DNA from: Fundidesulfovibrio putealis DSM 16056
Lineage (GTDB): Bacteria > Desulfobacterota > Desulfovibrionia > Desulfovibrionales > Desulfovibrionaceae
NCBI RefSeq assembly: GCF_000429325.1
Contig: NZ_AUBQ01000003.1
Location: 1-64,000 of the forward strand
Direction of reading: 5' to 3'
DNA: 64,000 bases
Under the pieces are notes generated by a model. It did no database searches. It was not told the DNA's origin and saw only the letters and a program-made list of their open reading frames with translations. Position numbers and translations under genes: made by a program. Of the stretch, positions 1-64,000 are shown piece by piece. Within the stretch, counting starts at the first letter, position 1. Each line of letters starts with the position of its first letter.

Positions 1-255
1 TTCAAGACCTCAGAGGATGAGGATTTCCATGATCTGATCGCGGAGCGGTACGAGCGGTGCCCGACGATCATCACCAGCAATCTGGACTTCTCCGAATGGG
101 GAGAAGCCTTCAACAACAAGCTCTTGGGGGCCGCGACCCTGGATCGCTTGCGGCACGGAGCATACAAGGTGGTCCTCGAAGGTCGAAGTTTCCGAAGCTC
201 CAGGGAAGAGGCCATGATCAAAAACTGCGTTGCCGGTGCAGGGGAAAACAACTAG
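1..255 (+). CDS. istB: IstB-type helper ATPase of an IS21-family element (C-terminal part)
   Basis: Frame 1 is open from the window edge to a TAG at 253-255. It reads as the C-terminus of IstB, the AAA+ ATPase that works with the IstA transposase in IS21-family transposition. Visible family signatures are the run ERCPTIITSNLDFSEWGEAF, then LLGAATLDRLRHGAYKVVLEG and a basic RSFRSSR tail. The N-terminal part with the Walker motifs lies left of the window. Codon use is GC-richer than the AT-rich phage genes that follow. The minus-strand frame over the same bases is a shadow. I am sure of the family and cannot say whether the whole gene is intact. Confidence 0.9.
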   Translation, partial: FKTSEDEDFHDLIAERYERCPTIITSNLDFSEWGEAFNNKLLGAATLDRLRHGAYKVVLEGRSFRSSREEAMIKNCVAGAGENN

Positions 256-293
256 ATGTTTAACACGTCCGAAGCCCGGAAACGCTGATCCAA

Positions 294-336
294 GTGGCTC
301 CATTAGGGGCGGACATGGGTGGCTCCATTAGGGCGG
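294..336 (+). repeat. Paired terminal repeats of the IS21-like element
   Basis: GTGGCTCCATTAGGG occurs at 294-308 and again at 319-333, 25 bp apart, each followed by a GCGG run. IS21-family ends normally carry such multiple short repeats bound by the transposase. Having both copies within 55 bp of the inferred end supports the end call at 345. Confidence 0.75.
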
Positions 337-680
337 TCAATGACACTGCTCGCCGTCGTGTCTTCCACCAACTTGTCAGCGGTCATCGTCCCATCAGGCG
401 CAACCGCCGCGTTCGCCGTGATCGTTGCGCGGGTCTTCGTCCACGCCGCGTTGCTGAAGTCCTCCGACGGGTACAGCAGATTCGTCCGCTGCTCCTCGAT
501 GAGCAGACCCTTACAGATGCCCGTGAGGGGGTCGTGGTCATATCTTGGTTTATTATTGCCTACAATTCTCAGTTTACCAGTTGAATCTGTTACAGTTGCT
601 GATGAAGCTCTTGTATAACTCAGTAATGGATGCAAAGTTTTCTTTGGAATAAAATTAAAAATTGGTTGTGGATAACTCAT
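303..680 (-). pseudogene. Phage tail fibre/spike protein, truncated by the IS element
   Basis: The ATG at 680 has a good Shine-Dalgarno sequence (GGGAGATTAA before ATG). The first 65 or so residues include SYTRASSATVTDSTGKLR and LLIEEQRTNLLYPSEDF, a pattern common in phage tail or carbohydrate-contact proteins with a following concanavalin-like domain. The frame runs into the IS at base 345, so the last residues (VIDRPNGATHVRP) are element-encoded and the natural C-terminus is lost. Codon use changes abruptly near base 540: AT-rich codons before it in the gene, GC-rich codons after, as if the distal half came from a GC-rich phage. The remainder may survive on the left side of the IS. Confidence 0.75.
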
Positions 681-690
681 TTAATCTCCC

Positions 691-1377
691 TTATGATAGT
701 GCTATAATTAATGAAATAACTTCAATTTGTTCTCCCCAGGTTCCGTCACCTTTTAGAACTTTGTTTGAGTTGTTAGGTAAGTCCATGAATGCAAGATCAC
801 CAAGATCTGAATTTCTTGGAACTTGATTAGGATTGATTCCAATGTTTGAATTTGTTAAAATGTTAGAAACTAAAATTCCTGAATCTTTAATTAATTTGCC
901 ATTTGTAGAGTTATAGGTTGCAATGTTGTCTATTGTAGAAACTGAAGGGCCAACAACCATTCCATCTAGATTGGTTATTACATGGACCCAATTTGATCCG
1001 ACAGTTGTATGGTTTCCGGCGATTGAAGGAGTTGCGCAAAGAATCATGTCGCCAACAGAAGCCGTTATTCCACTTGCACCGCCAATTTTACCAGCAACTG
1101 AAACAATGTAATAGTCACCTTCAATTCCGCTTGGGTAATTAGGGTTTGTTGAACAATCCAAAACACCCTTAGGTTTAAAATTGTCTAAATTAAGTAATTC
1201 TTCTGCTGAAGTTGCAGCAGCTAGAGCACTTGCAGCCGCGGCCTGTTCAGAGGACATTGCAAGATTGCGATATGACAATGCCTGATTTGCATAATTCATT
1301 GCCTGAAGAGTAAATTCAGATGGTGGCGTAGTTCCTGTGTTTACGGGAATTACAACTTCAATAGTTTCAATTGCCAT
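691..1377 (-). CDS. Putative phage tail fibre protein
   Basis: A 228-residue protein. The N-terminal 70 residues are rich in Ala, Ser and Gln (AMNYANQALSYRNLAMSSEQ, then AAAASALAAATSAEE), the alpha-helical shaft style of tail fibres. The C-terminal part contains PNNSNKVLKGDGTWGE, a form often seen near the ends of fibre and appendage modules. No catalytic motif is visible. It is read from an ATG with AAGGAACACATAAC upstream and lies between the small structural gene on its right and the truncated fibre on its left. Receptor binding or fibre attachment is inferred from position and composition only. Confidence 0.55.
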   Translation of the reverse strand: MAIETIEVVIPVNTGTTPPSEFTLQAMNYANQALSYRNLAMSSEQAAAASALAAATSAEELLNLDNFKPKGVLDCSTNPNYPSGIEGDYYIVSVAGKIGGASGITASVGDMILCATPSIAGNHTTVGSNWVHVITNLDGMVVGPSVSTIDNIATYNSTNGKLIKDSGILVSNILTNSNIGINPNQVPRNSDLGDLAFMDLPNNSNKVLKGDGTWGEQIEVISLIIALS

Positions 1378-1378
1378 G

Positions 1379-1726
1379 TTATGTGTTCCTTGTTACTTCT
1401 CTAGAAATTTTAACTTGTCCTTCTAGAAGTCTGTAAACTTTGTTATTCGGAAGGGTTAATTCCAAGTCCCAAAGTCCTTTGTTAAAATCTAGTGCTTGAG
1501 TTTGAGAGTCAGATAGTTCAATTCTAATTATTCCTGTATTTGCAAATATTGTGCATGTAAAAACAGCTACAGCGTCAGCATAAAAATCAGCATAACCTGC
1601 TCTGACTTGTGCTTTTGCACTATAGCCAGTAAGGGAAACGATTTGACCATTTACATCTTTGCAAACAATATCCATTTCAAATGTTGAGCCTTGTTCTATT
1701 GTTAGGTTTTGTTTTTTAGCCATCAT
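1379..1726 (-). CDS. Small phage virion-associated protein
   Basis: A 115-residue beta-rich protein with NLTIEQGSTFEMDI, LTGYSAKAQVR and LLEGQVKISREVTR, a pattern I associate with small structural proteins near the tail genes of many short- and long-tailed phages. Its exact role is unknown to me. Translation is coupled to the upstream gene through a TAATG overlap; the second ATG (1723) has the better spacing from GGAG and is an alternative start. No signal peptide or membrane segment is seen. Confidence 0.5.
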   Translation of the reverse strand: MMAKKQNLTIEQGSTFEMDIVCKDVNGQIVSLTGYSAKAQVRAGYADFYADAVAVFTCTIFANTGIIRIELSDSQTQALDFNKGLWDLELTLPNNKVYRLLEGQVKISREVTRNT

Positions 1727-2280
1727 TAAACTCCGAGAAATTCAGGGCGAACTGGATATTGTTTTCCAATGAACCAAGTTTCATCCATGAAATTACGCCA
1801 AGCATTGAAATATTCATCAAGTTCGATAATTTGTTCTTTTGTTAATGTTGTATTTATGATTTTCTCTGCTTCTAAAAGTCTCAGTTCAGATTCATGTCTA
1901 AAGATTAACCATTGCAAAGAATTCATTTCTCTTTCTCTAGATAGTCTGTCACGCTTGCGATACTTTTCAATGTCTTGAATCCAGTCTTGACTACCCCAAG
2001 AATATAAATCTCGATTTGGGCAGGCAATTTTTGTTAATTCTTCAGGTAGATCACCAAGTTTGTCATAAACAACTTCTTTGCCAGTTAACTTGTTGAATAC
2101 AATTTTATTTTTGTAATTGCTAATTACCTTCCATTCTGAACCGTCAAAAATGCAAGTCTCATCAATATTCAGACTTGGTATTGCATTGGTTGTTGAATTT
2201 GCTGGCAAATTTGATTCATCTAAAATGGTTAAATTTCCAGAATATTCTTTCGTAATTGGGTCAAAAAGATATATTGTCAT
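1726..2280 (-). CDS. Tail fibre assembly/chaperone-like protein
   Basis: A 184-residue protein. The N-terminus (YLFDPITKEYSGNLTILDES) and the central DGSEWKVISNYKN and VYDKLGDLPEEL resemble tail fibre assembly (Tfa/TAC-like) proteins, in which such a beta-rich head is followed by a charged helical region. Here residues 110-160 are helical and highly charged (RKRDRLSREREM). Its place next to collar and fibre genes fits a chaperone or adaptor for fibre assembly. The similarity is by eye and moderate. It starts at an ATG preceded by AAGGACTATATGTA. Confidence 0.45.
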   Translation of the reverse strand: MTIYLFDPITKEYSGNLTILDESNLPANSTTNAIPSLNIDETCIFDGSEWKVISNYKNKIVFNKLTGKEVVYDKLGDLPEELTKIACPNRDLYSWGSQDWIQDIEKYRKRDRLSREREMNSLQWLIFRHESELRLLEAEKIINTTLTKEQIIELDEYFNAWRNFMDETWFIGKQYPVRPEFLGV

Positions 2281-2292
2281 TACATATAGTCC

Positions 2293-2967
2293 TTAGTCGT
2301 GTTTGATTATAAACATGAAGTATTTGTTTTTAGGTCTTGTTTCATTTGAGACATAGTTTTGAACGATTGATGAACTCATAGCTTCACCATGTTCTCTATC
2401 TCCATATGCCCAGGCTCCACCTTCAGCGACATACTGGCCTCCCACATCAAGATTATGATTGTGAGGTCCAACAGAGTCTGCTTGTGTAGAGCCTACGTGA
2501 TCGCCACCGCTTCGTGCTGCTCTGTCAGGATCAACACCAGCTGAGTGGTCCCAACCACGAGGGAAGTAGCCGCGCATATCGGGAATTTTGAAATTCAGAC
2601 CTGTACCACCCCAAAGATAACCAATTGCATCAAACAACTTGGGATAGTCAGTGATTACGTAGGTAGCACCATTACATTCAAACCATCCTGAAGGAGCAGT
2701 TTCACCAGCAAACATGGTAACTGAACCAACAGGAGGTTTTGCAGTGTCTGGAATGTTTTCGAGTGGAACGTCAGAATTGTTGTCTAAGGGTGCAACTCCA
2801 TTTGGAGAACCCTTTTCAGTCTGACTAATCTTCTGCGAAGTGAGAGTGTTAACAGTGTTGGCATGAGTATAAATTTTACTCATGTCATCATCAAGTTTAA
2901 GGATACTCTGTTTAACGGTGTCTTCATTGACGCCAGGTAGTATTGTATTGTCTCTTGTAAAAGGCAT
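2293..2967 (-). CDS. Phage tail collar domain protein
   Basis: A 224-residue protein with a classic Tail Collar fold signature from about residue 80: VGSVTMFAGETAPSGWFECN, then YPKLFDAIGYLWGG and FKIPDMRGYFPRGWD. The C-terminal part has GPHNHNLDVGG and ETRPKNKYFMFIIK, the usual His-containing metal/trimerisation end of collar proteins. The N-terminal 75 residues (IPGVNEDTVKQS... with SQTEKGSPNGVAPLD) look like a virion-anchoring region. It is the first gene of the fibre cluster after the large internal proteins. A trimeric distal tail or fibre-tip role is likely. Confidence 0.85.
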   Translation of the reverse strand: MPFTRDNTILPGVNEDTVKQSILKLDDDMSKIYTHANTVNTLTSQKISQTEKGSPNGVAPLDNNSDVPLENIPDTAKPPVGSVTMFAGETAPSGWFECNGATYVITDYPKLFDAIGYLWGGTGLNFKIPDMRGYFPRGWDHSAGVDPDRAARSGGDHVGSTQADSVGPHNHNLDVGGQYVAEGGAWAYGDREHGEAMSSSIVQNYVSNETRPKNKYFMFIIKHD

Positions 2968-2992
2968 TCTCGGTTATTTCTAACCTCCTTTG

Positions 2993-5122
2993 TTAATCGT
3001 TGCTTTCTTCTGAAGCTATTGTTCCAAGTCCAATTAAAGACCTGTTTAGCAATCCACCATTTGAAGATTTAATAATGTCTTCTAGTGTTTTTGAAGGATT
3101 TGCTGAACGTCTAATTGCATTAATTGCTTTGTTTTTAAGTGCAGTTTTTGCAAGGTGAGCTGCTACTAATCCACCACCAAATCCCTTGCCTGTATCGACT
3201 AAAGTTTCTCCAAATGTTCTATTGTTTCCACCAGCATAACCATATGCTCCTGCACCGAGCAAACCACCACCAAGTTTACCACCAACCAAATTGAGTAACA
3301 TGTTTCCAAGTAGTGCAGAGTTGGCAGTGTTTGAATTATTCTCGTAAAGTCCTGCTCTTGCCAAAACATCAGACAATTCTTTTGAGTTTTTCAATTCATC
3401 AGCAGTTCTTGTTGGGCTAAAGATACTTTCGCCATTACCTATTCTGCTTCTACCTTGTAAAAGTTTATTGTAGTTTGTATTGAAAAAGTTTGGTGAAGTT
3501 GCTAATTCTTCAGCTGCAACAAGGCTTTGAGCAGAATTTGCACTAGCGTTACCACCACGCATTTTCAACATGTCTAATGCACCTGATTTTTCAGCGTAAT
3601 CCTTGCGCATCAAAGCATCTTCAGGAACAATTGCATTTAAATCTTTTTCCATCGATGCCAAAAGGTCTTTAGCAATTACTTTCTTATCTTGGCTAATCAG
3701 GCCATTATTAATTCTGCCTCGTAAAGTCTTTGCCTCACTTTCAAGAAAGTCATACATTGGAGCAGGGTTTGAATCGAAATCAAATCCACCCATTAAATTC
3801 TTGAGTTGCTTTAATTTCTTATCGTCTAGTCCAACATCCTCGTATTTCTTCAAATATTCATTAATTGTGTCATAAGTCTCGCTGAGAGGAATTCTTTCAT
3901 TCTTTGAATTGTCAGTAAGAGACTTTAAGGTGTCTTCATAGTTTGAATTTCTAATCTCTTTAATGTCGTCCTTAAGTCCAGCTGAACGAGTAGCAATGTT
4001 GGTTCCTGTTAAATCAGCTTCAGTAATTCCAGCCTTTTTCATTGCAGCATTTTCAATTGAGTCAGTGAGTAGCAAACCACCTGTTTTTTGTGCATCTTGA
4101 ATCCCAGCACCAACTACAGGGAATTTAGCTAAACCACCTTCAACTTTTGCCATTGCAGGATATGCAGTTGAAAGAAGAAGTCCATCTTTTTCAAGCAAAG
4201 TCTTAATTTCAGGTGAAGCATTATCAATTTCATTTATGATAACTTTTGCTTTAGTAGCGTCCATCGGTCTCAAAATTTTGTTGTTAAGTGCTTCAAGTCC
4301 TGCACCAGCAACCTTTGAAATCCCATGGCCTAGCAAGCCACCACCGACACCGAGTGCCGTGTCTGTTGCCACCTCTTTGACCTTGGATGAAAATTCCTCG
4401 GGCTTAATAGACTCTATGTCATTATTGCCTAGAATCATTCTGAGAGCTTCCTGGGTTAACCGCTTGCCTCCTGCGTCAGCTACAGCAGATCCACCGATAG
4501 CCGCCATTGTTCCACCTGTTCCGATAGCCGCCGCTGTTCCAGCTGCACCACCAACGATTTCAGGGGCTGCGCCTGCAATATCTCGAACGTCAAGACCCTC
4601 AGGGTTAAACAGCTGGTTTTTGCCATCCTTTTTGATTATGTAATTGTCTTCTCCAAATTGTACTGCTTCAGGATGGTATTTCTTAACAACTGCCATTCGT
4701 CTTTCAGGGTCAGTTTCAGCACCAACAGCTAGTCTAACTTTTGCGTCTGCTCCTGCACCATGAGATTTAATAAATTGTTTTCTGTCATTTTCGTATTCAG
4801 CTTTTTGCTGACTATCCATTTTATTGGAATTGTAGGCAGATTCCCATTTTGAAAAATCTTCAGGATTCACAACGGATAAAAGGTCATTCAACACTGGCTT
4901 GTTGCCAACTGACTCCATCATGGTTCCAGTTAAATCATTTGAAGCAGCTGAGACTTTTTCATCATAAGCTTTTCTGTTTTGAATAAACTGTGGAAAGTCA
5001 TTCTCAAAATCAAACTTTTCTTGTTCAGACATTTTTCCGCTAGAATAAGCATTGTAAATCTTTTCAAGCTTATCATCTGAAAGTCCTAGATTGTCTTTCA
5101 ATTTGAATTCATTTAGAGACAT
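2993..5122 (-). CDS. Large internal virion/ejection protein (putative)
   Basis: A 709-residue protein with no catalytic motif I recognise. Residues 185-225 form a Gly/Ala-rich hydrophobic stretch (VGGAAGTAAAIGTGGTMAAI), and a second such stretch lies near residues 610-660. Long charged helical parts lie between. Amphipathic glycine-rich segments of this sort occur in podovirus internal proteins that are ejected with the DNA to line a channel across the envelope. It overlaps the upstream gene by TAATG with GAGGATTAATTA in front of the ATG, so the two are translationally coupled. The ejection role is inferred from position and composition. Confidence 0.55.
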   Translation of the reverse strand: MSLNEFKLKDNLGLSDDKLEKIYNAYSSGKMSEQEKFDFENDFPQFIQNRKAYDEKVSAASNDLTGTMMESVGNKPVLNDLLSVVNPEDFSKWESAYNSNKMDSQQKAEYENDRKQFIKSHGAGADAKVRLAVGAETDPERRMAVVKKYHPEAVQFGEDNYIIKKDGKNQLFNPEGLDVRDIAGAAPEIVGGAAGTAAAIGTGGTMAAIGGSAVADAGGKRLTQEALRMILGNNDIESIKPEEFSSKVKEVATDTALGVGGGLLGHGISKVAGAGLEALNNKILRPMDATKAKVIINEIDNASPEIKTLLEKDGLLLSTAYPAMAKVEGGLAKFPVVGAGIQDAQKTGGLLLTDSIENAAMKKAGITEADLTGTNIATRSAGLKDDIKEIRNSNYEDTLKSLTDNSKNERIPLSETYDTINEYLKKYEDVGLDDKKLKQLKNLMGGFDFDSNPAPMYDFLESEAKTLRGRINNGLISQDKKVIAKDLLASMEKDLNAIVPEDALMRKDYAEKSGALDMLKMRGGNASANSAQSLVAAEELATSPNFFNTNYNKLLQGRSRIGNGESIFSPTRTADELKNSKELSDVLARAGLYENNSNTANSALLGNMLLNLVGGKLGGGLLGAGAYGYAGGNNRTFGETLVDTGKGFGGGLVAAHLAKTALKNKAINAIRRSANPSKTLEDIIKSSNGGLLNRSLIGLGTIASEESND

Positions 5123-7623
5123 TAATTAATCCTCATGTAACTTCTGCCTTGACTTTGATGAGAAGGTGCAAGAGGTGCTTGGTTATTTCCATCTGAGCTT
5201 GGTGCTACTGGATTACCATAGACTCTTTTCAAACCTTCATTAGGGTCATAAGCATCAATGCCAAACTTCTTAACATGTTCAAGTTTATCTTTTGCAAGTT
5301 TGTTTTTCATGGTCATGTTTTTCAATGCACCTTCAAGAGCAGCAGGGCTAGATTCTGCACTAGCAAAAGTCTTTGCATAATATTCTGATTCTTGAGGTGA
5401 AAATACTGCACCTGTTAAATCATGTCTCTTTTGAGCAAAATATTCTCTCAAATTTTGGTACATTCTGATTGTGTCATTATCTATACCGTTATTTTTCAAA
5501 ACATCAGGATTTCCAGTTTGAAAGAAATTACTCATTACATCAATTGATTTTGCACCAAGTTTTGTATAAACATCAACTTTCTTGGTTGCACGTTTAATCA
5601 TTTCATCGTCAGAAATAATGTTGCCAGACATTTTTTCATCTTGTGACATAAGAACATCTTTGAGAGATGAATTTACATTGTCAAAGGTGTGAACACTCTT
5701 TTGTAATTCATCCAAAGTTTTCTCTTCAGCTTTTGTCATTGTTTTGCTGCCAACAGTTGAAATTCTTCCTGATTTTACAGGTGAAGACATATCACCATTG
5801 TATGCTTTATTTAATACACTTAGTGCGTTTTGACCTTCGGTTGAACTCCAAACATCCTGTCTAGCTTTTGCGTAGGCAGTTTGTTCATCAAGACCTGAAT
5901 TCATATATTCAGCTTGTTTTGTTTGGATGCCATTAGATAAGAAACCATAAGCATCTTTCACACTGGCATGACCAACCTTGTCGTATTGCTGAACTGAAGT
6001 CATGTCCGCAGCTGTTTGCTCTGTGCGTGGTGAATATTGAGGCTCAACAATTATCTTGTTTCCCTTTTCGTCCTTGTCTTCAACACTCACCTTTGATCTA
6101 TAGTCTCTCAAATCTTGTTGATAAGAATTAACAAGAGAAGAAAATGATTTGTCACGCATCAATGTGCCAAGTGCGATCCTAGTACGTTCATCACCAGACT
6201 TGTTTTCAAAATGTTGTGCATTTCTAGGGTCGTTAATAATCTGGTCAATCTTGCTTGAAATAATCTCTTCTCTTTGCTGTAGTCTTGTAGGTAGAGCTTG
6301 AGTGTTAGGATTATATTCTCTAAAGCGATTAGGGTCTGCATTACTCAGTTCAAGCGGTGTCATGGCAACAATATTGCCAGTTTGCATGTCAATCATGCTT
6401 TGTGGCTTTTGAGTCATTGCTCTTTGAGCTTGAGCACTTTCAAGTGCTGCTCTTTGTTGTAATTCTTGTTCTACAAGTTTAACTTCTCCTGCTAGAGGAT
6501 AGTCAATTCCAGCAGTTTTATATCGTGCAGCATCATTATAACCCTTTGCAACAATGCTTTGAAGTTGTTCCGTAGAGAATTTTGATAGTTGACCATTAGT
6601 TCTAGTGTATTGCTCTGCTCTTGATTTAAAATCATTGGCTGGTGCTTCAGGAATAACAGGTCCACTTTCAGGTTGGCTTCTGAGTGCATTTGAACCGTCA
6701 GTCATTGAATTATTTGCAGCAACATCAAAACTACCATTTGGAGAAACTGCGGCAGTCTGAGGTTGTTTACCCATGCCAAGCAAAGTTTGACGTTCTCTGT
6801 CATAACGGTCAGCAAATTTTGGATTTACCGCTGATCTTGCTCTATAAATTGAGTCAATTGCACTTTCAGTTGATGAATAGTCACCATTTGCTTTTGCAAT
6901 ATCGAGAATGTCAGATGCACCTTTCACACCATGCTGAATAGCGGCAGAGGTGATGGCATCTTTTAGTCTGCCGTCGTTAATATCAAGTCCTAGTGTTTTG
7001 GCTTTTTCAGCAATAGGATTACTATAAAAGTCTTTAGCAACTTCCATTTGGGCATTTGCATGGCGAGAAGGGTCTTGATTGACCAAATCTTTAAATGCTT
7101 GATGAAACTTAGGGTCAGTTACTGGAACATCTGGAAGCCAGGAGCTTGTTGTTCCATCTTCATTTGTCCATTTAAGACCTGATTTTCTGAACATTGCTTC
7201 TTGAGTTGCAGGAGCATTTGCTTGCAGCAAACCGAAAGAAGCCGATTTTCCATCAGTTGGGTTAACAGCAGCAGGATTATTTCCTGATTCTTCCTTTGCC
7301 CAAACAGGATTTTGACCACCAATTAAACTTGTTGGTTTGATAGGTGCATCAGGAGAGTTTGTATCGAAAAGAGACTTAGGTGGATTCTTTGTAACATTCT
7401 CCATCAAGTCAATTTTGTACAAAGCTTCTTTAGCCTTAGCATCGCCAAGTTTAGCTTGAGATTCGTAGTATGGTTTTAAAAGGTTTTTGTAAGCAATATC
7501 TTCTTCAACTTTCTTTTTTGCTAATTCATAATCTCGATCCTTGTTTCCTTGGTCGAGTGCGTGCTTGTAGGTAGTACTGAAACTGTTTCCAAATCCACCT
7601 AGTAATCCTTGCCAAAAATCCAT
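5122..7623 (-). CDS. Virion-associated murein hydrolase/internal protein
   Basis: An 833-residue protein. Residues about 105-280 form a lysozyme- or chitosanase-like module: VWAKEESGNNPAAVN, SASFGLLQANAPATQEAMF and later AITSAAIQHGVKGASDILD resemble phage muramidase-type domains with the pattern ESG.NPGAV followed by S.G..Q. The Glu in KEESGN would be the catalytic acid. The rest is long, hydrophilic and helical. It fits a short-tailed phage internal protein that opens peptidoglycan during DNA entry, rather than a lysis endolysin. It starts at ATG 7623 behind GAGGTATAATAT. Domain call moderate, virion role inferred from the neighbours. Confidence 0.65.
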   Translation of the reverse strand: MDFWQGLLGGFGNSFSTTYKHALDQGNKDRDYELAKKKVEEDIAYKNLLKPYYESQAKLGDAKAKEALYKIDLMENVTKNPPKSLFDTNSPDAPIKPTSLIGGQNPVWAKEESGNNPAAVNPTDGKSASFGLLQANAPATQEAMFRKSGLKWTNEDGTTSSWLPDVPVTDPKFHQAFKDLVNQDPSRHANAQMEVAKDFYSNPIAEKAKTLGLDINDGRLKDAITSAAIQHGVKGASDILDIAKANGDYSSTESAIDSIYRARSAVNPKFADRYDRERQTLLGMGKQPQTAAVSPNGSFDVAANNSMTDGSNALRSQPESGPVIPEAPANDFKSRAEQYTRTNGQLSKFSTEQLQSIVAKGYNDAARYKTAGIDYPLAGEVKLVEQELQQRAALESAQAQRAMTQKPQSMIDMQTGNIVAMTPLELSNADPNRFREYNPNTQALPTRLQQREEIISSKIDQIINDPRNAQHFENKSGDERTRIALGTLMRDKSFSSLVNSYQQDLRDYRSKVSVEDKDEKGNKIIVEPQYSPRTEQTAADMTSVQQYDKVGHASVKDAYGFLSNGIQTKQAEYMNSGLDEQTAYAKARQDVWSSTEGQNALSVLNKAYNGDMSSPVKSGRISTVGSKTMTKAEEKTLDELQKSVHTFDNVNSSLKDVLMSQDEKMSGNIISDDEMIKRATKKVDVYTKLGAKSIDVMSNFFQTGNPDVLKNNGIDNDTIRMYQNLREYFAQKRHDLTGAVFSPQESEYYAKTFASAESSPAALEGALKNMTMKNKLAKDKLEHVKKFGIDAYDPNEGLKRVYGNPVAPSSDGNNQAPLAPSHQSQGRSYMRIN

Positions 7624-7642
7624 ATATTATACCTCAAACTTT

Positions 7643-8731
7643 TTAATAATTTGCATTAACTCGATCTGAACCGGAAACGCCTGAACCTGAGCCTAAACTC
7701 CAGTCGACGCCTGGTTTTGCACCATTAATGAATGTGGTAGTTGTTCCACCGAGCATTCCGCCCAGGCCAGCACCTAGAGCTGTTCCAATACCTGGGACAA
7801 CTGAACCGACTACGCCGCCGAGAATTGTTCCACCAATTCCACCGAGAGCACCCAAGGCAGAGCTTCCACCGCCTTCGCGTTGCTTGGCCATGGAAGCAAT
7901 TTCTTGTTGTGTCTTCTGGTCCTGAAGCGGATCAGCGTTTTGCCAGAAAGTGTTATATCGATTAAAAATCCTGTCATTTTGGCTAGAATCCCAGGTTGCA
8001 CGTCTCCATTGATCTTCATATGGTGCAGCAAGAAGCTGATTATATTGACCAGCTGCGTTTGTTGCCCAATTTGCCTTGTTCAAGTTGTAAGAGTTGTTTG
8101 CTTGAGTATTAGCCATATTATAATTGTTGTAATTTTGATTCTGGCTAAAATTTGCATTATTTTGTGCAAGATTTTCCTGCAAGTTCATTGAATTCAAGTT
8201 CTGGTTTTCATTGACCTTTGTGTCATAAAGAGACTTGTCGAAACCAGCAGCATATTGATTGTCTTGTTGCTGCATTCCAAATCTATTTGTGGTTGCATTT
8301 GAAGAGTTGGTTGCCATGGTGTTTAAATAATTCTTGTAAAGGTTGTCATTGGCTTGATTTGCCATGATTGAAGACCCATACATGCCATTATTTGCCATAG
8401 TAGAGTTTAAGTTCTTTTGTCCTGAAGCTAAGGCTTCTTTTGCTGCAATTTCACCAGGGGTTCTTAGTGCAGTTTCATAATCTTTATAATCACCTTGGGA
8501 CAGTCTTTCATAAGTTGGAGTTGCACCACCGTAAGCCGATCTTTGTGGTGCACTCTGCCAAAATGCCATTTTATAGTCAGGTGCAGAGACATAATTTCCA
8601 GGGTTGTAGTCCAGTGGGTTAGCTGCTTTTTCAGTCCAGTTATTCCAAGCAGGAGCATCAACCGTTTTATTCCATGGGAAATTGTCGGTTTGCATGTTTG
8701 ACATCATATATGCACTGTTAATTGTACTCAT
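7643..8731 (-). CDS. Internal virion protein with Asn/Gln-rich middle and glycine-rich C-terminus
   Basis: A 362-residue protein of unusual composition. Residues 105-235 are dominated by Asn, Gln, Tyr and Ala (NQNYNNYNMANTQANNSYNL), with helical repeats. Residues about 285-335 are Gly/Val/Leu-rich (GALGGIGGTILGGVVGSVVP), a glycine-zipper type membrane-active segment. Together with the two larger genes downstream it looks like a set of ejection proteins. The start ATG 8731 has GAGGATTATT in front, and a SATAAATA motif lies 31 bp upstream. Function inferred. Confidence 0.5.
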   Translation of the reverse strand: MSTINSAYMMSNMQTDNFPWNKTVDAPAWNNWTEKAANPLDYNPGNYVSAPDYKMAFWQSAPQRSAYGGATPTYERLSQGDYKDYETALRTPGEIAAKEALASGQKNLNSTMANNGMYGSSIMANQANDNLYKNYLNTMATNSSNATTNRFGMQQQDNQYAAGFDKSLYDTKVNENQNLNSMNLQENLAQNNANFSQNQNYNNYNMANTQANNSYNLNKANWATNAAGQYNQLLAAPYEDQWRRATWDSSQNDRIFNRYNTFWQNADPLQDQKTQQEIASMAKQREGGGSSALGALGGIGGTILGGVVGSVVPGIGTALGAGLGGMLGGTTTTFINGAKPGVDWSLGSGSGVSGSDRVNANY

Positions 8732-8761
8732 AATAATCCTCGTTCAACATTATTTCATCAG

Positions 8762-8768
8762 TATTTAT
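8762..8768 (-). promoter_or_regulatory. SATAAATA motif before the internal-protein genes
   Basis: The coding strand reads AGATAAATACTG in the gap between the nozzle gene and the internal virion proteins, 31 bp before the ATG at 8731. It is one of six intergenic copies in the prophage and a candidate phage-specific promoter core. No initiation data are available. Confidence 0.35.
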
Positions 8769-10250
8769 CTAGCCATTTACAACAGCAAAATTCAGGTCAA
8801 TGTTTTTGATTTTTACTCTACCAAGTTCAATATCAATAATGATGGACATTGCTTGATCTCGATAACTGTTTTTTATGTCAACATATGAGAAGGCATCGCC
8901 GTAAATATAAATGTTGGCATCATGCAGATATCCGTTGGCATCATGTAAAAATCCTGCATAGTTTGGTTCCCAATTGTATAATACTCGCTCAATTCTATTT
9001 GTTCGATCTAAAACAAGCACTTTGCCTTTGGTGTAGTCAATTTGTTCAAGGTAAAGTCTGGTTTCCTTAAGAAGAATTTCTTTTGGAAAAGTGAAGCATT
9101 TTGTTACGAGTTTTGACCGAATTTCTGTAAAAGTATTTAGCTGTAATTCATCTCTGCTTAGGTTTGTTGACCTATAAAGTTTTCCATTTGAGTCTGAGAA
9201 ATAGGTCAAATCTTTGCCGTTACAAATTGAAGAGATACGAATGCCATAATCAAATATTGTGAAAGTGTTTAGGTGTGGGTGATAAATCAAGACATTGTCC
9301 ATGCCTTCGACAATCATAAAAAGAATTCCGTAAAAATTTGACCAAACAGCTTCTTTGATTAATTTTCCATTCAGTAATGGACTAACTTTAGTTCCGAGAA
9401 GGTTAAATTTTACGTCTCCATGCTCTTGCACAGTTGCAATTGAATTAATTCCTGTGTCAGAACCAAAGACAAGGTCATTACCCACAGGTTCAATTGAAGT
9501 TTGGCTTGTGCATCTATTGTTTGAAAAGATGGGATAAACAGAAAAGTCAGATGCACTAATACGGTAGGCTTTTCCATCTTCTTTAAAAGCAACAACATAG
9601 TCAGAAACGATTCCAATTCCTGTTACTTTTCTACCATTTCCGTATCCTGCTCTAACACCAACAGCACCATTGTTTGTGTCCCAATTTGCTTTGTTAAATG
9701 GACCAGAAAAATATACGGCATCAAGTTCGCCCGATGCTTCAGAGTTACAAACAAGTCTTCCATTAATTTCTTCTAAAATGGTCACATATGAAGGCGAGGT
9801 TGTAATATCTGAGACGGTTGTGCCATTCCATGAACGAAGACATGTTCCTCTGTCTGCAATAATTAACTCATTTGAGTAGGTAATTAATGAAGGGATGATA
9901 GTTGAGTTTGTCAGGTCAGTAATTTTCTGCCAGGATAAAGTTTCAACATCGTCAATAATTGTAGACTTGAGGTAAAGTAATTCACCATTTGAAACAGCGA
10001 TTAAATATTTCTCAGTTTCGTTTTTCACGTATTCATAGAGTTTGTCGATTGGATGGGTAAGTGCAGGAACGTCAACAATTTTAATACCCATTCGAGTTGT
10101 TAAATATTTTTCGTGATTGCTATAGAACAAATTCACACAGCTTTGTAACTCATTGTCAGCAATTGTTGTTGATGGCTGAGAGACGTTAATTCCTCCCTCA
10201 AAAGACAAAGATGCAGATTGTGAATTACTGTTTTTGTTACCTACTTTCAT
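8769..10250 (-). CDS. Tail nozzle/stabilisation protein (beta-propeller type)
   Basis: A 493-residue beta-strand-rich protein. It opens SASLSFEGGINVSQPSTTIA, then NELQSCVNLFYS, as in podovirus nozzle or packaged-DNA stabilisation proteins (P22 gp10-like or T7 gp12-like group). Repeated strand-turn units follow (RSWNGTTVSDI, AYRISASDFSV, LVFGSDTGINSIATV), consistent with a propeller. It overlaps the adaptor gene by TAATG, so stoichiometric expression with the adaptor is likely. It would sit below the adaptor ring and close the DNA channel. Family assignment is by position and N-terminal style. Confidence 0.65.
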   Translation of the reverse strand: MKVGNKNSNSQSASLSFEGGINVSQPSTTIADNELQSCVNLFYSNHEKYLTTRMGIKIVDVPALTHPIDKLYEYVKNETEKYLIAVSNGELLYLKSTIIDDVETLSWQKITDLTNSTIIPSLITYSNELIIADRGTCLRSWNGTTVSDITTSPSYVTILEEINGRLVCNSEASGELDAVYFSGPFNKANWDTNNGAVGVRAGYGNGRKVTGIGIVSDYVVAFKEDGKAYRISASDFSVYPIFSNNRCTSQTSIEPVGNDLVFGSDTGINSIATVQEHGDVKFNLLGTKVSPLLNGKLIKEAVWSNFYGILFMIVEGMDNVLIYHPHLNTFTIFDYGIRISSICNGKDLTYFSDSNGKLYRSTNLSRDELQLNTFTEIRSKLVTKCFTFPKEILLKETRLYLEQIDYTKGKVLVLDRTNRIERVLYNWEPNYAGFLHDANGYLHDANIYIYGDAFSYVDIKNSYRDQAMSIIIDIELGRVKIKNIDLNFAVVNG

Positions 10251-10852
10251 TACATCCAGCCACGATTAGAGATAACAATAGGGTCAACTGTTTTGTAAGT
10301 TTCTAGTATTGCTGTCTCAAAATCTTTCATAAATTCTACGTCCGCACTGATATCCATTTCATCAACGTTTTTGGTTCTTAAAGTCAGGTATTCAATAATC
10401 AGCATGTCTAGTTTTCCGTCCCAAGGGGTTTCACCAGTGAGAACAATTTCTTCAGGGACAAGAAGAGAATAGTAAAAGAGGTTTAGCTTGGATGCTTCAA
10501 CTGGAATTCCTAAAACCCAAATTTTGTTGTCAATTATAATGTAATTAGAAACAGGGGTTGCATATTGAATTTCATTGAATTGCTCAATGGTTCTGTGAAT
10601 GAGTTGTGTATTGCCATTGAAGAGGGCAATTGGAGACATAAAGTCATATGGCAAATCATATTCTTTTGTTCCTGCTACAACATCAATTTCATAAATTCTC
10701 TTACCGAGTTCAATTCCATTTCTACGAATTAAATGTGATGCCCTGACAAATGCTCTGCGCATGAAAGATAGAAGTTTTTCGTCAGTCCATCGTGTGTTAA
10801 TTTCGTCTTCAAGTTCTTGACGAACATATTTGATTAAATCGCTAATTTTCAT
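10250..10852 (-). CDS. Head-tail adaptor protein
   Basis: A 200-residue protein with the arrangement of podovirus adaptor/tail tubular A proteins: an N-terminal helical part (ISDLIKYVRQELEDE, then RWTDEKLLSFMRRAFVRASH), a beta region with GTKEYDLPYDFMSPIALF and a C-terminal helical part (DMLIIEYLTLR). Such proteins form the dodecameric ring between portal and nozzle. Position between capsid and nozzle genes agrees. The ATG at 10852 is preceded by AGAGGCAATA. Confidence in the role is good; I do not assign a named family. Confidence 0.7.
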   Translation of the reverse strand: MKISDLIKYVRQELEDEINTRWTDEKLLSFMRRAFVRASHLIRRNGIELGKRIYEIDVVAGTKEYDLPYDFMSPIALFNGNTQLIHRTIEQFNEIQYATPVSNYIIIDNKIWVLGIPVEASKLNLFYYSLLVPEEIVLTGETPWDGKLDMLIIEYLTLRTKNVDEMDISADVEFMKDFETAILETYKTVDPIVISNRGWM

Positions 10853-10860
10853 TATTGCCT

Positions 10861-11181
10861 CTATTTGATGATAATTTTGTGTGAGTTTGAGCCAGGAGTT
10901 ACATAGTAATTAGCAGTTGTGAACTCTGGATTTGCCGCAAGGAACTTTAGAACATCTTTTTCATTGTTCATGTCGTAGCCTTCTTGTTCAGCTCTAAGTA
11001 TTGCGACATATGGAATTGAAGCTACTTTTTGAAAATGTCTGTCTTTGGTAAATCCATTGCATGAATTCATTCTCTCTATGTAGTTTTCTTCAAGTAGAGG
11101 AATGTTGTTTGATGTGATTTTTGTTGAAATTTCAAAATCTTCTTTTCCAAGCATATTGACGTTGGTTTGTTTTTCAATCAT
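10861..11181 (-). CDS. Small phage structural-region protein, unknown
   Basis: A 106-residue protein, mostly polar, ending in ANYYVTPGSNSHKIIIK. I do not recognise it. It lies between the capsid and the adaptor and begins a new transcription unit: a strong terminator stands after the capsid gene and a SATAAATA motif follows it, 25 bp before the ATG. The ATG has TTTAGGAGAAGTT upstream. A minor head or completion protein is possible, but nothing in the sequence shows it. Confidence 0.5.
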   Translation of the reverse strand: MIEKQTNVNMLGKEDFEISTKITSNNIPLLEENYIERMNSCNGFTKDRHFQKVASIPYVAILRAEQEGYDMNNEKDVLKFLAANPEFTTANYYVTPGSNSHKIIIK

Positions 11182-11205
11182 AACTTCTCCTAAATTTAAT
11201 GAAGT

Positions 11206-11212
11206 TATTTAT
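11206..11212 (-). promoter_or_regulatory. SATAAATA motif after the capsid terminator
   Basis: The coding strand reads TCATAAATAACTTC. It begins 19 bp downstream of the capsid terminator stem and 25 bp before the next start codon. A terminator followed at once by this motif is also seen at 19147-19186, the best support for a promoter role. Confidence 0.45.
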
Positions 11213-11230
11213 GACACCTGACAAAAATAG

Positions 11231-11263
11231 GAATGCTCACCAGCCGTAAGCCAGTGAGCATTC
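11231..11263 (-). terminator. Rho-independent terminator after the major capsid gene
   Basis: GAATGCTCAC and GTGAGCATTC form a perfect 10-bp stem around a 13-nt loop. On the minus strand the stem is followed by CTATTTTTG. It ends the capsid transcript about 30 bp after the stop codon, as expected for a gene that must be made in great excess. Confidence 0.85.
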
Positions 11264-11292
11264 GCATTAAGGAGGGGATATGAAAGGAACTA

Positions 11293-12231
11293 TTAAACTC
11301 TAGAGATGTTTTCCATCTTAAAGTTGGCTGCTTCGTTGTAGCACTTGAGGGTTGCTTCTGCTGAAATTACAACAGGAGTTACAAGTCCTTGTTTTGCTTG
11401 TCTTTCGACTTTGGTTTTCTTAAGCCAAGCGATTTCCCATTTTTCTGGTTCCAAAATCAACATGTAGTCATACTTTACAGTTGAAACGTCTTTTGGTTCC
11501 ATCCAACGTGAAGTGTGAACCTTAACCATACCAAATTGTGATTGGTAAAAATCTACTGCCTGAATAACAGTTTTCTTGCTTGCTTCTACATTTTGACTAA
11601 GTCTACCATTGCCTACGAAACCTGAGATTGTTCTAGCAACTGCAGGAGGAGCAAGAACAACTGAAGGATTTCCACCTGAAGACCATGCAGCTTGGATGCC
11701 GTCTTGGAATAAAGGTTCGGTCAAGTCACATGCGTTTGTGGTTGTTCCACCGAAGTTATAAGTATTGGTTGTAACAAAACCAAGAGCGCCTTTAAGCTTA
11801 CCACCGGTTCCAGATACGTGAGCTGAAGGAGCAGCAGAGTTGTTAATGAATGCATATTCAGCATCTTTGCTGATTTGACGAAGACCCTTTTCGATGAGTC
11901 TTTCAATTTCAGAAACACGACCATATTTAGCGGCACTTTCCATTGAGTCTGTAATATCTACACGGTCAGCAAAAATCTGAGTATAATTGTACTTACGAAC
12001 AGGTTGAGTTACAGCAGATGCGCTGCCAGTCCATTCTTCAGCTTTAGCGTTTACGCCAGGAGTTCTGTCAGAATCTTCTAGCCATTCTTCTTTAACGGAG
12101 GTAGCTTTTCCTTTCTTTACAAGGTTCATAAAAACTGTATCGGTTGGAGAGATTGTATAAATTGCATCTCCTACAGATTCTTTGATGTTTGACATACCAT
12201 TTGTCATAAAGGTTGAAACTTCATTAGCCAT
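11293..12231 (-). CDS. Major capsid protein, SU10/DUF5309-like
   Basis: A 312-residue protein. The N-terminus (NGMSNIKESVGDAIYTISPT, then DTVFMNLVKKGKATSVKEEW) has the arrangement of SU10-type capsid proteins: a short arm, the phrase ISPTDTxF, then a Trp-containing strand leading to a variable loop. The rest (FADRVDITDSMESAAKYGR, AYAEF-type helix, VVLAPPAVARTISGF, YDYMLILEPEKWEIAWL) fits an HK97-fold subunit. It sits between scaffold and adaptor genes with its own terminator. SU10- and phiEco32-type phages have elongated heads, so this virion might also; that is inference. Start ATG 12231 with GAGGATTTTTATA upstream. Confidence 0.8.
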   Translation of the reverse strand: MANEVSTFMTNGMSNIKESVGDAIYTISPTDTVFMNLVKKGKATSVKEEWLEDSDRTPGVNAKAEEWTGSASAVTQPVRKYNYTQIFADRVDITDSMESAAKYGRVSEIERLIEKGLRQISKDAEYAFINNSAAPSAHVSGTGGKLKGALGFVTTNTYNFGGTTTNACDLTEPLFQDGIQAAWSSGGNPSVVLAPPAVARTISGFVGNGRLSQNVEASKKTVIQAVDFYQSQFGMVKVHTSRWMEPKDVSTVKYDYMLILEPEKWEIAWLKKTKVERQAKQGLVTPVVISAEATLKCYNEAANFKMENISRV

Positions 12232-12258
12232 TATAAAAATCCTCTTAATTAATGTATT

Positions 12259-13230
12259 TTATTTTCCAAATCCTAAATCTTCAACAAGTGTGCTCAGGTA
12301 TGGTGCCCAATTTCCTTTAATTGCTTGTGCCTTAGCTTCTGACTTCTTTTGTTGCTTAGTTTTCACTGCAACATCGTCAACTACTGCTCCGCTCTTTTCG
12401 AGAATTGGTGCTTGAGGTGCTTTTTCTTTTCCAACGCCATTTGGCATATTGGATTCAGATTTTGTTTCACCATCAATTTGGTTTCTAATTCTAAGGTAAA
12501 CTTCCTTATATGCATCAACATCAGAGTCCAAAATTTTAGCAATTTGCTCTTGAACTTTTGCAGGCTGGCTTTCAATGTATTTGAAAATACCTTCCTGAAC
12601 TTTTGCATATAGAGGATCGCTTTGAGCCTCTTGTATAGTTTTATTTATGTGTTCTTTGTAAACATCTTGTTTTTGTTGGTCGGTTAATTTTGAAATTTCT
12701 TCTTGAACAGCTTTCTTTGCTTCAAGGGCACTATCGTAACGAATTGCATCATATGGATCGACAGGTCTTTCACCAAGTCCATAGTTATTGTCTTTTGGTT
12801 CTTGCTTGGAATAGTTAAGAATGTGTTGTGCAAATTCTTTATCAGTTTGGAATTGTTCAACTAAACCTTGAAATGCGAGAATCTTCTCTTTTTCTTTGGC
12901 AATGTCTTGGTATTTACGTTGATAACCACTTTCTAAATTTTTGGCCTGAATGATAAAGCCTTTCTTCTCGTTTTCATTAAGAGAATTATAAGCTTCTTTC
13001 ATTTCTGTAGACCAATGGGCAGGAGCCTCAAAGGTTTCAGTTTTTGGTTGTTCAACTTTGGTTTCAGGTTCTTTAATTTCTTCTTTTTGTTCAACTATTT
13101 CATCGTCATCATTGTCATCATGTGTTGATTCTGTTTTAAATTCTGGGAAAAGTTCACTTACCGCACTTTGTGTAAATTCTGCGGTAGCATCATTTGTACT
13201 ATCATTTTGAATATCTAATTCTTCGCTCAT
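12259..13230 (-). CDS. Scaffolding protein
   Basis: A 323-residue highly charged protein directly upstream of the capsid gene. The first 85 residues are acidic and disordered (THDDNDDDEIVEQKEEIKEP), the middle is helical (GYQRKYQDIAKEKEKILAF, AVQEEISKLTDQQKQDVYK) and the C-terminal end is basic (KQQKKSEAKAQAIKGNW), the usual layout of podovirus scaffolds in which the basic tail binds the capsid protein. It acts during procapsid assembly and leaves before packaging is complete. The start is an ATG at 13230 with AGGAGATACAAATTAG upstream. Confidence 0.75.
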   Translation of the reverse strand: MSEELDIQNDSTNDATAEFTQSAVSELFPEFKTESTHDDNDDDEIVEQKEEIKEPETKVEQPKTETFEAPAHWSTEMKEAYNSLNENEKKGFIIQAKNLESGYQRKYQDIAKEKEKILAFQGLVEQFQTDKEFAQHILNYSKQEPKDNNYGLGERPVDPYDAIRYDSALEAKKAVQEEISKLTDQQKQDVYKEHINKTIQEAQSDPLYAKVQEGIFKYIESQPAKVQEQIAKILDSDVDAYKEVYLRIRNQIDGETKSESNMPNGVGKEKAPQAPILEKSGAVVDDVAVKTKQQKKSEAKAQAIKGNWAPYLSTLVEDLGFGK

Positions 13231-13260
13231 CTAATTTGTATCTCCTGTGTGGTTAGATAA

Positions 13261-13494
13261 CTAAAGTATTACGTTGCCTTGTGGCTTGCTTTCACCCTCG
13301 TCTTTTGATGAGGATATGAAAGTGTTATAAATGTCGCCCACAATAATTTTCTGTGCCTGTAAGAGAGAAAATTCATTTTTTTCATGTGGTGCCAAATATT
13401 CAATCTTTTCTCTAATCGTGTTAAATGTTGTTTCAAAGATAAATTGGAAAAGTTCGTTTTCCAAAACTTCTCTAGCCAAATCTTGTTTATTCAT
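13261..13494 (-). CDS. Small phage protein between portal and scaffold
   Basis: A 77-residue helical, charged protein (MNKQDLAREVLENELFQFIF). No family recognised. It has a very strong ribosome binding site (GGAGGTAGACA before ATG) and a SATAAATA motif 20 bp upstream. The GC-rich phage remnant at 21.7 kb also has a small helical gene immediately after its portal, beginning MNHHELELLSRRGEE, so the position is shared between two unlike phages. Confidence 0.6.
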   Translation of the reverse strand: MNKQDLAREVLENELFQFIFETTFNTIREKIEYLAPHEKNEFSLLQAQKIIVGDIYNTFISSSKDEGESKPQGNVIL

Positions 13495-13513
13495 TGTCTA
13501 CCTCCATGCTTGT

Positions 13514-13520
13514 TATTTAT
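13514..13520 (-). promoter_or_regulatory. SATAAATA motif at the end of the portal gene
   Basis: The coding strand reads GCATAAATAACA and overlaps the portal stop codon, 20 bp before the ATG at 13494. It is one of six intergenic copies of the candidate phage promoter core. Confidence 0.35.
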
Positions 13521-15655
13521 GCAGGTGAGACTACATTGATATTAACTTGGTTCTTAAGTAATTCCATTTCTCGTTCATGGTTCATTTTCATTAGTGCGAT
13601 TTCTTTTTCTACTGCTAGTTTCATTTCGGCTTTCTTTAATTCAAGGTTCATTTCCATTTGAATCTTGGCTTCTTCAAGCTGCATTTCGCTTTGCTTGAAT
13701 TGTGCTTCAAGTTGTAGCTTGTCGATGCCTTGTGTCTTTTGTTTCAAGTTGGCATTTTCTTGTTGCAACATTTGCATTTGTTGAGACATTTGTTGCATTT
13801 GACCATTTAATTGTGTGATGCCTTGGTTTTGTCCTTGTGCAATTTCTTGTTCTGAGAACATGAATCTTTCATAAGGAATTTCTTGCAAACGTCCTTTGTA
13901 TTCAATTGCTTCTCTAACTTTTTGCAAATCAGTAAGTCCCATTTGAAGAAGAGGACCTTTTACAGCCATTGCAAGGAATTGATCAATTTGACCTACAATG
14001 AATGCCTTATCTTGAGGACCAATGCCGATTACCACGTTGACTGTATATTCTCCCCTGAGGTCATCAGGATTGATTTTGTAATTTGTTCCAACAATATCTA
14101 TAACATTAGTAGGAGGCCAAGTCTGGTTGATAAAGATGAAGTCTCTTACAACCTGTGACAATACTCTGCCTAAACGCTTGGCAATCAATTTTTGCTTTTG
14201 CTGAGAAGCAGAAGTTATCATTTGAATGCCTGTTGCTGTTTTGTTCAGTGAATTGGCATCGAGGCCCTGGTTGTAGCGAGTTACCCCAGTCTTGTTTTCG
14301 ACCATGCCTTGGGCGAACTCCATAAAATTGAATGCAGCTTGAGAAGGTGCAGGAGCATCAAACCAACCAATTTTGTTAGGATTACCCATGATCGTGTCAA
14401 AAGGCTTTCTGCGGTCGAGTGCTGCCCTCATTTGAGGATCGTCAGTAATTGGGTTTTTCCAAGTGCTCATTGCTGTGCCGTCTTGGATAAAGCGAATGAT
14501 GTTTGTTTGAACTTTTTGGTCGTTCTCTAGAATTTCAGTAAATGGAATGCCTGTAATCTTGTGAGGTTCAGGATTAATTCTGCCAAGTCTGAAAGGAGGT
14601 CTTTTGTAAGGATTTTCAGAGACAGAAAGAATAATGTCATTACATGAAACGATAATTGCATTTTCAAGAAGTCCATCACCATCAAGGTCTAATTTGACAT
14701 ATTCCTCTTTAATGAAAACTTCAGATGCGGGAAGTGCTTCTTTTTTGTCAGGATAACTCTGGGTGTCTGAATAATCGCCTGAATTATCACCTTCATAAAG
14801 TGAATTAACTTCATCCAGAATGTTGCCAGCGTCAGAAGTTGTATTGCCAAGTGCATCTTTAATTTTGGCTAAAGAACCTTTGCGATAAATCCCGGCGGCT
14901 TCTCTACGTTTAATATAGTCAAGATTTCTTTTTACCCAATGTGCAACATATGGTGCCGTGTTAACATCTGTGCTGCCAGGAGTGATGTAGAATTCCCAAG
15001 GTGGAATATTTTCCATGATAGGGCCAGAATACACTATATCTTTCTTGACAACTTTGATGTTCTTATAACGTGTAATTACTTGACCATCTCCAAGGTCATA
15101 TTCAACAGGGGTATACTTTGAAACAATGAATTCTTCACTCAGTGCAGTAAATGTTGCTTCGTCAATTTCTTCGTCAATTGTTTCAGTTTGTGTTTTATAT
15201 TCATTGGTAAAATATGTTTTTAAAACACCAAATTCATAAATGAGACAATTTTGAATCCAGGCGTCAAGTTGTTCTTCGCCTTCGTTCTTTACCAGCATTT
15301 GATACTTAATAAGTTGTTGCAAATTGTCTGCATTGTTGCCGTCTTTTGACTTTAGAGTGAAGAAGTCTCCAGTAAAAATTTCAAGCAAACCAGGAATTGA
15401 GCCTTGCACAACATCCCAAATTACTGACTTTACAGTTTGTGACCAGCCTTCTCTTTCATTTCCATATGGTTTTGCTCTATATTGCTTGTACCATTCTTGT
15501 CGTTTTGTTGACCTGTCATTTTGATAGTTTTCAGCAGAAACTCTTAAGTCATTAAGATGATTTTTAATTTCATCATCGGTAATGGAAATTGAAGTTACAT
15601 TTGAATTGTCTGTCACCTCGATTTCTTTGGTTGCATTATCTAGTTGTGTACTCAT
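13517..15655 (-). CDS. Portal protein (podovirus type)
   Basis: About 712 residues. The N-terminal half carries portal-type phrases (NYQNDRSTKRQEWYKQYRAK, SVIWDVVQGSIPGLLEIFTG, ENIPPWEFYITPGSTDVNTA), and residues 370-470 include GRINPEPHKITGIPFTEIL and NQGLDANSLNKTATGIQMI, the wing and stem region of the 12-subunit portals of P22-like phages. The C-terminal 130 residues are a long Gln/Glu/Met-rich coiled coil (QMQQMSQQMQMLQQENANLK), a barrel-like extension. I use the ATG at 15655 because AAGGAATATT precedes it; an in-frame ATG at 15670 is the alternative. It is the DNA gate of the head and the terminase docking site. Confidence 0.85.
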   Translation of the reverse strand: MSTQLDNATKEIEVTDNSNVTSISITDDEIKNHLNDLRVSAENYQNDRSTKRQEWYKQYRAKPYGNEREGWSQTVKSVIWDVVQGSIPGLLEIFTGDFFTLKSKDGNNADNLQQLIKYQMLVKNEGEEQLDAWIQNCLIYEFGVLKTYFTNEYKTQTETIDEEIDEATFTALSEEFIVSKYTPVEYDLGDGQVITRYKNIKVVKKDIVYSGPIMENIPPWEFYITPGSTDVNTAPYVAHWVKRNLDYIKRREAAGIYRKGSLAKIKDALGNTTSDAGNILDEVNSLYEGDNSGDYSDTQSYPDKKEALPASEVFIKEEYVKLDLDGDGLLENAIIVSCNDIILSVSENPYKRPPFRLGRINPEPHKITGIPFTEILENDQKVQTNIIRFIQDGTAMSTWKNPITDDPQMRAALDRRKPFDTIMGNPNKIGWFDAPAPSQAAFNFMEFAQGMVENKTGVTRYNQGLDANSLNKTATGIQMITSASQQKQKLIAKRLGRVLSQVVRDFIFINQTWPPTNVIDIVGTNYKINPDDLRGEYTVNVVIGIGPQDKAFIVGQIDQFLAMAVKGPLLQMGLTDLQKVREAIEYKGRLQEIPYERFMFSEQEIAQGQNQGITQLNGQMQQMSQQMQMLQQENANLKQKTQGIDKLQLEAQFKQSEMQLEEAKIQMEMNLELKKAEMKLAVEKEIALMKMNHEREMELLKNQVNINVVSPA

Positions 15656-15683
15656 AATATTCCTTGTCATTTCAGTCTGTGAT

Positions 15684-15690
15684 TATTTAT
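15684..15690 (-). promoter_or_regulatory. SATAAATA motif before the portal gene
   Basis: The coding strand reads AGATAAATAATC in the short gap between the large terminase stop and the portal start, 29 bp before the ATG at 15655. It is one of six intergenic copies of the candidate phage promoter core. Confidence 0.35.
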
Positions 15691-17115
15691 CTAAAGAATT
15701 ACGTTTGGTGATTTGTAGCCATCATTGTATGAATTTACATAAATTCGATTTTGCGCAGGAGAAGAATAATTATAAAGAGTGAGATTGAATGCGTCTGCAA
15801 GGTTGGGTGAAGGAACACCTCTTGCTTTCATTTCGTCTTTGCCTTCAACTTTCAATTTCCCATTTGATGTATATTTGTAAGTTGGTCCGCAAAGCTCGTC
15901 AGTTAATTCTTCAACGAACTTACAAGTTCCATCAATTGAGCAAGTTTGTTCTTCAAAGAATTCTTTGGCATTAAACCATAGTTCATCTCTTAGCCTGTTG
16001 TATAATTCGCTTTGAGAAGCTTTTTCTGCTACGTTAACTCCAATTGTTGGTACATTATATGGATAGACTGGCAACATGTCGGCTACACCAGCACCTAAAC
16101 CACAAGCGTCAACATAAATTCTATCAAACATTCCTCTTCGATAGAGGGCGACAACCCTTCCAATTGATTCGTCAATTCCAAGACCTTTCCATTGGTCAAT
16201 ATAAATTATCTTTCCACCTTGACGAATTACGATTGCAGTTGCGTCGTCACCAAAACGAGCAACGTCTAAACCTGCAATTTTTGGAGAACTTGAATATGAA
16301 ACTTCTCTGTCGTAAGCTGATTCGATAAGACTGCGAGAAATTATGCTGTCATCGTTTAATTCTGGAAATTCTCCTAAAACTCTAACTCGATATTCATTTG
16401 ATTGAGCACCATATTTCTTTTCAAATCCTTCAACATATTTTGAAGTTACAATTGGAGAGTCTAGGCAGTTAAAAGCTAAACGAGTCCAGTCATATTTAAT
16501 TTTAGGGTGCATTTGTGTATCATAGAAATAGCCGCTGTTTCTTGTAGGGTTTGAACAAAGTATGATTATTGCACCTTCAGTTGAAAGTGTGCCTTCTGCG
16601 ACTTCAAAAACTTTGTTGTCTACGCCTGAAGCTTCATCAATAATTACCATCAAGTTTTCAGCGTGGAATCCTTGCAATGCTTCTGGTTTGTCTTTTGCAG
16701 AAGTTCTTGCAACAGCAAATCGGAACTTTTCTTCACCAATTATATACATTCTATCATTGTTAATTCCGATAGAATCCTTAAATGGTTTATAGAGATAGCG
16801 TCTGTGCCATTTGGACAATTCAGCCCAAAGAGCATCGTGCAGCTGTGCGGCAGTGGTAGCGGTGCAGGGAATCTTTACGTCTGTGTGGAACAGCAAGAAC
16901 CAGTGAATGAGCCACGCTAGGCTTGTTGTCTTGCCTGTACCGTGGCCCGATCTGACAGAAACCTTGGCGCCTCTGACTGAGGCAGCCTTAAGAAGACTTT
17001 CTTGTTGTGGGGTAGGTGTGACACCAAAACAAGTTTTTACAAAAATTACCGGGTCTGTAGCCATCGCCAACAAGGCGTCTCTATCGAGTTTGTTTATATC
17101 TTTATTTTTAGCCAT
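15691..17115 (-). CDS. Terminase large subunit
   Basis: A 474-residue packaging motor. Walker A is SGHGTGKTTSLAW near residue 56, Walker B and catalytic Glu are LMVIIDEASG near residue 155, and the coupling motif is CSNPTRNSGYF near residue 187. The C-terminal nuclease domain opens with AGLDVARFGDDATAIVIR (first metal-binding Asp), has IYVDACGLGAGVADML and ends with PNLADAFNLTLYN. All motor and nuclease motifs look intact. It cuts concatemeric DNA and drives it into the head through the portal. The ATG at 17115 has AAGGATAAAA upstream. Confidence 0.95.
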   Translation of the reverse strand: MAKNKDINKLDRDALLAMATDPVIFVKTCFGVTPTPQQESLLKAASVRGAKVSVRSGHGTGKTTSLAWLIHWFLLFHTDVKIPCTATTAAQLHDALWAELSKWHRRYLYKPFKDSIGINNDRMYIIGEEKFRFAVARTSAKDKPEALQGFHAENLMVIIDEASGVDNKVFEVAEGTLSTEGAIIILCSNPTRNSGYFYDTQMHPKIKYDWTRLAFNCLDSPIVTSKYVEGFEKKYGAQSNEYRVRVLGEFPELNDDSIISRSLIESAYDREVSYSSSPKIAGLDVARFGDDATAIVIRQGGKIIYIDQWKGLGIDESIGRVVALYRRGMFDRIYVDACGLGAGVADMLPVYPYNVPTIGVNVAEKASQSELYNRLRDELWFNAKEFFEEQTCSIDGTCKFVEELTDELCGPTYKYTSNGKLKVEGKDEMKARGVPSPNLADAFNLTLYNYSSPAQNRIYVNSYNDGYKSPNVIL

Positions 17116-17117
17116 TT

Positions 17118-17612
17118 TTATCCTTGGTTAGAGCCGAAAATATAACTCAAAACATTTGGTCCATATTGCTGATATAGATTTTTCACGTTAGAATAATAAT
17201 CAGGAGTCATCTTAAATTCATCACCATATCCATAAGTGTTTAGTGGTCTTAAGTTCACATTCTGAAATGTTGCATTGCCTTTTTCATCTTGTCCTGTTTG
17301 CATCTGAAATGGAGTTTCCCATTTGGCATTCCATTTCTTGTTTAATTGTTCGCTTTCGGCTGGATCAAGTGACATTGGTTTTCCAGTTGAGGGTAAATCT
17401 CCACCACTTTGAAGAATTTTATCCCATTCAGTTTTATTGTTGAGATATTCATTTTGTTGTCTTTGTGCTGCCCAAGTTGTTTGTCTATCAATAGGGTCTT
17501 GATTTTGATATTGACCGTAAAGAGAGTTAAAAAGCTGAGAAAAAGAATTATCATCAAACGCCTGTCTCTCATTTTGCGGTACTGCTGTTAATCCATTGTT
17601 TAAAAGTCCCAT
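17118..17612 (-). CDS. Unknown phage protein between the terminase genes
   Basis: A 164-residue polar protein rich in Asn, Gln, Tyr and Trp (SQLFNSLYGQYQNQDPIDRQ, TTWAAQRQQNEYLNNKTEW). I do not recognise it. It is coupled to the small terminase by a TAATG overlap with GGAGATGAATA before the ATG, and the large terminase starts 3 bp after its stop, so it belongs to the packaging operon. A virion or packaging accessory role is possible. No membrane or signal segment is seen. Confidence 0.55.
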   Translation of the reverse strand: MGLLNNGLTAVPQNERQAFDDNSFSQLFNSLYGQYQNQDPIDRQTTWAAQRQQNEYLNNKTEWDKILQSGGDLPSTGKPMSLDPAESEQLNKKWNAKWETPFQMQTGQDEKGNATFQNVNLRPLNTYGYGDEFKMTPDYYSNVKNLYQQYGPNVLSYIFGSNQG

Positions 17613-18142
17613 TATTCATCTCCATCAGTAGTTTCTTCAATAATTTCACCATCACGTTCTTTAGCTTCTTGTACAAGTTTCCAAAGTGATTTAACGTCAA
17701 AGTCAAAAGTTTGTGCTTGTTCAGTTTTCTCAACCCACTTGTGCTTATTCTTTAATGCAAAAGCAGCGATTGAAGCTGATTGCTTACCAGCTAGTGCGCC
17801 TTCAAGTAAGTTTGCTTCAATTTCAGTTCTCATTCTAACAAGTAATTCTGACCTGTACTTATTAAATGCCCATTGATCTTCAATTGACTTTTTATAAGTT
17901 TTGTTTGCTGCTTCATCGAATTCCTCTTGAGTCATGTTAATACTGAGCAACAGTCTTGCCATTGTCATAGGGATTTCTTCATCACGGCATGTTTCAAGAA
18001 ACAATTCACAGAGAGCTTGAAAGTCTAAACAATTACGAATAATCTTTGATCTTACTAAGCCTGTTTCAGTAACAACATCACCCTTAGATGTAGTCCATGT
18101 TCTTGGACGGTTAGTCCAATGTATCTTTTTATCTTCTTCCAT
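17612..18142 (-). CDS. Terminase small subunit (putative)
   Basis: About 176 residues, lying between the spanin pair and the large terminase, where short-tailed phages keep their small terminase. It is helical, with SKIIRNCLDFQALCELFLET and LLLSINMTQEEFDEAANKTY, and the segment SIAAFALKNKHKWVEKTEQ resembles the C-terminal part of small terminases (compare the phrase F.LKN..GWREK). The acidic tail EIIEETTDGDE follows. I take the ATG at 18142 because AAAGGAATTACCG precedes it; ATG 18178 is upstream in frame. It would recognise the packaging site. The call rests on context and the C-terminal motif. Confidence 0.65.
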   Translation of the reverse strand: MEEDKKIHWTNRPRTWTTSKGDVVTETGLVRSKIIRNCLDFQALCELFLETCRDEEIPMTMARLLLSINMTQEEFDEAANKTYKKSIEDQWAFNKYRSELLVRMRTEIEANLLEGALAGKQSASIAAFALKNKHKWVEKTEQAQTFDFDVKSLWKLVQEAKERDGEIIEETTDGDE

Positions 18143-18407
18143 CGGTAATTCCTTTAAATTGGTTTTCGTAACAATCAATTGTAGAATCTTGGTCTTTGCA
18201 ATAATTCTTCAATGTGTTAATTGTGCTCAACATTTCCTTTTGTCTTTCAAGTGAATCAAATCTAGATGTTCCAAGTTTCCCAAAAGATGGTTTCTCAGGT
18301 CTTGGGCACTCATAAATGTCATTTGGTTTCTGGTTTTTGAGTGATGAACAACTAAAATTAATTGTCACCAAGAATAGAATTATACATGTCTTCAACTTCT
18401 TTTTCAT
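18129..18407 (-). CDS. Outer-membrane spanin lipoprotein (Rz1-like)
   Basis: A small secreted lipoprotein whose N-terminus is charged, then hydrophobic, then lipobox (KTCIILFLVTINFSC, acylated Cys near residue 20 of the short form). The mature part includes YECPRPEKPSFGKL, the proline-containing stretch usual in o-spanins. Its start lies inside the Rz-like gene in another frame, with a 50-bp overlap. The partner would bridge it to the inner membrane and fuse the membranes at lysis. ATG 18407 is preceded by a weak GGAA; ATG 18419 is 12 bp upstream in frame. Confidence 0.75.
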   Translation of the reverse strand: MKKKLKTCIILFLVTINFSCSSLKNQKPNDIYECPRPEKPSFGKLGTSRFDSLERQKEMLSTINTLKNYCKDQDSTIDCYENQFKGITDGRR

Positions 18408-18675
18408 TTGATATTCCATCTATACGTCTTTGGTTCTCGTTAAATTGTTTTGCATTTTTCTGAATATTCTTTGTGTGTGTTTGAATCGCTTTGACACCTG
18501 TTTTGCATCTATCCAGAGATTCTTTTGCACTCGAAATTTCAGCATCTTTAATCTTAATCTCAGTTTCTAGTTGCTCAATAGTTTTGCTCAAGAAAGCATT
18601 GTAGACAAATAAGCTGATAATTAATGTTACAAGAATTCCAGTTGCGATGATTTTTAGTTTTGTGAAGTCAATCAT
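18358..18675 (-). CDS. Inner-membrane spanin (Rz-like)
   Basis: About 105 residues: a short cytoplasmic start (MIDFTKLK), one membrane helix (IIATGILVTLIISLFVYNAF) and a periplasmic coiled coil (IEQLETEIKIKDAEISSAKE). Together with the overlapping lipoprotein gene it forms a typical two-component spanin. The ATG at 18675 has GAGGATATTT in front; the ATG at 18690 is less well placed. Position just upstream of the small terminase matches the T7-type order of lysis and packaging genes. Confidence 0.75.
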   Translation of the reverse strand: MIDFTKLKIIATGILVTLIISLFVYNAFLSKTIEQLETEIKIKDAEISSAKESLDRCKTGVKAIQTHTKNIQKNAKQFNENQRRIDGISNEKEVEDMYNSILGDN

Positions 18676-18690
18676 AAATATCCTCAACAT

Positions 18691-18697
18691 TATTTAT
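18691..18697 (-). promoter_or_regulatory. SATAAATA motif before the spanin genes
   Basis: The coding strand reads TTCATAAATAATG just upstream of the Rz-like gene. A second copy (TCATAAATATCC, 18672-18683) lies on the opposite strand within the first Rz codons and faces the plus-strand gene at 18696. Two facing copies in 25 bp could be divergent promoters or chance in AT-rich DNA. Confidence 0.3.
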
Positions 18698-19001
18698 GAA
18701 AAAATTCTTAACCTACATTTCACCACTAATCTCAGATGGAGATAAACTGTCTACAACAGCTTTTTGGACTACAATTATTCTGGTGCATTGTTTAATTGTC
18801 TGGTTCGGTATGAAAGAAATACCAACAACCGAATTTCAAGTATTAATTTTATTACTTGGTTATCGGTTTGGTACAAAAGCTGTTTATCAATCGAAGAATG
18901 TGATGGAGCGATGGGTAGAATCGAGGCAAACACCTGAACTTTTAAGATACAAAGCCCAAGCATCAAAAGCAGCTAAAGACTGTGACCAAAATATCGGTTA
19001 A
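18696..19001 (+). CDS. Small membrane protein, possible holin
   Basis: A 101-residue protein with two hydrophobic segments (AFWTTIILVHCLIVWFG at 22-38 and FQVLILLLGYRF at 47-58) followed by a charged tail. Size and layout would suit a holin or a small inner-membrane protein, and it sits next to the spanins. It is the only plus-strand gene I accept in the prophage. I see no convincing Shine-Dalgarno sequence before its ATG, which makes it less certain. Transcription of the spanins from a promoter at 19.15 kb would run antisense to it. Confidence 0.45.
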   Translation: MKKFLTYISPLISDGDKLSTTAFWTTIILVHCLIVWFGMKEIPTTEFQVLILLLGYRFGTKAVYQSKNVMERWVESRQTPELLRYKAQASKAAKDCDQNIG

Positions 19002-19141
19002 ATCTTACTCTTTAGGTATTGTTTGCCATTAATTACAATGACATTTGAATTAGGATTATCAGTTTCAATAGGGTGCAACTCAAACAATATTGCGACCTTT
19101 TTTCTTTTGAATAGATTTAAAAAGTAGTTGATGAGTTTCAT
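18998..19141 (-). CDS. Possible 47-residue small protein
   Basis: An open frame from ATG 19141 to TAA at 18998 encodes MKLINYFLNLFKRKKVAILF followed by a polar tail ending QYLKSKI, an amphipathic basic start. No Shine-Dalgarno sequence is visible and the start is only 6 bp from the SATAAATA motif at 19147, so a leaderless message would be needed. It overlaps the end of the plus-strand gene by a few bases. Weak candidate. Confidence 0.25.
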   Translation of the reverse strand: MKLINYFLNLFKRKKVAILFELHPIETDNPNSNVIVINGKQYLKSKI

Positions 19142-19146
19142 GTCGA

Positions 19147-19153
19147 TATTTAT
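19147..19153 (-). promoter_or_regulatory. SATAAATA motif after the early terminator
   Basis: The coding strand reads GCATAAATATCG and starts 9 bp after the terminator stem at 19162-19186. The pairing of terminator and motif repeats the arrangement beside the capsid gene. It would be the first candidate promoter of the leftward lysis and packaging block. Confidence 0.4.
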
Positions 19154-19161
19154 GCAAAAGA

Positions 19162-19186
19162 AAAGGCAGCGTTCTACGCTGCCTTT
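19162..19186. terminator. Hairpin terminator between early and late prophage genes
   Basis: AAAGGCAGCG and CGCTGCCTTT pair perfectly around TTCTA, with A residues before and T residues after, so it could act in both directions. It stands just after the stop of the small HTH gene at 19191. Confidence 0.85.
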
Positions 19187-19190
19187 GTCG

Positions 19191-19436
19191 TTACTGAAGT
19201 GTAACGATTTGCTTTTCTAGCCAGTCAATTAAATCATTTCTCTTGTAGGCAATGTGTCTACCAATTTTAACTCGTTTTGGACCTTTTCCAGAATTGTCGT
19301 AAAATTCCATTACTCGTCTACTATAAACATTTTGCACAATTGGTTTCAAGGTTTCTTCAATATTAGCTCTTAAAATGAATTCAGGTAGAGAATCAGACAG
19401 ATAACTTAAAGAGAGTCTTCGACTTTGTTTCTTCAT
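19191..19436 (-). CDS. Small HTH/excisionase-like protein
   Basis: About 81 residues. The C-terminal half (KRVKIGRHIAYKRNDLIDWL) matches the wing and recognition part of AlpA/Xis-like winged-helix proteins, which usually contain the phrase R.G...Y.R.DL..WL. The N-terminal half is longer than in most excisionases. It is the only small DNA-binding protein beside the integrase, so a directionality factor or early regulator is the natural guess. The start is uncertain: ATG 19436, GTG 19448 and TTG 19451 are all possible, the last two being closer to an AAAGG. Confidence 0.6.
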   Translation of the reverse strand: MKKQSRRLSLSYLSDSLPEFILRANIEETLKPIVQNVYSRRVMEFYDNSGKGPKRVKIGRHIAYKRNDLIDWLEKQIVTLQ

Positions 19437-19629
19437 TCCACTTTGCACCAACCTTTGAAATATGGGTTAAAAGTTCATCTTGAGACTACCGTACAAAATC
19501 AAAACTAAATGTAAACGCTGGTAAGCCGGTTATTTTCATTCTGAGCCAAAATATTTTGGATGATGAATGAAATTACATACTTACAGACAGAATTATTCTG
19601 AGTTGATCCTGGTGACTGAGGCAACAAAA

Positions 19630-19653
19630 GAGGGACTGGCTAGCCAGTCCCTC
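19630..19653 (-). terminator. Terminator after the integrase gene
   Basis: A perfect 24-bp palindrome with 12-bp arms (GAGGGACTGGCT and its complement). On the minus strand it is followed by TTTTGTTG. It ends the integrase transcript 22 bp after the stop codon. Confidence 0.85.
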
Positions 19654-19674
19654 ATGTCTCCATTGAAAATGAAG

Positions 19675-20880
19675 CTACTTTACGATGGTGAGCTTTGGTT
19701 TAGGTTTCTCTTGTGTTGGTGATTTGCTGAACACGTTACGTACAATCTCAAAGTTCTCAGGTGCAAGATGTGCATATCTCTCTGTCATCCTGATTGATTT
19801 GTGACCAGCTAACTTTGAAACAAATTTTAATGGTACACCAGCTTGAACTAACCATGAACAAAAAGTGTGTCTTAAAGTGTGGAATACAACTCTTTGTCTA
19901 GGATCATCTACATTTTCATTGAGTGCTACATCTTCAACAGCAAGTCTAAATAGTTTCGATATTTGACTCTTTGAGTTCTCGTTATCTTTTCTGAAGACAA
20001 ATTCATTTCTACCTTTTCTCTCTTTTGCACTCAACATTTCATAGAGATCATCACTCATTGGAATTGTTGATGACTCTTTATTCTTTCTATCTCTAGCTGT
20101 AATCATTTTGTGCTCAAGATCAATGTCAGACCATTTCAGCTTGAGAACTTCATTTAACCTGAAACCGCTATGCAGCGAAGTTAATGAGATTTCATAGAGA
20201 TTTTCACTATAACCCTTAGTCTCATTTAACAAGATTTCAGCTTCATCTTTAGAAAGAAACCTATTTCTTTCATTTTGAATAGCTGGCAATTTCAGTTTTG
20301 CCATGTTTACAGGATTTGCACCATCATAAATGTCAAAGTTGATGCAAATGTCATAGATGTGATTGATTAAATTGAATACTCTTGAAATGGTTGCTGGTGC
20401 AAGTTCTGCCTTTATACAGATTCCTTTAATTTTGAGCAAATCAGTGAATGTGACTTCATTTAATCGTTTGTCTCCTATAATGGGATTTACCCATTTCTTA
20501 AATGTAGAATTTACTGAGTTGTTGGACTCTTTTGTCCTGTTTGAGTGAATTTGGTAATCTGATTCAAATATTTCTTGAATCGTTTTATTCTTCTCAAGTT
20601 CTTCTTCTCTTTTGATGCGCTCATCTTCAGCTTGTTGCTTCATTTCTTTATAAGTTACAGGTCCACCACTCAGCAGGTTTTGTTTAATTTCAGCAAGCAA
20701 ATTACCTGCTTTCTCTTCATTCCAACCAGCAGATGCCCAACCTAAACCTTCAGTCTTTGTGACTCCAATTAATTGATAGCGTATTCTGAAATAGCGATCA
20801 GGCTTGCCTCCATGTTTACGAGTTGGGTGTTCACTCCATTGAAGACCTTTGAACTTCTTGGATGTTGTCCAGCCAGGCAT
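19675..20880 (-). CDS. int: Tyrosine-family phage integrase
   Basis: A 401-residue site-specific recombinase. The core-binding domain spans about residues 95-200. The catalytic domain shows the first Arg in LHSGFRLNEVLKLKW (near 240), the HxxR box in VFHTLRHTFCSWL (near 343), the second His/Trp position in LAGHKS and the nucleophile in MTERYAHL (Tyr near 372). All key residues are present. It starts at ATG 20880 behind TGGAGGTCCCT. The gene points into the prophage with its 5' end next to host DNA, as in integrases whose attachment site lies just upstream of the gene. No tRNA is visible at the junction. Confidence 0.92.
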   Translation of the reverse strand: MPGWTTSKKFKGLQWSEHPTRKHGGKPDRYFRIRYQLIGVTKTEGLGWASAGWNEEKAGNLLAEIKQNLLSGGPVTYKEMKQQAEDERIKREEELEKNKTIQEIFESDYQIHSNRTKESNNSVNSTFKKWVNPIIGDKRLNEVTFTDLLKIKGICIKAELAPATISRVFNLINHIYDICINFDIYDGANPVNMAKLKLPAIQNERNRFLSKDEAEILLNETKGYSENLYEISLTSLHSGFRLNEVLKLKWSDIDLEHKMITARDRKNKESSTIPMSDDLYEMLSAKERKGRNEFVFRKDNENSKSQISKLFRLAVEDVALNENVDDPRQRVVFHTLRHTFCSWLVQAGVPLKFVSKLAGHKSIRMTERYAHLAPENFEIVRNVFSKSPTQEKPKPKLTIVK

Positions 20881-20892
20881 AGGGACCTCCAG

Positions 20893-20909
20893 TTGATAAT
20901 GCTTATCAA
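20893..20909. promoter_or_regulatory. Dyad operator upstream of the integrase
   Basis: TTGATAA-TGC-TTATCAA is a perfect 7-3-7 inverted repeat directly in front of the integrase Shine-Dalgarno sequence. A repressor or accessory factor bound here would block int expression. TGGTAG-type short repeats lie just to the right (20,939-20,966) and could be integrase arm sites. Confidence 0.5.
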
Positions 20910-21057
20910 GTCCTAGTACAATATTTTGACAAAATCAATGGTAGTCAGTGGTAGTATCTGGTAACTCATGGAAGCAAAATATCCATTTTAAGTTAAGAAG
21001 TACATAGCTTTGTGAATCAGGGTAAGCACTTGGAGAGAATTAAATATTTAATGATCC
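20910..21057. other. Right prophage-chromosome junction
   Basis: AT-rich sequence ends between the integrase start and about 21,057, where GC-rich coding sequence begins in the middle of a reading frame. The frame can be read back to ATG 21012, but codons before about 21,050 are AT-rich and look like phage DNA. The core attachment site must lie here. I cannot see its second copy because the left end of the prophage is not in the window. Confidence 0.5.
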
Positions 21058-21686
21058 AGATGATGCTGAAGGCCGGTTTGCAGCTTGGCATCTGCGACCC
21101 CAAGGGGGTCATCAAGGCCATCAAGGCCAAATACGAGTTCATGGACATCGACGTGAGCGAGTACCTGCTGTCCGACGAGCGCATGGACCAGGTGAAGGAG
21201 CTCAAGCAGCAGATCGAGGAGCTGAGAGGCCACAACAACGGCCTGCAGAAGGCCATCGGCGAGCACGCCAAGGAGCTGCGCAAGGAGTCCGAGCGCACCG
21301 CCAGGGCCGAGATGCGGGCCGGGCGCGGCGGTGGACAGGCCGCACAGGGAGGACGCCGGGGCGCTGCCCAAGGCCCCGGCATGGACGGCGCACCCGGCGT
21401 GGGCCTTAGTTTCATGGGACCTGGGATGCAAGGCATGCCCGGTGGGCCGGGTGCCCCTGCGGCAGCAGGCATGGCTGGTCCAGATGTCGGTTTTATGGGG
21501 CCTGGGATGCCCGGCCAGATGGCGGGCGATGCCTCCGGCATGAAGTCCGACCCTGCGATCCGCTCGTTCGGCTCTGGCATGGGGATGCCGAGCCTGCCCG
21601 GAATTCCTGAACTTGCTGGTTTGCCCGGACTGGCGTCCGCCCCCTCAAGCCCCGGCGCGTCCGGCCTTGACGGAGGTCCCCAGTGA
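21012..21686 (+). pseudogene. C-terminal remnant of a second, GC-rich phage portal protein
   Basis: The frame gives 224 residues. LQLGICDPKGVIKAIKAKYE, followed by FMDIDVSEYLLSDERM and a helix KELKQQIEELRGHNNGLQKA, lines up by eye with the portal of the AT-rich prophage (LQMGLTDLQKVREAIEYKGR followed by FMFSEQEI and a Gln-rich coiled coil). The tail is a low-complexity Gly/Pro/Met region (GLSFMGPGMQGMPGGPGAP). The bulk of the portal is missing, cut exactly at the junction with the AT-rich prophage. It ends GTGA, coupled to the next gene. The ATG at 21012 lies in junction DNA and need not be used. Confidence 0.6.
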
Positions 21687-21973
21687 ACCACCACGAACTG
21701 GAACTGTTGTCCCGGCGCGGCGAGGAGGTCGGGCGTCTGCTGCACTGCGACGCCGTGCGCGAGGTCATCGACGAGCAGTTGGACATCCGGCGCGAGGCCA
21801 TCCTGAACCTGAAGGCTGCCGACACGGCTGAGTTCTCGCGCATCAAGGCCGGGCTTGAGGCCCTGGAGGAGCTGGTGGCCGCGCTGACCTGCGTGGTGGA
21901 GGTGGGCGACGAGGCGCGGGGACGCCTGGGCGCAAGCGCGGAAGAGCGCAACAACGCCGGGAGGGTGCTGTGA
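21683..21973 (+). CDS. Small helical protein downstream of the portal remnant
   Basis: A 96-residue, charged, coiled-coil protein (GTG start overlapping the previous stop as GTGA). The phrases MNHHELELLSRRGEEVGRLL and EFSRIKAGLEALEELVAALT give long helices. It occupies the same place after the portal as the 77-residue gene of the AT-rich phage. No family recognised. A remnant of the GC-rich phage's structural operon. Confidence 0.55.
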   Translation: MNHHELELLSRRGEEVGRLLHCDAVREVIDEQLDIRREAILNLKAADTAEFSRIKAGLEALEELVAALTCVVEVGDEARGRLGASAEERNNAGRVL

Positions 21974-22179
21974 ACGTGATGATCCTTGGCGGCAAGGGCG
22001 AACCCGCCGCAGCGAAACCGTGCGCCGTGCACTTGGAGCTGGAGGCGCGGCTCGCGCGCATCGAGGCCTGCGTGGCCGCGCTGGAGAAGGCGTTGGGAAG
22101 TCAGGGCGAGAGCGCCTGGAAAACACCAGGCGCGTCCGTGAAGGCCAAGACGCGGGCTGCCGCCGCAAAGCCGCAATAA
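21970..22179 (+). CDS. Small basic-tailed protein of the GC-rich phage remnant
   Basis: A 69-residue protein with a helix (HLELEARLARIEACVAALEK) and a Lys/Ala-rich tail (KAKTRAAAAKPQ). It starts at a GTG that overlaps the previous stop as GTGA, so the three genes from 21,012 are translationally coupled. Function unknown. Confidence 0.5.
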   Translation: MNVMILGGKGEPAAAKPCAVHLELEARLARIEACVAALEKALGSQGESAWKTPGASVKAKTRAAAAKPQ

Positions 22180-22239
22180 CAGGGAACGGCCAGGGTGTGA
22201 GGCCCTGGCCGTTTTCAACAAGACGCAAGGAGCGATTTC

Positions 22240-23488
22240 ATGTCTTTTCTTGAATCGGACGACGACAACTGGACCGGAAGGATGCCGGACGGGAGATATC
22301 CCAAGGAACCCAGAGGCGGCTGGTATGGGGGAATACCAGGACTTGTGGATGCGCTCGGGCGGCCACTGGGACCGGGTGAAGTGCGAAGGGAAGGAGTAAG
22401 AACACTACCGGCCTACGAGCAACCCGATGGAGACAAATGGATTCCTCTTTCCCAATCAGGTTGGGAAGGTAAGGAACGCCAGCCGTCCCTTCGGAGAAGA
22501 CCTCCGGGGCTGAGGCTCCGGGAGGTGAAGTACTGCCTTATCCCGGCCCGGCTAAGGCAAGCCAATTCAGGGATCCCCGAACCGGCAAGTTCGACTACTG
22601 GGCTGGCTTGATGCGGGCAAGGCCAACCTCGGCAAGGGCGGCGTGTTGTTCGAGGACGACACCCCGGACGTGAACGCCCGCGAGGGCATCCTGGACAAAC
22701 CCGCGGCCATGACCGCCGCAGGAGCCCCGGAAAACAGCCGGATGCCCGAGGAGTCGCGCTTCGAGGCGCGGGGCGCAGAGCAGGGCTACGGCCTTGGTCG
22801 CCCGGTTGCATACGCGGTGCAGGATGGCGGCGGTGGCGACGCCCCGTCTGACGGCGGCGGGGCTGGATCTGGAGGAAGCGCAGGAGAGGGGCAGGCGGGG
22901 ACTCCGGCGCAGCCACAGGGGCCAGCGCAGCAGCCTTTCGGAGAAAATACCCGCCGAAAGGAAAAGCAGCGCATGATCGACGAACGCACCGTACGGGAGA
23001 GCGAGTCAGGCCCAATGAACGAACCCTACGATCCAGAGAGCGTCGCTGTCAGGGGCAGGGGGGGAGAGTATCTGCCGCCAGACTTGAAAGAGCGGGTGCG
23101 GGCGCGTCTGAAGGGGACCGCTTACGAAAACATGGACCTGGATTCGCTCAAGCTCTACAGAGGGCGGACGCCTTGGTACATGCCTTCTGATAAGGGCGGA
23201 ATCACCCTAGAGAATAACATCTATATGGGTGATACTCCTGATGGGCGGTTTAATCCTGAAACAAACGACTACCATTTCAATGTTCTTGTGGAAGAGGTTG
23301 TTCATGCTGGGCAGTTTCAGAACAAGATGACGAGGCCGGGGTATCTTTGGCAAAGCTTCTTGAAGGGATATGAAGATAACCCGTGGGAGGATAGTGCTAA
23401 AAGGATTGCTAGGACGGGTCGATATGCGCGGGACAGTTCTGAAATGCAAATACGTCTGCCTGTTGATGAGAAGCCTCTTTCAAAGTGA
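22240..23488 (+). pseudogene. Frameshifted virion-type protein with a DUF4157-like C-terminal domain
   Basis: Three reading frames must be joined. Residues from ATG 22240 run MSFLESDDDNWTGRMPDGRY to near base 22,470. The next frame reads GEVLPYPGPAKASQFRDPRT then GKFDYWAGL up to about 22,610. The third reads AGKANLGKGGVLFEDDTPDV onward to the stop at 23488. After a Gly/Pro-rich linker the last 150 residues carry LYRGRTPWYMPSDKGGITLE and VLVEEVVHAGQFQ, like the zincin-type DUF4157 family, except that the first His of HExxH is Glu (EEVVH). The start looks like a phage structural protein and the end like a secreted-toxin domain. Two frameshifts mean it is probably dead. Confidence 0.55.
22613..22895 (+). 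repeat. Linker repeat, copy 1
   Basis: About 280 bp encoding NLGKGGVLFEDDTPDVNARE and the following MPEESRFEARGAEQGYGLGR, ending with GGATCTGGAGGAAGCGC. A diverged second copy lies at 24845-25096 in the same orientation. Identity is high through the coding part and fades after the linker. Confidence 0.85.
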
Positions 23489-23704
23489 CGCAAGAATGAA
23501 GTAGGCTGTTGATGCTCAATGACCGGCATAGCCAGGGGGCAACTTGCGCCTGGCTATCCGGATTAATTGCGCTATATCGTATTGACTAGTTGTTATTCGC
23601 TTGGTATGTGATGTACGATGACGCTGCATTTGTCAGCTTGTAGTGCGCCGTTGGCCTGTTAATATGGGAATTGCTCGTGCGCGCCCATTGAGGTTTATTA
23701 CTGT
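23489..23704. other. Non-coding gap with a hairpin
   Basis: The gap after the DUF4157-like remnant holds a hairpin at 23528-23557 (ATAGCCAGG and CCTGGCTAT around 12 nt) without a T tract, and then sequence whose GC content falls toward the AT-rich lipoprotein gene. No open frame of note. Confidence 0.4.
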
Positions 23705-24208
23705 ATGAAGATAGCGTTGAATATTTACTGTCTCGTCATATTGGTGACATGTGGCTCGTCGTGTTCATTTTATCGCACAGATTACAGTAGGTATGACCCG
23801 AGGTGTAAAAATTGGATTAACGATCTAAAGTCTGTTGGTTGGTTTTCTGAGTACAGCAGGGAATACATTGCTTCGCTTTCTGATCCAGCGGATAGATATG
23901 CATATTATGTGTGTGTTAATGGTGTTAGTGGGATGATGTTGCTCCAAGAAGGAAGTTTTAATGATATTCCTGAGAAAACAATCGAAATGATGAAAAAGAG
24001 ATTGCCTGGGATGGTTTATGATATAGATGCCTGGTTTGCGATTAATATAATATTCGAGCTACATCATATGAAGTATTACGACGTTGCACAAGATGAAAAA
24101 ATTATTTACATTATGAATGATAGATGTTCGAGGATGAAGAGTGATGTAAAAAGGGTTGATTGCGAAGAGAGTATTCATAAAATATTGAGTAGTGATTTTG
24201 CTAGGTAA
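23705..24208 (+). CDS. AT-rich lipoprotein, possible immunity protein
   Basis: A 167-residue protein with a lipoprotein signal (YCLVILVTCGSSCSF, acylated Cys near residue 17-20). The mature part has four Cys (DPRCKNW, YYVCVNG, NDRCSRM, VDCEESI) and is helical. Base composition is far more AT-rich than the surrounding remnants, a sign of recent transfer. It directly follows the zincin-like toxin-type domain, where polymorphic-toxin loci place immunity genes, and periplasmic lipoproteins are common as immunity proteins. No family recognised. The Shine-Dalgarno sequence is poor. Confidence 0.5.
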   Translation: MKIALNIYCLVILVTCGSSCSFYRTDYSRYDPRCKNWINDLKSVGWFSEYSREYIASLSDPADRYAYYVCVNGVSGMMLLQEGSFNDIPEKTIEMMKKRLPGMVYDIDAWFAINIIFELHHMKYYDVAQDEKIIYIMNDRCSRMKSDVKRVDCEESIHKILSSDFAR

Positions 24209-24234
24209 ACTTCAGTTGTGTTGAGCACGAGATG

Positions 24235-24765
24235 TCATGGGAATGGAGTGTGTCGTAAAACGTTCCCTTCTTTGTCACGAATTGCCAAGCTGCTTTTTGA
24301 TGAGGCGTCACTGCCCTTTTTTAAGAACAATAACACCTGATTGAAATCTTCTTCAGAGCATCCCATGATCCATTTTCGTGTGAATAGTATTGCGTCGGAT
24401 AAGGAGATATTTCTGGTCGAATGGTCCGCGTACATTTCATTGAGTGCTTGGAATACCTGCTCTATTGAGACGTTGTCGATATAGAACTGGGCCGTGATAT
24501 CTTTCGCAGACTTGCAAGAGGAGCTGATGCTGTCTCCTGGTGTTTGTGATTCGACGTTGCCGTGGTGTCGTTCGATAGATTTTGCCTACATGTTCATCCC
24601 GGAAACAAATCCATATAGGACAATAAGCCGCGTGTGCTCTGGCCAACCAGCCCATGTATGCCCGTCAACGTGGGTAATGTTGGTTGGGTCTTGGGCAAGA
24701 ACATGCTTGTCGCGTACCAAAACGAGAAACAGCGTGAGGAAGGCAGCAATGCAAATTGTTCTCAT
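24235..24765 (-). pseudogene. Secreted small protein interrupted by an amber codon
   Basis: A minus-strand frame from ATG 24765 encodes a signal peptide (RTICIAAFLTLFLVLV, cleavage after VLAQ), then HTWAGWPEHTRLIVLYGFVS and GMNM, followed by a single TAG at 24586-24588. The same frame goes on for another 117 residues to the stop at 24235 (SISSSCKSAKDITAQFYIDN, then EQVFQALNEMYADHSTRN). Only one base separates TAG from a Tyr codon. The two Cys and the small periplasmic layout recall Rap1a/Tai-type immunity proteins, but I cannot assign a family. It faces the lipoprotein gene. Confidence 0.55.
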
Positions 24766-24844
24766 GGGGTGTGCAGCCTGTGTCGTTGATTTCTATGCGC
24801 ATAATTTGTTTGCATGTATCGCATGGTAAGTCAACGGGTTGTGT

Positions 24845-25096
24845 GGCGGGCATGGTCAACCTGGGCAAGGGCGGCACGCTGTTCGAGGACGACACCCCGG
24901 ACGTGAACGCCCGCGAGGGCATCCTGAACAAACCAGCGACCATGACCGCCACCGGAGCGTCCGAGAACAGCCGGATGCCGGAGGAGTCGCGCTTCGATGC
25001 GCGGGGCGCAGGGCAGGGGTACGGCCTTGGTCGCCCGGCGGCGTACGCCGCGCAGACGGCGGGGTAGGATCTGGAGGAAGCGCCCGGCAGGGGCAA
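24845..25096 (+). repeat. Linker repeat, copy 2 (orphan module)
   Basis: It encodes NLGKGGTLFEDDTPDVNARE and MPEESRFDARGAGQGYGLGR, then stops at a TAG after TAG-ending AAQTAG. It has no start context and no C-terminal domain, so it is an orphan copy of the linker at 22613-22895. The homology ends in GGATCTGGAGGAAGCGC, the same as copy 1. Confidence 0.85.
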
Positions 25097-25338
25097 TATC
25101 CCAAAAGAAAGCGATATTTGCGAATTGATATTGTTGTCGGGATGAGTCGAAATGAAAGGGCGGCCACCACGTGTCCAGTAGCTGCGTGAAGTGTTGCGGG
25201 CGTGCCGCAATGTTGGGGGCTATGCCAGTTGGCACAGCCCCTGTTTTGTCTCATTACACCGGTTGGCTAACCTTTGGCGGCCCGATTCCGGGCTTTCGAG
25301 CCGCCACGACAGGGGCGTTCGCCTTCCAGAAAAATCCG
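25097..25338. terminator. Gap with a terminator-like hairpin at 25216-25241
   Basis: GGGGCT and AGCCCC frame an inner GCC/GGC pair, followed by TGTTTTGTCT on the plus strand, so a rightward terminator is likely. The rest of the 240 bp holds a GC-rich imperfect dyad near 25,273-25,301 and no gene. Confidence 0.6.
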
Positions 25339-25602
25339 TTAGAACGGGCGCTGGCTGTCGTCGGAGCCTATCGTGTCCCAGAGATCGTACTCAGGGCCGG
25401 TGAGGAGTCCGTCGCGGTTGGTGTCGTGTCGGTTGAACTGCGCATCGGCCTTGTCCTGGTCGGAGCTCTTGAACAGCTTCTTGAACTCCTGGAGGGAGAT
25501 CTTCCCGTCATTGTTGGTGTCGGCAGCGTCGAAGGCGGGTTTCTTGGCTGGCGTGGCGCAGGCAACGAGGGCGAGCAGGGTGAGGACGGCGATGACGCGC
25601 AT
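25339..25602 (-). CDS. EF-hand lipoprotein
   Basis: An 87-residue protein with a lipoprotein signal (MRVIAVLTLLALVAC, Cys 15 the likely acylation site) and two canonical calcium loops, DTNNDGKISLQEF and DTNRDGLLTGPEY, each with acidic residues at loop positions 1, 3, 5 and 12. It would be anchored in the periplasmic face of a membrane and bind two Ca2+. The ATG at 25602 is chosen because AGGAG lies 6 bp upstream; the longer frame to 25677 has no such site. It is divergent from glgB. Confidence 0.82.
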   Translation of the reverse strand: MRVIAVLTLLALVACATPAKKPAFDAADTNNDGKISLQEFKKLFKSSDQDKADAQFNRHDTNRDGLLTGPEYDLWDTIGSDDSQRPF

Positions 25603-25823
25603 GGTGGCTCCTGTGAGTGCTGGATTTTCGTGGGCCTCAAAGGGTACTATTATTTGACTTTGGCATCGCTGGCACATTTGGTCAACCGGGTTGCGCAGGA
25701 AGGGCGTCGTCCACGGATGTCTGCCCCTGACCGCATCCTCCCGCGCCGCGCCTGAAGTCTCTTTCCCTCTCCCCGCATTTGCCGTATCTTATCCGTCGAA
25801 TACCCCAAAACCCAGGAGACGGC

Positions 25824-27737
25824 ATGCCCGGACACGTCATTCACGGGGTGAGCCTGCTCACCGATCACGATATCTACCTGTTCAAGGAAGGCACCCATTT
25901 TCGCCTCTACGAGAAGCTCGGCGCGCACCTGATGACCGTGGACGGCCAGCAGGGAACGCTGTTCGCCGTCTGGGCTCCCAACGCCCGCAAGGTGGCCGTC
26001 ATAGGCGACTTCAACCGATGGGACCGCAAGGCGCATCCGCTCTCGGTGCGGCTTGACGGGTCGGGCATCTGGGAGGGGTTCGTTCCGGGCATCGGGCAGA
26101 GCACGGTCTACAAATATCACATTGTTTCGCGCCAGAACGGCAAGCACCTGGAAAAGGCCGACCCCTTCGCCTTGGCCTGCGAGGTGCCGCCCAAGTCCGC
26201 CTCGGTGGTCTGGAGCCTCGACCACGCCTGGAACGACGAGGCCTGGATGCGCGCGCGCCCCGAGACCCAGTCGCTGGAGTCGCCCATGTCCATCTACGAG
26301 ATGCACATCGGCTCCTGGCGGCGTCACCGCGACTCCTGGCATTCGCTCTCCTACAGGGAACTGGCCGAGCAGCTGCCCGGCTACCTCAACGAGATGGGCT
26401 TCACCCACGTTGAGTTCATGCCGGTGATGGAGCATCCGTTCTACGGCTCCTGGGGCTACCAGACCGTGGGCTATTTCGCCCCGTCCAGCCGTTACGGCAC
26501 GCCCGAAGACTTCATGCATCTGGTGGACGCCCTGCACCAGGCGGGCATCGGCGTGATACTGGACTGGGTGCCCTCGCATTTTCCCACCGACGGGCACGGT
26601 CTGGCCATGTTCGACGGCACGCACCTCTTCGAGCACGAGGACCCCAGGCAGGGCTACCACCCCGACTGGAAGAGCGCCATTTTCAACTACGGACGCCACG
26701 AGGTCCGCGCCTTCGTGATTTCCACCGCGCTCTTCTGGCTGGACCGCTACCACTGCGACGGCCTGCGCGTGGACGCCGTGGCCTCCATGCTCTACCTGGA
26801 CTACTCCCGCAAGGAAGGCGAGTGGGTTCCCAACGCCTTCGGCGGCAAGGAGAACCTGGACGCCATCGACCTGTTGCGCCGCCTGAACGAGGCCGCCTAC
26901 ACCAACTTCCCCGGCGTGCAGACCATCGCCGAGGAATCCACCGACTGGGGCATGGTGTCGCGCCCGCCGTATCTTGGCGGCCTGGGCTTCGGCATGAAGT
27001 GGAACATGGGCTGGATGCACGACACCCTGAGCTACTTTTCCAAGGACCCGGTGTTCCGCAAATATCACCACGGACAGCTCTCGTTCTCCATCTGGTACGC
27101 CTTCAACGAGAACTTCGTGCTGCCTCTGTCCCACGACGAGGTGGTGCACGGCAAAGGCTCGCTCATCCGCAAGATGCCCGGCGACGACTGGCAGAAGTTC
27201 GCGGGCCTGCGCCTGCTCTACGGCTACATGTGGACACACCCCGGCAAGAAGCTCCTGTTCCAGGGCTGCGAGGTGGCCCAGTGGAGCGAGTGGAACCATG
27301 ACGCCGAGGTGGAGTGGGATCTGCTGGACCGTCCCGGCCATGCCGGGGTGCGGCGCTGGATTGCGGACCTGAACGCCATGTACCGGAGCGACCCGGTGCT
27401 GCATCAGACCGATTTCAACCACAAGGGCTTCGAGTGGGTGGACTTCCACGACGCCGAGGCCAGCGTCCTGGCGTTCCTGCGCGTGGGCAAGGACCCAAAG
27501 GACGTCACCCTGGCCTGCTTCAACTTCACCCCCGTGGTGCGCGAGAACTACCGCGTGGGCGTGCCCAAGGGCGGCCTGTGGCGCGAGGTGCTGAACTCCG
27601 ATTCCCAGTGGTACAACGGCTCGGGAGTGGGTAACGCCGGGGCCGTCATGGCCGAGGAGAGCGAGAGCCACGGCAGACCCTGCTCGCTGGTTTTGACCCT
27701 GCCGCCCATGGGCATGGTGGTGTTCAAGCCGGCCTAG
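25824..27737 (+). CDS. glgB: 1,4-alpha-glucan branching enzyme
   Basis: A 637-residue GH13 enzyme that makes alpha-1,6 branches in glycogen. The N-terminal CBM48 module reads FAVWAPNARKVAVIGDFNRW near residues 50-70. The catalytic barrel has VEFMPVMEHPFYGSWGYQ, the nucleophile in GLRVDAVASML (Asp near 317), the acid/base in IAEESTDWG (Glu near 370) and the third acid in LPLSHDEVVHGKG. All are intact and the length is normal. The ATG at 25824 has AGGAGA 6 bp upstream; an in-frame ATG at 25779 does not. malQ lies 3.3 kb downstream on the same strand. Confidence 0.95.
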   Translation: MPGHVIHGVSLLTDHDIYLFKEGTHFRLYEKLGAHLMTVDGQQGTLFAVWAPNARKVAVIGDFNRWDRKAHPLSVRLDGSGIWEGFVPGIGQSTVYKYHIVSRQNGKHLEKADPFALACEVPPKSASVVWSLDHAWNDEAWMRARPETQSLESPMSIYEMHIGSWRRHRDSWHSLSYRELAEQLPGYLNEMGFTHVEFMPVMEHPFYGSWGYQTVGYFAPSSRYGTPEDFMHLVDALHQAGIGVILDWVPSHFPTDGHGLAMFDGTHLFEHEDPRQGYHPDWKSAIFNYGRHEVRAFVISTALFWLDRYHCDGLRVDAVASMLYLDYSRKEGEWVPNAFGGKENLDAIDLLRRLNEAAYTNFPGVQTIAEESTDWGMVSRPPYLGGLGFGMKWNMGWMHDTLSYFSKDPVFRKYHHGQLSFSIWYAFNENFVLPLSHDEVVHGKGSLIRKMPGDDWQKFAGLRLLYGYMWTHPGKKLLFQGCEVAQWSEWNHDAEVEWDLLDRPGHAGVRRWIADLNAMYRSDPVLHQTDFNHKGFEWVDFHDAEASVLAFLRVGKDPKDVTLACFNFTPVVRENYRVGVPKGGLWREVLNSDSQWYNGSGVGNAGAVMAEESESHGRPCSLVLTLPPMGMVVFKPA

Positions 27738-27799
27738 CCGGATTTTGCGCCGATGGCGGCAACGCGGCAGGCATCGGCCTTCAGGGCATGACGGAGTCC

Positions 27800-28660
27800 A
27801 TGCGCATCTACGGTCTCGATTTCACCAGCGCACCGGGGCGGGGCAAGCCGCTCACCCTCGCGCAGTGCCGCCTGGATGCGGAAACGCTGGTGCTCGATGG
27901 TTTCGAGGCTCCAGAGAGCTACGGCCCCCTGGAGGAGCTTCTGCGCTCTCCGGGCTCGTGGGCCATGGGCTGTGATTTCCCCTTTTCCCAGCCAGTTCGC
28001 CTCCTGCTGGAAGCGCCCGGCCACGTGCTGGGCCTGGAGTGGCCCGTGGAGTGGGAACGCTTCCTGCGCCTCGTGGGTCAGCTCCCGCCGTCCGAATTCA
28101 AGACCCTCATGAAGACCAGCCCCGTGGACGGGCGCGGCGTGCGCGAGCGCAAGCGTCTGACCGGAACAGCGGCCAACGCGTGCAGCCCCATGCACGTGGA
28201 TTTCCCGCCGGTGGGGCTCATGTTCCTGGCTGGCGCGCGGTTGCTGGCGGAGTGTCCCTGCGCGGTGGTCCCCCAGCGCATGAACGGGGATTCGCGTCTG
28301 CTTTTCGAGGTCTATCCCGGCGTGTTCGCCGAGCGCTTCTGCGGCCACAAAAGCTACAAGGAAGGCCCGAAACACCAGCAGAACGAACGGGCCGTGCGGC
28401 GCAGCGGCATGCTGGACGCCATGTGCGGTGACCGTTTCCGGGAGGTCTACGGTTTCACCGTCTCGTTCGGCGAGGACGAAGCCCGACGCATGCGCGATGA
28501 CCGCAAGGGCGACCTGCTCGACTCTCTCATCTGCGCCGTGCAGGCCGCATGGGCCTGGAACCGTCGCAACGACAACTTCGGGCTGCCCGGCCCGGACCTC
28601 GTCGACCCGGACGTCCTGGCCTTCGAAGGCTGGATCATGGACCCGCACTGCCGGGCCTGA
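27800..28660 (+). CDS. DUF429 family protein
   Basis: About 286 residues. It opens MRIYGLDFTSAPGRGKPLTL and contains WAMGCDFPFSQPVRLL, RLLFEVYPGVFAERFCG and DRKGDLLDSLICAVQAAWAW, the four conserved blocks of DUF429, a family with an RNase H-like core whose Asp/Glu residues suggest a nuclease, though the biochemical role is not established. ATG 27800 has GGAG just upstream; ATG 27788 is an in-frame alternative. It follows glgB by about 60 bp and may be cotranscribed. Confidence 0.75.
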   Translation: MRIYGLDFTSAPGRGKPLTLAQCRLDAETLVLDGFEAPESYGPLEELLRSPGSWAMGCDFPFSQPVRLLLEAPGHVLGLEWPVEWERFLRLVGQLPPSEFKTLMKTSPVDGRGVRERKRLTGTAANACSPMHVDFPPVGLMFLAGARLLAECPCAVVPQRMNGDSRLLFEVYPGVFAERFCGHKSYKEGPKHQQNERAVRRSGMLDAMCGDRFREVYGFTVSFGEDEARRMRDDRKGDLLDSLICAVQAAWAWNRRNDNFGLPGPDLVDPDVLAFEGWIMDPHCRA

Positions 28661-28882
28661 CCGGACTGAATCGGCCTGCACGCACCACGCGAGCGACTCC
28701 TGAACTCTCCCGGCCGTCCTGCCGAAGCCGTGCAAACCCGCACAGGAATCAATCCATACCAAATTGGTCGCTGAAGGTGCGCCCGGAAGGTTGACGACAG
28801 GTCAATTGATGTCCACTATTGTCTTTCGTTACCTGAACAATCGTCCCGCAGACCTGAACATCGCAAAAGGCGCTCCAGCACC
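28661..28882. other. Non-coding gap
   Basis: About 220 bp between the DUF429 and YkgJ-type genes. I see no hairpin with a T tract and no clear promoter. Confidence 0.4.
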
Positions 28883-29818
28883 ATGACATCCAAGCATTTC
28901 AACTGCACCCTGTGCGGCCGCTGCTGCCGGGCCAGCATCCCGCTGGGACTGGCCGAGGCCCTGGACTACGACTCCGAATTCCTCCTGGCCCTGGTCTTCT
29001 CCATGGAGACCTGGAACCTGGGCGACTTCCGCAAGAACCGTCCGGCGGTTCCCATCACCCACGAGGAACTGCTGACCACCCTGGCCTTCCGCAAGGACAA
29101 GCTGGCCACGGACCAGAGCCGGGAAACCGTGTTCCAGGTGGGCCGCGTGCGCTCCACCGGAGAGCGCGTGGTGACGTTTCTCTCGGTCAGCGCCTGCGGC
29201 CTGGGCGACTTCGAGGCCGGTGGCGCGAAGTGCCCCGCCCTGGGCTCCGACGAAACCTGCACAATCTACGAGCGCCGCCCCCTGGGCTGCCGGGTGTTCC
29301 CCCTGGACCCCCTCTATCCCGAGATGCTCCAGCACGTGCCGCTCTCCGCGCTGGAGAGCCGCCTGCCCTGCGACTTCTCCGAGAAAGCTCCCGCCATCCT
29401 GGAAAACGGCAGGCTGACGCGCGACCAGGACCGCGAGCTGCTGGAGGCCCGCCAGGAGGTCATCCGGCGCGACTCGGTGTTCCTGCCGTATTACGGCATG
29501 GCCTCGGCCAGCTTCCACCCCATGCCGAGCCTGTCCCAGGTGCTTCTGGGCATCAAGGGCAACGGCAAGATGGACGTGCCCTTCGTCCCGGCCCTGACCT
29601 ACCTGGCCGCGTCCGGACAGGTAAGCCCGGAGCGCGCCGAGACCTGCCTGGAGCGCCAGATCGCCCTGGCCGGGGCAGCCGTGGGGCAGGCCCTGGGCCG
29701 CAAGGACAAGGCCGAGCGCGCTCGCACCAACGTGCTGCGCAACAGCCTGGCCCTCATGGAGAGCTTCCGGGGGCGCATCGCCCAGGTGGCGGACGGGCTG
29801 TCTTCCGGGGCTGCGTGA
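28883..29818 (+). CDS. YkgJ-type zinc/iron cysteine-cluster protein
   Basis: A 311-residue cytoplasmic protein. The cluster motif is split as usual: FNCTLCGRCCRASIPL at residues 5-20, then DETCTIYERRPLGCRVFP near residue 130. This CxxCxxCC...C...C pattern defines the YkgJ family (PF03692), which binds a metal ion or cluster; functions are mostly unknown. The remaining 160 residues are helical and unrecognised. It is followed by the ferritin-like-GGDEF gene, both linked to metals by sequence. Confidence 0.82.
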   Translation: MTSKHFNCTLCGRCCRASIPLGLAEALDYDSEFLLALVFSMETWNLGDFRKNRPAVPITHEELLTTLAFRKDKLATDQSRETVFQVGRVRSTGERVVTFLSVSACGLGDFEAGGAKCPALGSDETCTIYERRPLGCRVFPLDPLYPEMLQHVPLSALESRLPCDFSEKAPAILENGRLTRDQDRELLEARQEVIRRDSVFLPYYGMASASFHPMPSLSQVLLGIKGNGKMDVPFVPALTYLAASGQVSPERAETCLERQIALAGAAVGQALGRKDKAERARTNVLRNSLALMESFRGRIAQVADGLSSGAA

Positions 29819-29866
29819 ACCCGCTCGGCGATTTGGAAACTCCGAACTACACCGGGAAATCACACC

Positions 29867-30925
29867 ATGACCGAGCAGATACTGGTGGAGATCGTCACCT
29901 GCTGTCTTGAACAGGATCGCACGGCCCTGGACATATACAGGCGTCTTTCCCAGTCGTTCGAGGACCCGGAGATAGCCGAGTTCTGGCGGACCATGGGCGA
30001 GGAGGAGCAGGGACACGTCTCCTTCTGGGAAGCGCTGCTCGATTTCGCGCGCCAGGGGCATCTGCCCCAGGTGTTCGAGGACCCGGCTGCCATCCTGGCT
30101 AGCCTGTCGCGCGGCGCGGAGGAGGTCAGGGAACTCTCCGTGCTCTGCCAGGGGTGCGGCGAGGTGAACCGGGCCTTCATCCTGTGCTACCGGCTGGAAT
30201 CGGCGCTCATGCATCCGGCCTTCGAGACGCTGTTCCGGTTTGCGGAGGATTCCAGGCTCCCCCTGCCCATCGCCAATCCGGAGACAGAATACACGAGCCA
30301 CATCCAGCGGTTCATCGACGCGCTCAAGCGCTTCGGCGGGCTGACCAAGGAGATGGAGCTGATCGGCGAACTGCTGGTGCGCCTCTGGGAGGAGACCCGC
30401 AGCCTTGTGGCCCAGGTGCACACCGACGCCCTGACCGGGATCCTCAACCGGCGCGGCTTCTTCAAGGTGATAGACCCGCTGGTGTTCCTGTCGGTGCGAA
30501 ACGCCCAGTCAGCGGGGCTGCTCATGATCGACCTGGACAAATTCAAGGATGTGAACGACGCCCACGGGCATCAGGTGGGCGACAAGGTGCTGGCCTCGGT
30601 GGCTGCCGCCGTGCAAGGCGTGCTGCGCCGCTCCGATGTGGTCGGGCGGTACGGGGGCGAGGAGTTCATCGCGTATCTTCCCGGCTGCGAGCACTCCTAC
30701 CTGAAGCAGGTGGCCGAGAAGATCCGCCGCGCGGTGGAGGACGCCCCGCATCATGGGGTGGCGGTCACCGTGAGCGTCGGCGCGGCCCATCTGGACACGG
30801 TGCGCAGCCTGGGAGAGGTGGAGCGCCTCATCAACAGCGCGGACCAGTGCCTCTATCTGGCCAAGCGCGACGGCCGAAACCGGGTTTTCGTGGATTGTCC
30901 GGGCGGAGCGCTTGAGGACGGCTAG
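29867..30925 (+). CDS. Ferritin-like domain fused to a GGDEF diguanylate cyclase
   Basis: A 352-residue cytoplasmic protein. Residues 1-165 look like a rubrerythrin-type four-helix bundle: EQDRTALDIYRRLSQSFEDP, then FWRTMGEEEQGHVSFWEALL with an ExxH motif, and later YRLESALMH and EYTSHIQRF that could complete a diiron site. Residues 195-345 are a GGDEF domain with YGGEEF at 262-267, TDALTGILNRRGF before it and an RxxD inhibitory site (RRSD) five residues upstream. It should make cyclic di-GMP with product inhibition. The N-terminal domain may sense iron, oxygen or peroxide. Confidence 0.82.
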   Translation: MTEQILVEIVTCCLEQDRTALDIYRRLSQSFEDPEIAEFWRTMGEEEQGHVSFWEALLDFARQGHLPQVFEDPAAILASLSRGAEEVRELSVLCQGCGEVNRAFILCYRLESALMHPAFETLFRFAEDSRLPLPIANPETEYTSHIQRFIDALKRFGGLTKEMELIGELLVRLWEETRSLVAQVHTDALTGILNRRGFFKVIDPLVFLSVRNAQSAGLLMIDLDKFKDVNDAHGHQVGDKVLASVAAAVQGVLRRSDVVGRYGGEEFIAYLPGCEHSYLKQVAEKIRRAVEDAPHHGVAVTVSVGAAHLDTVRSLGEVERLINSADQCLYLAKRDGRNRVFVDCPGGALEDG

Positions 30926-31041
30926 CGTTTCGTTCATGATGTCCTGCCACCGGGCGCATGAACCCGTACGGCAGCAACCATTCGGATACGTGTTGAAAAT
31001 CATGTCCATGCTTTTCAAAAGCGCGACACGAGGAGCATTGC
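30926..31041. repeat. Gap with a CATGNCCATG hairpin
   Basis: TTGAAAA-T-CATGTCCATG-C-TTTTCAA at 30993-31018 is a near-perfect dyad just upstream of malQ. It shares the CATGNCCATG centre with three hairpins at 59.8 kb. It might influence malQ expression. Confidence 0.6.
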
Positions 31042-32550
31042 ATGCATAGACGCGGCGCGGGCATTCTGCTGCACGTCACCAGCCTGCCTTCCCCTTACGG
31101 GGTGGGTGATCTTGGGCCGGGCGCGCGGACCTTTCTCGACTTCCTGGCCAAGGCCGGGCAGTCTTTCTGGCAGATTCTGCCCCTGACCCCCACCTCCACG
31201 TTCATCGGGAATTCCCCCTATTCCTCGGACTCGGCCTTTGCGGGCAACCCCCTGCTCATAAGCCCGGATCTGCTGGCCCAGGACGGCTGGATAACCGAGG
31301 ACGACCTGGGCGAGCCTTCCGCGCAGGACCCCTGCGTCACGGATTTCGCCGCCGCAACGGCTTACAAGGAGCGCCTGCTCCAGGCGGCGTTCAAGCGCCA
31401 CGCCCAGGAGCTGCCGCGCCTGGAGCTCTTCGCCCGATTCCGGGAGGAGAACGCCCACTGGCTGGACGACTACTGCCTGTTCAAGGCCATCAAGCACTCG
31501 CTGGGGGGCATGTCCTGGACTCGCTGGCCGGGAGAACTGCGCGACCGCAACCCCGAGGCCCTGGCGGAACGGCGGGAGGCCCTGGCGAGCAAGGTCCTCA
31601 AGGAAGCCTTCGTGCAGTTTTTGTTCGCCGAGCAGTGGGCGCGCCTCAAGGCCTACGCCTCCAGCCTGGACATCCTCATCATCGGCGACGCGCCCATCTA
31701 CGTCACCCAGGACAGCGCCGACGTCTGGGCCAACCAGTCCCTGTTCAAGCTGGGTCCGGACCGCGAACCGCTCTTCGTGGCGGGCGTGCCGCCGGACTAT
31801 TTCAGCCGCACCGGCCAGCGCTGGGGCAACCCCGTGTACGACTGGGACGCCCACTCGCAAAGCTGCTACGACTGGTGGAGCATGCGCCTAGGGCACAACT
31901 TCCGGCTCTATGATTTCGTGCGCCTGGACCACTTCCGGGGCTTCGCCGGATACTGGGAGATCCCCGCCGACGAGAAGACCGCCGTCAACGGCCAGTGGGT
32001 GGAAGCGCCCGGAGTGGCCTTTTTCATGGCGCTCCAGAGTCATTTCCCGGTGCTGCCCATCCTGGCCGAGGACCTGGGCGTCATCACTCCGGACGTGCGC
32101 GAGATGCGCGACGGCTTCGGCTTCCCCGGCATGAAGGTGCTCCAGTTCGCCTTCGGCAACGGCGTGGGCGAGAACCGCGACGCGCCGCACAACCACGTGG
32201 AGAACGCCGTGGCCTACACCGGAACCCACGACAACGACACCACCCTGGGCTGGTTCCTGAACGACGCCGGGGAGGACGGCCGACGCGTGCTGCTGGAATA
32301 CCTTGGGCGCGACCTGCCCGCAGCCGAGGTCCCCTGGGAAATGCTTCGCCTGTGCTACATGAGCGTGGCCCGCATCGCCATGGCTCCCATGCAGGACGTG
32401 CTGGGCCTGGGGACGCAGGCGCGCATGAACACCCCGTCGGTGGCCGCCGGGAACTGGTCCTGGCGCATGGACGCAGGCGGACTTACGGACGAACTGGCCG
32501 GACGGCTGAAGAGCCTGGCCGGGCTGTACGGTCGCGGCCGCCGGGAATAA
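31042..32550 (+). CDS. malQ: 4-alpha-glucanotransferase (amylomaltase)
   Basis: A 502-residue GH77 enzyme that moves maltodextrin segments between glucans. Signatures: GAGILLHVTSLPSPYGVGDL at residues 5-24, FWQILPLTPTSTFIGNSPYS, IIGDAPIYVTQDSADVW, FVRLDHFRGFAGYWEIPADE with the catalytic Asp, LPILAEDLGVITPDV with the catalytic Glu and AYTGTHDNDTTLGWF with the third Asp. Length and residues are normal. ATG 31042 has GAGGAGCATTGC upstream. It works with GlgB in storage-glucan turnover. Confidence 0.95.
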   Translation: MHRRGAGILLHVTSLPSPYGVGDLGPGARTFLDFLAKAGQSFWQILPLTPTSTFIGNSPYSSDSAFAGNPLLISPDLLAQDGWITEDDLGEPSAQDPCVTDFAAATAYKERLLQAAFKRHAQELPRLELFARFREENAHWLDDYCLFKAIKHSLGGMSWTRWPGELRDRNPEALAERREALASKVLKEAFVQFLFAEQWARLKAYASSLDILIIGDAPIYVTQDSADVWANQSLFKLGPDREPLFVAGVPPDYFSRTGQRWGNPVYDWDAHSQSCYDWWSMRLGHNFRLYDFVRLDHFRGFAGYWEIPADEKTAVNGQWVEAPGVAFFMALQSHFPVLPILAEDLGVITPDVREMRDGFGFPGMKVLQFAFGNGVGENRDAPHNHVENAVAYTGTHDNDTTLGWFLNDAGEDGRRVLLEYLGRDLPAAEVPWEMLRLCYMSVARIAMAPMQDVLGLGTQARMNTPSVAAGNWSWRMDAGGLTDELAGRLKSLAGLYGRGRRE

Positions 32551-32578
32551 TCATCACCCGGACGCCAGAGGAGACGTC

Positions 32579-32956
32579 ATGATCACAAGCGAGAGCATGG
32601 ACAAGGATTATCAGGTGCGCTTCACCGACGGCACGCACGTGGCCGTGTCGGACACCACGCCGGAACACGGCGGATCGGGTGAGGGCTTCGGACCGCACGA
32701 GCTTTTGGAGGCGGCGCTGGGCAACTGCATCGCCATCATCACGCGCATGTTCGCGCGCAAGCACGGCATGCCGCTGGAAGGGGTCACGGTAAAGGTGAAC
32801 CTCAACCGCAGCGACCCGGCCAAGGCGGTCTTCGAGTATTCCGTGGATTTCAAGGGCGACCTGGACGAAGCGGCGCGCGAGAAGCTCACCCGCGCGGCAA
32901 AAGCCTGCCCGGTGCACAAGACCCTCATGCGGCAGCTGGAGTTCGTGCAGGTCTAG
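32579..32956 (+). CDS. OsmC/Ohr family protein
   Basis: A 125-residue protein with GFGPHELLEAALGNCIAII (first peroxidatic Cys near residue 53) and AAKACPVHKTLMRQLEF (second Cys near 112), the two-Cys layout of OsmC-type thiol peroxidases. It would reduce organic hydroperoxides in the cytoplasm. The ATG at 32579 has AGGAGACGTC directly upstream. It follows malQ by 28 bp and is terminated at 33165-33197. Confidence 0.85.
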   Translation: MITSESMDKDYQVRFTDGTHVAVSDTTPEHGGSGEGFGPHELLEAALGNCIAIITRMFARKHGMPLEGVTVKVNLNRSDPAKAVFEYSVDFKGDLDEAAREKLTRAAKACPVHKTLMRQLEFVQV

Positions 32957-32985
32957 CCGCCGGGGAAGTATCCAGAGGCACGCTC

Positions 32986-33072
32986 TTGAAAAGCATGAGC
33001 ATGTGAGTGGGGCGGCATGATTTTCAGTTGGGAACGCCTCCGGCGGCCAAAGGGCTGCGCCCTTTGGAATCC
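32986..33072. repeat. Two dispersed hairpin repeats downstream of the OsmC gene
   Basis: First, a CTTGAAAAGCATG arm pairs with CATGATTTTCAG about 18 bp on, a variant of the CATG hairpin family. Second, 33036-33072 read on the minus strand gives TTCCAAAGGGCGCAGCCC followed by TTTGGCCGCCGGAGGC, one member of the CCGCCGGAGGC family. Confidence 0.65.
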
Positions 33073-33164
33073 GCAAGTATCCCATCCGGTTGCCGACGCG
33101 TCCTTCTGCTTGAATTGTGGTTGCCGATGAGTTTTGCCAGAGGCGCATGAATGCATGCTGCCTG

Positions 33165-33197
33165 CCGGGCGCGCCTTACAGCGCGCCCGGCTTTTTT
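33165..33197 (+). terminator. Terminator after the OsmC-family gene
   Basis: CCGGGCGCGC and GCGCGCCCGG form a perfect 10-bp stem around CTTACA, followed by CTTTTTTG on the plus strand. It separates the malQ-osmC side from the convergent AhpD-like gene. Confidence 0.92.
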
Positions 33198-33205
33198 GTG
33201 GGGTT

Positions 33206-33721
33206 CTACTTTTCGCCGAAGGTTTTCCAGACCACCGAGGACGAGATCATGTTTCCGGCCATGACCATGGCGTCCAGCAGGTCCGATTCCTGGTAGCCGT
33301 GTGCTTTCACTGTCTCGATGTCCTGGCTGTTCACGGACGTGGGTTCGTCCACGGCCTTCAGCACGAAGTCCAGAAGAACCTGCTCGTCCGGTTCCAGGGC
33401 CTTTTCGGAGCGGGTCTGCGCGAGCTGTTCTATCTCGTGCTCCTCCAGGCCCATCTTGCGCAGCAGGTTGCGGTTGAACAGCTGGCACGCTCCGTGACCG
33501 GACTTCACCGCCACGGCGTAGCGCAGGGAGGCGGAGAAGCCGGGGGACAGGCGCGGATGCTCGCGGAAGTAGCTGATGAACCCGAACTGCCGGTTCAGGA
33601 GTTCCGGACTTGCGCTGTAGAGTTGCAAGGTTTTGGGGATGCCCACTTCAGCAGGGAACATGTTGTAGATTTCCTTGATGCGGCCAGTGGCGGCGGCGGG
33701 TTCGACGATTGAAAGCAGCAT
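33206..33721 (-). CDS. AhpD-like/carboxymuconolactone decarboxylase family protein
   Basis: A 171-residue helical protein (SPELLNRQFGFISYFREHPR, RYAVAVKSGHGACQLFNRNL) of the CMD/peroxidase-related group. Where AhpD enzymes carry CxxC, this protein has HGAC (His 76, Cys 79), so the usual disulfide exchange is unlikely or altered. The ATG at 33721 has AAAGGAGACGCC upstream. A 15-bp operator at 33738-33752, shared with the TetR gene, lies just before this ribosome binding site, so this gene is the likely target of that repressor. Confidence 0.75.
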   Translation of the reverse strand: MLLSIVEPAAATGRIKEIYNMFPAEVGIPKTLQLYSASPELLNRQFGFISYFREHPRLSPGFSASLRYAVAVKSGHGACQLFNRNLLRKMGLEEHEIEQLAQTRSEKALEPDEQVLLDFVLKAVDEPTSVNSQDIETVKAHGYQESDLLDAMVMAGNMISSSVVWKTFGEK

Positions 33722-33737
33722 GGCGTCTCCTTTGTAG

Positions 33738-33752
33738 TAGACCGGTCGGCTA
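33738..33752. promoter_or_regulatory. TetR-type operator before the AhpD-like gene
   Basis: TAGACCGGTCGGCTA, an imperfect dyad, is the same as the site at 34375-34389 except for one base. Its place 17 bp upstream of the start codon would block transcription initiation or early elongation. Confidence 0.75.
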
Positions 33753-33775
33753 TTAAAGTTGCCAAAAAACAGGGA

Positions 33776-34363
33776 CTAGGCGAGAATCGTGTTGAAAATG
33801 AAGTGGATGAATCGGTCCAGCGGCTCCGGACTCTTCTCGGCCTTCATGCGCAAGAGCGCCCCTTCCCAGGCGTCCAGGATGAACTCCCCAAGCTGGACAG
33901 GGTCGAGAGCCTCGGCCAGTTCGCCGCGCTCTTTGGCTTCGCGGAGCAGGGCCACAATGTGCGAGGCCACCAGGGTCAAGGCCTGTTGGAGGCGCTGGCG
34001 CATCACCGGGGACAGGTCGCTCATCTCCTGGGCCAGGTTGCCAAGCGGGCAGCCGCCCTCGCAACCATCGCTTACGCGAAGATCGCGCCGGGCAGTGAAC
34101 AGGGTCTTCAGCCGGACAAGGGGCGGCTGTGCCGATGCATCGCGCTCCATGTTGGCGCGTTCGTTCAACCGGCTGGAATAATAGTCGATCACCGCGAGGC
34201 CGAAGTCCTCTTTCGACTTGAAGTAGAAATAGAAAGACCCCTTGGGAACCCCCGCCGCCTCCAGGATCTCCTTGAGGCCGGTCCGGTGGAACCCCTGGCG
34301 GTAGATGAGCGGCGCGGCCGCTTCCAGGATGGCCTGGCGGGTGTCTTTCTTGATGGGCTTCAC
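33776..34363 (-). CDS. TetR family transcriptional repressor
   Basis: About 195 residues. The N-terminal helix-turn-helix reads AILEAAAPLIYRQGFHRTGL then KEILEAAGVPKGSFYFYFKS, typical of TetR. The C-terminal ligand domain (GCEGGCPLGNLAQEMSDLSP) has Cys 103 and 107 region residues of the YcdC/NemR-like group, which suits a reactive electrophile sensor. I choose the GTG at 34363: the longer frame to ATG 34459 would place the operator inside the gene. No Shine-Dalgarno sequence is seen before the GTG. The operator at 34375-34389 indicates autoregulation. Confidence 0.85.
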   Translation of the reverse strand: MKPIKKDTRQAILEAAAPLIYRQGFHRTGLKEILEAAGVPKGSFYFYFKSKEDFGLAVIDYYSSRLNERANMERDASAQPPLVRLKTLFTARRDLRVSDGCEGGCPLGNLAQEMSDLSPVMRQRLQQALTLVASHIVALLREAKERGELAEALDPVQLGEFILDAWEGALLRMKAEKSPEPLDRFIHFIFNTILA

Positions 34364-34374
34364 GAAGTTATTAT

Positions 34375-34389
34375 TAGACCGGTCGTCTA
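34375..34389. promoter_or_regulatory. TetR-type operator before the repressor gene
   Basis: TAGACCGGTCGTCTA has TAGAC/GTCTA arms. It matches the site before the AhpD-like gene at 14 of 15 positions and lies 12 bp upstream of the chosen GTG. Confidence 0.75.
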
Positions 34390-34483
34390 GTGGCGTCAAA
34401 CGGTGTTTTGCTGCAAGGTGAAAATTCGCCCGCAGCCAAGGCGGGCAGGAGTCTCGCACAGGATGCGCACGTCCAGGCGGCCA

Positions 34484-34513
34484 AGCAGCCAGGATGCGGG
34501 CACCCTGGCTGCT
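34484..34513. terminator. Hairpin between the TetR and rhodanese-YceI genes
   Basis: AGCAGCCAGG and CCTGGCTGCT form a perfect 10-bp stem around ATGCGGGCAC. No T tract follows on either strand, so termination would be weak or factor-dependent. Confidence 0.5.
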
Positions 34514-34540
34514 GACTGCCCGCCACAGGGGGGCTTGTTC

Positions 34541-35473
34541 TCAGTTCCCGTTGCCAGCCGTCACCAGCCGCAGCTGGATGCTCACCACGTCGTGGACCAG
34601 ATGCATGCCAAGCTTCTCGAAGAACCGCCCGGAGCCGTAGCGCGCTCCCCAGCGGGTGCGGTCCAGGTCGAAGTGGGCCTCCAGACTCAGGCGTCCGTCG
34701 TCCAGGCGCTCCACCGTGGCCGGGAAGTTCAGGTCGCGGGTCACGCCGCGCAGGGTCAGCTGGCCTTCCACTTCGTAGTTGGCGCTCCCAGGGGTGTGAC
34801 CGGGCAGCGGGGTGATGTGCGTGGTGTCGAACAGGGCCTCGGGATGGGCGTTGACCAAGAAGAAATCTCCCGAGGACAGGTGGGTGACCAGGAGTGCCGC
34901 CAGGGACTGATCCTCCAGATCCTCGTCTTTCAGGGTGCGCATGTCCAGGCTGAAGCTGCCCAGGGCCAGCTGCCCATTGCTGAAGCGCATGGCGCCGGAT
35001 GACAGCGCGACCGTGCCTGTGTGGATGCTGGTTCGGCTGCGCCCCGTCCACTGGATGCGGCTGGCCTGCGGGTCCACGTGCAAAAGCCCGTTCGCTATGC
35101 CAAGCTCGCACGGGGAGGCGGGTTCGTCGCCAAGATGCCCCTCCAGGGGGTACCCGGCCTGCATCCAGCCCTCTATGCCATCCTGGCAGATGGTCACGTT
35201 CGTGTATCCGGCGGCCAGGAGCTTGTCGGCGGCGTCCTGAGCCCCCAGGCAGCGGTGGGAGGAACTGGCCAGCACCAGGGACGTGCCTGGGGCGATCCCG
35301 GCTTCGGTGAGCTGGTCGAGAAAGGTCATCTCGTAGACGCAGTGGTTGCGCGAACCCGGAATGTGCCTGGCTGCGTGATGTTCGGGAGGAAGGACGTCCA
35401 GAACCAGGATGTCGCGGCCCTCGTCGAGCCAGGTTTTGAGGATGACGGCAGAGATGGATTTCGCGTGCGGCAT
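34541..35473 (-). CDS. Rhodanese-like domain fused to a YceI domain
   Basis: A 310-residue protein. Residues 8-115 are a rhodanese fold (ILVLDVLPPEHHAARHIPGS, CQDGIEGWMQAGYPLEG). The catalytic loop, normally CxxGxR, is ASSSHR at 69-74, so the sulfur-carrying Cys is Ala and sulfurtransferase activity is not expected. Residues 135-308 are a YceI lipocalin-like domain (RIQWTGRSRTSIHTGTVALS, LTLRGVTRDLNFPATV, RTRWGARYGSGRFFEKLG), which binds polyprenoid or amide ligands in other members. No signal peptide is visible, unlike most YceI proteins, so it is probably cytoplasmic. Confidence 0.85.
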   Translation of the reverse strand: MPHAKSISAVILKTWLDEGRDILVLDVLPPEHHAARHIPGSRNHCVYEMTFLDQLTEAGIAPGTSLVLASSSHRCLGAQDAADKLLAAGYTNVTICQDGIEGWMQAGYPLEGHLGDEPASPCELGIANGLLHVDPQASRIQWTGRSRTSIHTGTVALSSGAMRFSNGQLALGSFSLDMRTLKDEDLEDQSLAALLVTHLSSGDFFLVNAHPEALFDTTHITPLPGHTPGSANYEVEGQLTLRGVTRDLNFPATVERLDDGRLSLEAHFDLDRTRWGARYGSGRFFEKLGMHLVHDVVSIQLRLVTAGNGN

Positions 35474-35619
35474 GGAGGTTCCTTTCTGGTCTGCCGGACA
35501 GGACGGCAGGGGTGATATGTCACCCTAGCATAGTCGGTGAAACCGGTGAAGGCGAAATGAAGGCGGGAAACTCTTGCGGCCGGACACGGCAGGCGCATCC
35601 CGGCAAGCCCGGAATAAAG

Positions 35620-35649
35620 CAGGCCGCGCCGGGATGCCGGCGCGGCCTG
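35620..35649 (-). terminator. Terminator after the peroxiredoxin gene
   Basis: CAGGCCGCGCC and GGCGCGGCCTG form a perfect 11-bp stem around an 8-nt loop. On the minus strand CTTTATT follows. It lies 38 bp past the peroxiredoxin stop. Confidence 0.8.
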
Positions 35650-35686
35650 TGGAATCGCATTGCCGCCTCTGTGCGGGGCCGCTGGT

Positions 35687-36373
35687 CTAGTCGTTCAGGG
35701 CTTCGTACACCTTGCCCACCATCTTCTCGTTGGGGGTCAGGGTTTTCTGGCCGGGAACCCACTTGGCGGGACAAGCCTCAGCGGGATGGTCCTTCAGGTA
35801 GTAGTTGGCTTCCATCTTGCGGAACAGTTCGTCGGCGTTGCGCCCGACGTTGTAGAAGTTCACCTCGGAGCTGACCAGAACGCCTTCGGGGTTTATGATG
35901 AAGGTGCCGCGCAGCGCCAGGCCCGACTCGGGGTCATACACGCCGTAGTAGCGCGATACCTTGCCGGTGGGATCGGCGGCCATTTTGTAGCGCACGCCCT
36001 CGAGCAGGCGCTCGCTGTTCTTCCAGGCCATGTGGCTGAACTTGGTGTCAGTGGAGACGGCGATCACTTCGCAACCCAGCTTCTCCAGGGCCTCCTGCTT
36101 GCTGGCCAGGTCAGCGAGTTCCGTGGGGCAGACGAAAGTGAAGTCGGCAGGGTAGAAGAAGAGGATGGTCCACTTCTTTTCCTCCTTCAGCTTTTCAAGG
36201 CTCACGGTACCGAAGAAGCCTTCCTTGGGGTCGTAGACGTCCATGGAGAAGTCCTCCACGGGCTTGCCGACCTTGGCGCTGCCCGAGCAGCATTCGCCCT
36301 TGTCGTGGTGATCGTGGCAGCATTCGTCCTTGCCGTGGTGATTGCCATGATGATGCTTATGACCGTGGGACAT
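35687..36373 (-). CDS. Peroxiredoxin (AhpC/Prx1 type) with His/Cys-rich N-terminal extension
   Basis: A 228-residue typical 2-Cys peroxiredoxin: peroxidatic Cys 82 in DFTFVCPTELADL and resolving Cys 201 in HPAEACPAKW. Residues 1-33 are an added tail of His and Cys (MSHGHKHHHGNHHGKDECCH then DHHDKGECC), with 9 His and 4 Cys, which should bind Ni, Zn, Co or haem. The tail is absent from ordinary AhpC. ATG 36373 has TTGGAGGCCTC upstream. A perfect Fur/PerR-type dyad lies in the promoter. It would reduce H2O2 and organic peroxides in the cytoplasm. Confidence 0.92.
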   Translation of the reverse strand: MSHGHKHHHGNHHGKDECCHDHHDKGECCSGSAKVGKPVEDFSMDVYDPKEGFFGTVSLEKLKEEKKWTILFFYPADFTFVCPTELADLASKQEALEKLGCEVIAVSTDTKFSHMAWKNSERLLEGVRYKMAADPTGKVSRYYGVYDPESGLALRGTFIINPEGVLVSSEVNFYNVGRNADELFRKMEANYYLKDHPAEACPAKWVPGQKTLTPNEKMVGKVYEALND

Positions 36374-36401
36374 GAGGCCTCCAAGTATATTTGTGCGTAT
36401 T

Positions 36402-36420
36402 GTTAGGAATTATTCCTAAC
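36402..36420. promoter_or_regulatory. Fur/PerR-type box upstream of the peroxiredoxin gene
   Basis: GTTAGGAAT-T-ATTCCTAAC is a perfect 9-1-9 inverted repeat, the geometry of PerR/Fur-family boxes. It ends 28 bp before the start codon; a TATACT hexamer between it and the ATG would serve as -10. A peroxide-sensing PerR is the natural regulator for this gene. The box is GC-richer than the Bacillus consensus. Confidence 0.72.
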
Positions 36421-36446
36421 CTGTGGGGAAGCATACACGATCCAGG

Positions 36447-36484
36447 AAAAAAAAACACCCCCCCGCGTGTCCGCAGGGGGGGTG
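36447..36484 (-). terminator. Terminator after the LysM lipoprotein gene
   Basis: CACCCCCCCGCG and CGCAGGGGGGGTG pair around TGTC; on the minus strand nine T residues follow. Strong rho-independent terminator. Confidence 0.9.
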
Positions 36485-36508
36485 ATGACAACAAAAGGTT
36501 CGGAGCGT

Positions 36509-37333
36509 CTAGCGCCAGGAGCGCTTCTGCCCGGAATAACTGAATATCTCGCGCATGGATTCCTGTTTCACTTCCTCGTCCTTGGCGGCGCTGGCAGCCT
36601 GGGGAGTGGGGCCGAAGGCCCGGTGGACCTCCACCTGATACGTGATGTGGCCCACATACGGAGTGTGGTCGTACTCCACGCGCTTGACCTCGGTGGCCAT
36701 GGTGTTCAGCAGGATGACGGAATAGCTGGCCACATAGCGGCCATCTTCCATCTTCACTTCCTTGCGGTCCTTGCTGTTCTGGGCAAGCGCTGCGGACTTT
36801 TCCAGCCACTTCTTGGCGTAGTCGTTGAATTCGATCTTGATCTTCTCGAAGGTTGCGTCGTCGTCCACCTTCACGGGTTTCTTCTTGCCCTTTTCAGGGG
36901 CAGTGGCGGCTTCCACGCCGAAGGGGTCGGACTTGGAGCCCTTGGCTGCCTTGGGTTCCTTCTCCTTGATCTCCTTGGGTTCCGGCGCAGTCTTGCCCGG
37001 AGCCTTCTCAGCCATGGGGACGGGCTTGGGCTCAGGCGCGGTCTTGCCGGGGATGGTCAGCACCATGCCAGCCTTGATTGCCTTGGCGTTTTGCATGTTG
37101 TTGGCGGACATCAACTGGTTGGCCGGAACTCCGTATTTCTTGGCGAGGCCTGCCACGGTGTCACCTTTGACGACCTTGTGGGTGAGCGGCGGAGGCGGCG
37201 GCGGAGGCGGCGGCGGGGTAGGTTCGGGTTTCACTTGGGCTACTGGGGCGGGTTCGGGCTTGTCTGCCCCGAACATGCCGCAACCGCTGAGCGTCAGGCA
37301 GAGTGCCAACGCGGGTACGATTGTTTTGATCAT
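36509..37333 (-). CDS. LysM-domain lipoprotein
   Basis: A 274-residue protein. Lipoprotein signal MIKTIVPALALCLTLSGCG (acylated Cys 18), then a ten-Pro run, a LysM domain at about 50-95 (HKVVKGDTVAGLAKKYGVPA, NMQNAKAIKAGMVLTIPG), a Lys/Pro/Glu linker and an unrecognised C-terminal domain of 110 residues (EFNDYAKKWLEKSAALAQ, YVASYSVILLNTMATEVKRV). LysM binds peptidoglycan, so the protein probably links envelope layers. ATG 37333 has GGAGGTGAGCAC upstream; the longer frame to 37426 does not. Confidence 0.82.
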   Translation of the reverse strand: MIKTIVPALALCLTLSGCGMFGADKPEPAPVAQVKPEPTPPPPPPPPPPLTHKVVKGDTVAGLAKKYGVPANQLMSANNMQNAKAIKAGMVLTIPGKTAPEPKPVPMAEKAPGKTAPEPKEIKEKEPKAAKGSKSDPFGVEAATAPEKGKKKPVKVDDDATFEKIKIEFNDYAKKWLEKSAALAQNSKDRKEVKMEDGRYVASYSVILLNTMATEVKRVEYDHTPYVGHITYQVEVHRAFGPTPQAASAAKDEEVKQESMREIFSYSGQKRSWR

Positions 37334-37440
37334 GTGCTCACCTCCATGGGGTCGGGCGAAACGCCCGTGTCGGCCGACGGGCATGAAAGGACAGATACGG
37401 CATGAAGGCGCAGTCTTCAAGGGCAACCTTGACGCGCCAA

Positions 37441-37471
37441 AAAGAAAGGGCGGAACCTTTCGGTTCCGCCC
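37441..37471 (-). terminator. Terminator after the VWA-OmpA gene
   Basis: GGGCGGAAC and GTTCCGCCC around CTTTCG, with TTTCTTTTTGG after it on the minus strand. Confidence 0.88.
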
Positions 37472-37497
37472 AGACTGTCACTGAGGACCGTTCGAGA

Positions 37498-38529
37498 CTA
37501 GTTCGACTTGAACTTGATCTCGACGCGGCGGTTCATCTTGCGGCCTTCCGCAGTCTTGTTGTCGTAGCGGGGGTTCATCTTGCCGAAGCCAACGGCGGTG
37601 ATGCGGCCGGCGTCGATGCCCTTCTTCACGAAGTAGGCCTTGACGCTGTTGGCGCGGCGGATGGACAGCGCCATGTTGTACTTCTCGGAGCCGATGGAGT
37701 CGGTGTGGCCTTCAAGGATCACAGCCAGGGCAGGCTTGGACTTGATGATGGCAACGCCCTCGTCCAGGACGGGGATGAATTCCTTCTTGATGTTGTACTT
37801 GTCGAAGTCGAAGTAGATGGAGCGGAAGATGACCACTTCGTCGTCGATGAAGTCGTACAGGGAGCACTTCAGGAAGGCTTCACGAGCGGCCTGGTTGCGC
37901 AGCACCTCTTCGCCCAGGGCGAAGCAACCGCACTTGGACAGAGCGGCGATTTCCTTCAGGATCTGCTCGCCGCGCTTGTTGTCGGCGAAGCTGATGACGC
38001 TGAAGCAGAGCTTGTCGCCGTACTTGGCCTGCATCTGCTTGGCCACGCCCACGGGATCGACGCCCAGGTTGGAGTCGCCGTCGGACAGGATGATGACGGC
38101 GGTCTTGCCGGACAGGCCGCCCACGACCTTGTCCAGGTCGTTCAGGCCAACACCCATGGGGGTCATGCGGCCGTAGGCTTCGTAGTCGGTCTTCAGAGGA
38201 GCGATAGCCTTGTCCATGGCGGCCTTGTCGTAAGGAGCCATGCCGGCGTACTGCTTGTAGGGGGCGAAGGTGTACATGCCGGCCTTGTAGGGCAGGGCGG
38301 GGATCAGCTTGTTCAACTCGACCAGGGTGGACTTGGCCATCATGATCTTGGAGACGCCGCCGAACTGCACGTAGCGCTGGCCCTTGTAAGAGAAGGCCAT
38401 GGAGCTGGAGTGGTCAACAAACAGAATGAAGTTGTCGACTTTCGGGACCATTTTCTTGGCGGCGGCCGGAAGAACCGTGCCGACCAGAGCCATGATCAGC
38501 ATGGCTACGATGATGCGCATTTTTCTCAT
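37498..38529 (-). CDS. Secreted VWA domain-OmpA domain protein
   Basis: A 343-residue exported protein. Signal peptide to about residue 25 (RIIVAMLIMALVGTVLPAAA). The VWA domain (30-200) has a MIDAS motif FVDHSSSMAFSYKG and AVIILSDGDSNLG. The C-terminal 115 residues are an OmpA-like peptidoglycan-binding domain (SIYFDFDKYNIKKEF, VILEGHTDSIGSEKYNMALS, NRRVEIKFK). Such a fusion would tether a metal-dependent binding domain to the cell wall in the periplasm. ATG 38529 has AAGGAGGACTT upstream. LysM and OmpA genes are neighbours with separate terminators. Confidence 0.9.
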   Translation of the reverse strand: MRKMRIIVAMLIMALVGTVLPAAAKKMVPKVDNFILFVDHSSSMAFSYKGQRYVQFGGVSKIMMAKSTLVELNKLIPALPYKAGMYTFAPYKQYAGMAPYDKAAMDKAIAPLKTDYEAYGRMTPMGVGLNDLDKVVGGLSGKTAVIILSDGDSNLGVDPVGVAKQMQAKYGDKLCFSVISFADNKRGEQILKEIAALSKCGCFALGEEVLRNQAAREAFLKCSLYDFIDDEVVIFRSIYFDFDKYNIKKEFIPVLDEGVAIIKSKPALAVILEGHTDSIGSEKYNMALSIRRANSVKAYFVKKGIDAGRITAVGFGKMNPRYDNKTAEGRKMNRRVEIKFKSN

Positions 38530-38958
38530 AAGTCCTCCTTCCGAATCAAAGTGAAGTGTCGCGTGAAGCAGAAGCCACCCTCAGAGCCAAAATAACGCGA
38601 ATCGTCAGGCCCGTTGCCCGTTGAATCTCGCGTTTCCTCACGAATTCAATACCTGAAACATCGCCTGCTGGGCAAGCGGTTTTCCTCGACGGCCTTCCGA
38701 ATAGAACATTTCAAAAGTTTAAGCAAGGATTTGGCCTCATTGGCTGTCACAAAAGTTGCTGACCCTCCGGAAACCAAGGCCAGGAGCCAATCCGAGCATC
38801 CTTCCCGTCAAGAGCGTCTTAATATTAAATCTTGTTCATGTCTATGCTTGCATCCGGGAAAGAGTGCAAGCGGTTTCTTCGGAATCTTTCATTCATCGCT
38901 TGGCGAACCTGCTCCTGCCGGGTTAGAGACAGGCATCATCACATCCACGGGAGCGATC
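38530..38958. other. 430-bp gap before the M16 protease
   Basis: The region between the divergent VWA-OmpA and protease genes must hold two promoters. An AT-rich patch at about 38,820-38,845 (CTTAATATTAAATCTTG) is the best place for the protease promoter. The frame upstream of ATG 38959 is open but has poor coding character. No RNA gene is seen. Confidence 0.4.
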
Positions 38959-41868
38959 ATGTCCGCCAAGCACGGTTTTTCACTCATCCATGAAGGCCCC
39001 ATCGAAGAATACGCCATCCAGGCCAGACTCTACCGGCACGAGCGCACCGGAGCCGAGTTGCTGTCGATCATAAGCCCTGACGACAACAAGGTTTTCGGTG
39101 CAGCGCTGCGCACGCCCCCCACCGATTCCACGGGCCTGCCCCACATCCTGGAGCACTCGGTTCTCTGCGGCTCGCGCCGCTATCCGGTGAAGGAGCCCTT
39201 CGTGGAGCTGCTGAAAAGTTCGCTCCAGACCTTCCTCAACGCCTTCACCTATCCCGACAAGACCTGCTACCCCGTGGCCAGCGCCAACCTGGCCGACTTC
39301 TACAACCTGGTGGACGTCTACCTGGACGCGGTGTTCTACCCGCGCATCCCCGAGGAGATCTTTGGGCAGGAGGGCTGGCACTTCCACCCCCAGGACGGCG
39401 GCCTGGTCTTCAAGGGCGTGGTCTATAATGAGATGAAGGGCGCGTATTCCTCGCCCGAGAGCCTGCTCTCGGAGCAGTCCCAGCGTCAGACCTTCCCGGA
39501 CAACACCTACGGGGTGGACTCGGGCGGCGACCCCGCCCACATCCCGAGCCTCACTTACGAGCAGTTCAAGGACTTTCATCGGCGCTATTATCATCCGTCG
39601 AACACCCGCTTCTTCTTCTACGGAGACGACGACCCCGAACGCCGCCTGGAGATCCTGGAGGAATACCTCAAGGATTTCGACCAGCTCGCCATCGACTCCG
39701 CCGTGGCCCTTCAGCCGAGGATGACCGAGCCGCGCCGCCTGGAGAAGCCCTACGCCTGCGGTTCGTCCCAGGACGGCTGCGACCCCAAGGCCTACTTCAC
39801 CATCAACTGGCTGCTGCCTGAAGTTCGCGACATGGAAGAAGTGCTGGCCCTCTCCGTGCTGGAGCACGCCCTGATCGGCCTGCCGGGCTCGCCGCTGCGC
39901 CGGGCGCTCATCGGCTCGGGCCTGGGCGAGGACCTGGCCGGCGGCGGCATGGAGACCGAGCTTCGCCAGATGTATTTCTCCATCGGCCTGAAGGGCGTAC
40001 ACCCGGACAAGGTGACCCAGGCCGAGGCCCTGGTGCTGGACACCCTGAAGACCATCCTGGAGCAGGGCATCCCGGCGGACGCGGCGGAAGCGGCCATCAA
40101 CACCATCGAGTTCCGGCTGCGCGAGAACAACACCGGCTCCTACCCGCGCGGGCTCTCGCTGATGCTTCGCGCCCTGACCACCTGGTTGCACGGCGGCGAT
40201 CCGCTGGCCCCGCTGCGCTTCCAGGCCCCGCTGGACGCCCTGAAAGCCCGGCTGGCCTCGGGAGAAAAGGTCCTGGAGAACCTCCTGCGCGAGCACTACA
40301 TCGAGAACACCCACCGGGTGCACGTGGTGCTGCTGCCCGACCCCGGCATGGCCGAACGGCTGCTGGAAGAGGAAAAAGCCAGGCTGGACGCGGCCCAGGC
40401 CGCGCTCAGCCCCGAGGCCAGAAAGCACGCCCTGGAGCTGGCCGCGCGCGTCGAGGCCTTCCAGGACACGCCGGACTCCCCCGAGGCCCTGGCCACCATC
40501 CCCAAGCTGCACCTGAAGGACCTGCCCAGGCTCAACAAGGTCATCCCTGGCGAGTGGCTGGACAACAGCATCTTCTTCCACGACCTGCCCACCAACGGCG
40601 TGGTCTATCTGGAGTTGGGCTTTGACATGTCCGGGGTCAGCACGGAGCTTCTGCCCCTGGTCCCGCTGTTCGGGCGCGCGCTTCTGGAGATGGGCACGGA
40701 CCGCGAGGATTTCGCGGACTTCCTGAACCGGGTGGCGCGCAAGACCGGCGGCATCGGGCGCGACATCTCGCTCTCGTCACGCAGCGGCCAGGGGCCTGAC
40801 CAGGCCTCGGCGCGGCTGGTGGTGGCTGGCAAGGCCACCCCGGACCGCGCTGACGAGTTCCTGGGGCTCATCTCGGACGCGCTGACCCGCGCCAACTTCG
40901 ACGACGAGACCCGCTTCAAGGAGATGCTCTTCGAGGCCAAGGCTCGCGCCGAACGCCGCCTCGCGCCGTCCGGCCATGCCTACGCTGCGCGCCGCCTGCG
41001 CGCGCGCTTCTCCCGCGCCTCCATGGCCGAGGAGCGTCTCTCCGGCCTTGCCGGAATCGAGAGCCTGCGCGCCTGGGCCAACAACTTCGAGCAGTCCTGG
41101 CCGTGGCTGCGCGATGGCCTGCACGAGCTTCGCCGCCAGATCATCCAGCGTGGGGGCCTGGACGTGAACGTCACCCTGGACGCCAGGAACTTCCAGGACT
41201 TCAGGCCGCGTCTGGAAGCCATGCTGGCCGGGCTGCCCTGCGGCACGCTGGCGCCGGTCTCCTGGCCGGGGCTCGATCTGCCTGAGCACGAGGGCCTGTC
41301 CGCGCCGGTGCAGGTGAACTACGTGGCCCAGGGCCGCCCCCTGTCGGAGTTCGGCTATACGGCCCACGGCTCCATGATGGTGGCCTGCCGTTACCTGCGC
41401 AACGCATACCTCTGGGAGCGCGTGCGGGTGCGCGGCGGGGCGTACGGCTCGTTCTGCTCCTACGACCGCTGGTCCAACATGCTGACCATGCTCTCCTACC
41501 GCGACCCCAACATCGAGAAGACCCTGGAGGCCTTTGCCGAAGCCGGGGACTTCCTCATCAACCTGGACATCGCCCCGGACGAGTTGGAGCGCGCGGTGAT
41601 CGGCACTGTGGGCGACATCGACAGCGTGCTGCTCCCGGACGCGCAGGGCCATGCGGCCATGGCGCGCCACTGGGCGGGAGACACCGAGGAGGCGCGCCAA
41701 CTGGTGCGCACCCAGGTGATGAACACCACCCTGGATGATCTGCGCGAGGCGGGCCGCATGATGAAGAAGGCCATGGCCGGAGCGCCCGTCGTGGTTGTTG
41801 GAGCCGAGGAGCGGCTGAAAGACGCCGCCAAGGAAATCAAGGGCATGGTGATCACCCGGGCCATCTAG
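38959..41868 (+). CDS. M16C-type presequence-protease-like metallopeptidase
   Basis: A 969-residue peptidase of the PreP/Cym1 group. The inverted zinc motif is HILEHSVLCG (His 62, Glu 65, His 66) with the distal Glu in GVVYNEMKGAYSSPES about 95 residues later. The N-terminal LYRHERTGAELLSIISPDDN and the C-terminal QVNYVAQGRPLSEFGYTAHG, RVRGGAYGSFCSYDRWSN are typical of this family. Four M16 modules in one chain form a closed chamber for short peptides. ATG 38959 is chosen over the open frame to 38614 by GGGAG and by family length. No signal peptide: cytoplasmic. Confidence 0.92.
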   Translation: MSAKHGFSLIHEGPIEEYAIQARLYRHERTGAELLSIISPDDNKVFGAALRTPPTDSTGLPHILEHSVLCGSRRYPVKEPFVELLKSSLQTFLNAFTYPDKTCYPVASANLADFYNLVDVYLDAVFYPRIPEEIFGQEGWHFHPQDGGLVFKGVVYNEMKGAYSSPESLLSEQSQRQTFPDNTYGVDSGGDPAHIPSLTYEQFKDFHRRYYHPSNTRFFFYGDDDPERRLEILEEYLKDFDQLAIDSAVALQPRMTEPRRLEKPYACGSSQDGCDPKAYFTINWLLPEVRDMEEVLALSVLEHALIGLPGSPLRRALIGSGLGEDLAGGGMETELRQMYFSIGLKGVHPDKVTQAEALVLDTLKTILEQGIPADAAEAAINTIEFRLRENNTGSYPRGLSLMLRALTTWLHGGDPLAPLRFQAPLDALKARLASGEKVLENLLREHYIENTHRVHVVLLPDPGMAERLLEEEKARLDAAQAALSPEARKHALELAARVEAFQDTPDSPEALATIPKLHLKDLPRLNKVIPGEWLDNSIFFHDLPTNGVVYLELGFDMSGVSTELLPLVPLFGRALLEMGTDREDFADFLNRVARKTGGIGRDISLSSRSGQGPDQASARLVVAGKATPDRADEFLGLISDALTRANFDDETRFKEMLFEAKARAERRLAPSGHAYAARRLRARFSRASMAEERLSGLAGIESLRAWANNFEQSWPWLRDGLHELRRQIIQRGGLDVNVTLDARNFQDFRPRLEAMLAGLPCGTLAPVSWPGLDLPEHEGLSAPVQVNYVAQGRPLSEFGYTAHGSMMVACRYLRNAYLWERVRVRGGAYGSFCSYDRWSNMLTMLSYRDPNIEKTLEAFAEAGDFLINLDIAPDELERAVIGTVGDIDSVLLPDAQGHAAMARHWAGDTEEARQLVRTQVMNTTLDDLREAGRMMKKAMAGAPVVVVGAEERLKDAAKEIKGMVITRAI

Positions 41869-41897
41869 CCGGAATGACCGAAACTGCCTGAACCTTG

Positions 41898-41936
41898 AAG
41901 GGCAGGAAGCGCGAACATGCGCTTCCTGCCCTTTTT
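41898..41936 (+). terminator. Terminator after the M16 protease
   Basis: AAGGGCAGGAAGCGC and GCGCTTCCTGCCCTT form a perfect 15-bp stem around GAACAT and the stem ends in a TTTTT tract. Very strong; it also faces the convergent flavoprotein gene. Confidence 0.95.
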
Positions 41937-41957
41937 GCAAGATTATTGCTGGCGTCG

Positions 41958-43121
41958 CTACGTGAGCTTTCGCAGCAACCTGAACGAGCGCATGCCGTGG
42001 ACCAACTCCTGAAGCTTCACGCCGCCCCCGCCCAGGAAAGCGCGCACGGGCAGGATCATGCCGCTGCGCACGAACCAGTACAAGAGGTTGCGCAGGTGTT
42101 TGGCCCAGGTCAACTCCGGGAAAATCTCGCGCTCCAGGTCCGCCTGATAGACGGCCGCCGGGTCCGCGCCCTGGCTGATCGCCGCAAGGCAGGCCCGTCC
42201 GGCCATCTCGCCGGTGCGCAGGGCGTAGTGGATGCCCTCGCCGAAGAACGGCTCCACCAGGCCTGCGGCGTCTCCGGCCAGCAGGGTGCGCCCGAAGCTC
42301 GGGCGCGAAAGCCAGTTGCCGTAGGGCAGGGGATGGGCGCGCACGGGCAGGCCGTGGTCTTTGGGGAGGCCGAGAAAGGTTAGAAATTCGTCCAGGCAGT
42401 CGCGGATCATGCGGGCGGGCTTCCCGTGGTACAGGCCGCAGATGCCCACAATCACCCGGTCGCGGTGGGGGAAGCTCCAGCAGTAGCCCGCGTCGATGAA
42501 GCCGGAGTAGATGGTGGGAAAATCCGCCGTGACGTCCTCGTGCAGGCCTGTCCTGCCAGCCAGCCAGGCGCGCGGCAGGTAGACCTCCAGGCCCATGCCC
42601 ATTTCGTCGCGCCAGCGGGTGGTGTCCACGCCGCAGTGGGCGCGCACGCGGCTCATGGCCCCGTCCGCGCCGATCAGGCGTCTGCCCGTGAATTCGCGGC
42701 CCTGCGCGGTGCGGACAGTGGCCGTGGCCACGTCGGCCCAGGTCACGGCGTCGCCGGTGCGCACTTCTGCTCCGGCTGCGCGGGCGCGCTCCAGGCAGAA
42801 GGCGTCGAACACGCGGCGCTCCACGAAATGGAAGGGGTAGACCAGCTTGCCGCCGGAAAGCTCGTGGTGCAGATGGCGGATGCGGTAGCGGTCGCTTGCG
42901 TGGTTGATGACGCCCAGCGCCTGGAGGGACGCGGCGGTTTCGCCGAAGACGCGCGTAAGCGTTTGCAGGGTCTTCCAGGTGAGGAGCCCGGCGCAGAGCT
43001 TGTCGCGCGGGAAGTCCGCCTTGTCGAGCACCAGCACCGAAACGCCCGCCCCGGCCAGAACCGTGGCGGCTGCCGCGCCAGCCGGGCCGCCCCCGGCAAT
43101 GATTACGTCATAGCCTGTCAT
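41958..43121 (-). CDS. Geranylgeranyl reductase-like FAD oxidoreductase
   Basis: A 387-residue flavoprotein. Dinucleotide-binding start YDVIIAGGGPAGAAAATVLA, then LVLDKADFPRDKLCAGLLTW and the second FAD motif FGRTLLAGDAAGLVEPFFGE, then GIHYALRTGEMAG. This is the geranylgeranyl reductase/digeranylgeranylglycerophospholipid reductase family, which saturates prenyl chains of quinones or lipids. A quinone side-chain role is plausible given the UbiA/UbiE pair elsewhere in the window, but the substrate cannot be read from sequence. Confidence 0.82.
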   Translation of the reverse strand: MTGYDVIIAGGGPAGAAAATVLAGAGVSVLVLDKADFPRDKLCAGLLTWKTLQTLTRVFGETAASLQALGVINHASDRYRIRHLHHELSGGKLVYPFHFVERRVFDAFCLERARAAGAEVRTGDAVTWADVATATVRTAQGREFTGRRLIGADGAMSRVRAHCGVDTTRWRDEMGMGLEVYLPRAWLAGRTGLHEDVTADFPTIYSGFIDAGYCWSFPHRDRVIVGICGLYHGKPARMIRDCLDEFLTFLGLPKDHGLPVRAHPLPYGNWLSRPSFGRTLLAGDAAGLVEPFFGEGIHYALRTGEMAGRACLAAISQGADPAAVYQADLEREIFPELTWAKHLRNLLYWFVRSGMILPVRAFLGGGGVKLQELVHGMRSFRLLRKLT

Positions 43122-43169
43122 CTTGCCCCCAGAAGGCCCACCTGATACCCGGTTGAGCGCCTGGAGGCA

Positions 43170-43841
43170 ATGATGCGAAACGGTTCACGACTGCGCGCAG
43201 CGGTGTTTGATTTCGACGGCACCCTGGCCCGTCCGGCGCTGGATTTCCCGCTGATGAAGCGGCGGGTTGGCGAATTGGCCTCCAGCCGCCTGGGAAGCCC
43301 GGTGACGCCTGCCGGGCTCCCGGCCCTGGAGTGGATCGAGGCGCTCTGCGCGATGATGACTCGTGCCCAGGCCGAGGACTTCCGGCGCGACTCCCACGCC
43401 CTGATTGAAGAGATGGAGCGCGAGGCCGCAGCCCGCACCAGCCTGTTCGACTTCGTGCGGCCCATGCTCTCTCGCCTGAGCGGGCGGGGCGTGGCCCTGG
43501 CTGTTATCACCCGCAACAGCCGCCAGGCCGTGGAAGCCGTCTTCCCTGACGCGTCCCGGTATCTGGCCGCAGTGCTGGCGCGCGAGGATGTGGCCGCCGT
43601 GAAGCCGGACCCGGCGCACCTGCTGGAGGCGCTTGGCCTGCTGGATGCTCGCCCTGACGAGGCCCTGATGGTTGGGGATCATCCCCTGGACGTGCTGACG
43701 GCCCGGCGCGCGGGAGTCCTGGCTGGGGCCGTGGCCAGCGGGGAGACGCCGCTTGCCGATCTTCAGGCGGCGGCCCCGGATTTTCTTGCGGCGGACGCAG
43801 GTGAATTGTTTGAGCGTCTGGAGACGCAGGGCTGGTTCTGA
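43170..43841 (+). CDS. HAD-family hydrolase
   Basis: A 223-residue phosphatase of the phosphoglycolate phosphatase-like group: motif I AAVFDFDGTLARPALDF, motif II VITRNSRQAVEA, motif III Lys in DVAAVKPDPAHLLEALGLL and motif IV LMVGDHPLDVLTARRAGV. The helical cap follows motif I. All catalytic residues are present. GGAGG lies 2 bp before ATG 43170 and 5 bp before ATG 43173, so the second start may be used. Substrate not assigned. Confidence 0.88.
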   Translation: MMRNGSRLRAAVFDFDGTLARPALDFPLMKRRVGELASSRLGSPVTPAGLPALEWIEALCAMMTRAQAEDFRRDSHALIEEMEREAAARTSLFDFVRPMLSRLSGRGVALAVITRNSRQAVEAVFPDASRYLAAVLAREDVAAVKPDPAHLLEALGLLDARPDEALMVGDHPLDVLTARRAGVLAGAVASGETPLADLQAAAPDFLAADAGELFERLETQGWF

Positions 43842-43843
43842 TT

Positions 43844-44485
43844 TCAGGCGGGACGTCGGGCGAGCGCGATGCCGATGAGGCCGAACATGCGGCGTCTGAC
43901 GTCAATCGTCCGCATTCCCTGCCGTTCAAGCAGGCCTTCCAGCCCGCCCTGGCGCATATAATCGGCGTAATAGGCGTGATGGTCGCGCCCGGCGAGGCGC
44001 TCCACGGCCTTCACTGCCCAAGAGAGCGTGGCCTGCGCGCCCGTGTGCGGCGACAGATAATCCACCACTGCGATGAGCCCTCCGGGACGCGTGACCCGCA
44101 GCATCTCCGCCAGGATGACTGGCCGCATTCCAGGCGGCTTTTCGTGCAGGGCCAGGGAGATGGTGCAGGCGGTGAAGCTGGCGTCCGGAAAGGGCAGTCT
44201 GGCCGCGTCGCCCCGGACGAAGTTCATTCGCGCTGCCTGCGATTTCTCTAACCGCGCCGCCCGGCGGATCATGCCTGCGGACAGGTCCACACCCACTGCG
44301 TCGCGTCCAGCCCTGGCAAAGAAATAACATTGCCGTCCCGTGCCGCAGCACAGGTCAAGCACCGTCCCGTCCCGCTCCCGCCCTACGACATCGGCCAATT
44401 CCCGGCGCAAGGGATCGAGCGCCCAGGCAGTGGCCGCATCGTAAATGGGCGCGACAGCGCCATACTCGTCGTCTGCCAGTCGCAT
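43844..44485 (-). CDS. Class I SAM-dependent methyltransferase
   Basis: About 213 residues. The SAM-binding motif is TVLDLCCGTGRQCYFFARAG, followed by VGVDLSAGMIRRA, ARLPFPDASFTACTISLALH and LRVTRPGGLIAVVDYL, as in UbiE/MenG-like and related methyltransferases. The C-terminal part is unlike UbiE. Start ATG 44485 (MRLADDEYGA) or ATG 44506; neither has a strong ribosome binding site. Substrate unknown. Confidence 0.8.
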   Translation of the reverse strand: MRLADDEYGAVAPIYDAATAWALDPLRRELADVVGRERDGTVLDLCCGTGRQCYFFARAGRDAVGVDLSAGMIRRAARLEKSQAARMNFVRGDAARLPFPDASFTACTISLALHEKPPGMRPVILAEMLRVTRPGGLIAVVDYLSPHTGAQATLSWAVKAVERLAGRDHHAYYADYMRQGGLEGLLERQGMRTIDVRRRMFGLIGIALARRPA

Positions 44486-44526
44486 TGAATACCAACCCCA
44501 GAGCATATCGATAACATATGGCGCAT

Positions 44527-44864
44527 GACGCGAAGCGGAGAGGGTGTCCAGAGGGCGTAGCCCTATGGCCGCCGGAGGCTCAGAAACGGCTCACCCGACC
44601 GGGCAGCACCGCGCAAACGCCTACCTGCCGTGCATACGGGCACGACACGAAGCGGTAAAGGATTCCAAAGGAACGTGTTCCTTTGGCCGCCGGAGGCTCA
44701 GAAACGGCACACCCGACCGGGCAGCACCGCGCAAACGCCTACCTGCCGTGCATACGGGCACGAGGCGAAGCGGTAAAGGATTCCAAAGGAACGTGTTCCT
44801 TTGGCCGCCGGAGGCTTCTTCCCTCCAGCTTCTTCGGGATGTGTTTCAAAAAAGCGAAAAAAAA
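44527..44864. repeat. 118-bp tandem repeat with nested hairpins
   Basis: Two full copies of a 118-bp unit start at 44567 and 44685, and a third begins at 44803 and breaks off after the CCGCCGGAGGC motif. The copies differ at a few positions (GGCTCACC against GGCACACC). Units two and three open after the perfect palindrome CCAAAGGAACGTGTTCCTTTGG (arms 10 bp). The first is preceded by a variant hairpin, TCCAGAGGGCGTAGCCCTA. The frame is open through part of it, but I see no gene. Confidence 0.9.
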
Positions 44865-46169
44865 CTAATCAGTGCAGCTGAAATTCGCGTCCTTGGCCAC
44901 GACAACGCGGTTCTTTCCGGCGTTCTTGGCCTGATAGAGGGCGGTGTCGACCCTGCGGACGAGGGTCTGGGATGATTCGCCTGGCTTGCAGCAGGCCAGG
45001 CCGATGCTGACGGTGACGGCCCGGCCGATGCCGAAATCGTGCGTGGCGATGGCTGCGCCCAGTTTCAAGGCGCACTGGCGCGCTCCGTCAAGACTGGTCT
45101 GGGGCATGATGACCATGAACTCCTCGCCGCCGTACCGGCAAACCACGTCCGTCACGCGCACAGCGCCGCCAAGCACGCGGGCCAGTTCCACCAGAACGGC
45201 GTCTCCGGTCTGGTGGCCGAAGGTGTCGTTGACGGACTTGAAATTGTCGATGTCCAGCATGGTCAGGCACAGGTCGGTGCCATGCCGCAGGGCGCGCTTG
45301 GATTCGCGGGCGATTTCGGTCTCGAAGGCCTGGCGGTTTCCGACGCCGGTGAGGAAATCGCGTCCGGCGAGGCGGGAGAGGTGTTCTCGCTCGGTCTCGA
45401 TCAGCGAAATGTCGGTGAAGGTGAGCAGATGACGCTTCTCTTCCTCGAAGCTGACGTGGTCTATTGCCAGTAAAAAACGCCTGGGCCGGGTGTCGCCACT
45501 GGTTGCGTTTGGGGCCAGTATGAATTCACGTCCCTGGTGCTTCAGCAGCCAGGAAGCGATGTCCTGGGGCAGGGTGGTGCGGCCAGCGCCGTTTCGCTGG
45601 GCCAGGGAGAAGTGCTGGCGCAGAAACGAGCCCAGGTCCTTGCCTTCGGCGGCCTGGGCCGGAAGTATGCGCTTGGGGTCGTTGAAATAGAGAATGTGGT
45701 CCCCGTCTGAAATCACGTGGCAGTTGGGCACGTTGGAGAGGAGCCCGTCGGCGATTTTGCTGCGGGCCTTGTCCCTGCGGTGCTGCTGGATGTCCTGATG
45801 GGCGCGGCTGAGCCCGGAGAGAATGTTCTCGGGGCGGTAGGGCTTTTTGACGAAGAGGTTCACCTTGAGCTCGATGGCGTCCAGGTAGGACTCCTCCTCG
45901 CCGTAGCCGGAGGCGATGATGACGTAGGGTTTGCAGCCGGACTCGCGCAGGGTCCGTATCATGGAAAGGCCGTCCATGCAGGGCATGCGCAGGTCGGTTA
46001 TGATGACGTCGGGAGTGTGGCGATGGTAAAGCTCCAGGCCTGACTTTCCGTTGTCAGCCTCGAAAACCTGACCGACCTTGTCTTCCAGGGTCAGGGTCAG
46101 GCAGAGGCGGGACGGCGTATCGTCTTCAACGATAAGGACCTTGAGGGATTTCAGATCTGTTTGGGGCAT
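44865..46169 (-). CDS. Response regulator with a GGDEF output domain
   Basis: About 434 residues. The REC domain (10-125) has LIVEDDTPSRLCL, the phosphoacceptor Asp in DVIITDLRMPCMDGL and VKKPYRPENI. A middle segment of 120 residues (NCHVISDGDHILYFNDPKRI) looks like a degenerate PAS domain. The GGDEF domain contains DFLTGVGNRQAFETE, RYGGEEFMVIMPQ and an RxxD inhibitory site (RVTD) five residues ahead. It should make cyclic di-GMP on phosphorylation. No kinase gene is adjacent. ATG 46169 is chosen; ATG 46211 is upstream in frame. Confidence 0.9.
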   Translation of the reverse strand: MPQTDLKSLKVLIVEDDTPSRLCLTLTLEDKVGQVFEADNGKSGLELYHRHTPDVIITDLRMPCMDGLSMIRTLRESGCKPYVIIASGYGEEESYLDAIELKVNLFVKKPYRPENILSGLSRAHQDIQQHRRDKARSKIADGLLSNVPNCHVISDGDHILYFNDPKRILPAQAAEGKDLGSFLRQHFSLAQRNGAGRTTLPQDIASWLLKHQGREFILAPNATSGDTRPRRFLLAIDHVSFEEEKRHLLTFTDISLIETEREHLSRLAGRDFLTGVGNRQAFETEIARESKRALRHGTDLCLTMLDIDNFKSVNDTFGHQTGDAVLVELARVLGGAVRVTDVVCRYGGEEFMVIMPQTSLDGARQCALKLGAAIATHDFGIGRAVTVSIGLACCKPGESSQTLVRRVDTALYQAKNAGKNRVVVAKDANFSCTD

Positions 46170-46272
46170 CCGTGCAGAACCATACGCAAAAGGATAGATA
46201 TTGTCTTTCACGAACAGATTCCCATGTCAAGGACGGCATGAAAGACGAAAAATACTGGGTTGCGGATGGCGG

Positions 46273-47205
46273 CTACTGCGCGCGCAACTCGAATCCGGGC
46301 TGGGCCGAGGTGACGCCCTGGATGAAGGCAGCTCCCATGCGTCCGAAGAACTCTTCCAGGCGGGATTGTTCCTTCTTTGGGCCACGGATGGTGGCGGGGT
46401 TTTTCTTGGTGATCCCGGAGAGCGCCTTGAGTTCCTCCATGGCCTCTTCCTGGCTGCCCATCTTGTCCACCAGCCCGATGGTCAGGGCGTTGGCGGCGGT
46501 CATGGCCTTGCCTTGCAGGGCGGTGAGGTCGGCGGGGTTCAGGTTGCGGGCCTGGGCCACGTCGCCCACGAAAATGTCGTGCAGGTCGTTCATGAGGCCT
46601 TGCAGGTAGGCGCGGTCCTCTTCGGTGAGTTCCCGGAAGGGCGAACCCGCGTCCTTGAGCTTGCCGGTGGTGAAGCTCGAGAAAGTGAACCCGATCTTGT
46701 CAGTGACGCCGACCACGCTGGGGAACATGCTGCGCACGCCGATGGAGCCGGTGATGGAGCCGGGCAGGGCGTAGATCACCTTGGCCGGGCAGGCGGCGTA
46801 GTAGCCGCCGCTGGCGGCCATGGAGCCGATGGAGACGACCACGGGTTTCTTGGCGGCCAGGGCCTTCACGGCTCGGAAAATCTCCTGGGAGGGGCCGAAG
46901 CCGCCGCCGCCGGAGTTCACCCGGAGCAGCACGCCTTTGACGTCGGGGTCTTCGCGCAGCTTCTTCAGGAAGGCCACGAAGCGTCCCGAGGACTCGATGG
47001 TTCCGTCCAGGTAGGCCACGCCGAGTTTCTCGGTGGCGGGCAGGGCGAAGGTGAAGTCCTCGTCGTCAAAGCCTGCTGCGGAAAAGAAAAGGGCCATGAC
47101 CCCTGTGGTGAGGGTCATGGCCGCAAAGAGAATGCCGAAGACGAACAACACCGGGTGGCGCTGTCTGAAACCCGTCTTCGGCATAGTGTTATTACTGCTG
47201 GGCAT
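46273..47205 (-). CDS. sppA: Signal peptide peptidase SppA, short form
   Basis: A 310-residue membrane-anchored serine protease: one N-terminal membrane helix (VLFVFGILFAAMTLTTGVMA), then KGVLLRVNSGGGGFGPSQEI, the nucleophile in SIGSMAASGGYYAACPA and the Lys general base in FTTGKLKDAGSPFRELTEE. It digests cleaved signal peptides in the membrane. This is the single-domain bacterial form. It overlaps the end of rpsA, so the two may be cotranscribed; ATG 47184 is an alternative start. Confidence 0.9.
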   Translation of the reverse strand: MPSSNNTMPKTGFRQRHPVLFVFGILFAAMTLTTGVMALFFSAAGFDDEDFTFALPATEKLGVAYLDGTIESSGRFVAFLKKLREDPDVKGVLLRVNSGGGGFGPSQEIFRAVKALAAKKPVVVSIGSMAASGGYYAACPAKVIYALPGSITGSIGVRSMFPSVVGVTDKIGFTFSSFTTGKLKDAGSPFRELTEEDRAYLQGLMNDLHDIFVGDVAQARNLNPADLTALQGKAMTAANALTIGLVDKMGSQEEAMEELKALSGITKKNPATIRGPKKEQSRLEEFFGRMGAAFIQGVTSAQPGFELRAQ

Positions 47206-48919
47206 CCTCTTCTTGCTTCTGGCGGATCAGGTCGCCCAGGCCAACGCCGACTTCGGGGCCCGAGGAACGGTATTCCTTGGACTTGCGCTTGTCGTCGTCT
47301 TCCTTGAGGGACTTGATGGAGAGGCCCAGGCGGCGTTCGTCGGCGCTCACGTGGATGACGCGGGCTTCGATCTGGTCGCCTTCCTTGTACAGCTCGGCAG
47401 GGGTCTTGACCTTCTTGCGGCTGATTTCGGAGACGTGCACCAGACCTTCGATGCCTTCTTCCACTTCAACGAACAGGCCGAAGTCGGTGATGTTGGTCAC
47501 CAGGCCCTTGACCATGGCGCCCACCGGGTAACGTCCGGGCACGTCGTGCCAGGGGTCGTCGGAGAGCTGCTTGATGCCCAGGGTGAACTTCTCGGACTGC
47601 TTGTCCACGGTGAGGACCTTGGCGCGCACGACGTCGCCGACCTTGAACATCTCGCCGGGGTGGCGGACTTTCTTGGTCCAGGAGATGTCGGACACGTGGA
47701 TCAGGCCGTCGATGCCGTCCTCGATGCCGATGAAGATGCCGAACTCGGTGATGTTCTTGACGGTGCCTTCAAGCACGGCGCCCTCGGGGTAGCGTTCGGC
47801 CACCAGATCCCAGGGGTTGGGCTTGACCTGCTTCATGCCGAGGCTGATGCGCTTCTTGTCGGGATCGACGCCAAGCACGACAACTTCGACTTCGTCGCCC
47901 AGGTGAACCATCTGGGACGGGTGACGGAGCTTGCGGGTCCAGCTCATCTCGGAGATGTGCACCAGGCCCTCGACGCCGGCTTCCAGCTCAACGAACGCGC
48001 CGTAGTCCACCAGGTTGGTGACCTTGCCGGACATGCGGCGGTCGACCGGGTACTTGTCGGCGATGTTCTGCCAGGGGTCCGGGGTGAGCTGCTTCATGCC
48101 GAGCGAAACCTTCTGCTTCTCCTTGTCGAAGGAGAGAACCTTCAGCTCCAACTCGTCGCCCAGGGAGACCATCTCCTTGGGGTGCTTGACGCGCTTCCAG
48201 GACATGTCGGTAATGTGCATCAGGCCGTCGAGTCCGCCCAGGTCCACGAACACGCCGTACTCGGTGATGTTCTTGACGCGGCCGGTGACGGTCTGGCTTT
48301 CTTCCAGGGTGGTGAGCAGATCACGGCGAAGCGATTCGCGACGCTCCTCAAGAAGCACCCTGCGCGACACGATCACGTTGGAACGGCGGCGGTTGATCTT
48401 GAGGACGCGGAATTCGAATTCGTTGCCGACCAGCGCGTCCATGTCGGGCACGGGGCGCAGATCCACGTGGGAGCCGGGCAGGAAGGCTTCGACGCCGCCC
48501 AGGTCCACGGTGTAGCCGCCCTTGATGCGCCGCTGGATGCGGCCGGTGATGATGTCGTCCTTGTCTTGGAGGTCTTCCAGCTTGTCGAAAAGCTGCATCC
48601 GCTTGGCGCGGTCGCGCGAGAGATGGATGGTGCCTTCGGACTCGTTCTTGCCCACGACGTAGACGTCGATTTCGTCGCCAACGCCGACGGTTACGTTGCC
48701 CTCGGGGTCGGTGAATTCCGACACCGGGATCTGGCCCTCGGACTTGAAGTTCACGTCGACCAGGATGTGCTCCTTGCCGACGCGCACCACCACGCCTCTG
48801 GTGATGACGCCTTCCTCGAGATCGCCGAAATCTTCGTTAAGATAGTTCTCGAGTGCGGCCTCGAAGTTCACTTCCATGTCCGCGGGGGTAGAAGTTTCTG
48901 ACTGTTCAGTGTTGACCAT
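47192..48919 (-). CDS. rpsA: 30S ribosomal protein S1
   Basis: A 575-residue protein made of six S1 (OB-fold) RNA-binding domains. The repeats are plain: GVITRGVVVRVGKEHILVDV, TGRVKNITEYGVFVDLGG, SGKVTNLVDYGAFVELEAGV, EGTVKNITEFGIFIGIEDGI and KGLVTNITDFGLFVEVEEGI. It helps mRNA bind the small subunit. The ATG at 48919 is preceded by TTGGAGGTCAACCAACTC; the open frame beyond it is not conserved in type. The C-terminus (KEYRSSGPEVGVGLGDLI) fits deltaproteobacterial S1. Confidence 0.95.
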   Translation of the reverse strand: MVNTEQSETSTPADMEVNFEAALENYLNEDFGDLEEGVITRGVVVRVGKEHILVDVNFKSEGQIPVSEFTDPEGNVTVGVGDEIDVYVVGKNESEGTIHLSRDRAKRMQLFDKLEDLQDKDDIITGRIQRRIKGGYTVDLGGVEAFLPGSHVDLRPVPDMDALVGNEFEFRVLKINRRRSNVIVSRRVLLEERRESLRRDLLTTLEESQTVTGRVKNITEYGVFVDLGGLDGLMHITDMSWKRVKHPKEMVSLGDELELKVLSFDKEKQKVSLGMKQLTPDPWQNIADKYPVDRRMSGKVTNLVDYGAFVELEAGVEGLVHISEMSWTRKLRHPSQMVHLGDEVEVVVLGVDPDKKRISLGMKQVKPNPWDLVAERYPEGAVLEGTVKNITEFGIFIGIEDGIDGLIHVSDISWTKKVRHPGEMFKVGDVVRAKVLTVDKQSEKFTLGIKQLSDDPWHDVPGRYPVGAMVKGLVTNITDFGLFVEVEEGIEGLVHVSEISRKKVKTPAELYKEGDQIEARVIHVSADERRLGLSIKSLKEDDDKRKSKEYRSSGPEVGVGLGDLIRQKQEEDAQQ

Positions 48920-49016
48920 GAGTTGGTTGACCTCCAACAGGATATTCCCTCGAAAAGGATTCAACCCCCTACCCGAAATGCCGGGCTCTGACAACAGGTA
49001 AAACGCCGGTTCAGCC

Positions 49017-50315
49017 TCACGCCGCCTGTCTTGGGACTTTTTGCACAAGTATCCGGTCCACCCGTCGGCCGTCCATGTCCACCACCTCGAAGCGATGGGC
49101 GCCGTATTCGAAGGACTCGGCCATGGCCGGAATGCGCCCCAGGCTGTGCAGCACGAACCCGGCCAGGGTCTGGAAATCGCCCTGAGGGGCGTCATCCTCC
49201 AGCAGGTCGAACACCTCGGCCACGGGGGTCATGCCGTCGATCAGCCAGGAGCCGTCCGCGCGGGCAACGATGCGGGGTTCCCTGGCATCACCGGGCAGGC
49301 TCATGTCGCCCACGATGGCTTCCAGCACGTCGGTGAAGGTCACCAGTCCCAGCACGTCGCCGAATTCGTCCACCACCACGGCCAGATTCTGGCCCGCGAG
49401 CTTGAGCTGCTCCAGCAGCTTGAAGGTGGTGGTGGACTCCAGCACGTGTGGCGGCGAAATGAGCACCGGCAGAATGTCCAGGACGCTCTCGCAGACGTTC
49501 ACGGCCAGCAGGTCCTTGGCCTCGGCGATGCCCAGCAGGTTCTCAAGCCCGCCGCGCACCACGGGGAAACGGTTGAAAGGCGTGACGCGGATGGTCTCGC
49601 GGATGGCCTCGGGGTGTTCCAGGTCCAGGCAGACGATGCGCGAGCGGTGGGTCATGAGCGTGCCCACGGGGCGGTCCCCCAGGCGCATCACGCGCTCCAG
49701 CATGTCGCGCTCCACGTCTTCCAGCACGCCCGCCGTGGCGGCCTGGCGCACCAGCAGCCTGATCTCCTCCTCGCTCACCTGGGAGCCGACGTCCTCCTTG
49801 ACTCCCAGGATCTTCAGCACCGTGCGCGTGGACCCGGACAGCACCCACACCGCCGGAGCGGCAAGGCGCAGCAGCAGGGCCATGGGCCGCGCCACGCGCA
49901 CCGCGATGGCCTCTGGCGCGGCGATGGCCAGGCGCTTGGGGACCAGCTCGCCGATGATGAGAGACGCGAAGGTGATGCCCGCCACCACCAGCCCGAAGCC
50001 CAGCGGCTTGGAGTACGGAGCCAGGAGCGGGATGCGCTCCAGGACGTCCGTGGCGTAGTGCGCCAGCGACGCCTCGCCGTAAGCACCCGAAAGAATAGTC
50101 AGAAGCGTGATGCCTATCTGCAGGGCGGCCAGGAAACCCTCGGGCCGCTCGGCGAGCTTCAGGGCAGCCTGGGCCCCGGCGCTGCCCCTGGAGGCCAGCT
50201 GGGCCAGCTTGGGCTTGCGGGAGGTGAGCACTGCCATCTCGGCGGCGGCGAAAAAGCCGTTGAAGGCGATAAGTATCAGGACAGTGCCCGCTTGCAGGAT
50301 AAAGTCGATGTTCAT
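49017..50315 (-). CDS. CNNM/CorC (hemolysin C) family membrane protein
   Basis: A 432-residue protein: a CNNM membrane domain with helices such as GTVLILIAFNGFFAAAEMAV and FGLVVAGITFASLIIGELVP, followed by a CBS pair (LMTHRSRIVCLDLEHPEAIR, NLAVVVDEFGDVLGLVTFTD) and a CorC/HlyC C-terminal domain (GSWLIDGMTPVAEVFDLLED). Members export or regulate Mg2+/Co2+. The ATG at 50315 (MNIDFILQAGTV) starts the membrane domain directly; the longer frame has no support. Confidence 0.9.
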   Translation of the reverse strand: MNIDFILQAGTVLILIAFNGFFAAAEMAVLTSRKPKLAQLASRGSAGAQAALKLAERPEGFLAALQIGITLLTILSGAYGEASLAHYATDVLERIPLLAPYSKPLGFGLVVAGITFASLIIGELVPKRLAIAAPEAIAVRVARPMALLLRLAAPAVWVLSGSTRTVLKILGVKEDVGSQVSEEEIRLLVRQAATAGVLEDVERDMLERVMRLGDRPVGTLMTHRSRIVCLDLEHPEAIRETIRVTPFNRFPVVRGGLENLLGIAEAKDLLAVNVCESVLDILPVLISPPHVLESTTTFKLLEQLKLAGQNLAVVVDEFGDVLGLVTFTDVLEAIVGDMSLPGDAREPRIVARADGSWLIDGMTPVAEVFDLLEDDAPQGDFQTLAGFVLHSLGRIPAMAESFEYGAHRFEVVDMDGRRVDRILVQKVPRQAA

Positions 50316-50458
50316 CCCATGATTCTTATGGGCTTGCGAAGAGAGTTGCAAGCAGTCGCCACACGTCGTGCCTTTCCCGATTTTCTTGACACCCCGGCCC
50401 AGGGAAGTCATGAAGATGGCATGATGAAAGTACGCACAATTTACGTAGGTTGCCGCTC

Positions 50459-51052
50459 ATGATCGTCAATTGGCCGGAGCGGTTCTTCTGCAATTCCATC
50501 GTGCGCCGCTTCCTGCAGCGCGGCGAGGCGAAGCGGCTTAGGCACATGCGCCCCATGCAGCCCGGAGGCGACATCCTGGAGATCGGCTGCGGCAACGGCG
50601 CCGGGGCGCAGCTGATATTCGAGTATTTCGCGCCGCGTTCGCTCCACGTCCTGGACCTGGACCCGGACATGCTGCGCCTTGCGAGAAAACGCCTGGCCGC
50701 CACGCCCGCCGTGGTCATGGAGGGAGACGCCCAGCGCCTGCCGTTCCCGGACCACAGCTTCGACGCGGTGTTCAACTTCGGCATCATCCATCACCTGGAG
50801 GACTGGGAGCTTGGCATCTCCGAGGTGGCGCGCGTGCTGAAACCCGGCGGCGCGTTCTATTTCGAGGAGATTTTCGCGGCCCTGTACGCCAACCCCTTCT
50901 GGCGTCACGTGGTCGCCCACCCCACCCACAACCGCTTCCAGGCCCCGGAGTACAAGGCCGCCATGGCCCGCAGCGGGCTCGTGCTGCTGCCCGGCGCGCA
51001 CGAAACACGCCTGACCATGCTCGGCGTGGCCGTGAAACGAGCGGACGGATGA
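50459..51052 (+). CDS. Class I SAM-dependent methyltransferase
   Basis: A 197-residue protein: ILEIGCGNGAGAQLIFEYFA, LHVLDLDPDMLRLARKRL, RLPFPDHSFDAVFNFGIIHH and VARVLKPGGAFYFEEIFAAL are motifs I to III of Rossmann methyltransferases. It lies 81 bp before the UbiA-type gene and may act on the same lipid or quinone pathway. ATG 50459 is used; a TTG 9 bp upstream is possible. Confidence 0.82.
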   Translation: MIVNWPERFFCNSIVRRFLQRGEAKRLRHMRPMQPGGDILEIGCGNGAGAQLIFEYFAPRSLHVLDLDPDMLRLARKRLAATPAVVMEGDAQRLPFPDHSFDAVFNFGIIHHLEDWELGISEVARVLKPGGAFYFEEIFAALYANPFWRHVVAHPTHNRFQAPEYKAAMARSGLVLLPGAHETRLTMLGVAVKRADG

Positions 51053-51133
51053 CGACGCGCCCGTCCGGGCCGGTATTTCAATATTGGCCCTGCGGCGCGA
51101 TGTCCGATCACTAGACGAGCCCAAGGAGACTGC

Positions 51134-52072
51134 ATGTCGTCGCTTACGGCCCAGTTCGGCGGGCCGATCACCCGTTTGAAACTCTTCCTTGCCCTGTCGC
51201 GCACGCCGCACGGCCTGCTGGACATGACCATGCCCGTGGCCGCCGCGCTCCTGTGGCTGGGGCATTTCCCGCCGTTTGGCGTGGCGCTCCTGGGTCTGTT
51301 CACCGTGTTCGCCGGGTACACGGCCGTCTACGCGGTCAACGATCTGGCCGACCTCAAGGTGGACCGCGACAACTACCAGGGCGGACGCGGCGACACCTCC
51401 GGCTACCTGGATGCGGTCTACGCCCGCCACCCCATGGCCATGGGGCTTTTGACCCGGCGCGAGGGCCTCATCTGGACCGCCTGCTGGGGCGTGGCCGCGC
51501 TGGCCGGGGCCTACGTGCTCAATCCTGTGTGCGCCGGGCTGCTCCTGGCCGGGTGCGCGCTGGAAGTGGTCTACTGCATGCTCCTCAAGGTCAGCCATCT
51601 GCGCTCGCTCATCAACGCGATAGTCAAGTCGCTGGGTGGCGTTGCCGCCATCCTGGCCGTTGATCCAGCCGCGCCCTGGTGGTTCCCGGCGCTTCTTTTG
51701 CTCACCACTTCGGCCTGGGAGGTGGGCGGACAGAACATCCCCGCCGACTGGTTCGACCTGGAGGAGGACCAGCGCCAGGGAGCACGCACCCTCTGCGTGG
51801 CCCTGGGCGTGGATCACGCCGCCAAGGTGGCCTATTACTGCCTGTGCGGCGTGGTGGCCGGGACGCTGGCGCTCTTGCTGGCCGCGCCCATGGGATTCGG
51901 TTTCTTCGGGGCGATTTTGGGCGCAGGGATCATCGGCTGGCTGCTGCTGCCGCCCGGATTGGCGCTCTATCGGCGCAAGGGCAGGGGGGAAGCCGCCGCC
52001 CTGTTCAACCGCGCCAGCTATTTCCCCGTCGCGTTGCTCGGGTTTTTGCTGGTTTGGATGATTTTCAAATAG
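51134..52072 (+). CDS. UbiA-family prenyltransferase
   Basis: A 312-residue membrane protein with about eight helices. The two Asp-rich motifs that bind prenyl diphosphate through Mg2+ are AVNDLADLKVDRDN near residue 72 and NIPADWFDLEEDQRQGAR near 200. The family attaches polyprenyl chains to aromatic acceptors. With UbiE 316 bp downstream, a menaquinone-type pathway is the likely context. The exact acceptor (DHNA or a futalosine-pathway naphthoate) cannot be told. ATG 51134 has CCAAGGAGACTGC upstream. A composite repeat begins one base after the stop. Confidence 0.85.
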   Translation: MSSLTAQFGGPITRLKLFLALSRTPHGLLDMTMPVAAALLWLGHFPPFGVALLGLFTVFAGYTAVYAVNDLADLKVDRDNYQGGRGDTSGYLDAVYARHPMAMGLLTRREGLIWTACWGVAALAGAYVLNPVCAGLLLAGCALEVVYCMLLKVSHLRSLINAIVKSLGGVAAILAVDPAAPWWFPALLLLTTSAWEVGGQNIPADWFDLEEDQRQGARTLCVALGVDHAAKVAYYCLCGVVAGTLALLLAAPMGFGFFGAILGAGIIGWLLLPPGLALYRRKGRGEAAALFNRASYFPVALLGFLLVWMIFK

Positions 52073-52073
52073 G

Positions 52074-52269
52074 AGCTGGGCTCCGCCCAGACCCGCAAGG
52101 GGAGAAGCCTCCCCTTGACCCGGCTTTCCGCTTCGCGTCGTGTGCGGGGAACAGGCTGGGGGCCAGGAGATGTCACGGGCGTGTCATGCGAGGCGGGCGA
52201 CGAATCGTCTTCAAATCGATTCGAGCCCGCCTCGCATGGCGCGGACGTGACATCCCCCGGCCACCAGCC
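52074..52269. repeat. Composite palindromic repeat, copy 1
   Basis: The order is: hairpin CTGGGC-TCC-GCCCAG (52076-52090), spacer ACCCGC, hairpin with AAGGGG and CCCCTT arms (52097-52116), the box CTTCGCGTCGTGTGCGGG (52131-52148), then a 116-bp imperfect palindrome (52154-52269) with arms of about 45 bp. The loop at 52199-52224 starts GACGAATCGTCTTCAAATCG. The second copy is at 53886-54138. It starts right after the UbiA stop codon. Confidence 0.85.
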
Positions 52270-52329
52270 GACAACACGACGGTTTATCGCGCTAACCCGC
52301 GAAGCTACTTGAAAGTTTTTGAAGGAGAG

Positions 52330-52380
52330 TCCAGAGAGGACAACTGTTTTCAATAAGTTTCCTCTCTGGCCGGCGGAGGC
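52330..52380 (+). repeat. CCGCCGGAGGC-family hairpin before the UbiE gene
   Basis: TCCAGAGAGGA and TCCTCTCTGG pair around a 20-nt loop, then CCGGCGGAGGC follows. The terminal GGAGG is 8 bp before the UbiE ATG and is the only Shine-Dalgarno-like sequence there, so the repeat may supply the ribosome binding site. Confidence 0.65.
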
Positions 52381-52387
52381 ATTTCCC

Positions 52388-53089
52388 ATGCGTGATTTTG
52401 AAGTAAGACGGATGTTCGACACCATTGCCGAAGGCTACGACATGCAGAACAGCATGTTGTCGCTGCGTATCGATGTGCTGTGGCGCAAGAAACTGGCGCG
52501 CCTGATTCCGGCGGACCGGCCCGTCACCGTGGCGGACATCGCGGTCGGCACCGCCGAAGTCGCCATGGAGATCGCCCGCCAGCGCCCCCTGGCCCGCATC
52601 CTGGGCGTGGACTTCACCCCGGCCATGCTGTTCGTGGGCCAGCGCAAGTTGCGCAAACGCGGCCTGGACGGACGCGTGCGCATGCTGGCAGGCGACGCGC
52701 GATGCCTGCCCCTGCCCGACGCCTGCGCCGACGTGGTCACCATCTCGTTCGGCATCCGCAACGTGCAGGAGCGCATGCAGGCCCTCACCGAGTTCCACCG
52801 CATCCTGAAGCCCGGCGGGAAGCTCCTGGTGATGGAGTTCTCGCTGCCCGACAACTCCCTGCTGCGCGGGCTCTACCGCCTCTACTTCGACAACATCCTG
52901 CCGCCCTTCGGCAACTGGCTCTCGCGCACCGACTACGCCTACTCCTACCTGAAGACCTCGGTCTACGGATTCCCCGGCCCGGAGGAGTTCTGCGCCGAAA
53001 TCCGCCAGGCCGGATTCGCCGACGTCGGCCAGACGCCCCTCTCCGGAGGCATCGCGCGCATTCATCAAGGAACGAAACCCCTGAACTGA
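52388..53089 (+). CDS. ubiE: Demethylmenaquinone/ubiquinone methyltransferase, UbiE/MenG type
   Basis: A 233-residue methyltransferase. The N-terminal VRRMFDTIAEGYDMQNSMLS is diagnostic for UbiE/MenG, followed by the SAM motif VADIAVGTAEVAMEIARQ, DAYTISFGIRNV-type DVVTISFGIRNVQER and FHRILKPGGKLLVMEF, then YLKTSVYGFPGPEEF. It does the last C-methylation of the quinone ring. Motif I has VGTAE in place of the usual GTGD, an unusual reading of the SAM loop. The ATG at 52388 sits after the hairpin repeat; its position next to the UbiA gene supports quinone synthesis. Confidence 0.9.
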   Translation: MRDFEVRRMFDTIAEGYDMQNSMLSLRIDVLWRKKLARLIPADRPVTVADIAVGTAEVAMEIARQRPLARILGVDFTPAMLFVGQRKLRKRGLDGRVRMLAGDARCLPLPDACADVVTISFGIRNVQERMQALTEFHRILKPGGKLLVMEFSLPDNSLLRGLYRLYFDNILPPFGNWLSRTDYAYSYLKTSVYGFPGPEEFCAEIRQAGFADVGQTPLSGGIARIHQGTKPLN

Positions 53090-53110
53090 TCCCGAAGCCA
53101 AGGAGCCCCC

Positions 53111-53884
53111 ATGCCCCCCGAGATGAAAACCTTCACCCTGGAAGAACTGGCCCAGTTCGACGGCAAGGACGGCCGCCCCGTCTATGTGGCCTACAACGGC
53201 AAGGTGGTGGACGTTTCCGGCAGCAAGATCTGGAAGGGCGGGCGGCACATGAACCGCCACGACGCCGGGCACGACCTGACGGCAGACCTCGCCCAGGCCC
53301 CGCATCCCGAAGACCGCCTCGAACGCTACCCGCAGGTGGGCGTGCTGGCCGGGGCCGAAATCCCCGAAAGCGGCGCGCCTCAGGCCGCAACCGCCGGAGC
53401 TGCCGGGCCGGAATGCCCCAGGGAACCGGAGCAGCACCTGCCCTGGATACTGCGCAAGAGCCCGTTCCTGCGCCGCCATCCGCACCCCATGACCGTGCAT
53501 TTCCCCATTGCGTTCGCCACCGGCGCGGTGTTCTTCCTGCTGCTCTTCCTGCTTACCGGACGTCCCCTGTTCGAGAACGCCGTGCACGCCATGAACATCG
53601 TGGGTGTGCTGTTCACGCCCGTGGCCATCCTTACCGGGCTCGCCACCTGGAAATACAACTACATGCTCGCGCCGCTCACGCCCGTGCGCATCAAGCTGGC
53701 GCTGAGCCCGGTCTTGTTCCTGCAATTCCTGGCCGCAGTGGTGTGGTGGATGGCGAATCCTGCGGTGCTCGCCGCAGGGAGCCCCAGCGCCGGGCAGTTC
53801 ACCGTGCTGGTGCTGTCCATGCTGCCCGTCATGGGCGTGGTGGGATGGTACGGCGCGGGGCTGACCTTTCCCATGCACGACTAG
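53111..53884 (+). CDS. Cytochrome b5-like domain fused to DUF2231 membrane domain
   Basis: A 257-residue protein. Residues 5-75 form a cytochrome b5-like haem-binding domain (FTLEELAQFDGKDGRPVYVA, SGSKIWKGGRHMNRHDAGHD), with His residues that could ligate haem. Residues 115-250 are a DUF2231-type membrane domain of four helices (HPMTVHFPIAFATGAVFFLL, LTPVRIKLALSPVLFLQFLA). A short Pro/Ala linker joins them. It might carry electrons between the quinone pool and a membrane partner. AGGAGCCCCC precedes the ATG; it follows ubiE by 21 bp, so the two are probably one operon. Confidence 0.82.
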   Translation: MPPEMKTFTLEELAQFDGKDGRPVYVAYNGKVVDVSGSKIWKGGRHMNRHDAGHDLTADLAQAPHPEDRLERYPQVGVLAGAEIPESGAPQAATAGAAGPECPREPEQHLPWILRKSPFLRRHPHPMTVHFPIAFATGAVFFLLLFLLTGRPLFENAVHAMNIVGVLFTPVAILTGLATWKYNYMLAPLTPVRIKLALSPVLFLQFLAAVVWWMANPAVLAAGSPSAGQFTVLVLSMLPVMGVVGWYGAGLTFPMHD

Positions 53885-53885
53885 G

Positions 53886-54138
53886 GGCTTCGCTTCCTGC
53901 CGGAGCTTCTGGGGCTTCGCCCCAGGCCCCACCAGGGCTCCGCCCTGGACCCGCCAGGGGGATGATCCCCCTGGACCCTGCAATAAGCTTCGCGTCGTGT
54001 GCGGGAGACTTTGGTTTGGGGAGTGGCTGTGGCTGGCGGCTGTCCCGTCCGTGTCCTGGCGGGCGGGCTAGAACCGATTTGAAGACGATTCGTCGCCCGC
54101 CCGCCAGGACCCGGACGGGACAGCCACCAGCTCCAGCC
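53886..54138. repeat. Composite palindromic repeat, copy 2
   Basis: The same order as copy 1: hairpins GGGGCTTCGCCCC, CCAGGGCTCCGCCCTGG and CCAGGGGGATGATCCCCCTGG (arms 9 bp) separated by RCCCGC-type spacers, the box CTTCGCGTCGTGTGCGGG at 53988-54005, then a long palindrome 54025-54138. Here the loop is reversed: it reads GACGAATCGTCTTCAAATCG only on the minus strand, while the box keeps its direction. Arm sequences differ from copy 1 but still pair. Confidence 0.85.
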
Positions 54139-54462
54139 GAAAGCACGCCCAGTCGAGAAGAAAACAATGTTCTGCCGCAATGCAGACATGACTTGCGTGA
54201 TGATCGAGAGCCATGGGGAAGACGCATGTGACCGGCCTTGAACACCGGCGCAACTCAACGGTGATCCCAAGATAACAGAGCCCAGAAGCGCGGCCTTGCG
54301 CGCTCCTGGGCTCTCTTGCGTGATATCTGAAACGTAGCGGTATGTTACGCGAAGCGGAGAGGGTGTGCAGAGCCCATTGCCATTTGGGCCCTTTGCCCGC
54401 CGGAGGCATATTCTCTTCTCTTAAGCGTCCCTAAAATGCCATGCTTCTCAATAAATGCGCCA
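54139..54462. other. Gap with a hairpin and a CCGCCGGAGGC-family repeat
   Basis: It holds a 38-bp hairpin at 54277-54314 (AGAGCCCAG and CTGGGCTCT at the ends, no T tract) and, at 54349-54407, a repeat that matches the 44527 copy: CGCGAAGCGGAGAGGGTG, then a hairpin, then CCCGCCGGAGGC. No gene is seen. Confidence 0.6.
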
Positions 54463-56034
54463 CTACATCATCTCCAGTCCGTTCTCCCGCCCACGGCGCT
54501 CGTTGACCATGCGTTCCAGGCCGAACTTCTTGATGCGGTAGCCCATCTGGCGAAGCGTCAGCCCAAGCTCTCGCGCAGCGCGAGACTGCACCCAGTTGTG
54601 CCGCTCCAGCGCGCCGATCACCTCGCGCTTCTCCATGTCCTTCAGGCTGCCCTGGCCGTCGGCGGGCAGCTGGGCCACGGGCTTGCCCGCGCTGAAGAAG
54701 TAGGGAGGGATGTCGCCCAGGTCGATGCGTTCGTCCTCCACCATGATGGACAGACGCTCCACGAGGTTCTCCATCTCGCGCACGTTGCCGGGCCAGTCGT
54801 ACTTGACCAGCGCGTCCAGGGCGCGAGGCGAGAAGGACAGCCTGCGCCCGTACTCGCGCGAGAGCTTGTCCAGGAAGTGGTTGAGCAGCGCGGGGATGTC
54901 CTCGCGGCGTTCGCGAAGCGAGGGCACCAGCACTGGGAACACGTTCAGCCGGTAGTAGAGGTCCTCGCGGAACTCGCCCAGGGTGACGGCCTCAGCCAGG
55001 TCGCGGTTGGTGGCGGCGATGATGCGCACGTCCACCTTGCGGGTCTTGGCTCCGCCCAACCGCTCGAATTCACGTTCCTGTAAAAAACGGAGCAGCTTGG
55101 ACTGAATACCGGAGGACAGCTCGCCGATCTCGTCCAGGAAGATTGTGCCTTTTTCGGCTTCCTCGAAGCGGCCCGGCTTGGGGGCCACGGCTCCGGTGAA
55201 GGCTCCCTTCTCGTAGCCGAAGAGCTCCGACTCCAGGAGGTTCTCGGGGATGGCCGCGCAGTTGACCTTGATGAAGGGATATTTTGCGCGGTCGGAGAGC
55301 TCGTGGATCATGCGCGCGGTGAGGGTCTTGCCGGTGCCGGACTCGCCCAGCAGCAGCACCGTGGCCCTGGTGGGAGCGACCTTCTCGATCATCTGGTGCA
55401 CGCGGGTCATGGGCTGGCTCTGGCCCACGATGAAGAAGCGCTGGTAGCTCTTGGAGAGCTTGAAGCGCAGCGACAGGTTCTCGCGGCGAAGGCCTTCTTC
55501 GCGGGCGCGCACCTGCTTGCCAAGCTGCACGAACTGGCTGATGAGCGCCGTGACGATGGACAGGAAGCGTACGTCCTCCTCGTAGGAGACGTCCTCGCCA
55601 AAGAGCCTGTCCACGGTGAGCACGCCCACGGTCTGGCCCTTGAGCACGATGGGCACGCCCAAAAAGGCGATGCGCCCGCGCTCCACGCGCCTGGACTTGG
55701 TGCGGTCCAGGAACAGGGGCTCCTTGGATATGTCCGGCACCACGAAGGGCTTTCCGGTCTGGAAGATGCGCCCGGTCACGCCTTCGTCGAGCTTGTAGAC
55801 GCCGCGCTTTTTCTCTTCGGCGGTCATGCCGTGGGAGGCGCGGATGGTGAGCAGACTGGTCTCTTCGTCGAGCAGGGTTACGGTTGCGCGTTGCATTTCC
55901 AGCGTTTCCGAGAGGATACGCAAGATGTCGCCAATGGTCTGGTCCAGTTCGAGCGCCTGCCCGATGATCTGGGCGATCTCGTAGAGGACCTTCAATTCGA
56001 GCTTACTGACGTTGTCCATTTCTTTTCCGGGCAT
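54463..56034 (-). CDS. nifA: NifA-like sigma-54-dependent activator
   Basis: A 523-residue enhancer-binding protein. The GAF domain (25-165) includes [20 protein letters not shown]. The AAA+ domain has Walker [17 protein letters not shown], the sigma-54 contact loop [17 protein letters not shown], Walker [15 protein letters not shown] and the arginine finger region. The C-terminal Fis-type HTH reads [20 protein letters not shown] then [10 protein letters not shown]. Length and order fit NifA, the nitrogen-fixation regulator, but no nif gene lies nearby, so another sigma-54 activator with GAF is possible. A dyad lies upstream. Confidence 0.85.
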
Positions 56035-56114
56035 AAGACGGGTCCCGCCGTTCGTCGGCGCGCCCTCTCATGCACCGCCACAATAAATACAAAATTGTAG
56101 ACTGGCAATCACGA

Positions 56115-56135
56115 ATTTACACAAATCATGTAAAT
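56115..56135. promoter_or_regulatory. Dyad upstream of the nifA-like gene
   Basis: ATTTACA-N7-TGTAAAT is a perfect 7-7-7 inverted repeat about 80 bp upstream of the start codon. It may be the operator for a dimeric regulator of this gene. I do not match it to a known family. Confidence 0.55.
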
Positions 56136-56162
56136 GCCGAGAAACAGCTGAATAACAAAAGA

Positions 56163-56194
56163 AAAATCCCCGCCAAATTGTCGGCGGGGATTTT
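56163..56194 (-). terminator. Terminator after the acyltransferase gene
   Basis: AAAATCCCCGCC and GGCGGGGATTTT form a perfect 12-bp stem around an 8-nt loop, followed on the minus strand by TTCTTTTG. It lies 24 bp beyond the stop. Confidence 0.9.
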
Positions 56195-56218
56195 GGGGTT
56201 TGTTTACGAAAACGTTAA

Positions 56219-58036
56219 TCAGGCGCTGCGCTTGAAACCACCAAGCTGATATTCCAGGAAACCGGCCAGGCCGTCCTTGCCCAGGTAGCGCTCCAGCTGC
56301 TTGCGGTCGGTCTCCAGAAGATCCACCACGATGAGCCCGTCCAGGGCGTCGCTGAAGTCCCGGTCCACGTTGAAGGCCAGCAGCTTGCCGCCGAGCTTCA
56401 GGTACTGGCGCAGGAGCACAGGGATGCCCTTGCGGTCCTTTTCCATGGAGCTCACCAGTTCGGACAGGCTCTCCACGTCCGCCACCAGGGCCTTGGCCGC
56501 CTTCTTTAGCCAGGACTTGGCGCGCATGGGCGTGCGGGGCTTCACCAGCCGGGAGAGGTCAGGCATCTGCGGGCGCGACTCGAAGTACCCGGCGATCAGC
56601 TGGCGCGACGCCGCCTGATACTCGTTGGTGATGCTCACCGGTCCGAAGAGCGTCCGGTATTTGGGCTCGCGGGCCACCACCGTGCCGATGCCCCTCCACA
56701 GGAGCAGGAGCGCGTTGTAGCTCTTCTGGTATTCGGGGCGCACGAAGGAGCGGCCCATCTCCAGCGACGGCCCGAGCAGGTGCATGAAGCCGGGCTTGAG
56801 CTTGAACAGCGTGGAGATGTACAACCCCTGGCGACCCTTGGCGGCCAGTATCTCGTCCGTGCGGCCCAGGCGGTAGGCTCCCACCACTTCGCGGGCGCGC
56901 GCGTTCCAGATGAACACGTGGCTGTAGTGCGCGTCGAAGGAGTCCAGGTCGCAGGATTTGCCCGTGCCTTCGCCCACCTTGCGGAAGGTGGTTTCACGGA
57001 GCCTGCCGATCTCCTTGAGTACGAGCGGGATCTCATGGGCCTTGGCCTCGTAGACCACCTGCTCGCCGTTGGTCAGCAGTTTGCGTTCTTCGGGCAGGCG
57101 CTCGATCTCGGCGGCCATGAGGTCGGGGTCCTGCGGCGCGATGAGCGCCTCCTGCCGGACAATGGACCGGACCGGGAAGCGCTTGAAGACAGGCTTCTTC
57201 TCGCCGCCGCCCAGCACCTCGGTGCGCAGGCGCAGGTACTCGGCGGCCCTGGTGTCGTTCATGTCCGCGATCTTTGCGTGGAGGATGGGCTGGCCGATGC
57301 GTACCTGCACGTCCTTTTCGGCCTTGTTCACGAACTCGCGCCCCAGCAGCATCGTCCGAAGCCTGGGGTGCACCATGCCGGCCAGGTGGAACATGGCCCC
57401 GTTGGCCCCGGAGAAGTGCACCGGAACCACTGTGGCCTCGCAGGACTTTATGATGCGCGCGATGGACGGGCTCCAGCGTGGCTCGGCCACCCGGCGTTCG
57501 CTCATGCTGAAGTGGGCCACCTCGCCCGCCGGGAACACGCCCAGGCAGCCGCCGCCGCGCAGCCAGGAGATGCTGTCGCGCATGGGGGCGATGTTTCGCG
57601 CCTGGGACTTGCCGGTGCCGAACGGGTCCACCAGGATGAACAGCTCCCGGAGCTCCTCGATGCGGCCCAGCAGGTAGTTGGCCATAATCTTCACGTCGGG
57701 GCGCACTTTCAGCAGCATGTCCGCCAGCAGAAGCCCCTCCATGCCGCCGAAGGGATGGTTGGCGGCCATCACCACGGGGCCGTCTGCGGGAATATGTGCC
57801 AGATCCTCGGCGGACACCGAGCAGGTGAAGCCGAAGGCGGACATCAGCCCGCGCAGGAAGTCCACGCCCACGGCGCCCTGCGGGATGGTCTGGAAACGGT
57901 TGGAGATGGCGTCCAGGGCCAGGACCTTGCCAAGCGGCTTGCCCACGGCTTTCAGGACGGTGCGCGCCAGGGGATTCCTCACGGCGCTGGACAGGGAGAA
58001 GGCGTCGGCCCGTCGGGCCGGATTCTGTTGATTCAT
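56219..58036 (-). CDS. Two-domain acyltransferase, OlsF-like (PlsC-type plus GNAT)
   Basis: A 605-residue protein. The N-terminal part has a PlsC-type acyltransferase motif VVMAANHPFGGMEGLLLADM (NHxxGG in place of NHxSxxD) and GCLGVFPAGEVAHFSM. The C-terminal part (350-590) is a GNAT/hemolysin-like acyltransferase (HVFIWNARAREVVGAYRLGR, SLEMGRSFVRPEYQKSYNAL). This pairing matches OlsF, which makes ornithine lipids by N- and O-acylation. ATG 58036 has AGGAGGCCAGCC upstream, which decides the start over an open frame to 58144. Confidence 0.85.
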   Translation of the reverse strand: MNQQNPARRADAFSLSSAVRNPLARTVLKAVGKPLGKVLALDAISNRFQTIPQGAVGVDFLRGLMSAFGFTCSVSAEDLAHIPADGPVVMAANHPFGGMEGLLLADMLLKVRPDVKIMANYLLGRIEELRELFILVDPFGTGKSQARNIAPMRDSISWLRGGGCLGVFPAGEVAHFSMSERRVAEPRWSPSIARIIKSCEATVVPVHFSGANGAMFHLAGMVHPRLRTMLLGREFVNKAEKDVQVRIGQPILHAKIADMNDTRAAEYLRLRTEVLGGGEKKPVFKRFPVRSIVRQEALIAPQDPDLMAAEIERLPEERKLLTNGEQVVYEAKAHEIPLVLKEIGRLRETTFRKVGEGTGKSCDLDSFDAHYSHVFIWNARAREVVGAYRLGRTDEILAAKGRQGLYISTLFKLKPGFMHLLGPSLEMGRSFVRPEYQKSYNALLLLWRGIGTVVAREPKYRTLFGPVSITNEYQAASRQLIAGYFESRPQMPDLSRLVKPRTPMRAKSWLKKAAKALVADVESLSELVSSMEKDRKGIPVLLRQYLKLGGKLLAFNVDRDFSDALDGLIVVDLLETDRKQLERYLGKDGLAGFLEYQLGGFKRSA

Positions 58037-58208
58037 GGCTGGCCTCCTATTGATGTGGAGAACGTTGGTCATGACTACCCGCATCGTGTTGCGGGGCCGT
58101 GAAGCTTTCGTGACCCTTCCCGCAACATTGCCCTGTCCTGCCACCAGACGGTTGACTCGAAGCTCCGCAAGGCTCTACGTATCGGCAACCCCCAGAAAGG
58201 AAGTGCCC

Positions 58209-58835
58209 GTGTCACACGCCAAGCTCTATTCCATCGCCGCCATCGCCAAGATTCTGGACCTGCCGGAATCCACCCTGCACTACTGGAAGAACCGCTTCGA
58301 CCAGTTCCTGCCCGCCGCCGGGGAGGGACGCCACAAGCGTTTCCAGGCCGAGGCCCTGGAGGTGTTCCGGGCCATCCATGAACTTCTGGAATCCGGGCTT
58401 CAGGTGTCGGACGCCAAGGCGGAGTTGTCGCGCCGCATGCACGCCGAGGGCGGGCTCGGAGCCTCCGTCATAACGCCCGTCCCCGTGCAGCAGGCAAGCT
58501 CTGGCGGCGGGCTGAACGGCGAGGAGCTGGCCATGCGCATCGGCGCGGCCATGGCCGAGGCCATCGGGCAGCGGTTGCAGGGGATACTGGGCAGTGCGGG
58601 ATTTCCCGGCGGGGCTGGAGCGACGGGCATGATGCTGCCCGCCGAGACGGTGGGGAACCTGACCAACGGGCTGGCTCAGGCCCAGGAAGAGATCGAGGCC
58701 ATGCGCCGTACCAATGAAGACCTGGCAGGCAAGCTCAAGGTGCTGGAGGCGGAGCTGATCCGCTTGCGGAAAGACGGGCGCGAGATGGAGAAGCACCTGC
58801 TGGGAAAGATCAAGGGCGCTGCGGGCGGCAAGTAG
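58209..58835 (+). CDS. MerR-type regulator
   Basis: A 208-residue protein. The N-terminal HTH reads YSIAAIAKILDLPESTLHYW then RFDQFLPAAGEGRHKRFQAE, a MerR winged helix. The C-terminal part is a Gly-rich linker and a coiled coil (EEIEAMRRTNEDLAGKLKVL) rather than a metal-binding loop, so the signal is unknown. The GTG at 58209 is used because AAGGAAG precedes it. It is divergent from the acyltransferase gene, 173 bp away, which makes that gene a possible target. Confidence 0.82.
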   Translation: MSHAKLYSIAAIAKILDLPESTLHYWKNRFDQFLPAAGEGRHKRFQAEALEVFRAIHELLESGLQVSDAKAELSRRMHAEGGLGASVITPVPVQQASSGGGLNGEELAMRIGAAMAEAIGQRLQGILGSAGFPGGAGATGMMLPAETVGNLTNGLAQAQEEIEAMRRTNEDLAGKLKVLEAELIRLRKDGREMEKHLLGKIKGAAGGK

Positions 58836-58862
58836 CGCCGGAAGCGCCCGCATCACGGCCCG

Positions 58863-59660
58863 TCAATACAGCTTGCGATACTGCCCCTTGATGAGCGCCT
58901 CATACTGCTTCGCCGAAGCGGTGCATTCCCTCGCCTTGGCTTCCACCATGCCCTTGGATTCGAGCGCCTGCGGGGTCGCAGGCCTCCCCGCGTAGGAGGA
59001 TTCGAAGTCCCGGACCATCTCGCGCGCCTTCTGGCAGTCCGCGTTGATCTTGTGGATCAGGGCGTCCGTCTCCTTGGCCTGCCGAGGATCCTTGAATACC
59101 AGCCCCTGATAGTACAGGTCGAAGTTGGGAGCCTTTTCGTCCACCACGTAGCCGCCCGTGGTCTCCAGGGCCACGTGCACCCCCGGCTGAAGCTCCACCA
59201 CCACCCAGGCGTGGTTGTAGGTCTGCATGGCCTTGTCGACGGCCAGCCCGGCGGTGTCCACCTTGGGGTTTCCGGCCACCACCTTGGGGATGAAGTTCCT
59301 GGTCTTCAGGATATTGGCCATCTCCAGGGACATATCGATGCACACGAAATAATCCAGCGTGGAGTAGGAGTGGGTGCGCTTGTACTCGGCCACGATCTTC
59401 TGGAGTTCCGCGTAGCCCGGATTGTTGCGGGCGGCGGCGAGCATGGCCTGCACCACTGCCTGGCGCCCGCCGGTGGCGGGCGGCGCCTGGAGTCCGGTCA
59501 TCTCCGTCACGGCCGTGCCGGGTTTCTCCACCTTGCGGTCGGACATGTGGACCACGCCCTTCTCGTCCTTCCAGGTGTAGACCTCGGCCCAGCTGGGGCC
59601 GGCCGCCAGGAGCGGCGCGAGAACACACGCCGCGACTGCGGCCATCAGGATACTGCGCAT
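58863..59660 (-). CDS. Exported DUF4124/transglutaminase-like protein
   Basis: A 265-residue secreted protein: a signal peptide (AAVAACVLAPLLAAGPSWA), then a DUF4124 segment (EVYTWKDEKGVVHMSDRKVE) and a papain/transglutaminase-like region: Cys in DYFVCIDMSLEMANILK, His in YNHAWVVVEL, and an acidic residue in VALETTGGYVV. The Cys-His-Glu/Asp triad would make a periplasmic cysteine protease or cross-linking enzyme. Activity not shown. Convergent with the MerR gene. Confidence 0.72.
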   Translation of the reverse strand: MRSILMAAVAACVLAPLLAAGPSWAEVYTWKDEKGVVHMSDRKVEKPGTAVTEMTGLQAPPATGGRQAVVQAMLAAARNNPGYAELQKIVAEYKRTHSYSTLDYFVCIDMSLEMANILKTRNFIPKVVAGNPKVDTAGLAVDKAMQTYNHAWVVVELQPGVHVALETTGGYVVDEKAPNFDLYYQGLVFKDPRQAKETDALIHKINADCQKAREMVRDFESSYAGRPATPQALESKGMVEAKARECTASAKQYEALIKGQYRKLY

Positions 59661-59924
59661 GCGTTACGACCGGATGAGTTGAAGGTGGATGAACAGCGCC
59701 GTTGCAATGGCCCGCGAAAAGCCGCCCGCCATGACAAACGCGCCATGGAGAGAAATACAAACCTGATTACCGGCGTTATCCCTGATGAACATGGCCACGT
59801 CTTTCAGGGACTCCGCACTCGTTTCGCGTCCTTGAAAAACATGACCATGTCTTTCAAGGGTAAAAAGTATACTGTCAGATTCTTATCCTCCAAATACATG
59901 CCCATGTATTTGGAGGACTCCACA
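59661..59924. repeat. Three hairpins with a fixed CATG centre
   Basis: Three 30-bp dyads lie at 59780-59809, 59830-59859 and 59887-59916. Centres read ACATGGCCACGT, ACATGACCATGT and ACATGCCCATGT. Arms differ but pair: CCCTGA/TCAGGG, CCTTGAAA/TTTCAAGG and CCTCCAAAT/ATTTGGAGG. GACTCCRCACT follows the first and third. No gene lies in the 264 bp. Confidence 0.75.
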
Positions 59925-60275
59925 CTACGGCGAAGCGGTGATGGCCGTGCCTACGGTCACGAAGCTCTGGTTGCCTGAGGTGATGGCCATGGGGCCGCGC
60001 GCCAGGATGGTCTGCTCGTAGGAGTTGAGCGTCTCGCCGTTGCGGAACCGCTTCTCCACGTACTGGAAGTAGGCCGCCGTGACGATCTGGGTGCTCAGGT
60101 TCACGTAGGCCTGGATGCCGTTGTACTGGTTCTGCTGCTCAGGGGTCATGCCCGCGTAGATCAGCGCTTCCAGCCCCGTGTACGGGGACACTGTGGTGGT
60201 CGTGGACGACGTCTGGGCAAGGGCGCTGCCCGCCATGGCAACCACGACAACGAAAGCCAACAGACACTTCATCAT
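59925..60275 (-). CDS. Small exported protein, unknown
   Basis: A 116-residue protein with a clear signal peptide (MMKCLLAFVVVVAMAGSALA, cleavage after ALA). The mature chain is short and helical (YTGLEALIYAGMTPEQQNQY, FRNGETLNSYEQTILARGP). It starts at ATG 60275 behind AGGAGGAATCGCC. I do not recognise a family; a small periplasmic or secreted protein. Confidence 0.75.
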   Translation of the reverse strand: MMKCLLAFVVVVAMAGSALAQTSSTTTTVSPYTGLEALIYAGMTPEQQNQYNGIQAYVNLSTQIVTAAYFQYVEKRFRNGETLNSYEQTILARGPMAITSGNQSFVTVGTAITASP

Positions 60276-60340
60276 GGCGATTCCTCCTGGTTTGACACAG
60301 TCATAACAGGAATCGGTAGGGAGGCAAGAGAACTTAAGCC

Positions 60341-61822
60341 CTATCCCTTGTCCGCGAAGCGCTCGATGCGCTGCTTGTAGGCCTTCACGCCTTCGGCGAT
60401 GCCCCTGGCGAGGCCTTCCAGATACTTGGGGTCCTTGAGCTTCGCGCCTTCCGCCGGGTTGGTGATGTAGCCGATCTCCACCAGGATGGCGGGCATCTTC
60501 GCGCCCAGGAGCACGTAGAACGGGGCCTCGTGCACGCCCCGGTCGCGCAGGTCCAGGCTCCTGCGGGCCTGGGAAAGCGTGGCTGAATGGGCAGATTTCG
60601 CGAACTCCCGCGACTCCGAGAGCTTGGAGGCGTGCATCAGCTCGTCCAGGATTTTCTGCATGTCCGAGATGCGCCGGGGGTCCACGGAGTTTTCGCGCGC
60701 GGCCACGCGCACCTCGTCCGGAGTGGAGGCCAGATTGAGGGAATAGGTCTCCACGCCCGAGGATTTGGGGTCGCCGTGGGCGTTGCAGTGCACGGACACG
60801 AACAGGTCGGCCTTCTGGGCGTTGGCCATGGCCGTGCGGACCTCCAGCGGGACATACTTGTCCGTGGTGCGGGTGTAGAGCACCTCGAAGCCCATTTGCT
60901 CCAGCTGCTTGCCCAGGAGCTTGGCAACCTGGAGGTTCACGTTCTTCTCCCACAGGCCGCCCACGCCGCGCGCCCCGGAATCTCGCCCGCCGTGGCCCGC
61001 GTCCACCATAACCGTGCGCACGGTAAGTCCCAGCTGCTCCACCAGCTGTCTGGCCATCCTCTTGCGGCTTGCGGTGGCCAGATTGACGCCGGGAAGGCCG
61101 GGCTTGTCGTCCGGCTGCACTGACGCGGCCTCTGCGGACCTGCCCTTTTTCCCCGGTTTGCCAGCTGCCGGTTTGGACGCTCCGGGCTTGGACGCTGCGC
61201 CAGCGTCCTTTTTGGACGCCTCGCCCTGCACGTCCACAATGACCCGGTAGGGATTCTCCAGCACGAACACCTGCTGGGTCTTGAGGTTCTCCACCTCCAC
61301 CACCATCCGCAGCACGCCCGGCTTGAAGGGGCTGAGGCGCACTTTGCGGGCCACGTCGCCGCGCACGTCGAAGCGTCCGGGAACGCCGCGCCGGACCACG
61401 GCGTCGTCCAGGTCCACATAGAGGCGGCGCACGCCCGGTTCCTTGGGGTCGGGAGGCAGGACCTGCCAGTGGTGGCGGGCCTCGTCCGAGAGCACCAGCA
61501 CGATGCGCGAATAGTCGCGCCCGGAATACACCTGAACGTCCGTGACCACGGCCGGTTTGGGGGCTTTGGCCTCCTGCTTCTTGGGAGGCTTGGCCTGCTG
61601 AGTGGATGCCTTGGGCTCAGCCTGTTTGGCGGGCGCGGCGGCTTTCTCGCCGCCGGACTTCTTCCCGCCGGACTTGCCCGCGACCGACTTGGCATCCTTG
61701 GCTCCAGCCTGGGCAATGGTTTTCTTGGCGGAAACGGAAGCCGGGGCCTTCCCCGCTTCGGCAGCGAGACAGACCCCGGCCCACAAGACCAGAAACACGA
61801 CAGCGACTATCCTCAAATGCAC
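60341..61822 (-). CDS. N-acetylmuramoyl-L-alanine amidase, AmiC type
   Basis: A 493-residue exported cell-wall enzyme: signal peptide (RIVAVVFLVLWAGVCLAAEA), Lys/Ala/Pro-rich linker to residue 90, an AMIN domain (TDVQVYSGRDYSRIVLVLSD, at 93-200), a second linker and an Amidase_3 domain from 265: VMVDAGHGGRDSGARGVG with the first zinc His, LWEKNVNLQVAKLLGKQLE, FVSVHCNAHGDPKSSGVET and AILVEIGYITNPAEGAKLK with the catalytic Glu. It cuts peptide stems from peptidoglycan at division. A GTG start at 61822 lies 7 bp after the glmS stop, so it is cotranscribed with glmS. Confidence 0.9.
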   Translation of the reverse strand: MHLRIVAVVFLVLWAGVCLAAEAGKAPASVSAKKTIAQAGAKDAKSVAGKSGGKKSGGEKAAAPAKQAEPKASTQQAKPPKKQEAKAPKPAVVTDVQVYSGRDYSRIVLVLSDEARHHWQVLPPDPKEPGVRRLYVDLDDAVVRRGVPGRFDVRGDVARKVRLSPFKPGVLRMVVEVENLKTQQVFVLENPYRVIVDVQGEASKKDAGAASKPGASKPAAGKPGKKGRSAEAASVQPDDKPGLPGVNLATASRKRMARQLVEQLGLTVRTVMVDAGHGGRDSGARGVGGLWEKNVNLQVAKLLGKQLEQMGFEVLYTRTTDKYVPLEVRTAMANAQKADLFVSVHCNAHGDPKSSGVETYSLNLASTPDEVRVAARENSVDPRRISDMQKILDELMHASKLSESREFAKSAHSATLSQARRSLDLRDRGVHEAPFYVLLGAKMPAILVEIGYITNPAEGAKLKDPKYLEGLARGIAEGVKAYKQRIERFADKG

Positions 61823-61828
61823 GCCCGG

Positions 61829-63652
61829 CTACTCCACGGTGACGGACTTGGCCAGGTTTCGCGGCTGGTCCACGTCCTTGCCCAGGTAGTCCGCCATTTC
61901 GTAGGCGAACAGCTGAAGCGCGGGCAGCAGCATGAAGGTGTTCATGGGGCCCCACACCTCGGGCACCTCCCAGGCGTGGTCCACGTGCAGGTCCGCGCCC
62001 GCGCGGGTCAGGGCGATGACCTTGCCGCCGCGCGCCTGCACCTCTTCCAGGTTGGACTTCACCTTGGGGTAAAGCTCGTCGCAGGGGGCCAGGGCGAAGG
62101 TGGGGAATTTGGGATCGATCAGCGCGATGGGGCCGTGCTTCATCTCGCCCGAGGCGTAGCCCTCGGCGTGGATGTAGCTGATTTCCTTGAGCTTGAGCGC
62201 GCCCTCCAGGGCCAGGGGGAAGCAGGCTCCGCGTCCCAGGTACAGGAAACTCCGGGCCTCAGAATAGGCGCGGGCCAGCTCGGCGGCGCGTGAACGCATG
62301 CGCGGCAGCTCCGAGGCCAGGATGTCCGGCAGGTGCGTGAGCGCCTTCAGGCAGTTGGCGCGCACGTCCGGGGGCAGCACGCCCTTTTCCTGTCCCCAGT
62401 GCAGCGCCAGGAGCGTCAGAAGCGTCAGCTGGGAGCACATGGCCTTGGTGGAGGCCACGGACATCTCCGGCCCTGCCTGGGTGTAGATGACGTGGTCGGA
62501 CTCGCGCGAGACCGTGGACCCGACCACGTTGCACAGCCCGATGACCGTGGCTCCGCGCTCGCGCGCAAGGCGCATCCCGGCCAGGGTGTCGGCGGTCTCG
62601 CCGGACTGGGAGATAGCCAGCACGGTGTCGCCGGGGCCCATGATGGGGTCGCGGTAGCGGAATTCGGAGGCGATCTCCACGCGGGTGGGGATCTTGGCCC
62701 AGGTCTCCAGCAGGTACATGCCCCACAGCCCGGCGTGGTAGCTGGTGCCGCAGGCCACGATGGTCAGGCGTTCGGGAACGGGAACACCGGCCAGCTCCGT
62801 CAGGTTGGCCTTGCCGGACTTGTGGTCGACGCGTCCGGTGAGGCAGTCGGTGATCACGCGGGGCTGCTCGAAGATCTCTTTCAGCATGAAGTGCTTGTAG
62901 CCGCCCTTCTGGGCGGCCTGCACGTCCCAGGCGATGTGCTGCGGCGTCTTGGCAACGGGCTCCAGGGTGGCGGCGTCCATCACCTGCCAGGAGTTGGCGT
63001 CGATGCGCACCATCTCGCCGTCTTCCAGGAAGACCACCTCGCGGGTGTAGGGCAGGAAGGCCGGGATGTCCGAGGCCACGAAGTTCTCGCCAACGCCAAC
63101 GCCCATCACCAGGGGCGAGGACTTGCGCGCCGCGTAGATGATGCCCGGATGATCGAGCGACACCACGCACACGGCGTAGGAGCCGTCCACGCGCGACAGG
63201 GCCTTGGACATGGCCTGGTCGAGCTTTTTGGTCTCGGCCAGGTACAGGCCCACCAGCTGGGCCAGCACTTCGGTGTCGGTCTCGGAGGTGAAGGCGATGC
63301 CCTTGGCTTTGAGTTCCTCGCGCAGCTCCTGGTAGTTCTCGATGATGCCGTTGTGCACCAGGGCGATCTTGCCGGAGGCGTCGCGGTGGGGGTGGGCGTT
63401 GCGCTCCACGGGCAGGCCGTGGGTGGCCCAGCGGGTGTGGCCCATGCCGGAGGTGGCGGTATGGGTCGGCGACTCGGCCAGCTTGTTCTCCAGGTTGACC
63501 AGCTTGCCCTCGGCGCGCACCACGGTCAGCTCGCGGTGCTGGATGTAGGCGACCCCAGCGGAGTCGTAGCCCCTGTACTCAAGACGCCTGAGGCCCTCGA
63601 TGATCACGGGGACGGCGGGGCGGTGGCCGCTATAACCGATTATGCCGCACAT
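61829..63652 (-). CDS. glmS: Glutamine-fructose-6-phosphate aminotransferase
   Basis: A 607-residue enzyme that makes glucosamine-6-phosphate for wall and outer-membrane synthesis. The nucleophile is Cys 1 of the mature protein (MCGIIGYSGHRPAVPVIIEG), the glutaminase domain has SGMGHTRWATHGLPVERNAH, and the two SIS domains read TIVACGTSYHAGLWGMYLLE and FLYLGRGACFPLALEGALKL; the C-terminus DQPRNLAKSVTVE is diagnostic. ATG 63652 has AGAGGATCTTCC upstream. Pairs functionally with the amidase gene after it. Confidence 0.97.
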   Translation of the reverse strand: MCGIIGYSGHRPAVPVIIEGLRRLEYRGYDSAGVAYIQHRELTVVRAEGKLVNLENKLAESPTHTATSGMGHTRWATHGLPVERNAHPHRDASGKIALVHNGIIENYQELREELKAKGIAFTSETDTEVLAQLVGLYLAETKKLDQAMSKALSRVDGSYAVCVVSLDHPGIIYAARKSSPLVMGVGVGENFVASDIPAFLPYTREVVFLEDGEMVRIDANSWQVMDAATLEPVAKTPQHIAWDVQAAQKGGYKHFMLKEIFEQPRVITDCLTGRVDHKSGKANLTELAGVPVPERLTIVACGTSYHAGLWGMYLLETWAKIPTRVEIASEFRYRDPIMGPGDTVLAISQSGETADTLAGMRLARERGATVIGLCNVVGSTVSRESDHVIYTQAGPEMSVASTKAMCSQLTLLTLLALHWGQEKGVLPPDVRANCLKALTHLPDILASELPRMRSRAAELARAYSEARSFLYLGRGACFPLALEGALKLKEISYIHAEGYASGEMKHGPIALIDPKFPTFALAPCDELYPKVKSNLEEVQARGGKVIALTRAGADLHVDHAWEVPEVWGPMNTFMLLPALQLFAYEMADYLGKDVDQPRNLAKSVTVE

Positions 63653-63738
63653 GGAAGATCCTCTTTTTCGATTGTTGTCAAAAAACGGCTGTGGTCAGTT
63701 TGCGGAAAGCCGGGCGTCTGTCAAGCCGCGCCAGCCGC

Positions 63739-63999
63739 TCAGACCCCGTCGTTCATGCAGGTGGCCTTCACCCGCCGCGAGAACGTCAGGTAGATGATGC
63801 ACGCCGAGGACACCACGAACACCGGCAGGGCGTTGGCGATCATGGCCATCTCGGCCATCTGGAGCACCTCGGGGGTGTAGTTCAGGAACTGGGCGGCCAC
63901 GTATTCCACCACGCAGGCAAGCGGCGCGGACATCCAGGCCAGCTTGGCGAACATCAGCGCGCCTTTCTTGCGGCGGTACAGGCTAAGGCCCGCCCAGAA
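63739..63999 (-). CDS. Membrane protein, DUF2569-like (C-terminal part)
   Basis: The minus frame is open to the window edge and ends at 63739. Visible residues include YRRKKGALMFAKLAWMSAPL, MIANALPVFVVSSACIIYLT and a C-terminal FSRRVKATCMNDGV. The last helix followed by SxRVKxT recalls the end of DUF2569 proteins. The ATG at 63954 is internal to the frame, so the gene starts outside the window. Function unknown. Confidence 0.55.
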   Translation of the reverse strand, partial: FWAGLSLYRRKKGALMFAKLAWMSAPLACVVEYVAAQFLNYTPEVLQMAEMAMIANALPVFVVSSACIIYLTFSRRVKATCMNDGV

Positions 64000-64000
64000 G

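Follow-up and report, generated by a model that had tools for sequence, protein, structure and literature searches.

An ATAAATA motif resembling T4 late promoters in a podovirus-type prophage of Fundidesulfovibrio putealis

A strictly kept heptamer, ATAAATA, stands in the gene gaps of both arms of a prophage in Fundidesulfovibrio putealis DSM 16056, and we consider it probable, from sequence evidence, that these eleven sites are T4-late-type promoters serving the late transcription units and other lytic ones, with a phage-made specificity factor as their reader. The window analyzed here is a stretch of 64,000 nucleotides (contig NZ_AUBQ01000003.1, positions 1 to 64,000), which holds the right arm of the prophage. 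An initial annotation of this DNA had proposed SATAAATA (S, C or G) as a phage-specific promoter, and that proposal is now well supported by the enrichment of the word, its strictness, the signal at the predicted start point, and an RNA stem that begins at one predicted +1. That the reader is a phage-encoded sigma, which the same annotation suggested alongside a host-modifying factor, is something that we too infer, and the prophage has no Sigma70_r2 or gp55 match.

The prophage and its ATAAATA sites

The prophage, about 35 kb in size with podovirus genes and an average AT of about 0.62, looks like a temperate podophage distantly akin to LUZ24; no replication gene was recognized in it. A TerL search of genome contigs led to one locus, in a Planctomycetaceae MAG. 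The arms and principal genes are as follows.

345-21060, no strand: prophage right arm, GC 0.34-0.42 against about 0.65 in the host
L054:5694-19650, on contig C8, outside the window: prophage left arm
11293-12231, minus: major capsid protein (phrog_1328, 2.8e-61)
13517-15655, minus: portal protein (phrog_1216, 1e-68)
15691-17115, minus: terminase large subunit, TerL (phrog_2, 3.6e-45)
19675-20880, minus: integrase (phrog_1, 5.9e-57)

Exact ATAAATA occurs 13 times in the two arms. Eleven copies, seven in the right arm and four in the left, lie between genes or reach across the edge of one, and two lie within genes; in-gene copies, which the initial annotation had mentioned, are found at 1851 and 12642. 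The gap sites, with two terminator-like stems, are these.

8762-8768, minus: core preceded by G, predicted +1 8756; precedes ORF 7643-8731, then the internal-protein genes
11206-11212, minus: core preceded by C, behind the post-capsid terminator-like stem, predicted +1 11200
11231-11263, minus: terminator-like stem 3' of the capsid gene, preceding site 11206
13514-13520, minus: core preceded by C, overlapping the portal stop codon, predicted +1 13508; precedes the 77-aa, scaffold, and capsid genes
15684-15690, minus: core preceded by G, between TerL and portal, predicted +1 15678
18674-18680, plus: core preceded by C, predicted +1 18686, 10 nt 5' of the plus-strand ORF 18696-19001
18691-18697, minus: core preceded by C, predicted +1 18685, 10 nt 5' of the Rz-like start codon (ATG 18675)
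19147-19153, minus: core preceded by C, predicted +1 19141, the A of an ATG
19162-19186, minus: terminator-like stem 3' of a small HTH gene, preceding site 19147
L054:9548-9554, minus: left-arm gap copy
L054:13261-13267, plus: left-arm gap copy
L054:14779-14785, plus: left-arm gap copy
L054:18726-18732, minus: left-arm gap copy, exact T4 octamer TATAAATA

All six minus-strand sites named by the initial annotation are present, and it overlooked a seventh gap copy at 18674 on the plus strand, which forms a divergent pair with 18691. Its placing of most of them 20 to 31 bp before a start codon is roughly right (core-to-start gaps of 30, 24, 19, 28, 15, and 5 bp for sites 8762, 11206, 13514, 15684, 18691, and 19147), and two sites do stand behind a terminator-like stem, 11206 after the stem 11263-11231 and 19147 after the stem 19186-19162. 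C precedes the core at six sites, G at three, T at one, and A at one, so that 9 of the 11 have C or G there, and the strict part of the motif is the ATAAATA core. A possible leaderless 47-aa ORF (18998-19141), with no known relatives found, starts at the predicted +1 of site 19147; if this ORF is not a gene, the site aims into the plus-strand ORF 18696-19001 from behind.

Enrichment, strictness, and the predicted start point

SATAAATA occurs nine times in the window against a mean of 1.21 and a largest value of 5 in 100 dinucleotide shuffles. ATAAATA is also the commonest 7-mer within 60 bp upstream of prophage genes. It precedes 9 of 42 genes, against 1.13 in AT-matched draws (0 of 2000 reach 9), 0.73 and 1.25 under two Markov nulls (0 of 1000 reach 9 in each), and 0.43 expected from the frequency of the word itself. 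The 21 one-mismatch variants together occur upstream 7 times where about 6.4 are expected, which is background. One pipeline applied to both phages puts the upstream ratio at 17.7 in the T4 late region, and at 23.2 in one prophage arm and 17.6 in the other.

Such a word might have nothing to do with promoters and be instead an RNA-level or translational element, a site bound by a regulator, or a chance product of gaps rich in AT. Nearly every site lies close 5' of a coding start in AT-rich DNA, and the earlier caution that a 7-mer can recur by chance in such DNA holds to a degree: 4 of 300 AT-matched draws contained some 7-mer with a count as high as 9, so the look-elsewhere chance of the word count alone is about 1%. 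That count is strengthened by the strictness of the word, by its orientation, and by the signal at +1. The sites keep the orientation of the genes, divergent pair included, and they head transcription units, with no ATAAATA in the capsid and scaffold gaps (27 and 30 bp). A translational element, moreover, would predict no start base, whereas the sites have a regular step at +1 and one has a stem that begins there. We regard any nonpromoter reading as highly improbable.

The start-point signal is a pyrimidine-purine (YR) step at the T4 late −1/+1 offset, present at 10 of the 11 sites (background 0.23, single-offset P of 3.6e-6); 13514 is the sole site without it. This offset was first noticed in column counts and then counted, and it is the best among 87 offsets tested (next, 7). 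In the T4 late region the same offset is the highest among those listed, at 10 of 19 (next, 9). The step is found at 1 of 2 in-gene copies; of the 15 copies in 7 loci that were listed by eye at the other AT-rich ends of contigs in this genome, 5 have it. From the YR step we infer a register of −12 to −6, in which the core is exact at all 11 sites. A perfect RNA stem of 18 bp opens exactly at the predicted +1 L054:14791 (z of −7.07, 0 of 200 shuffles).

Host sigma-70 promoters, that is, AT-rich −10 boxes served by the housekeeping holoenzyme as in lytic LUZ24-like phages, would offer a rival account. The ATAAATA core resembles a −10 box, and the description of phage tf in PMC3517423 has ten predicted sigma-70 promoters whose positions are said to match those mapped in LUZ24. 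The sites, however, show no −35 enrichment (TTGACA matches of 3.36 against a null of 3.28, spacers 14-20, 11 sites), TG is present in 2 of 11, and sigma-70-like sites stand at chance in both arms (53 against 50.8 and 42 against 41.9). The inferred register puts A at −12 and T at −11, the reverse of TATAAT, and the 7-mer is kept exactly. Housekeeping promoters are, in our judgment, very unlikely.

T4-late-type promoters would work here in the following way. Each would comprise one TATA box of 7 to 8 bp (N-ATAAATA) at about −12 to −6 without a −35 element, and transcription would begin six bases past the box, at a purine, giving a short leader of 0 to 38 nt at ten sites and one of 91 nt, opening with the stem, at the eleventh. 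On induction, a phage-made factor not recognizable by sequence, either a diverged sigma or an unrelated factor, would steer the RNA polymerase of the host to them. Each unit (lysis/terminase, portal, scaffold-capsid, tail, internal-protein, and tail-spike) would thereby be switched on independently of the others, two or three of the units lying just behind terminators.

Candidate readers of the motif

The initial annotation had proposed a search of the left part of the prophage for a sigma-like gene; we located and searched that half, and it holds no Sigma70_r2 or T4 gp55 family match. Sigma70_r2 (PF04542) gave 12 matches in the genome, none of them in C1:1-21060 or C8:202400-216741, and the gp55 family (phrog_234) gave 0 matches at E of ≤10 in the whole genome, with the same search positive in 7 of 14 control genomes. 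A gp55 profile built from 45 loci, duplicates removed, reached a best E of 2.6 against six frames of both prophage arms and at most 1.3% by hhalign against 43 proteins, and general PHROGs scans of 30 prophage proteins named no gp33 or gp45.

Structure models gave no fold match with an E below 0.5 among those searched. The 180-aa ORF at L054:12380-12922, which is 25% identical to a 183-aa ORF, was modeled by AlphaFold from a two-row alignment (pLDDT 78.3, pTM 0.48); its best Foldseek E was 1.6, and residues 89 to 180 gave VIA Z scores of 3.1-3.5 to three sigma chains, below the noise level for helical models. The 273-aa ORF at L054:8694-9515, folded alone, was unusable (pLDDT 40.6). For neither ORF was a relative found in phages or in 198 further genomes of the family; short-peptide scans of IMG/VR, a method that reaches only close relatives, gave none either.

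The factor might, alternatively, come from elsewhere, as a host alternative sigma or as the gp55 of a co-infecting T4-like phage, the prophage awaiting its helper. A core and spacing identical to those of T4 late promoters would fit such a source, as would a prophage in which no sigma was found and a host with ten Sigma70_r2 loci above cut-off. Against it, the motif is unenriched in the host genome, a gp55 family match is found nowhere in the genome, and the prophage carries structural, packaging, and lysis genes of its own. An external factor is an unlikely reader, and we continue to favor one made by the phage.

Related loci and known promoter systems

In the host genome at large, a regulon built on the motif was considered and rejected, genome-wide SATAAATA (71) being little above the reversed word (61). 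Two copies of CATAAATA lie on contig C28 (215755 and 215851, minus strand), about 0.8 kb from a same-strand host Sigma70_r2 match; no gene arrangement tying this pair to the match was seen.

Five of 160 related loci at least 4 kb long fall below a P of 0.005 on one or more of three overlapping patterns, where chance could account for up to about 2.4, and no locus among 43 measuring at least 8 kb carries ATAAATA upstream more than once. The relatives from the same host family (portals 33-38% identical) have no ATAAATA set, and none of their loci L139-L154 passed; gap sequences were looked at for three of eight relatives. Lone copies stand close before a start in phages without a set (G148 at 1171305, G093 at 306036), and a copy in G128 at 3842222 was discarded as an upstream site because it is inside a gene.

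Judged by sequence, a second podovirus group (L278, L282, and L283) stands out among the 160. It conserves (A/C/G)TAAATA in comparable gaps, with TAAATA 100% identical against 55-62% in the flanks; unlike the prophage set, it departs from the core at the first base and lacks a regular +1 step. The gp55 profile reached a best E of 4 against this group and L226, and a PHROGs scan of ten proteins from L283 and L292 named no sigma. We suggest tentatively, as a somewhat less than even prospect, that temperate podophages with LUZ24-type heads carry T4-late-type promoters whose reader is unrelated in sequence to gp55 and the sigma families searched, whether a new sigma-like family from a left-arm orphan gene or a convergence on the T4 box, with the second group an independent branch of the same system.

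A review of T4 late transcription treats gp55 with the sliding clamp as a feature of the T4-related family (PMC2988020), and among the reports listed from the open-access literature we recognized none that places T4-late-type promoters in a podophage that is LUZ24-like or temperate; PMC3184105, PMC9004378, and PMC10458263, in the parts consulted, concern ViI-like, T4-like, and Ackermann phages. An integrated podophage that has the box, register, and start rule of T4 but no recognizable gp55 would point to a new, very diverged phage sigma or to another way of reading the box, and the search for it is now concrete, with about a dozen orphan ORFs and eleven promoters.

The LUZ24-like podophages share with this prophage the order of portal, scaffold, capsid, and tail-tube genes, and its portal has distant matches (about 25%) to tf and UFV-P2. 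They differ in that the promoters described for tf and LUZ24 are of the sigma-70 kind (PMC3517423), where the prophage has its ATAAATA set, and in that the prophage is integrated. The phiEco32/SU10 system, which the initial annotation had also invoked, fits less well: it too uses a single short motif 6 to 8 nt before the start to serve middle and late units of a podophage, but the published motif is tAATGTATAtA and the sigma that reads it is recognizable (PMC4281155), whereas none was found here. Phage rV5 has a different late word, TggTAaAAtA, with 8 copies by MEME in a lytic coliphage; the source likens this word to the T4 late consensus and reports no homologues of gp45, gp33, or gp55 in rV5 (PMC3606486).

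The T4 late system itself (gp55/gp33/gp45) remains the apt comparison that the initial annotation drew, by core, spacing, and absence of a −35 element. The prophage departs from it at −13, which is C or G in nine of the eleven sites, and also in its size and podovirus genes, its lack of a found gp55 homologue, and the absence of an AT-rich stretch after the box (AT of 0.62 at offsets 7-11, no higher than the prophage average). It shares with T4 the ATAAATA core at −12 to −6, the position of +1, and the service of many dispersed units in both orientations. One left-arm site is the full octamer TATAAATA (box at −13 to −6, the first base of which varies in T4 relatives), and the CTAAATA of the second group is the late promoter variant described for Aeh1-type relatives of T4 (PMC1524935, PMC2988020).

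ATAAATA sites in the two prophage arms

The exact heptamer ATAAATA occurs 13 times in the two arms of the prophage (the right arm in the window, the left arm in L054, the end of contig C8); two copies lie inside genes, and 11 lie in gaps or overlap a gene edge.

Window, minus strand: 8762, 11206, 13514, 15684, 18691, 19147
Window, plus strand: 18674
L054, minus strand: 9548, 18726
L054, plus strand: 13261, 14779

These 11 sites are very probably promoters and, granted that, there is a good likelihood that a phage-specified factor reads the boxes. All six minus-strand SATAAATA sites that the initial annotation had proposed in the window are present. Every one of the 11 points toward a downstream open reading frame (ORF), whose start lies 5 to 43 bp away in 10 cases, including the 47-amino-acid (aa) ORF at 18998-19141; at the eleventh, L054 14779, a structured leader comes first and then a 63-aa ORF.

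Enrichment over composition-matched sequence, the check that the initial annotation named, was found: ATAAATA lies within 60 bp upstream of 9 of 42 hand-annotated prophage genes, a count that leaves out sites 19147 and L054 14779, versus an AT-matched mean of 1.13 and a maximum of 6 in 2000. Markov nulls gave 0.73 (order 2) and 1.25 (order 3), neither reaching 9 in any of 1000. ATAAATA is the most frequent upstream 7-mer, the next among its 21 anagrams reaching 5, and in a look-elsewhere control, 4 of 300 draws had some 7-mer with a count of 9. One-mismatch forms stand at background (7 versus ~6.4), so the word is strict.

A pyrimidine-purine step falls at offsets 11/12 in 10 of the 11 aligned sites, against a background of 0.23 (single-offset P of 3.6e-6, counted after the column counts had been inspected; runner-up among 87 offsets, 7). 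The published T4 late register (PMC1524935) places the box at -13 to -6, under which these offsets are -1/+1. The same offset is the highest among those listed for the T4 75-110 kb region (10 of 19; next, 9). Elsewhere the step is less frequent: it accompanies 5 of 15 copies at other contig ends of the F. putealis genome and one of the prophage's two in-gene copies. Predicted leaders are 0 to 38 nt at the ten sites other than L054 14779. No -35 element was seen upstream of the boxes, and sigma-70-like sites occur at chance frequency in both arms. Two window sites do lie just behind terminator-like stems, as originally described. L054 18726 also follows, by eye, a stem and T-run, a stem that the terminator scan did not list.

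Prophage layout and insertion site

The window opens contig C1 of a 4.7-Mb genome, and the right arm of the prophage has a GC content of 0.34 to 0.42 versus ~0.65 in the host.

Window ~345-21060, minus strand: integrase, small HTH gene, Rz-like gene, TerL, portal, capsid, tail, internal-protein and tail-fibre genes

Rz1, TerS, and scaffold were named by position. LUZ24-like phages have a matching gene order, and the portal matches are distant. The first ~345 bp of the window are the end of an insertion sequence, presumably IstB-like, found also at four other contig ends; it cuts the tail-spike gene (window 1-680 and L054:18795-20000), where the assembly breaks. The other part of that gene and the remaining prophage lie at the end of C8 (L054:5694-19650), and from the two gene halves we infer that C8 and C1 are joined.

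The AT-rich prophage interrupts the portal gene of another, related, GC-rich prophage (L054:~5694 and window ~21053), so that integration breaks a competitor's portal; the left part of the interrupted gene is a search match, the right a by-eye reading of the translation. By eye, the junctions share the core ATGATCCA.

The left-arm ORFs (L054:6495-15612) mostly lack recognisable function, and no replication or repressor gene was recognised among them. Two helical proteins encoded there (L054 11694 and 12380) are 25% identical. Palindromic repeats like GTTTCCCT/AGGGAAC and several copies of GCACTCTGGTC, part in a gene and part in a gap, were noted by eye (L054:6060-6180, 6770-6810, and 10095-10150) and may be operators or origin repeats.

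Individual sites

Transcription from L054 14779 is predicted to start, at 14791, on the opening base of a perfect stem (z, -7.07).

L054 14791-14808 pairing with 14847-14864, within L054:14779-14882 (contig C8): 18-bp stem

This leader may protect the transcript 5' end. An AAGGA sequence and then a 63-aa Cys-rich ORF follow the stem.

At window 18673-18698, a divergent pair, CATAAATA-N10-TATTTATG, separates the Rz-like genes (minus) from a 101-aa ORF (18696-19001, plus), which has no Pfam match and, by eye, a membrane-bound look. The 47-aa ORF at 18998-19141, without a known relative, converges on it; its ATG coincides with the predicted +1 of site 19147, which could thus give a leaderless phage message.

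Search for a reader of the boxes and comparison with other phages

The sigma-like gene that the initial annotation would have sought in the left part of the prophage did not appear: Sigma70_r2 has 12 matches genome-wide and none in the prophage. The family of gp55, the T4 late sigma, has none in the whole genome; its profile against six frames gave a best E of 2.6, and hhalign at most 1.3%. Two orphan ORFs (273 aa, L054:8694-9515; 180 aa, L054:12380-12922) gave no relatives in phages, in 198 other family genomes, or in IMG/VR, the last by short-peptide scans, which detect close relatives only. The 180-aa ORF lies between two terminator-like stems behind a sigma-70-like promoter, a kind of site that occurs at chance frequency overall. 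The C-terminal half of its model shows weak similarity to three sigma chains (alignment Z of 3.1 to 3.5, below noise for helical models). It is one candidate among several, and an improbable one.

One pipeline put the upstream ratio of T4 at 17.7 and those of the two prophage arms at 23.2 and 17.6. Of the 43 related loci that span 8 kb or more, none has more than one upstream ATAAATA. In related prophages of G128, G148, and G093 (L139-L144), the capsid gene is preceded by CAGGACGT or CAGGAAGT repeats, which were not seen before the F. putealis capsid gene. A wider run with three overlapping patterns took in 160 loci of 4 kb or more, some of them parts of a single record. Five gave P<0.005 (L226, L278, L282, L283, and L288, of which L278 and L288 are one record), where chance allows up to ~2.4; four of the five belong to one group. 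In the second podovirus group (L278, L282, and L283, contigs that we read as prophages), five L278 sites served as the starting point; N-TAAATA stands at all five corresponding places in L283 and at four of the five in L282, where the absent one was sought at its approximate place only. All 13 pairs agree in each of the six TAAATA columns, versus 55 to 62% identity in the flanks, a contrast inflated by choosing sites that hold the word. The gaps that carry boxes in this group (TerL-portal, before scaffold, and tail protein-internal protein) correspond to box gaps of the prophage.

We do not class the prophage set with the T4 late system, since no gp55 was found at the sequence level and no AT-rich segment is evident behind the box. 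The set would work like a T4 late promoter set. In the second podovirus group the core opens with C, A, or G ([A/C/G]TAAATA), which recalls the CTAAATA of Aeh1.
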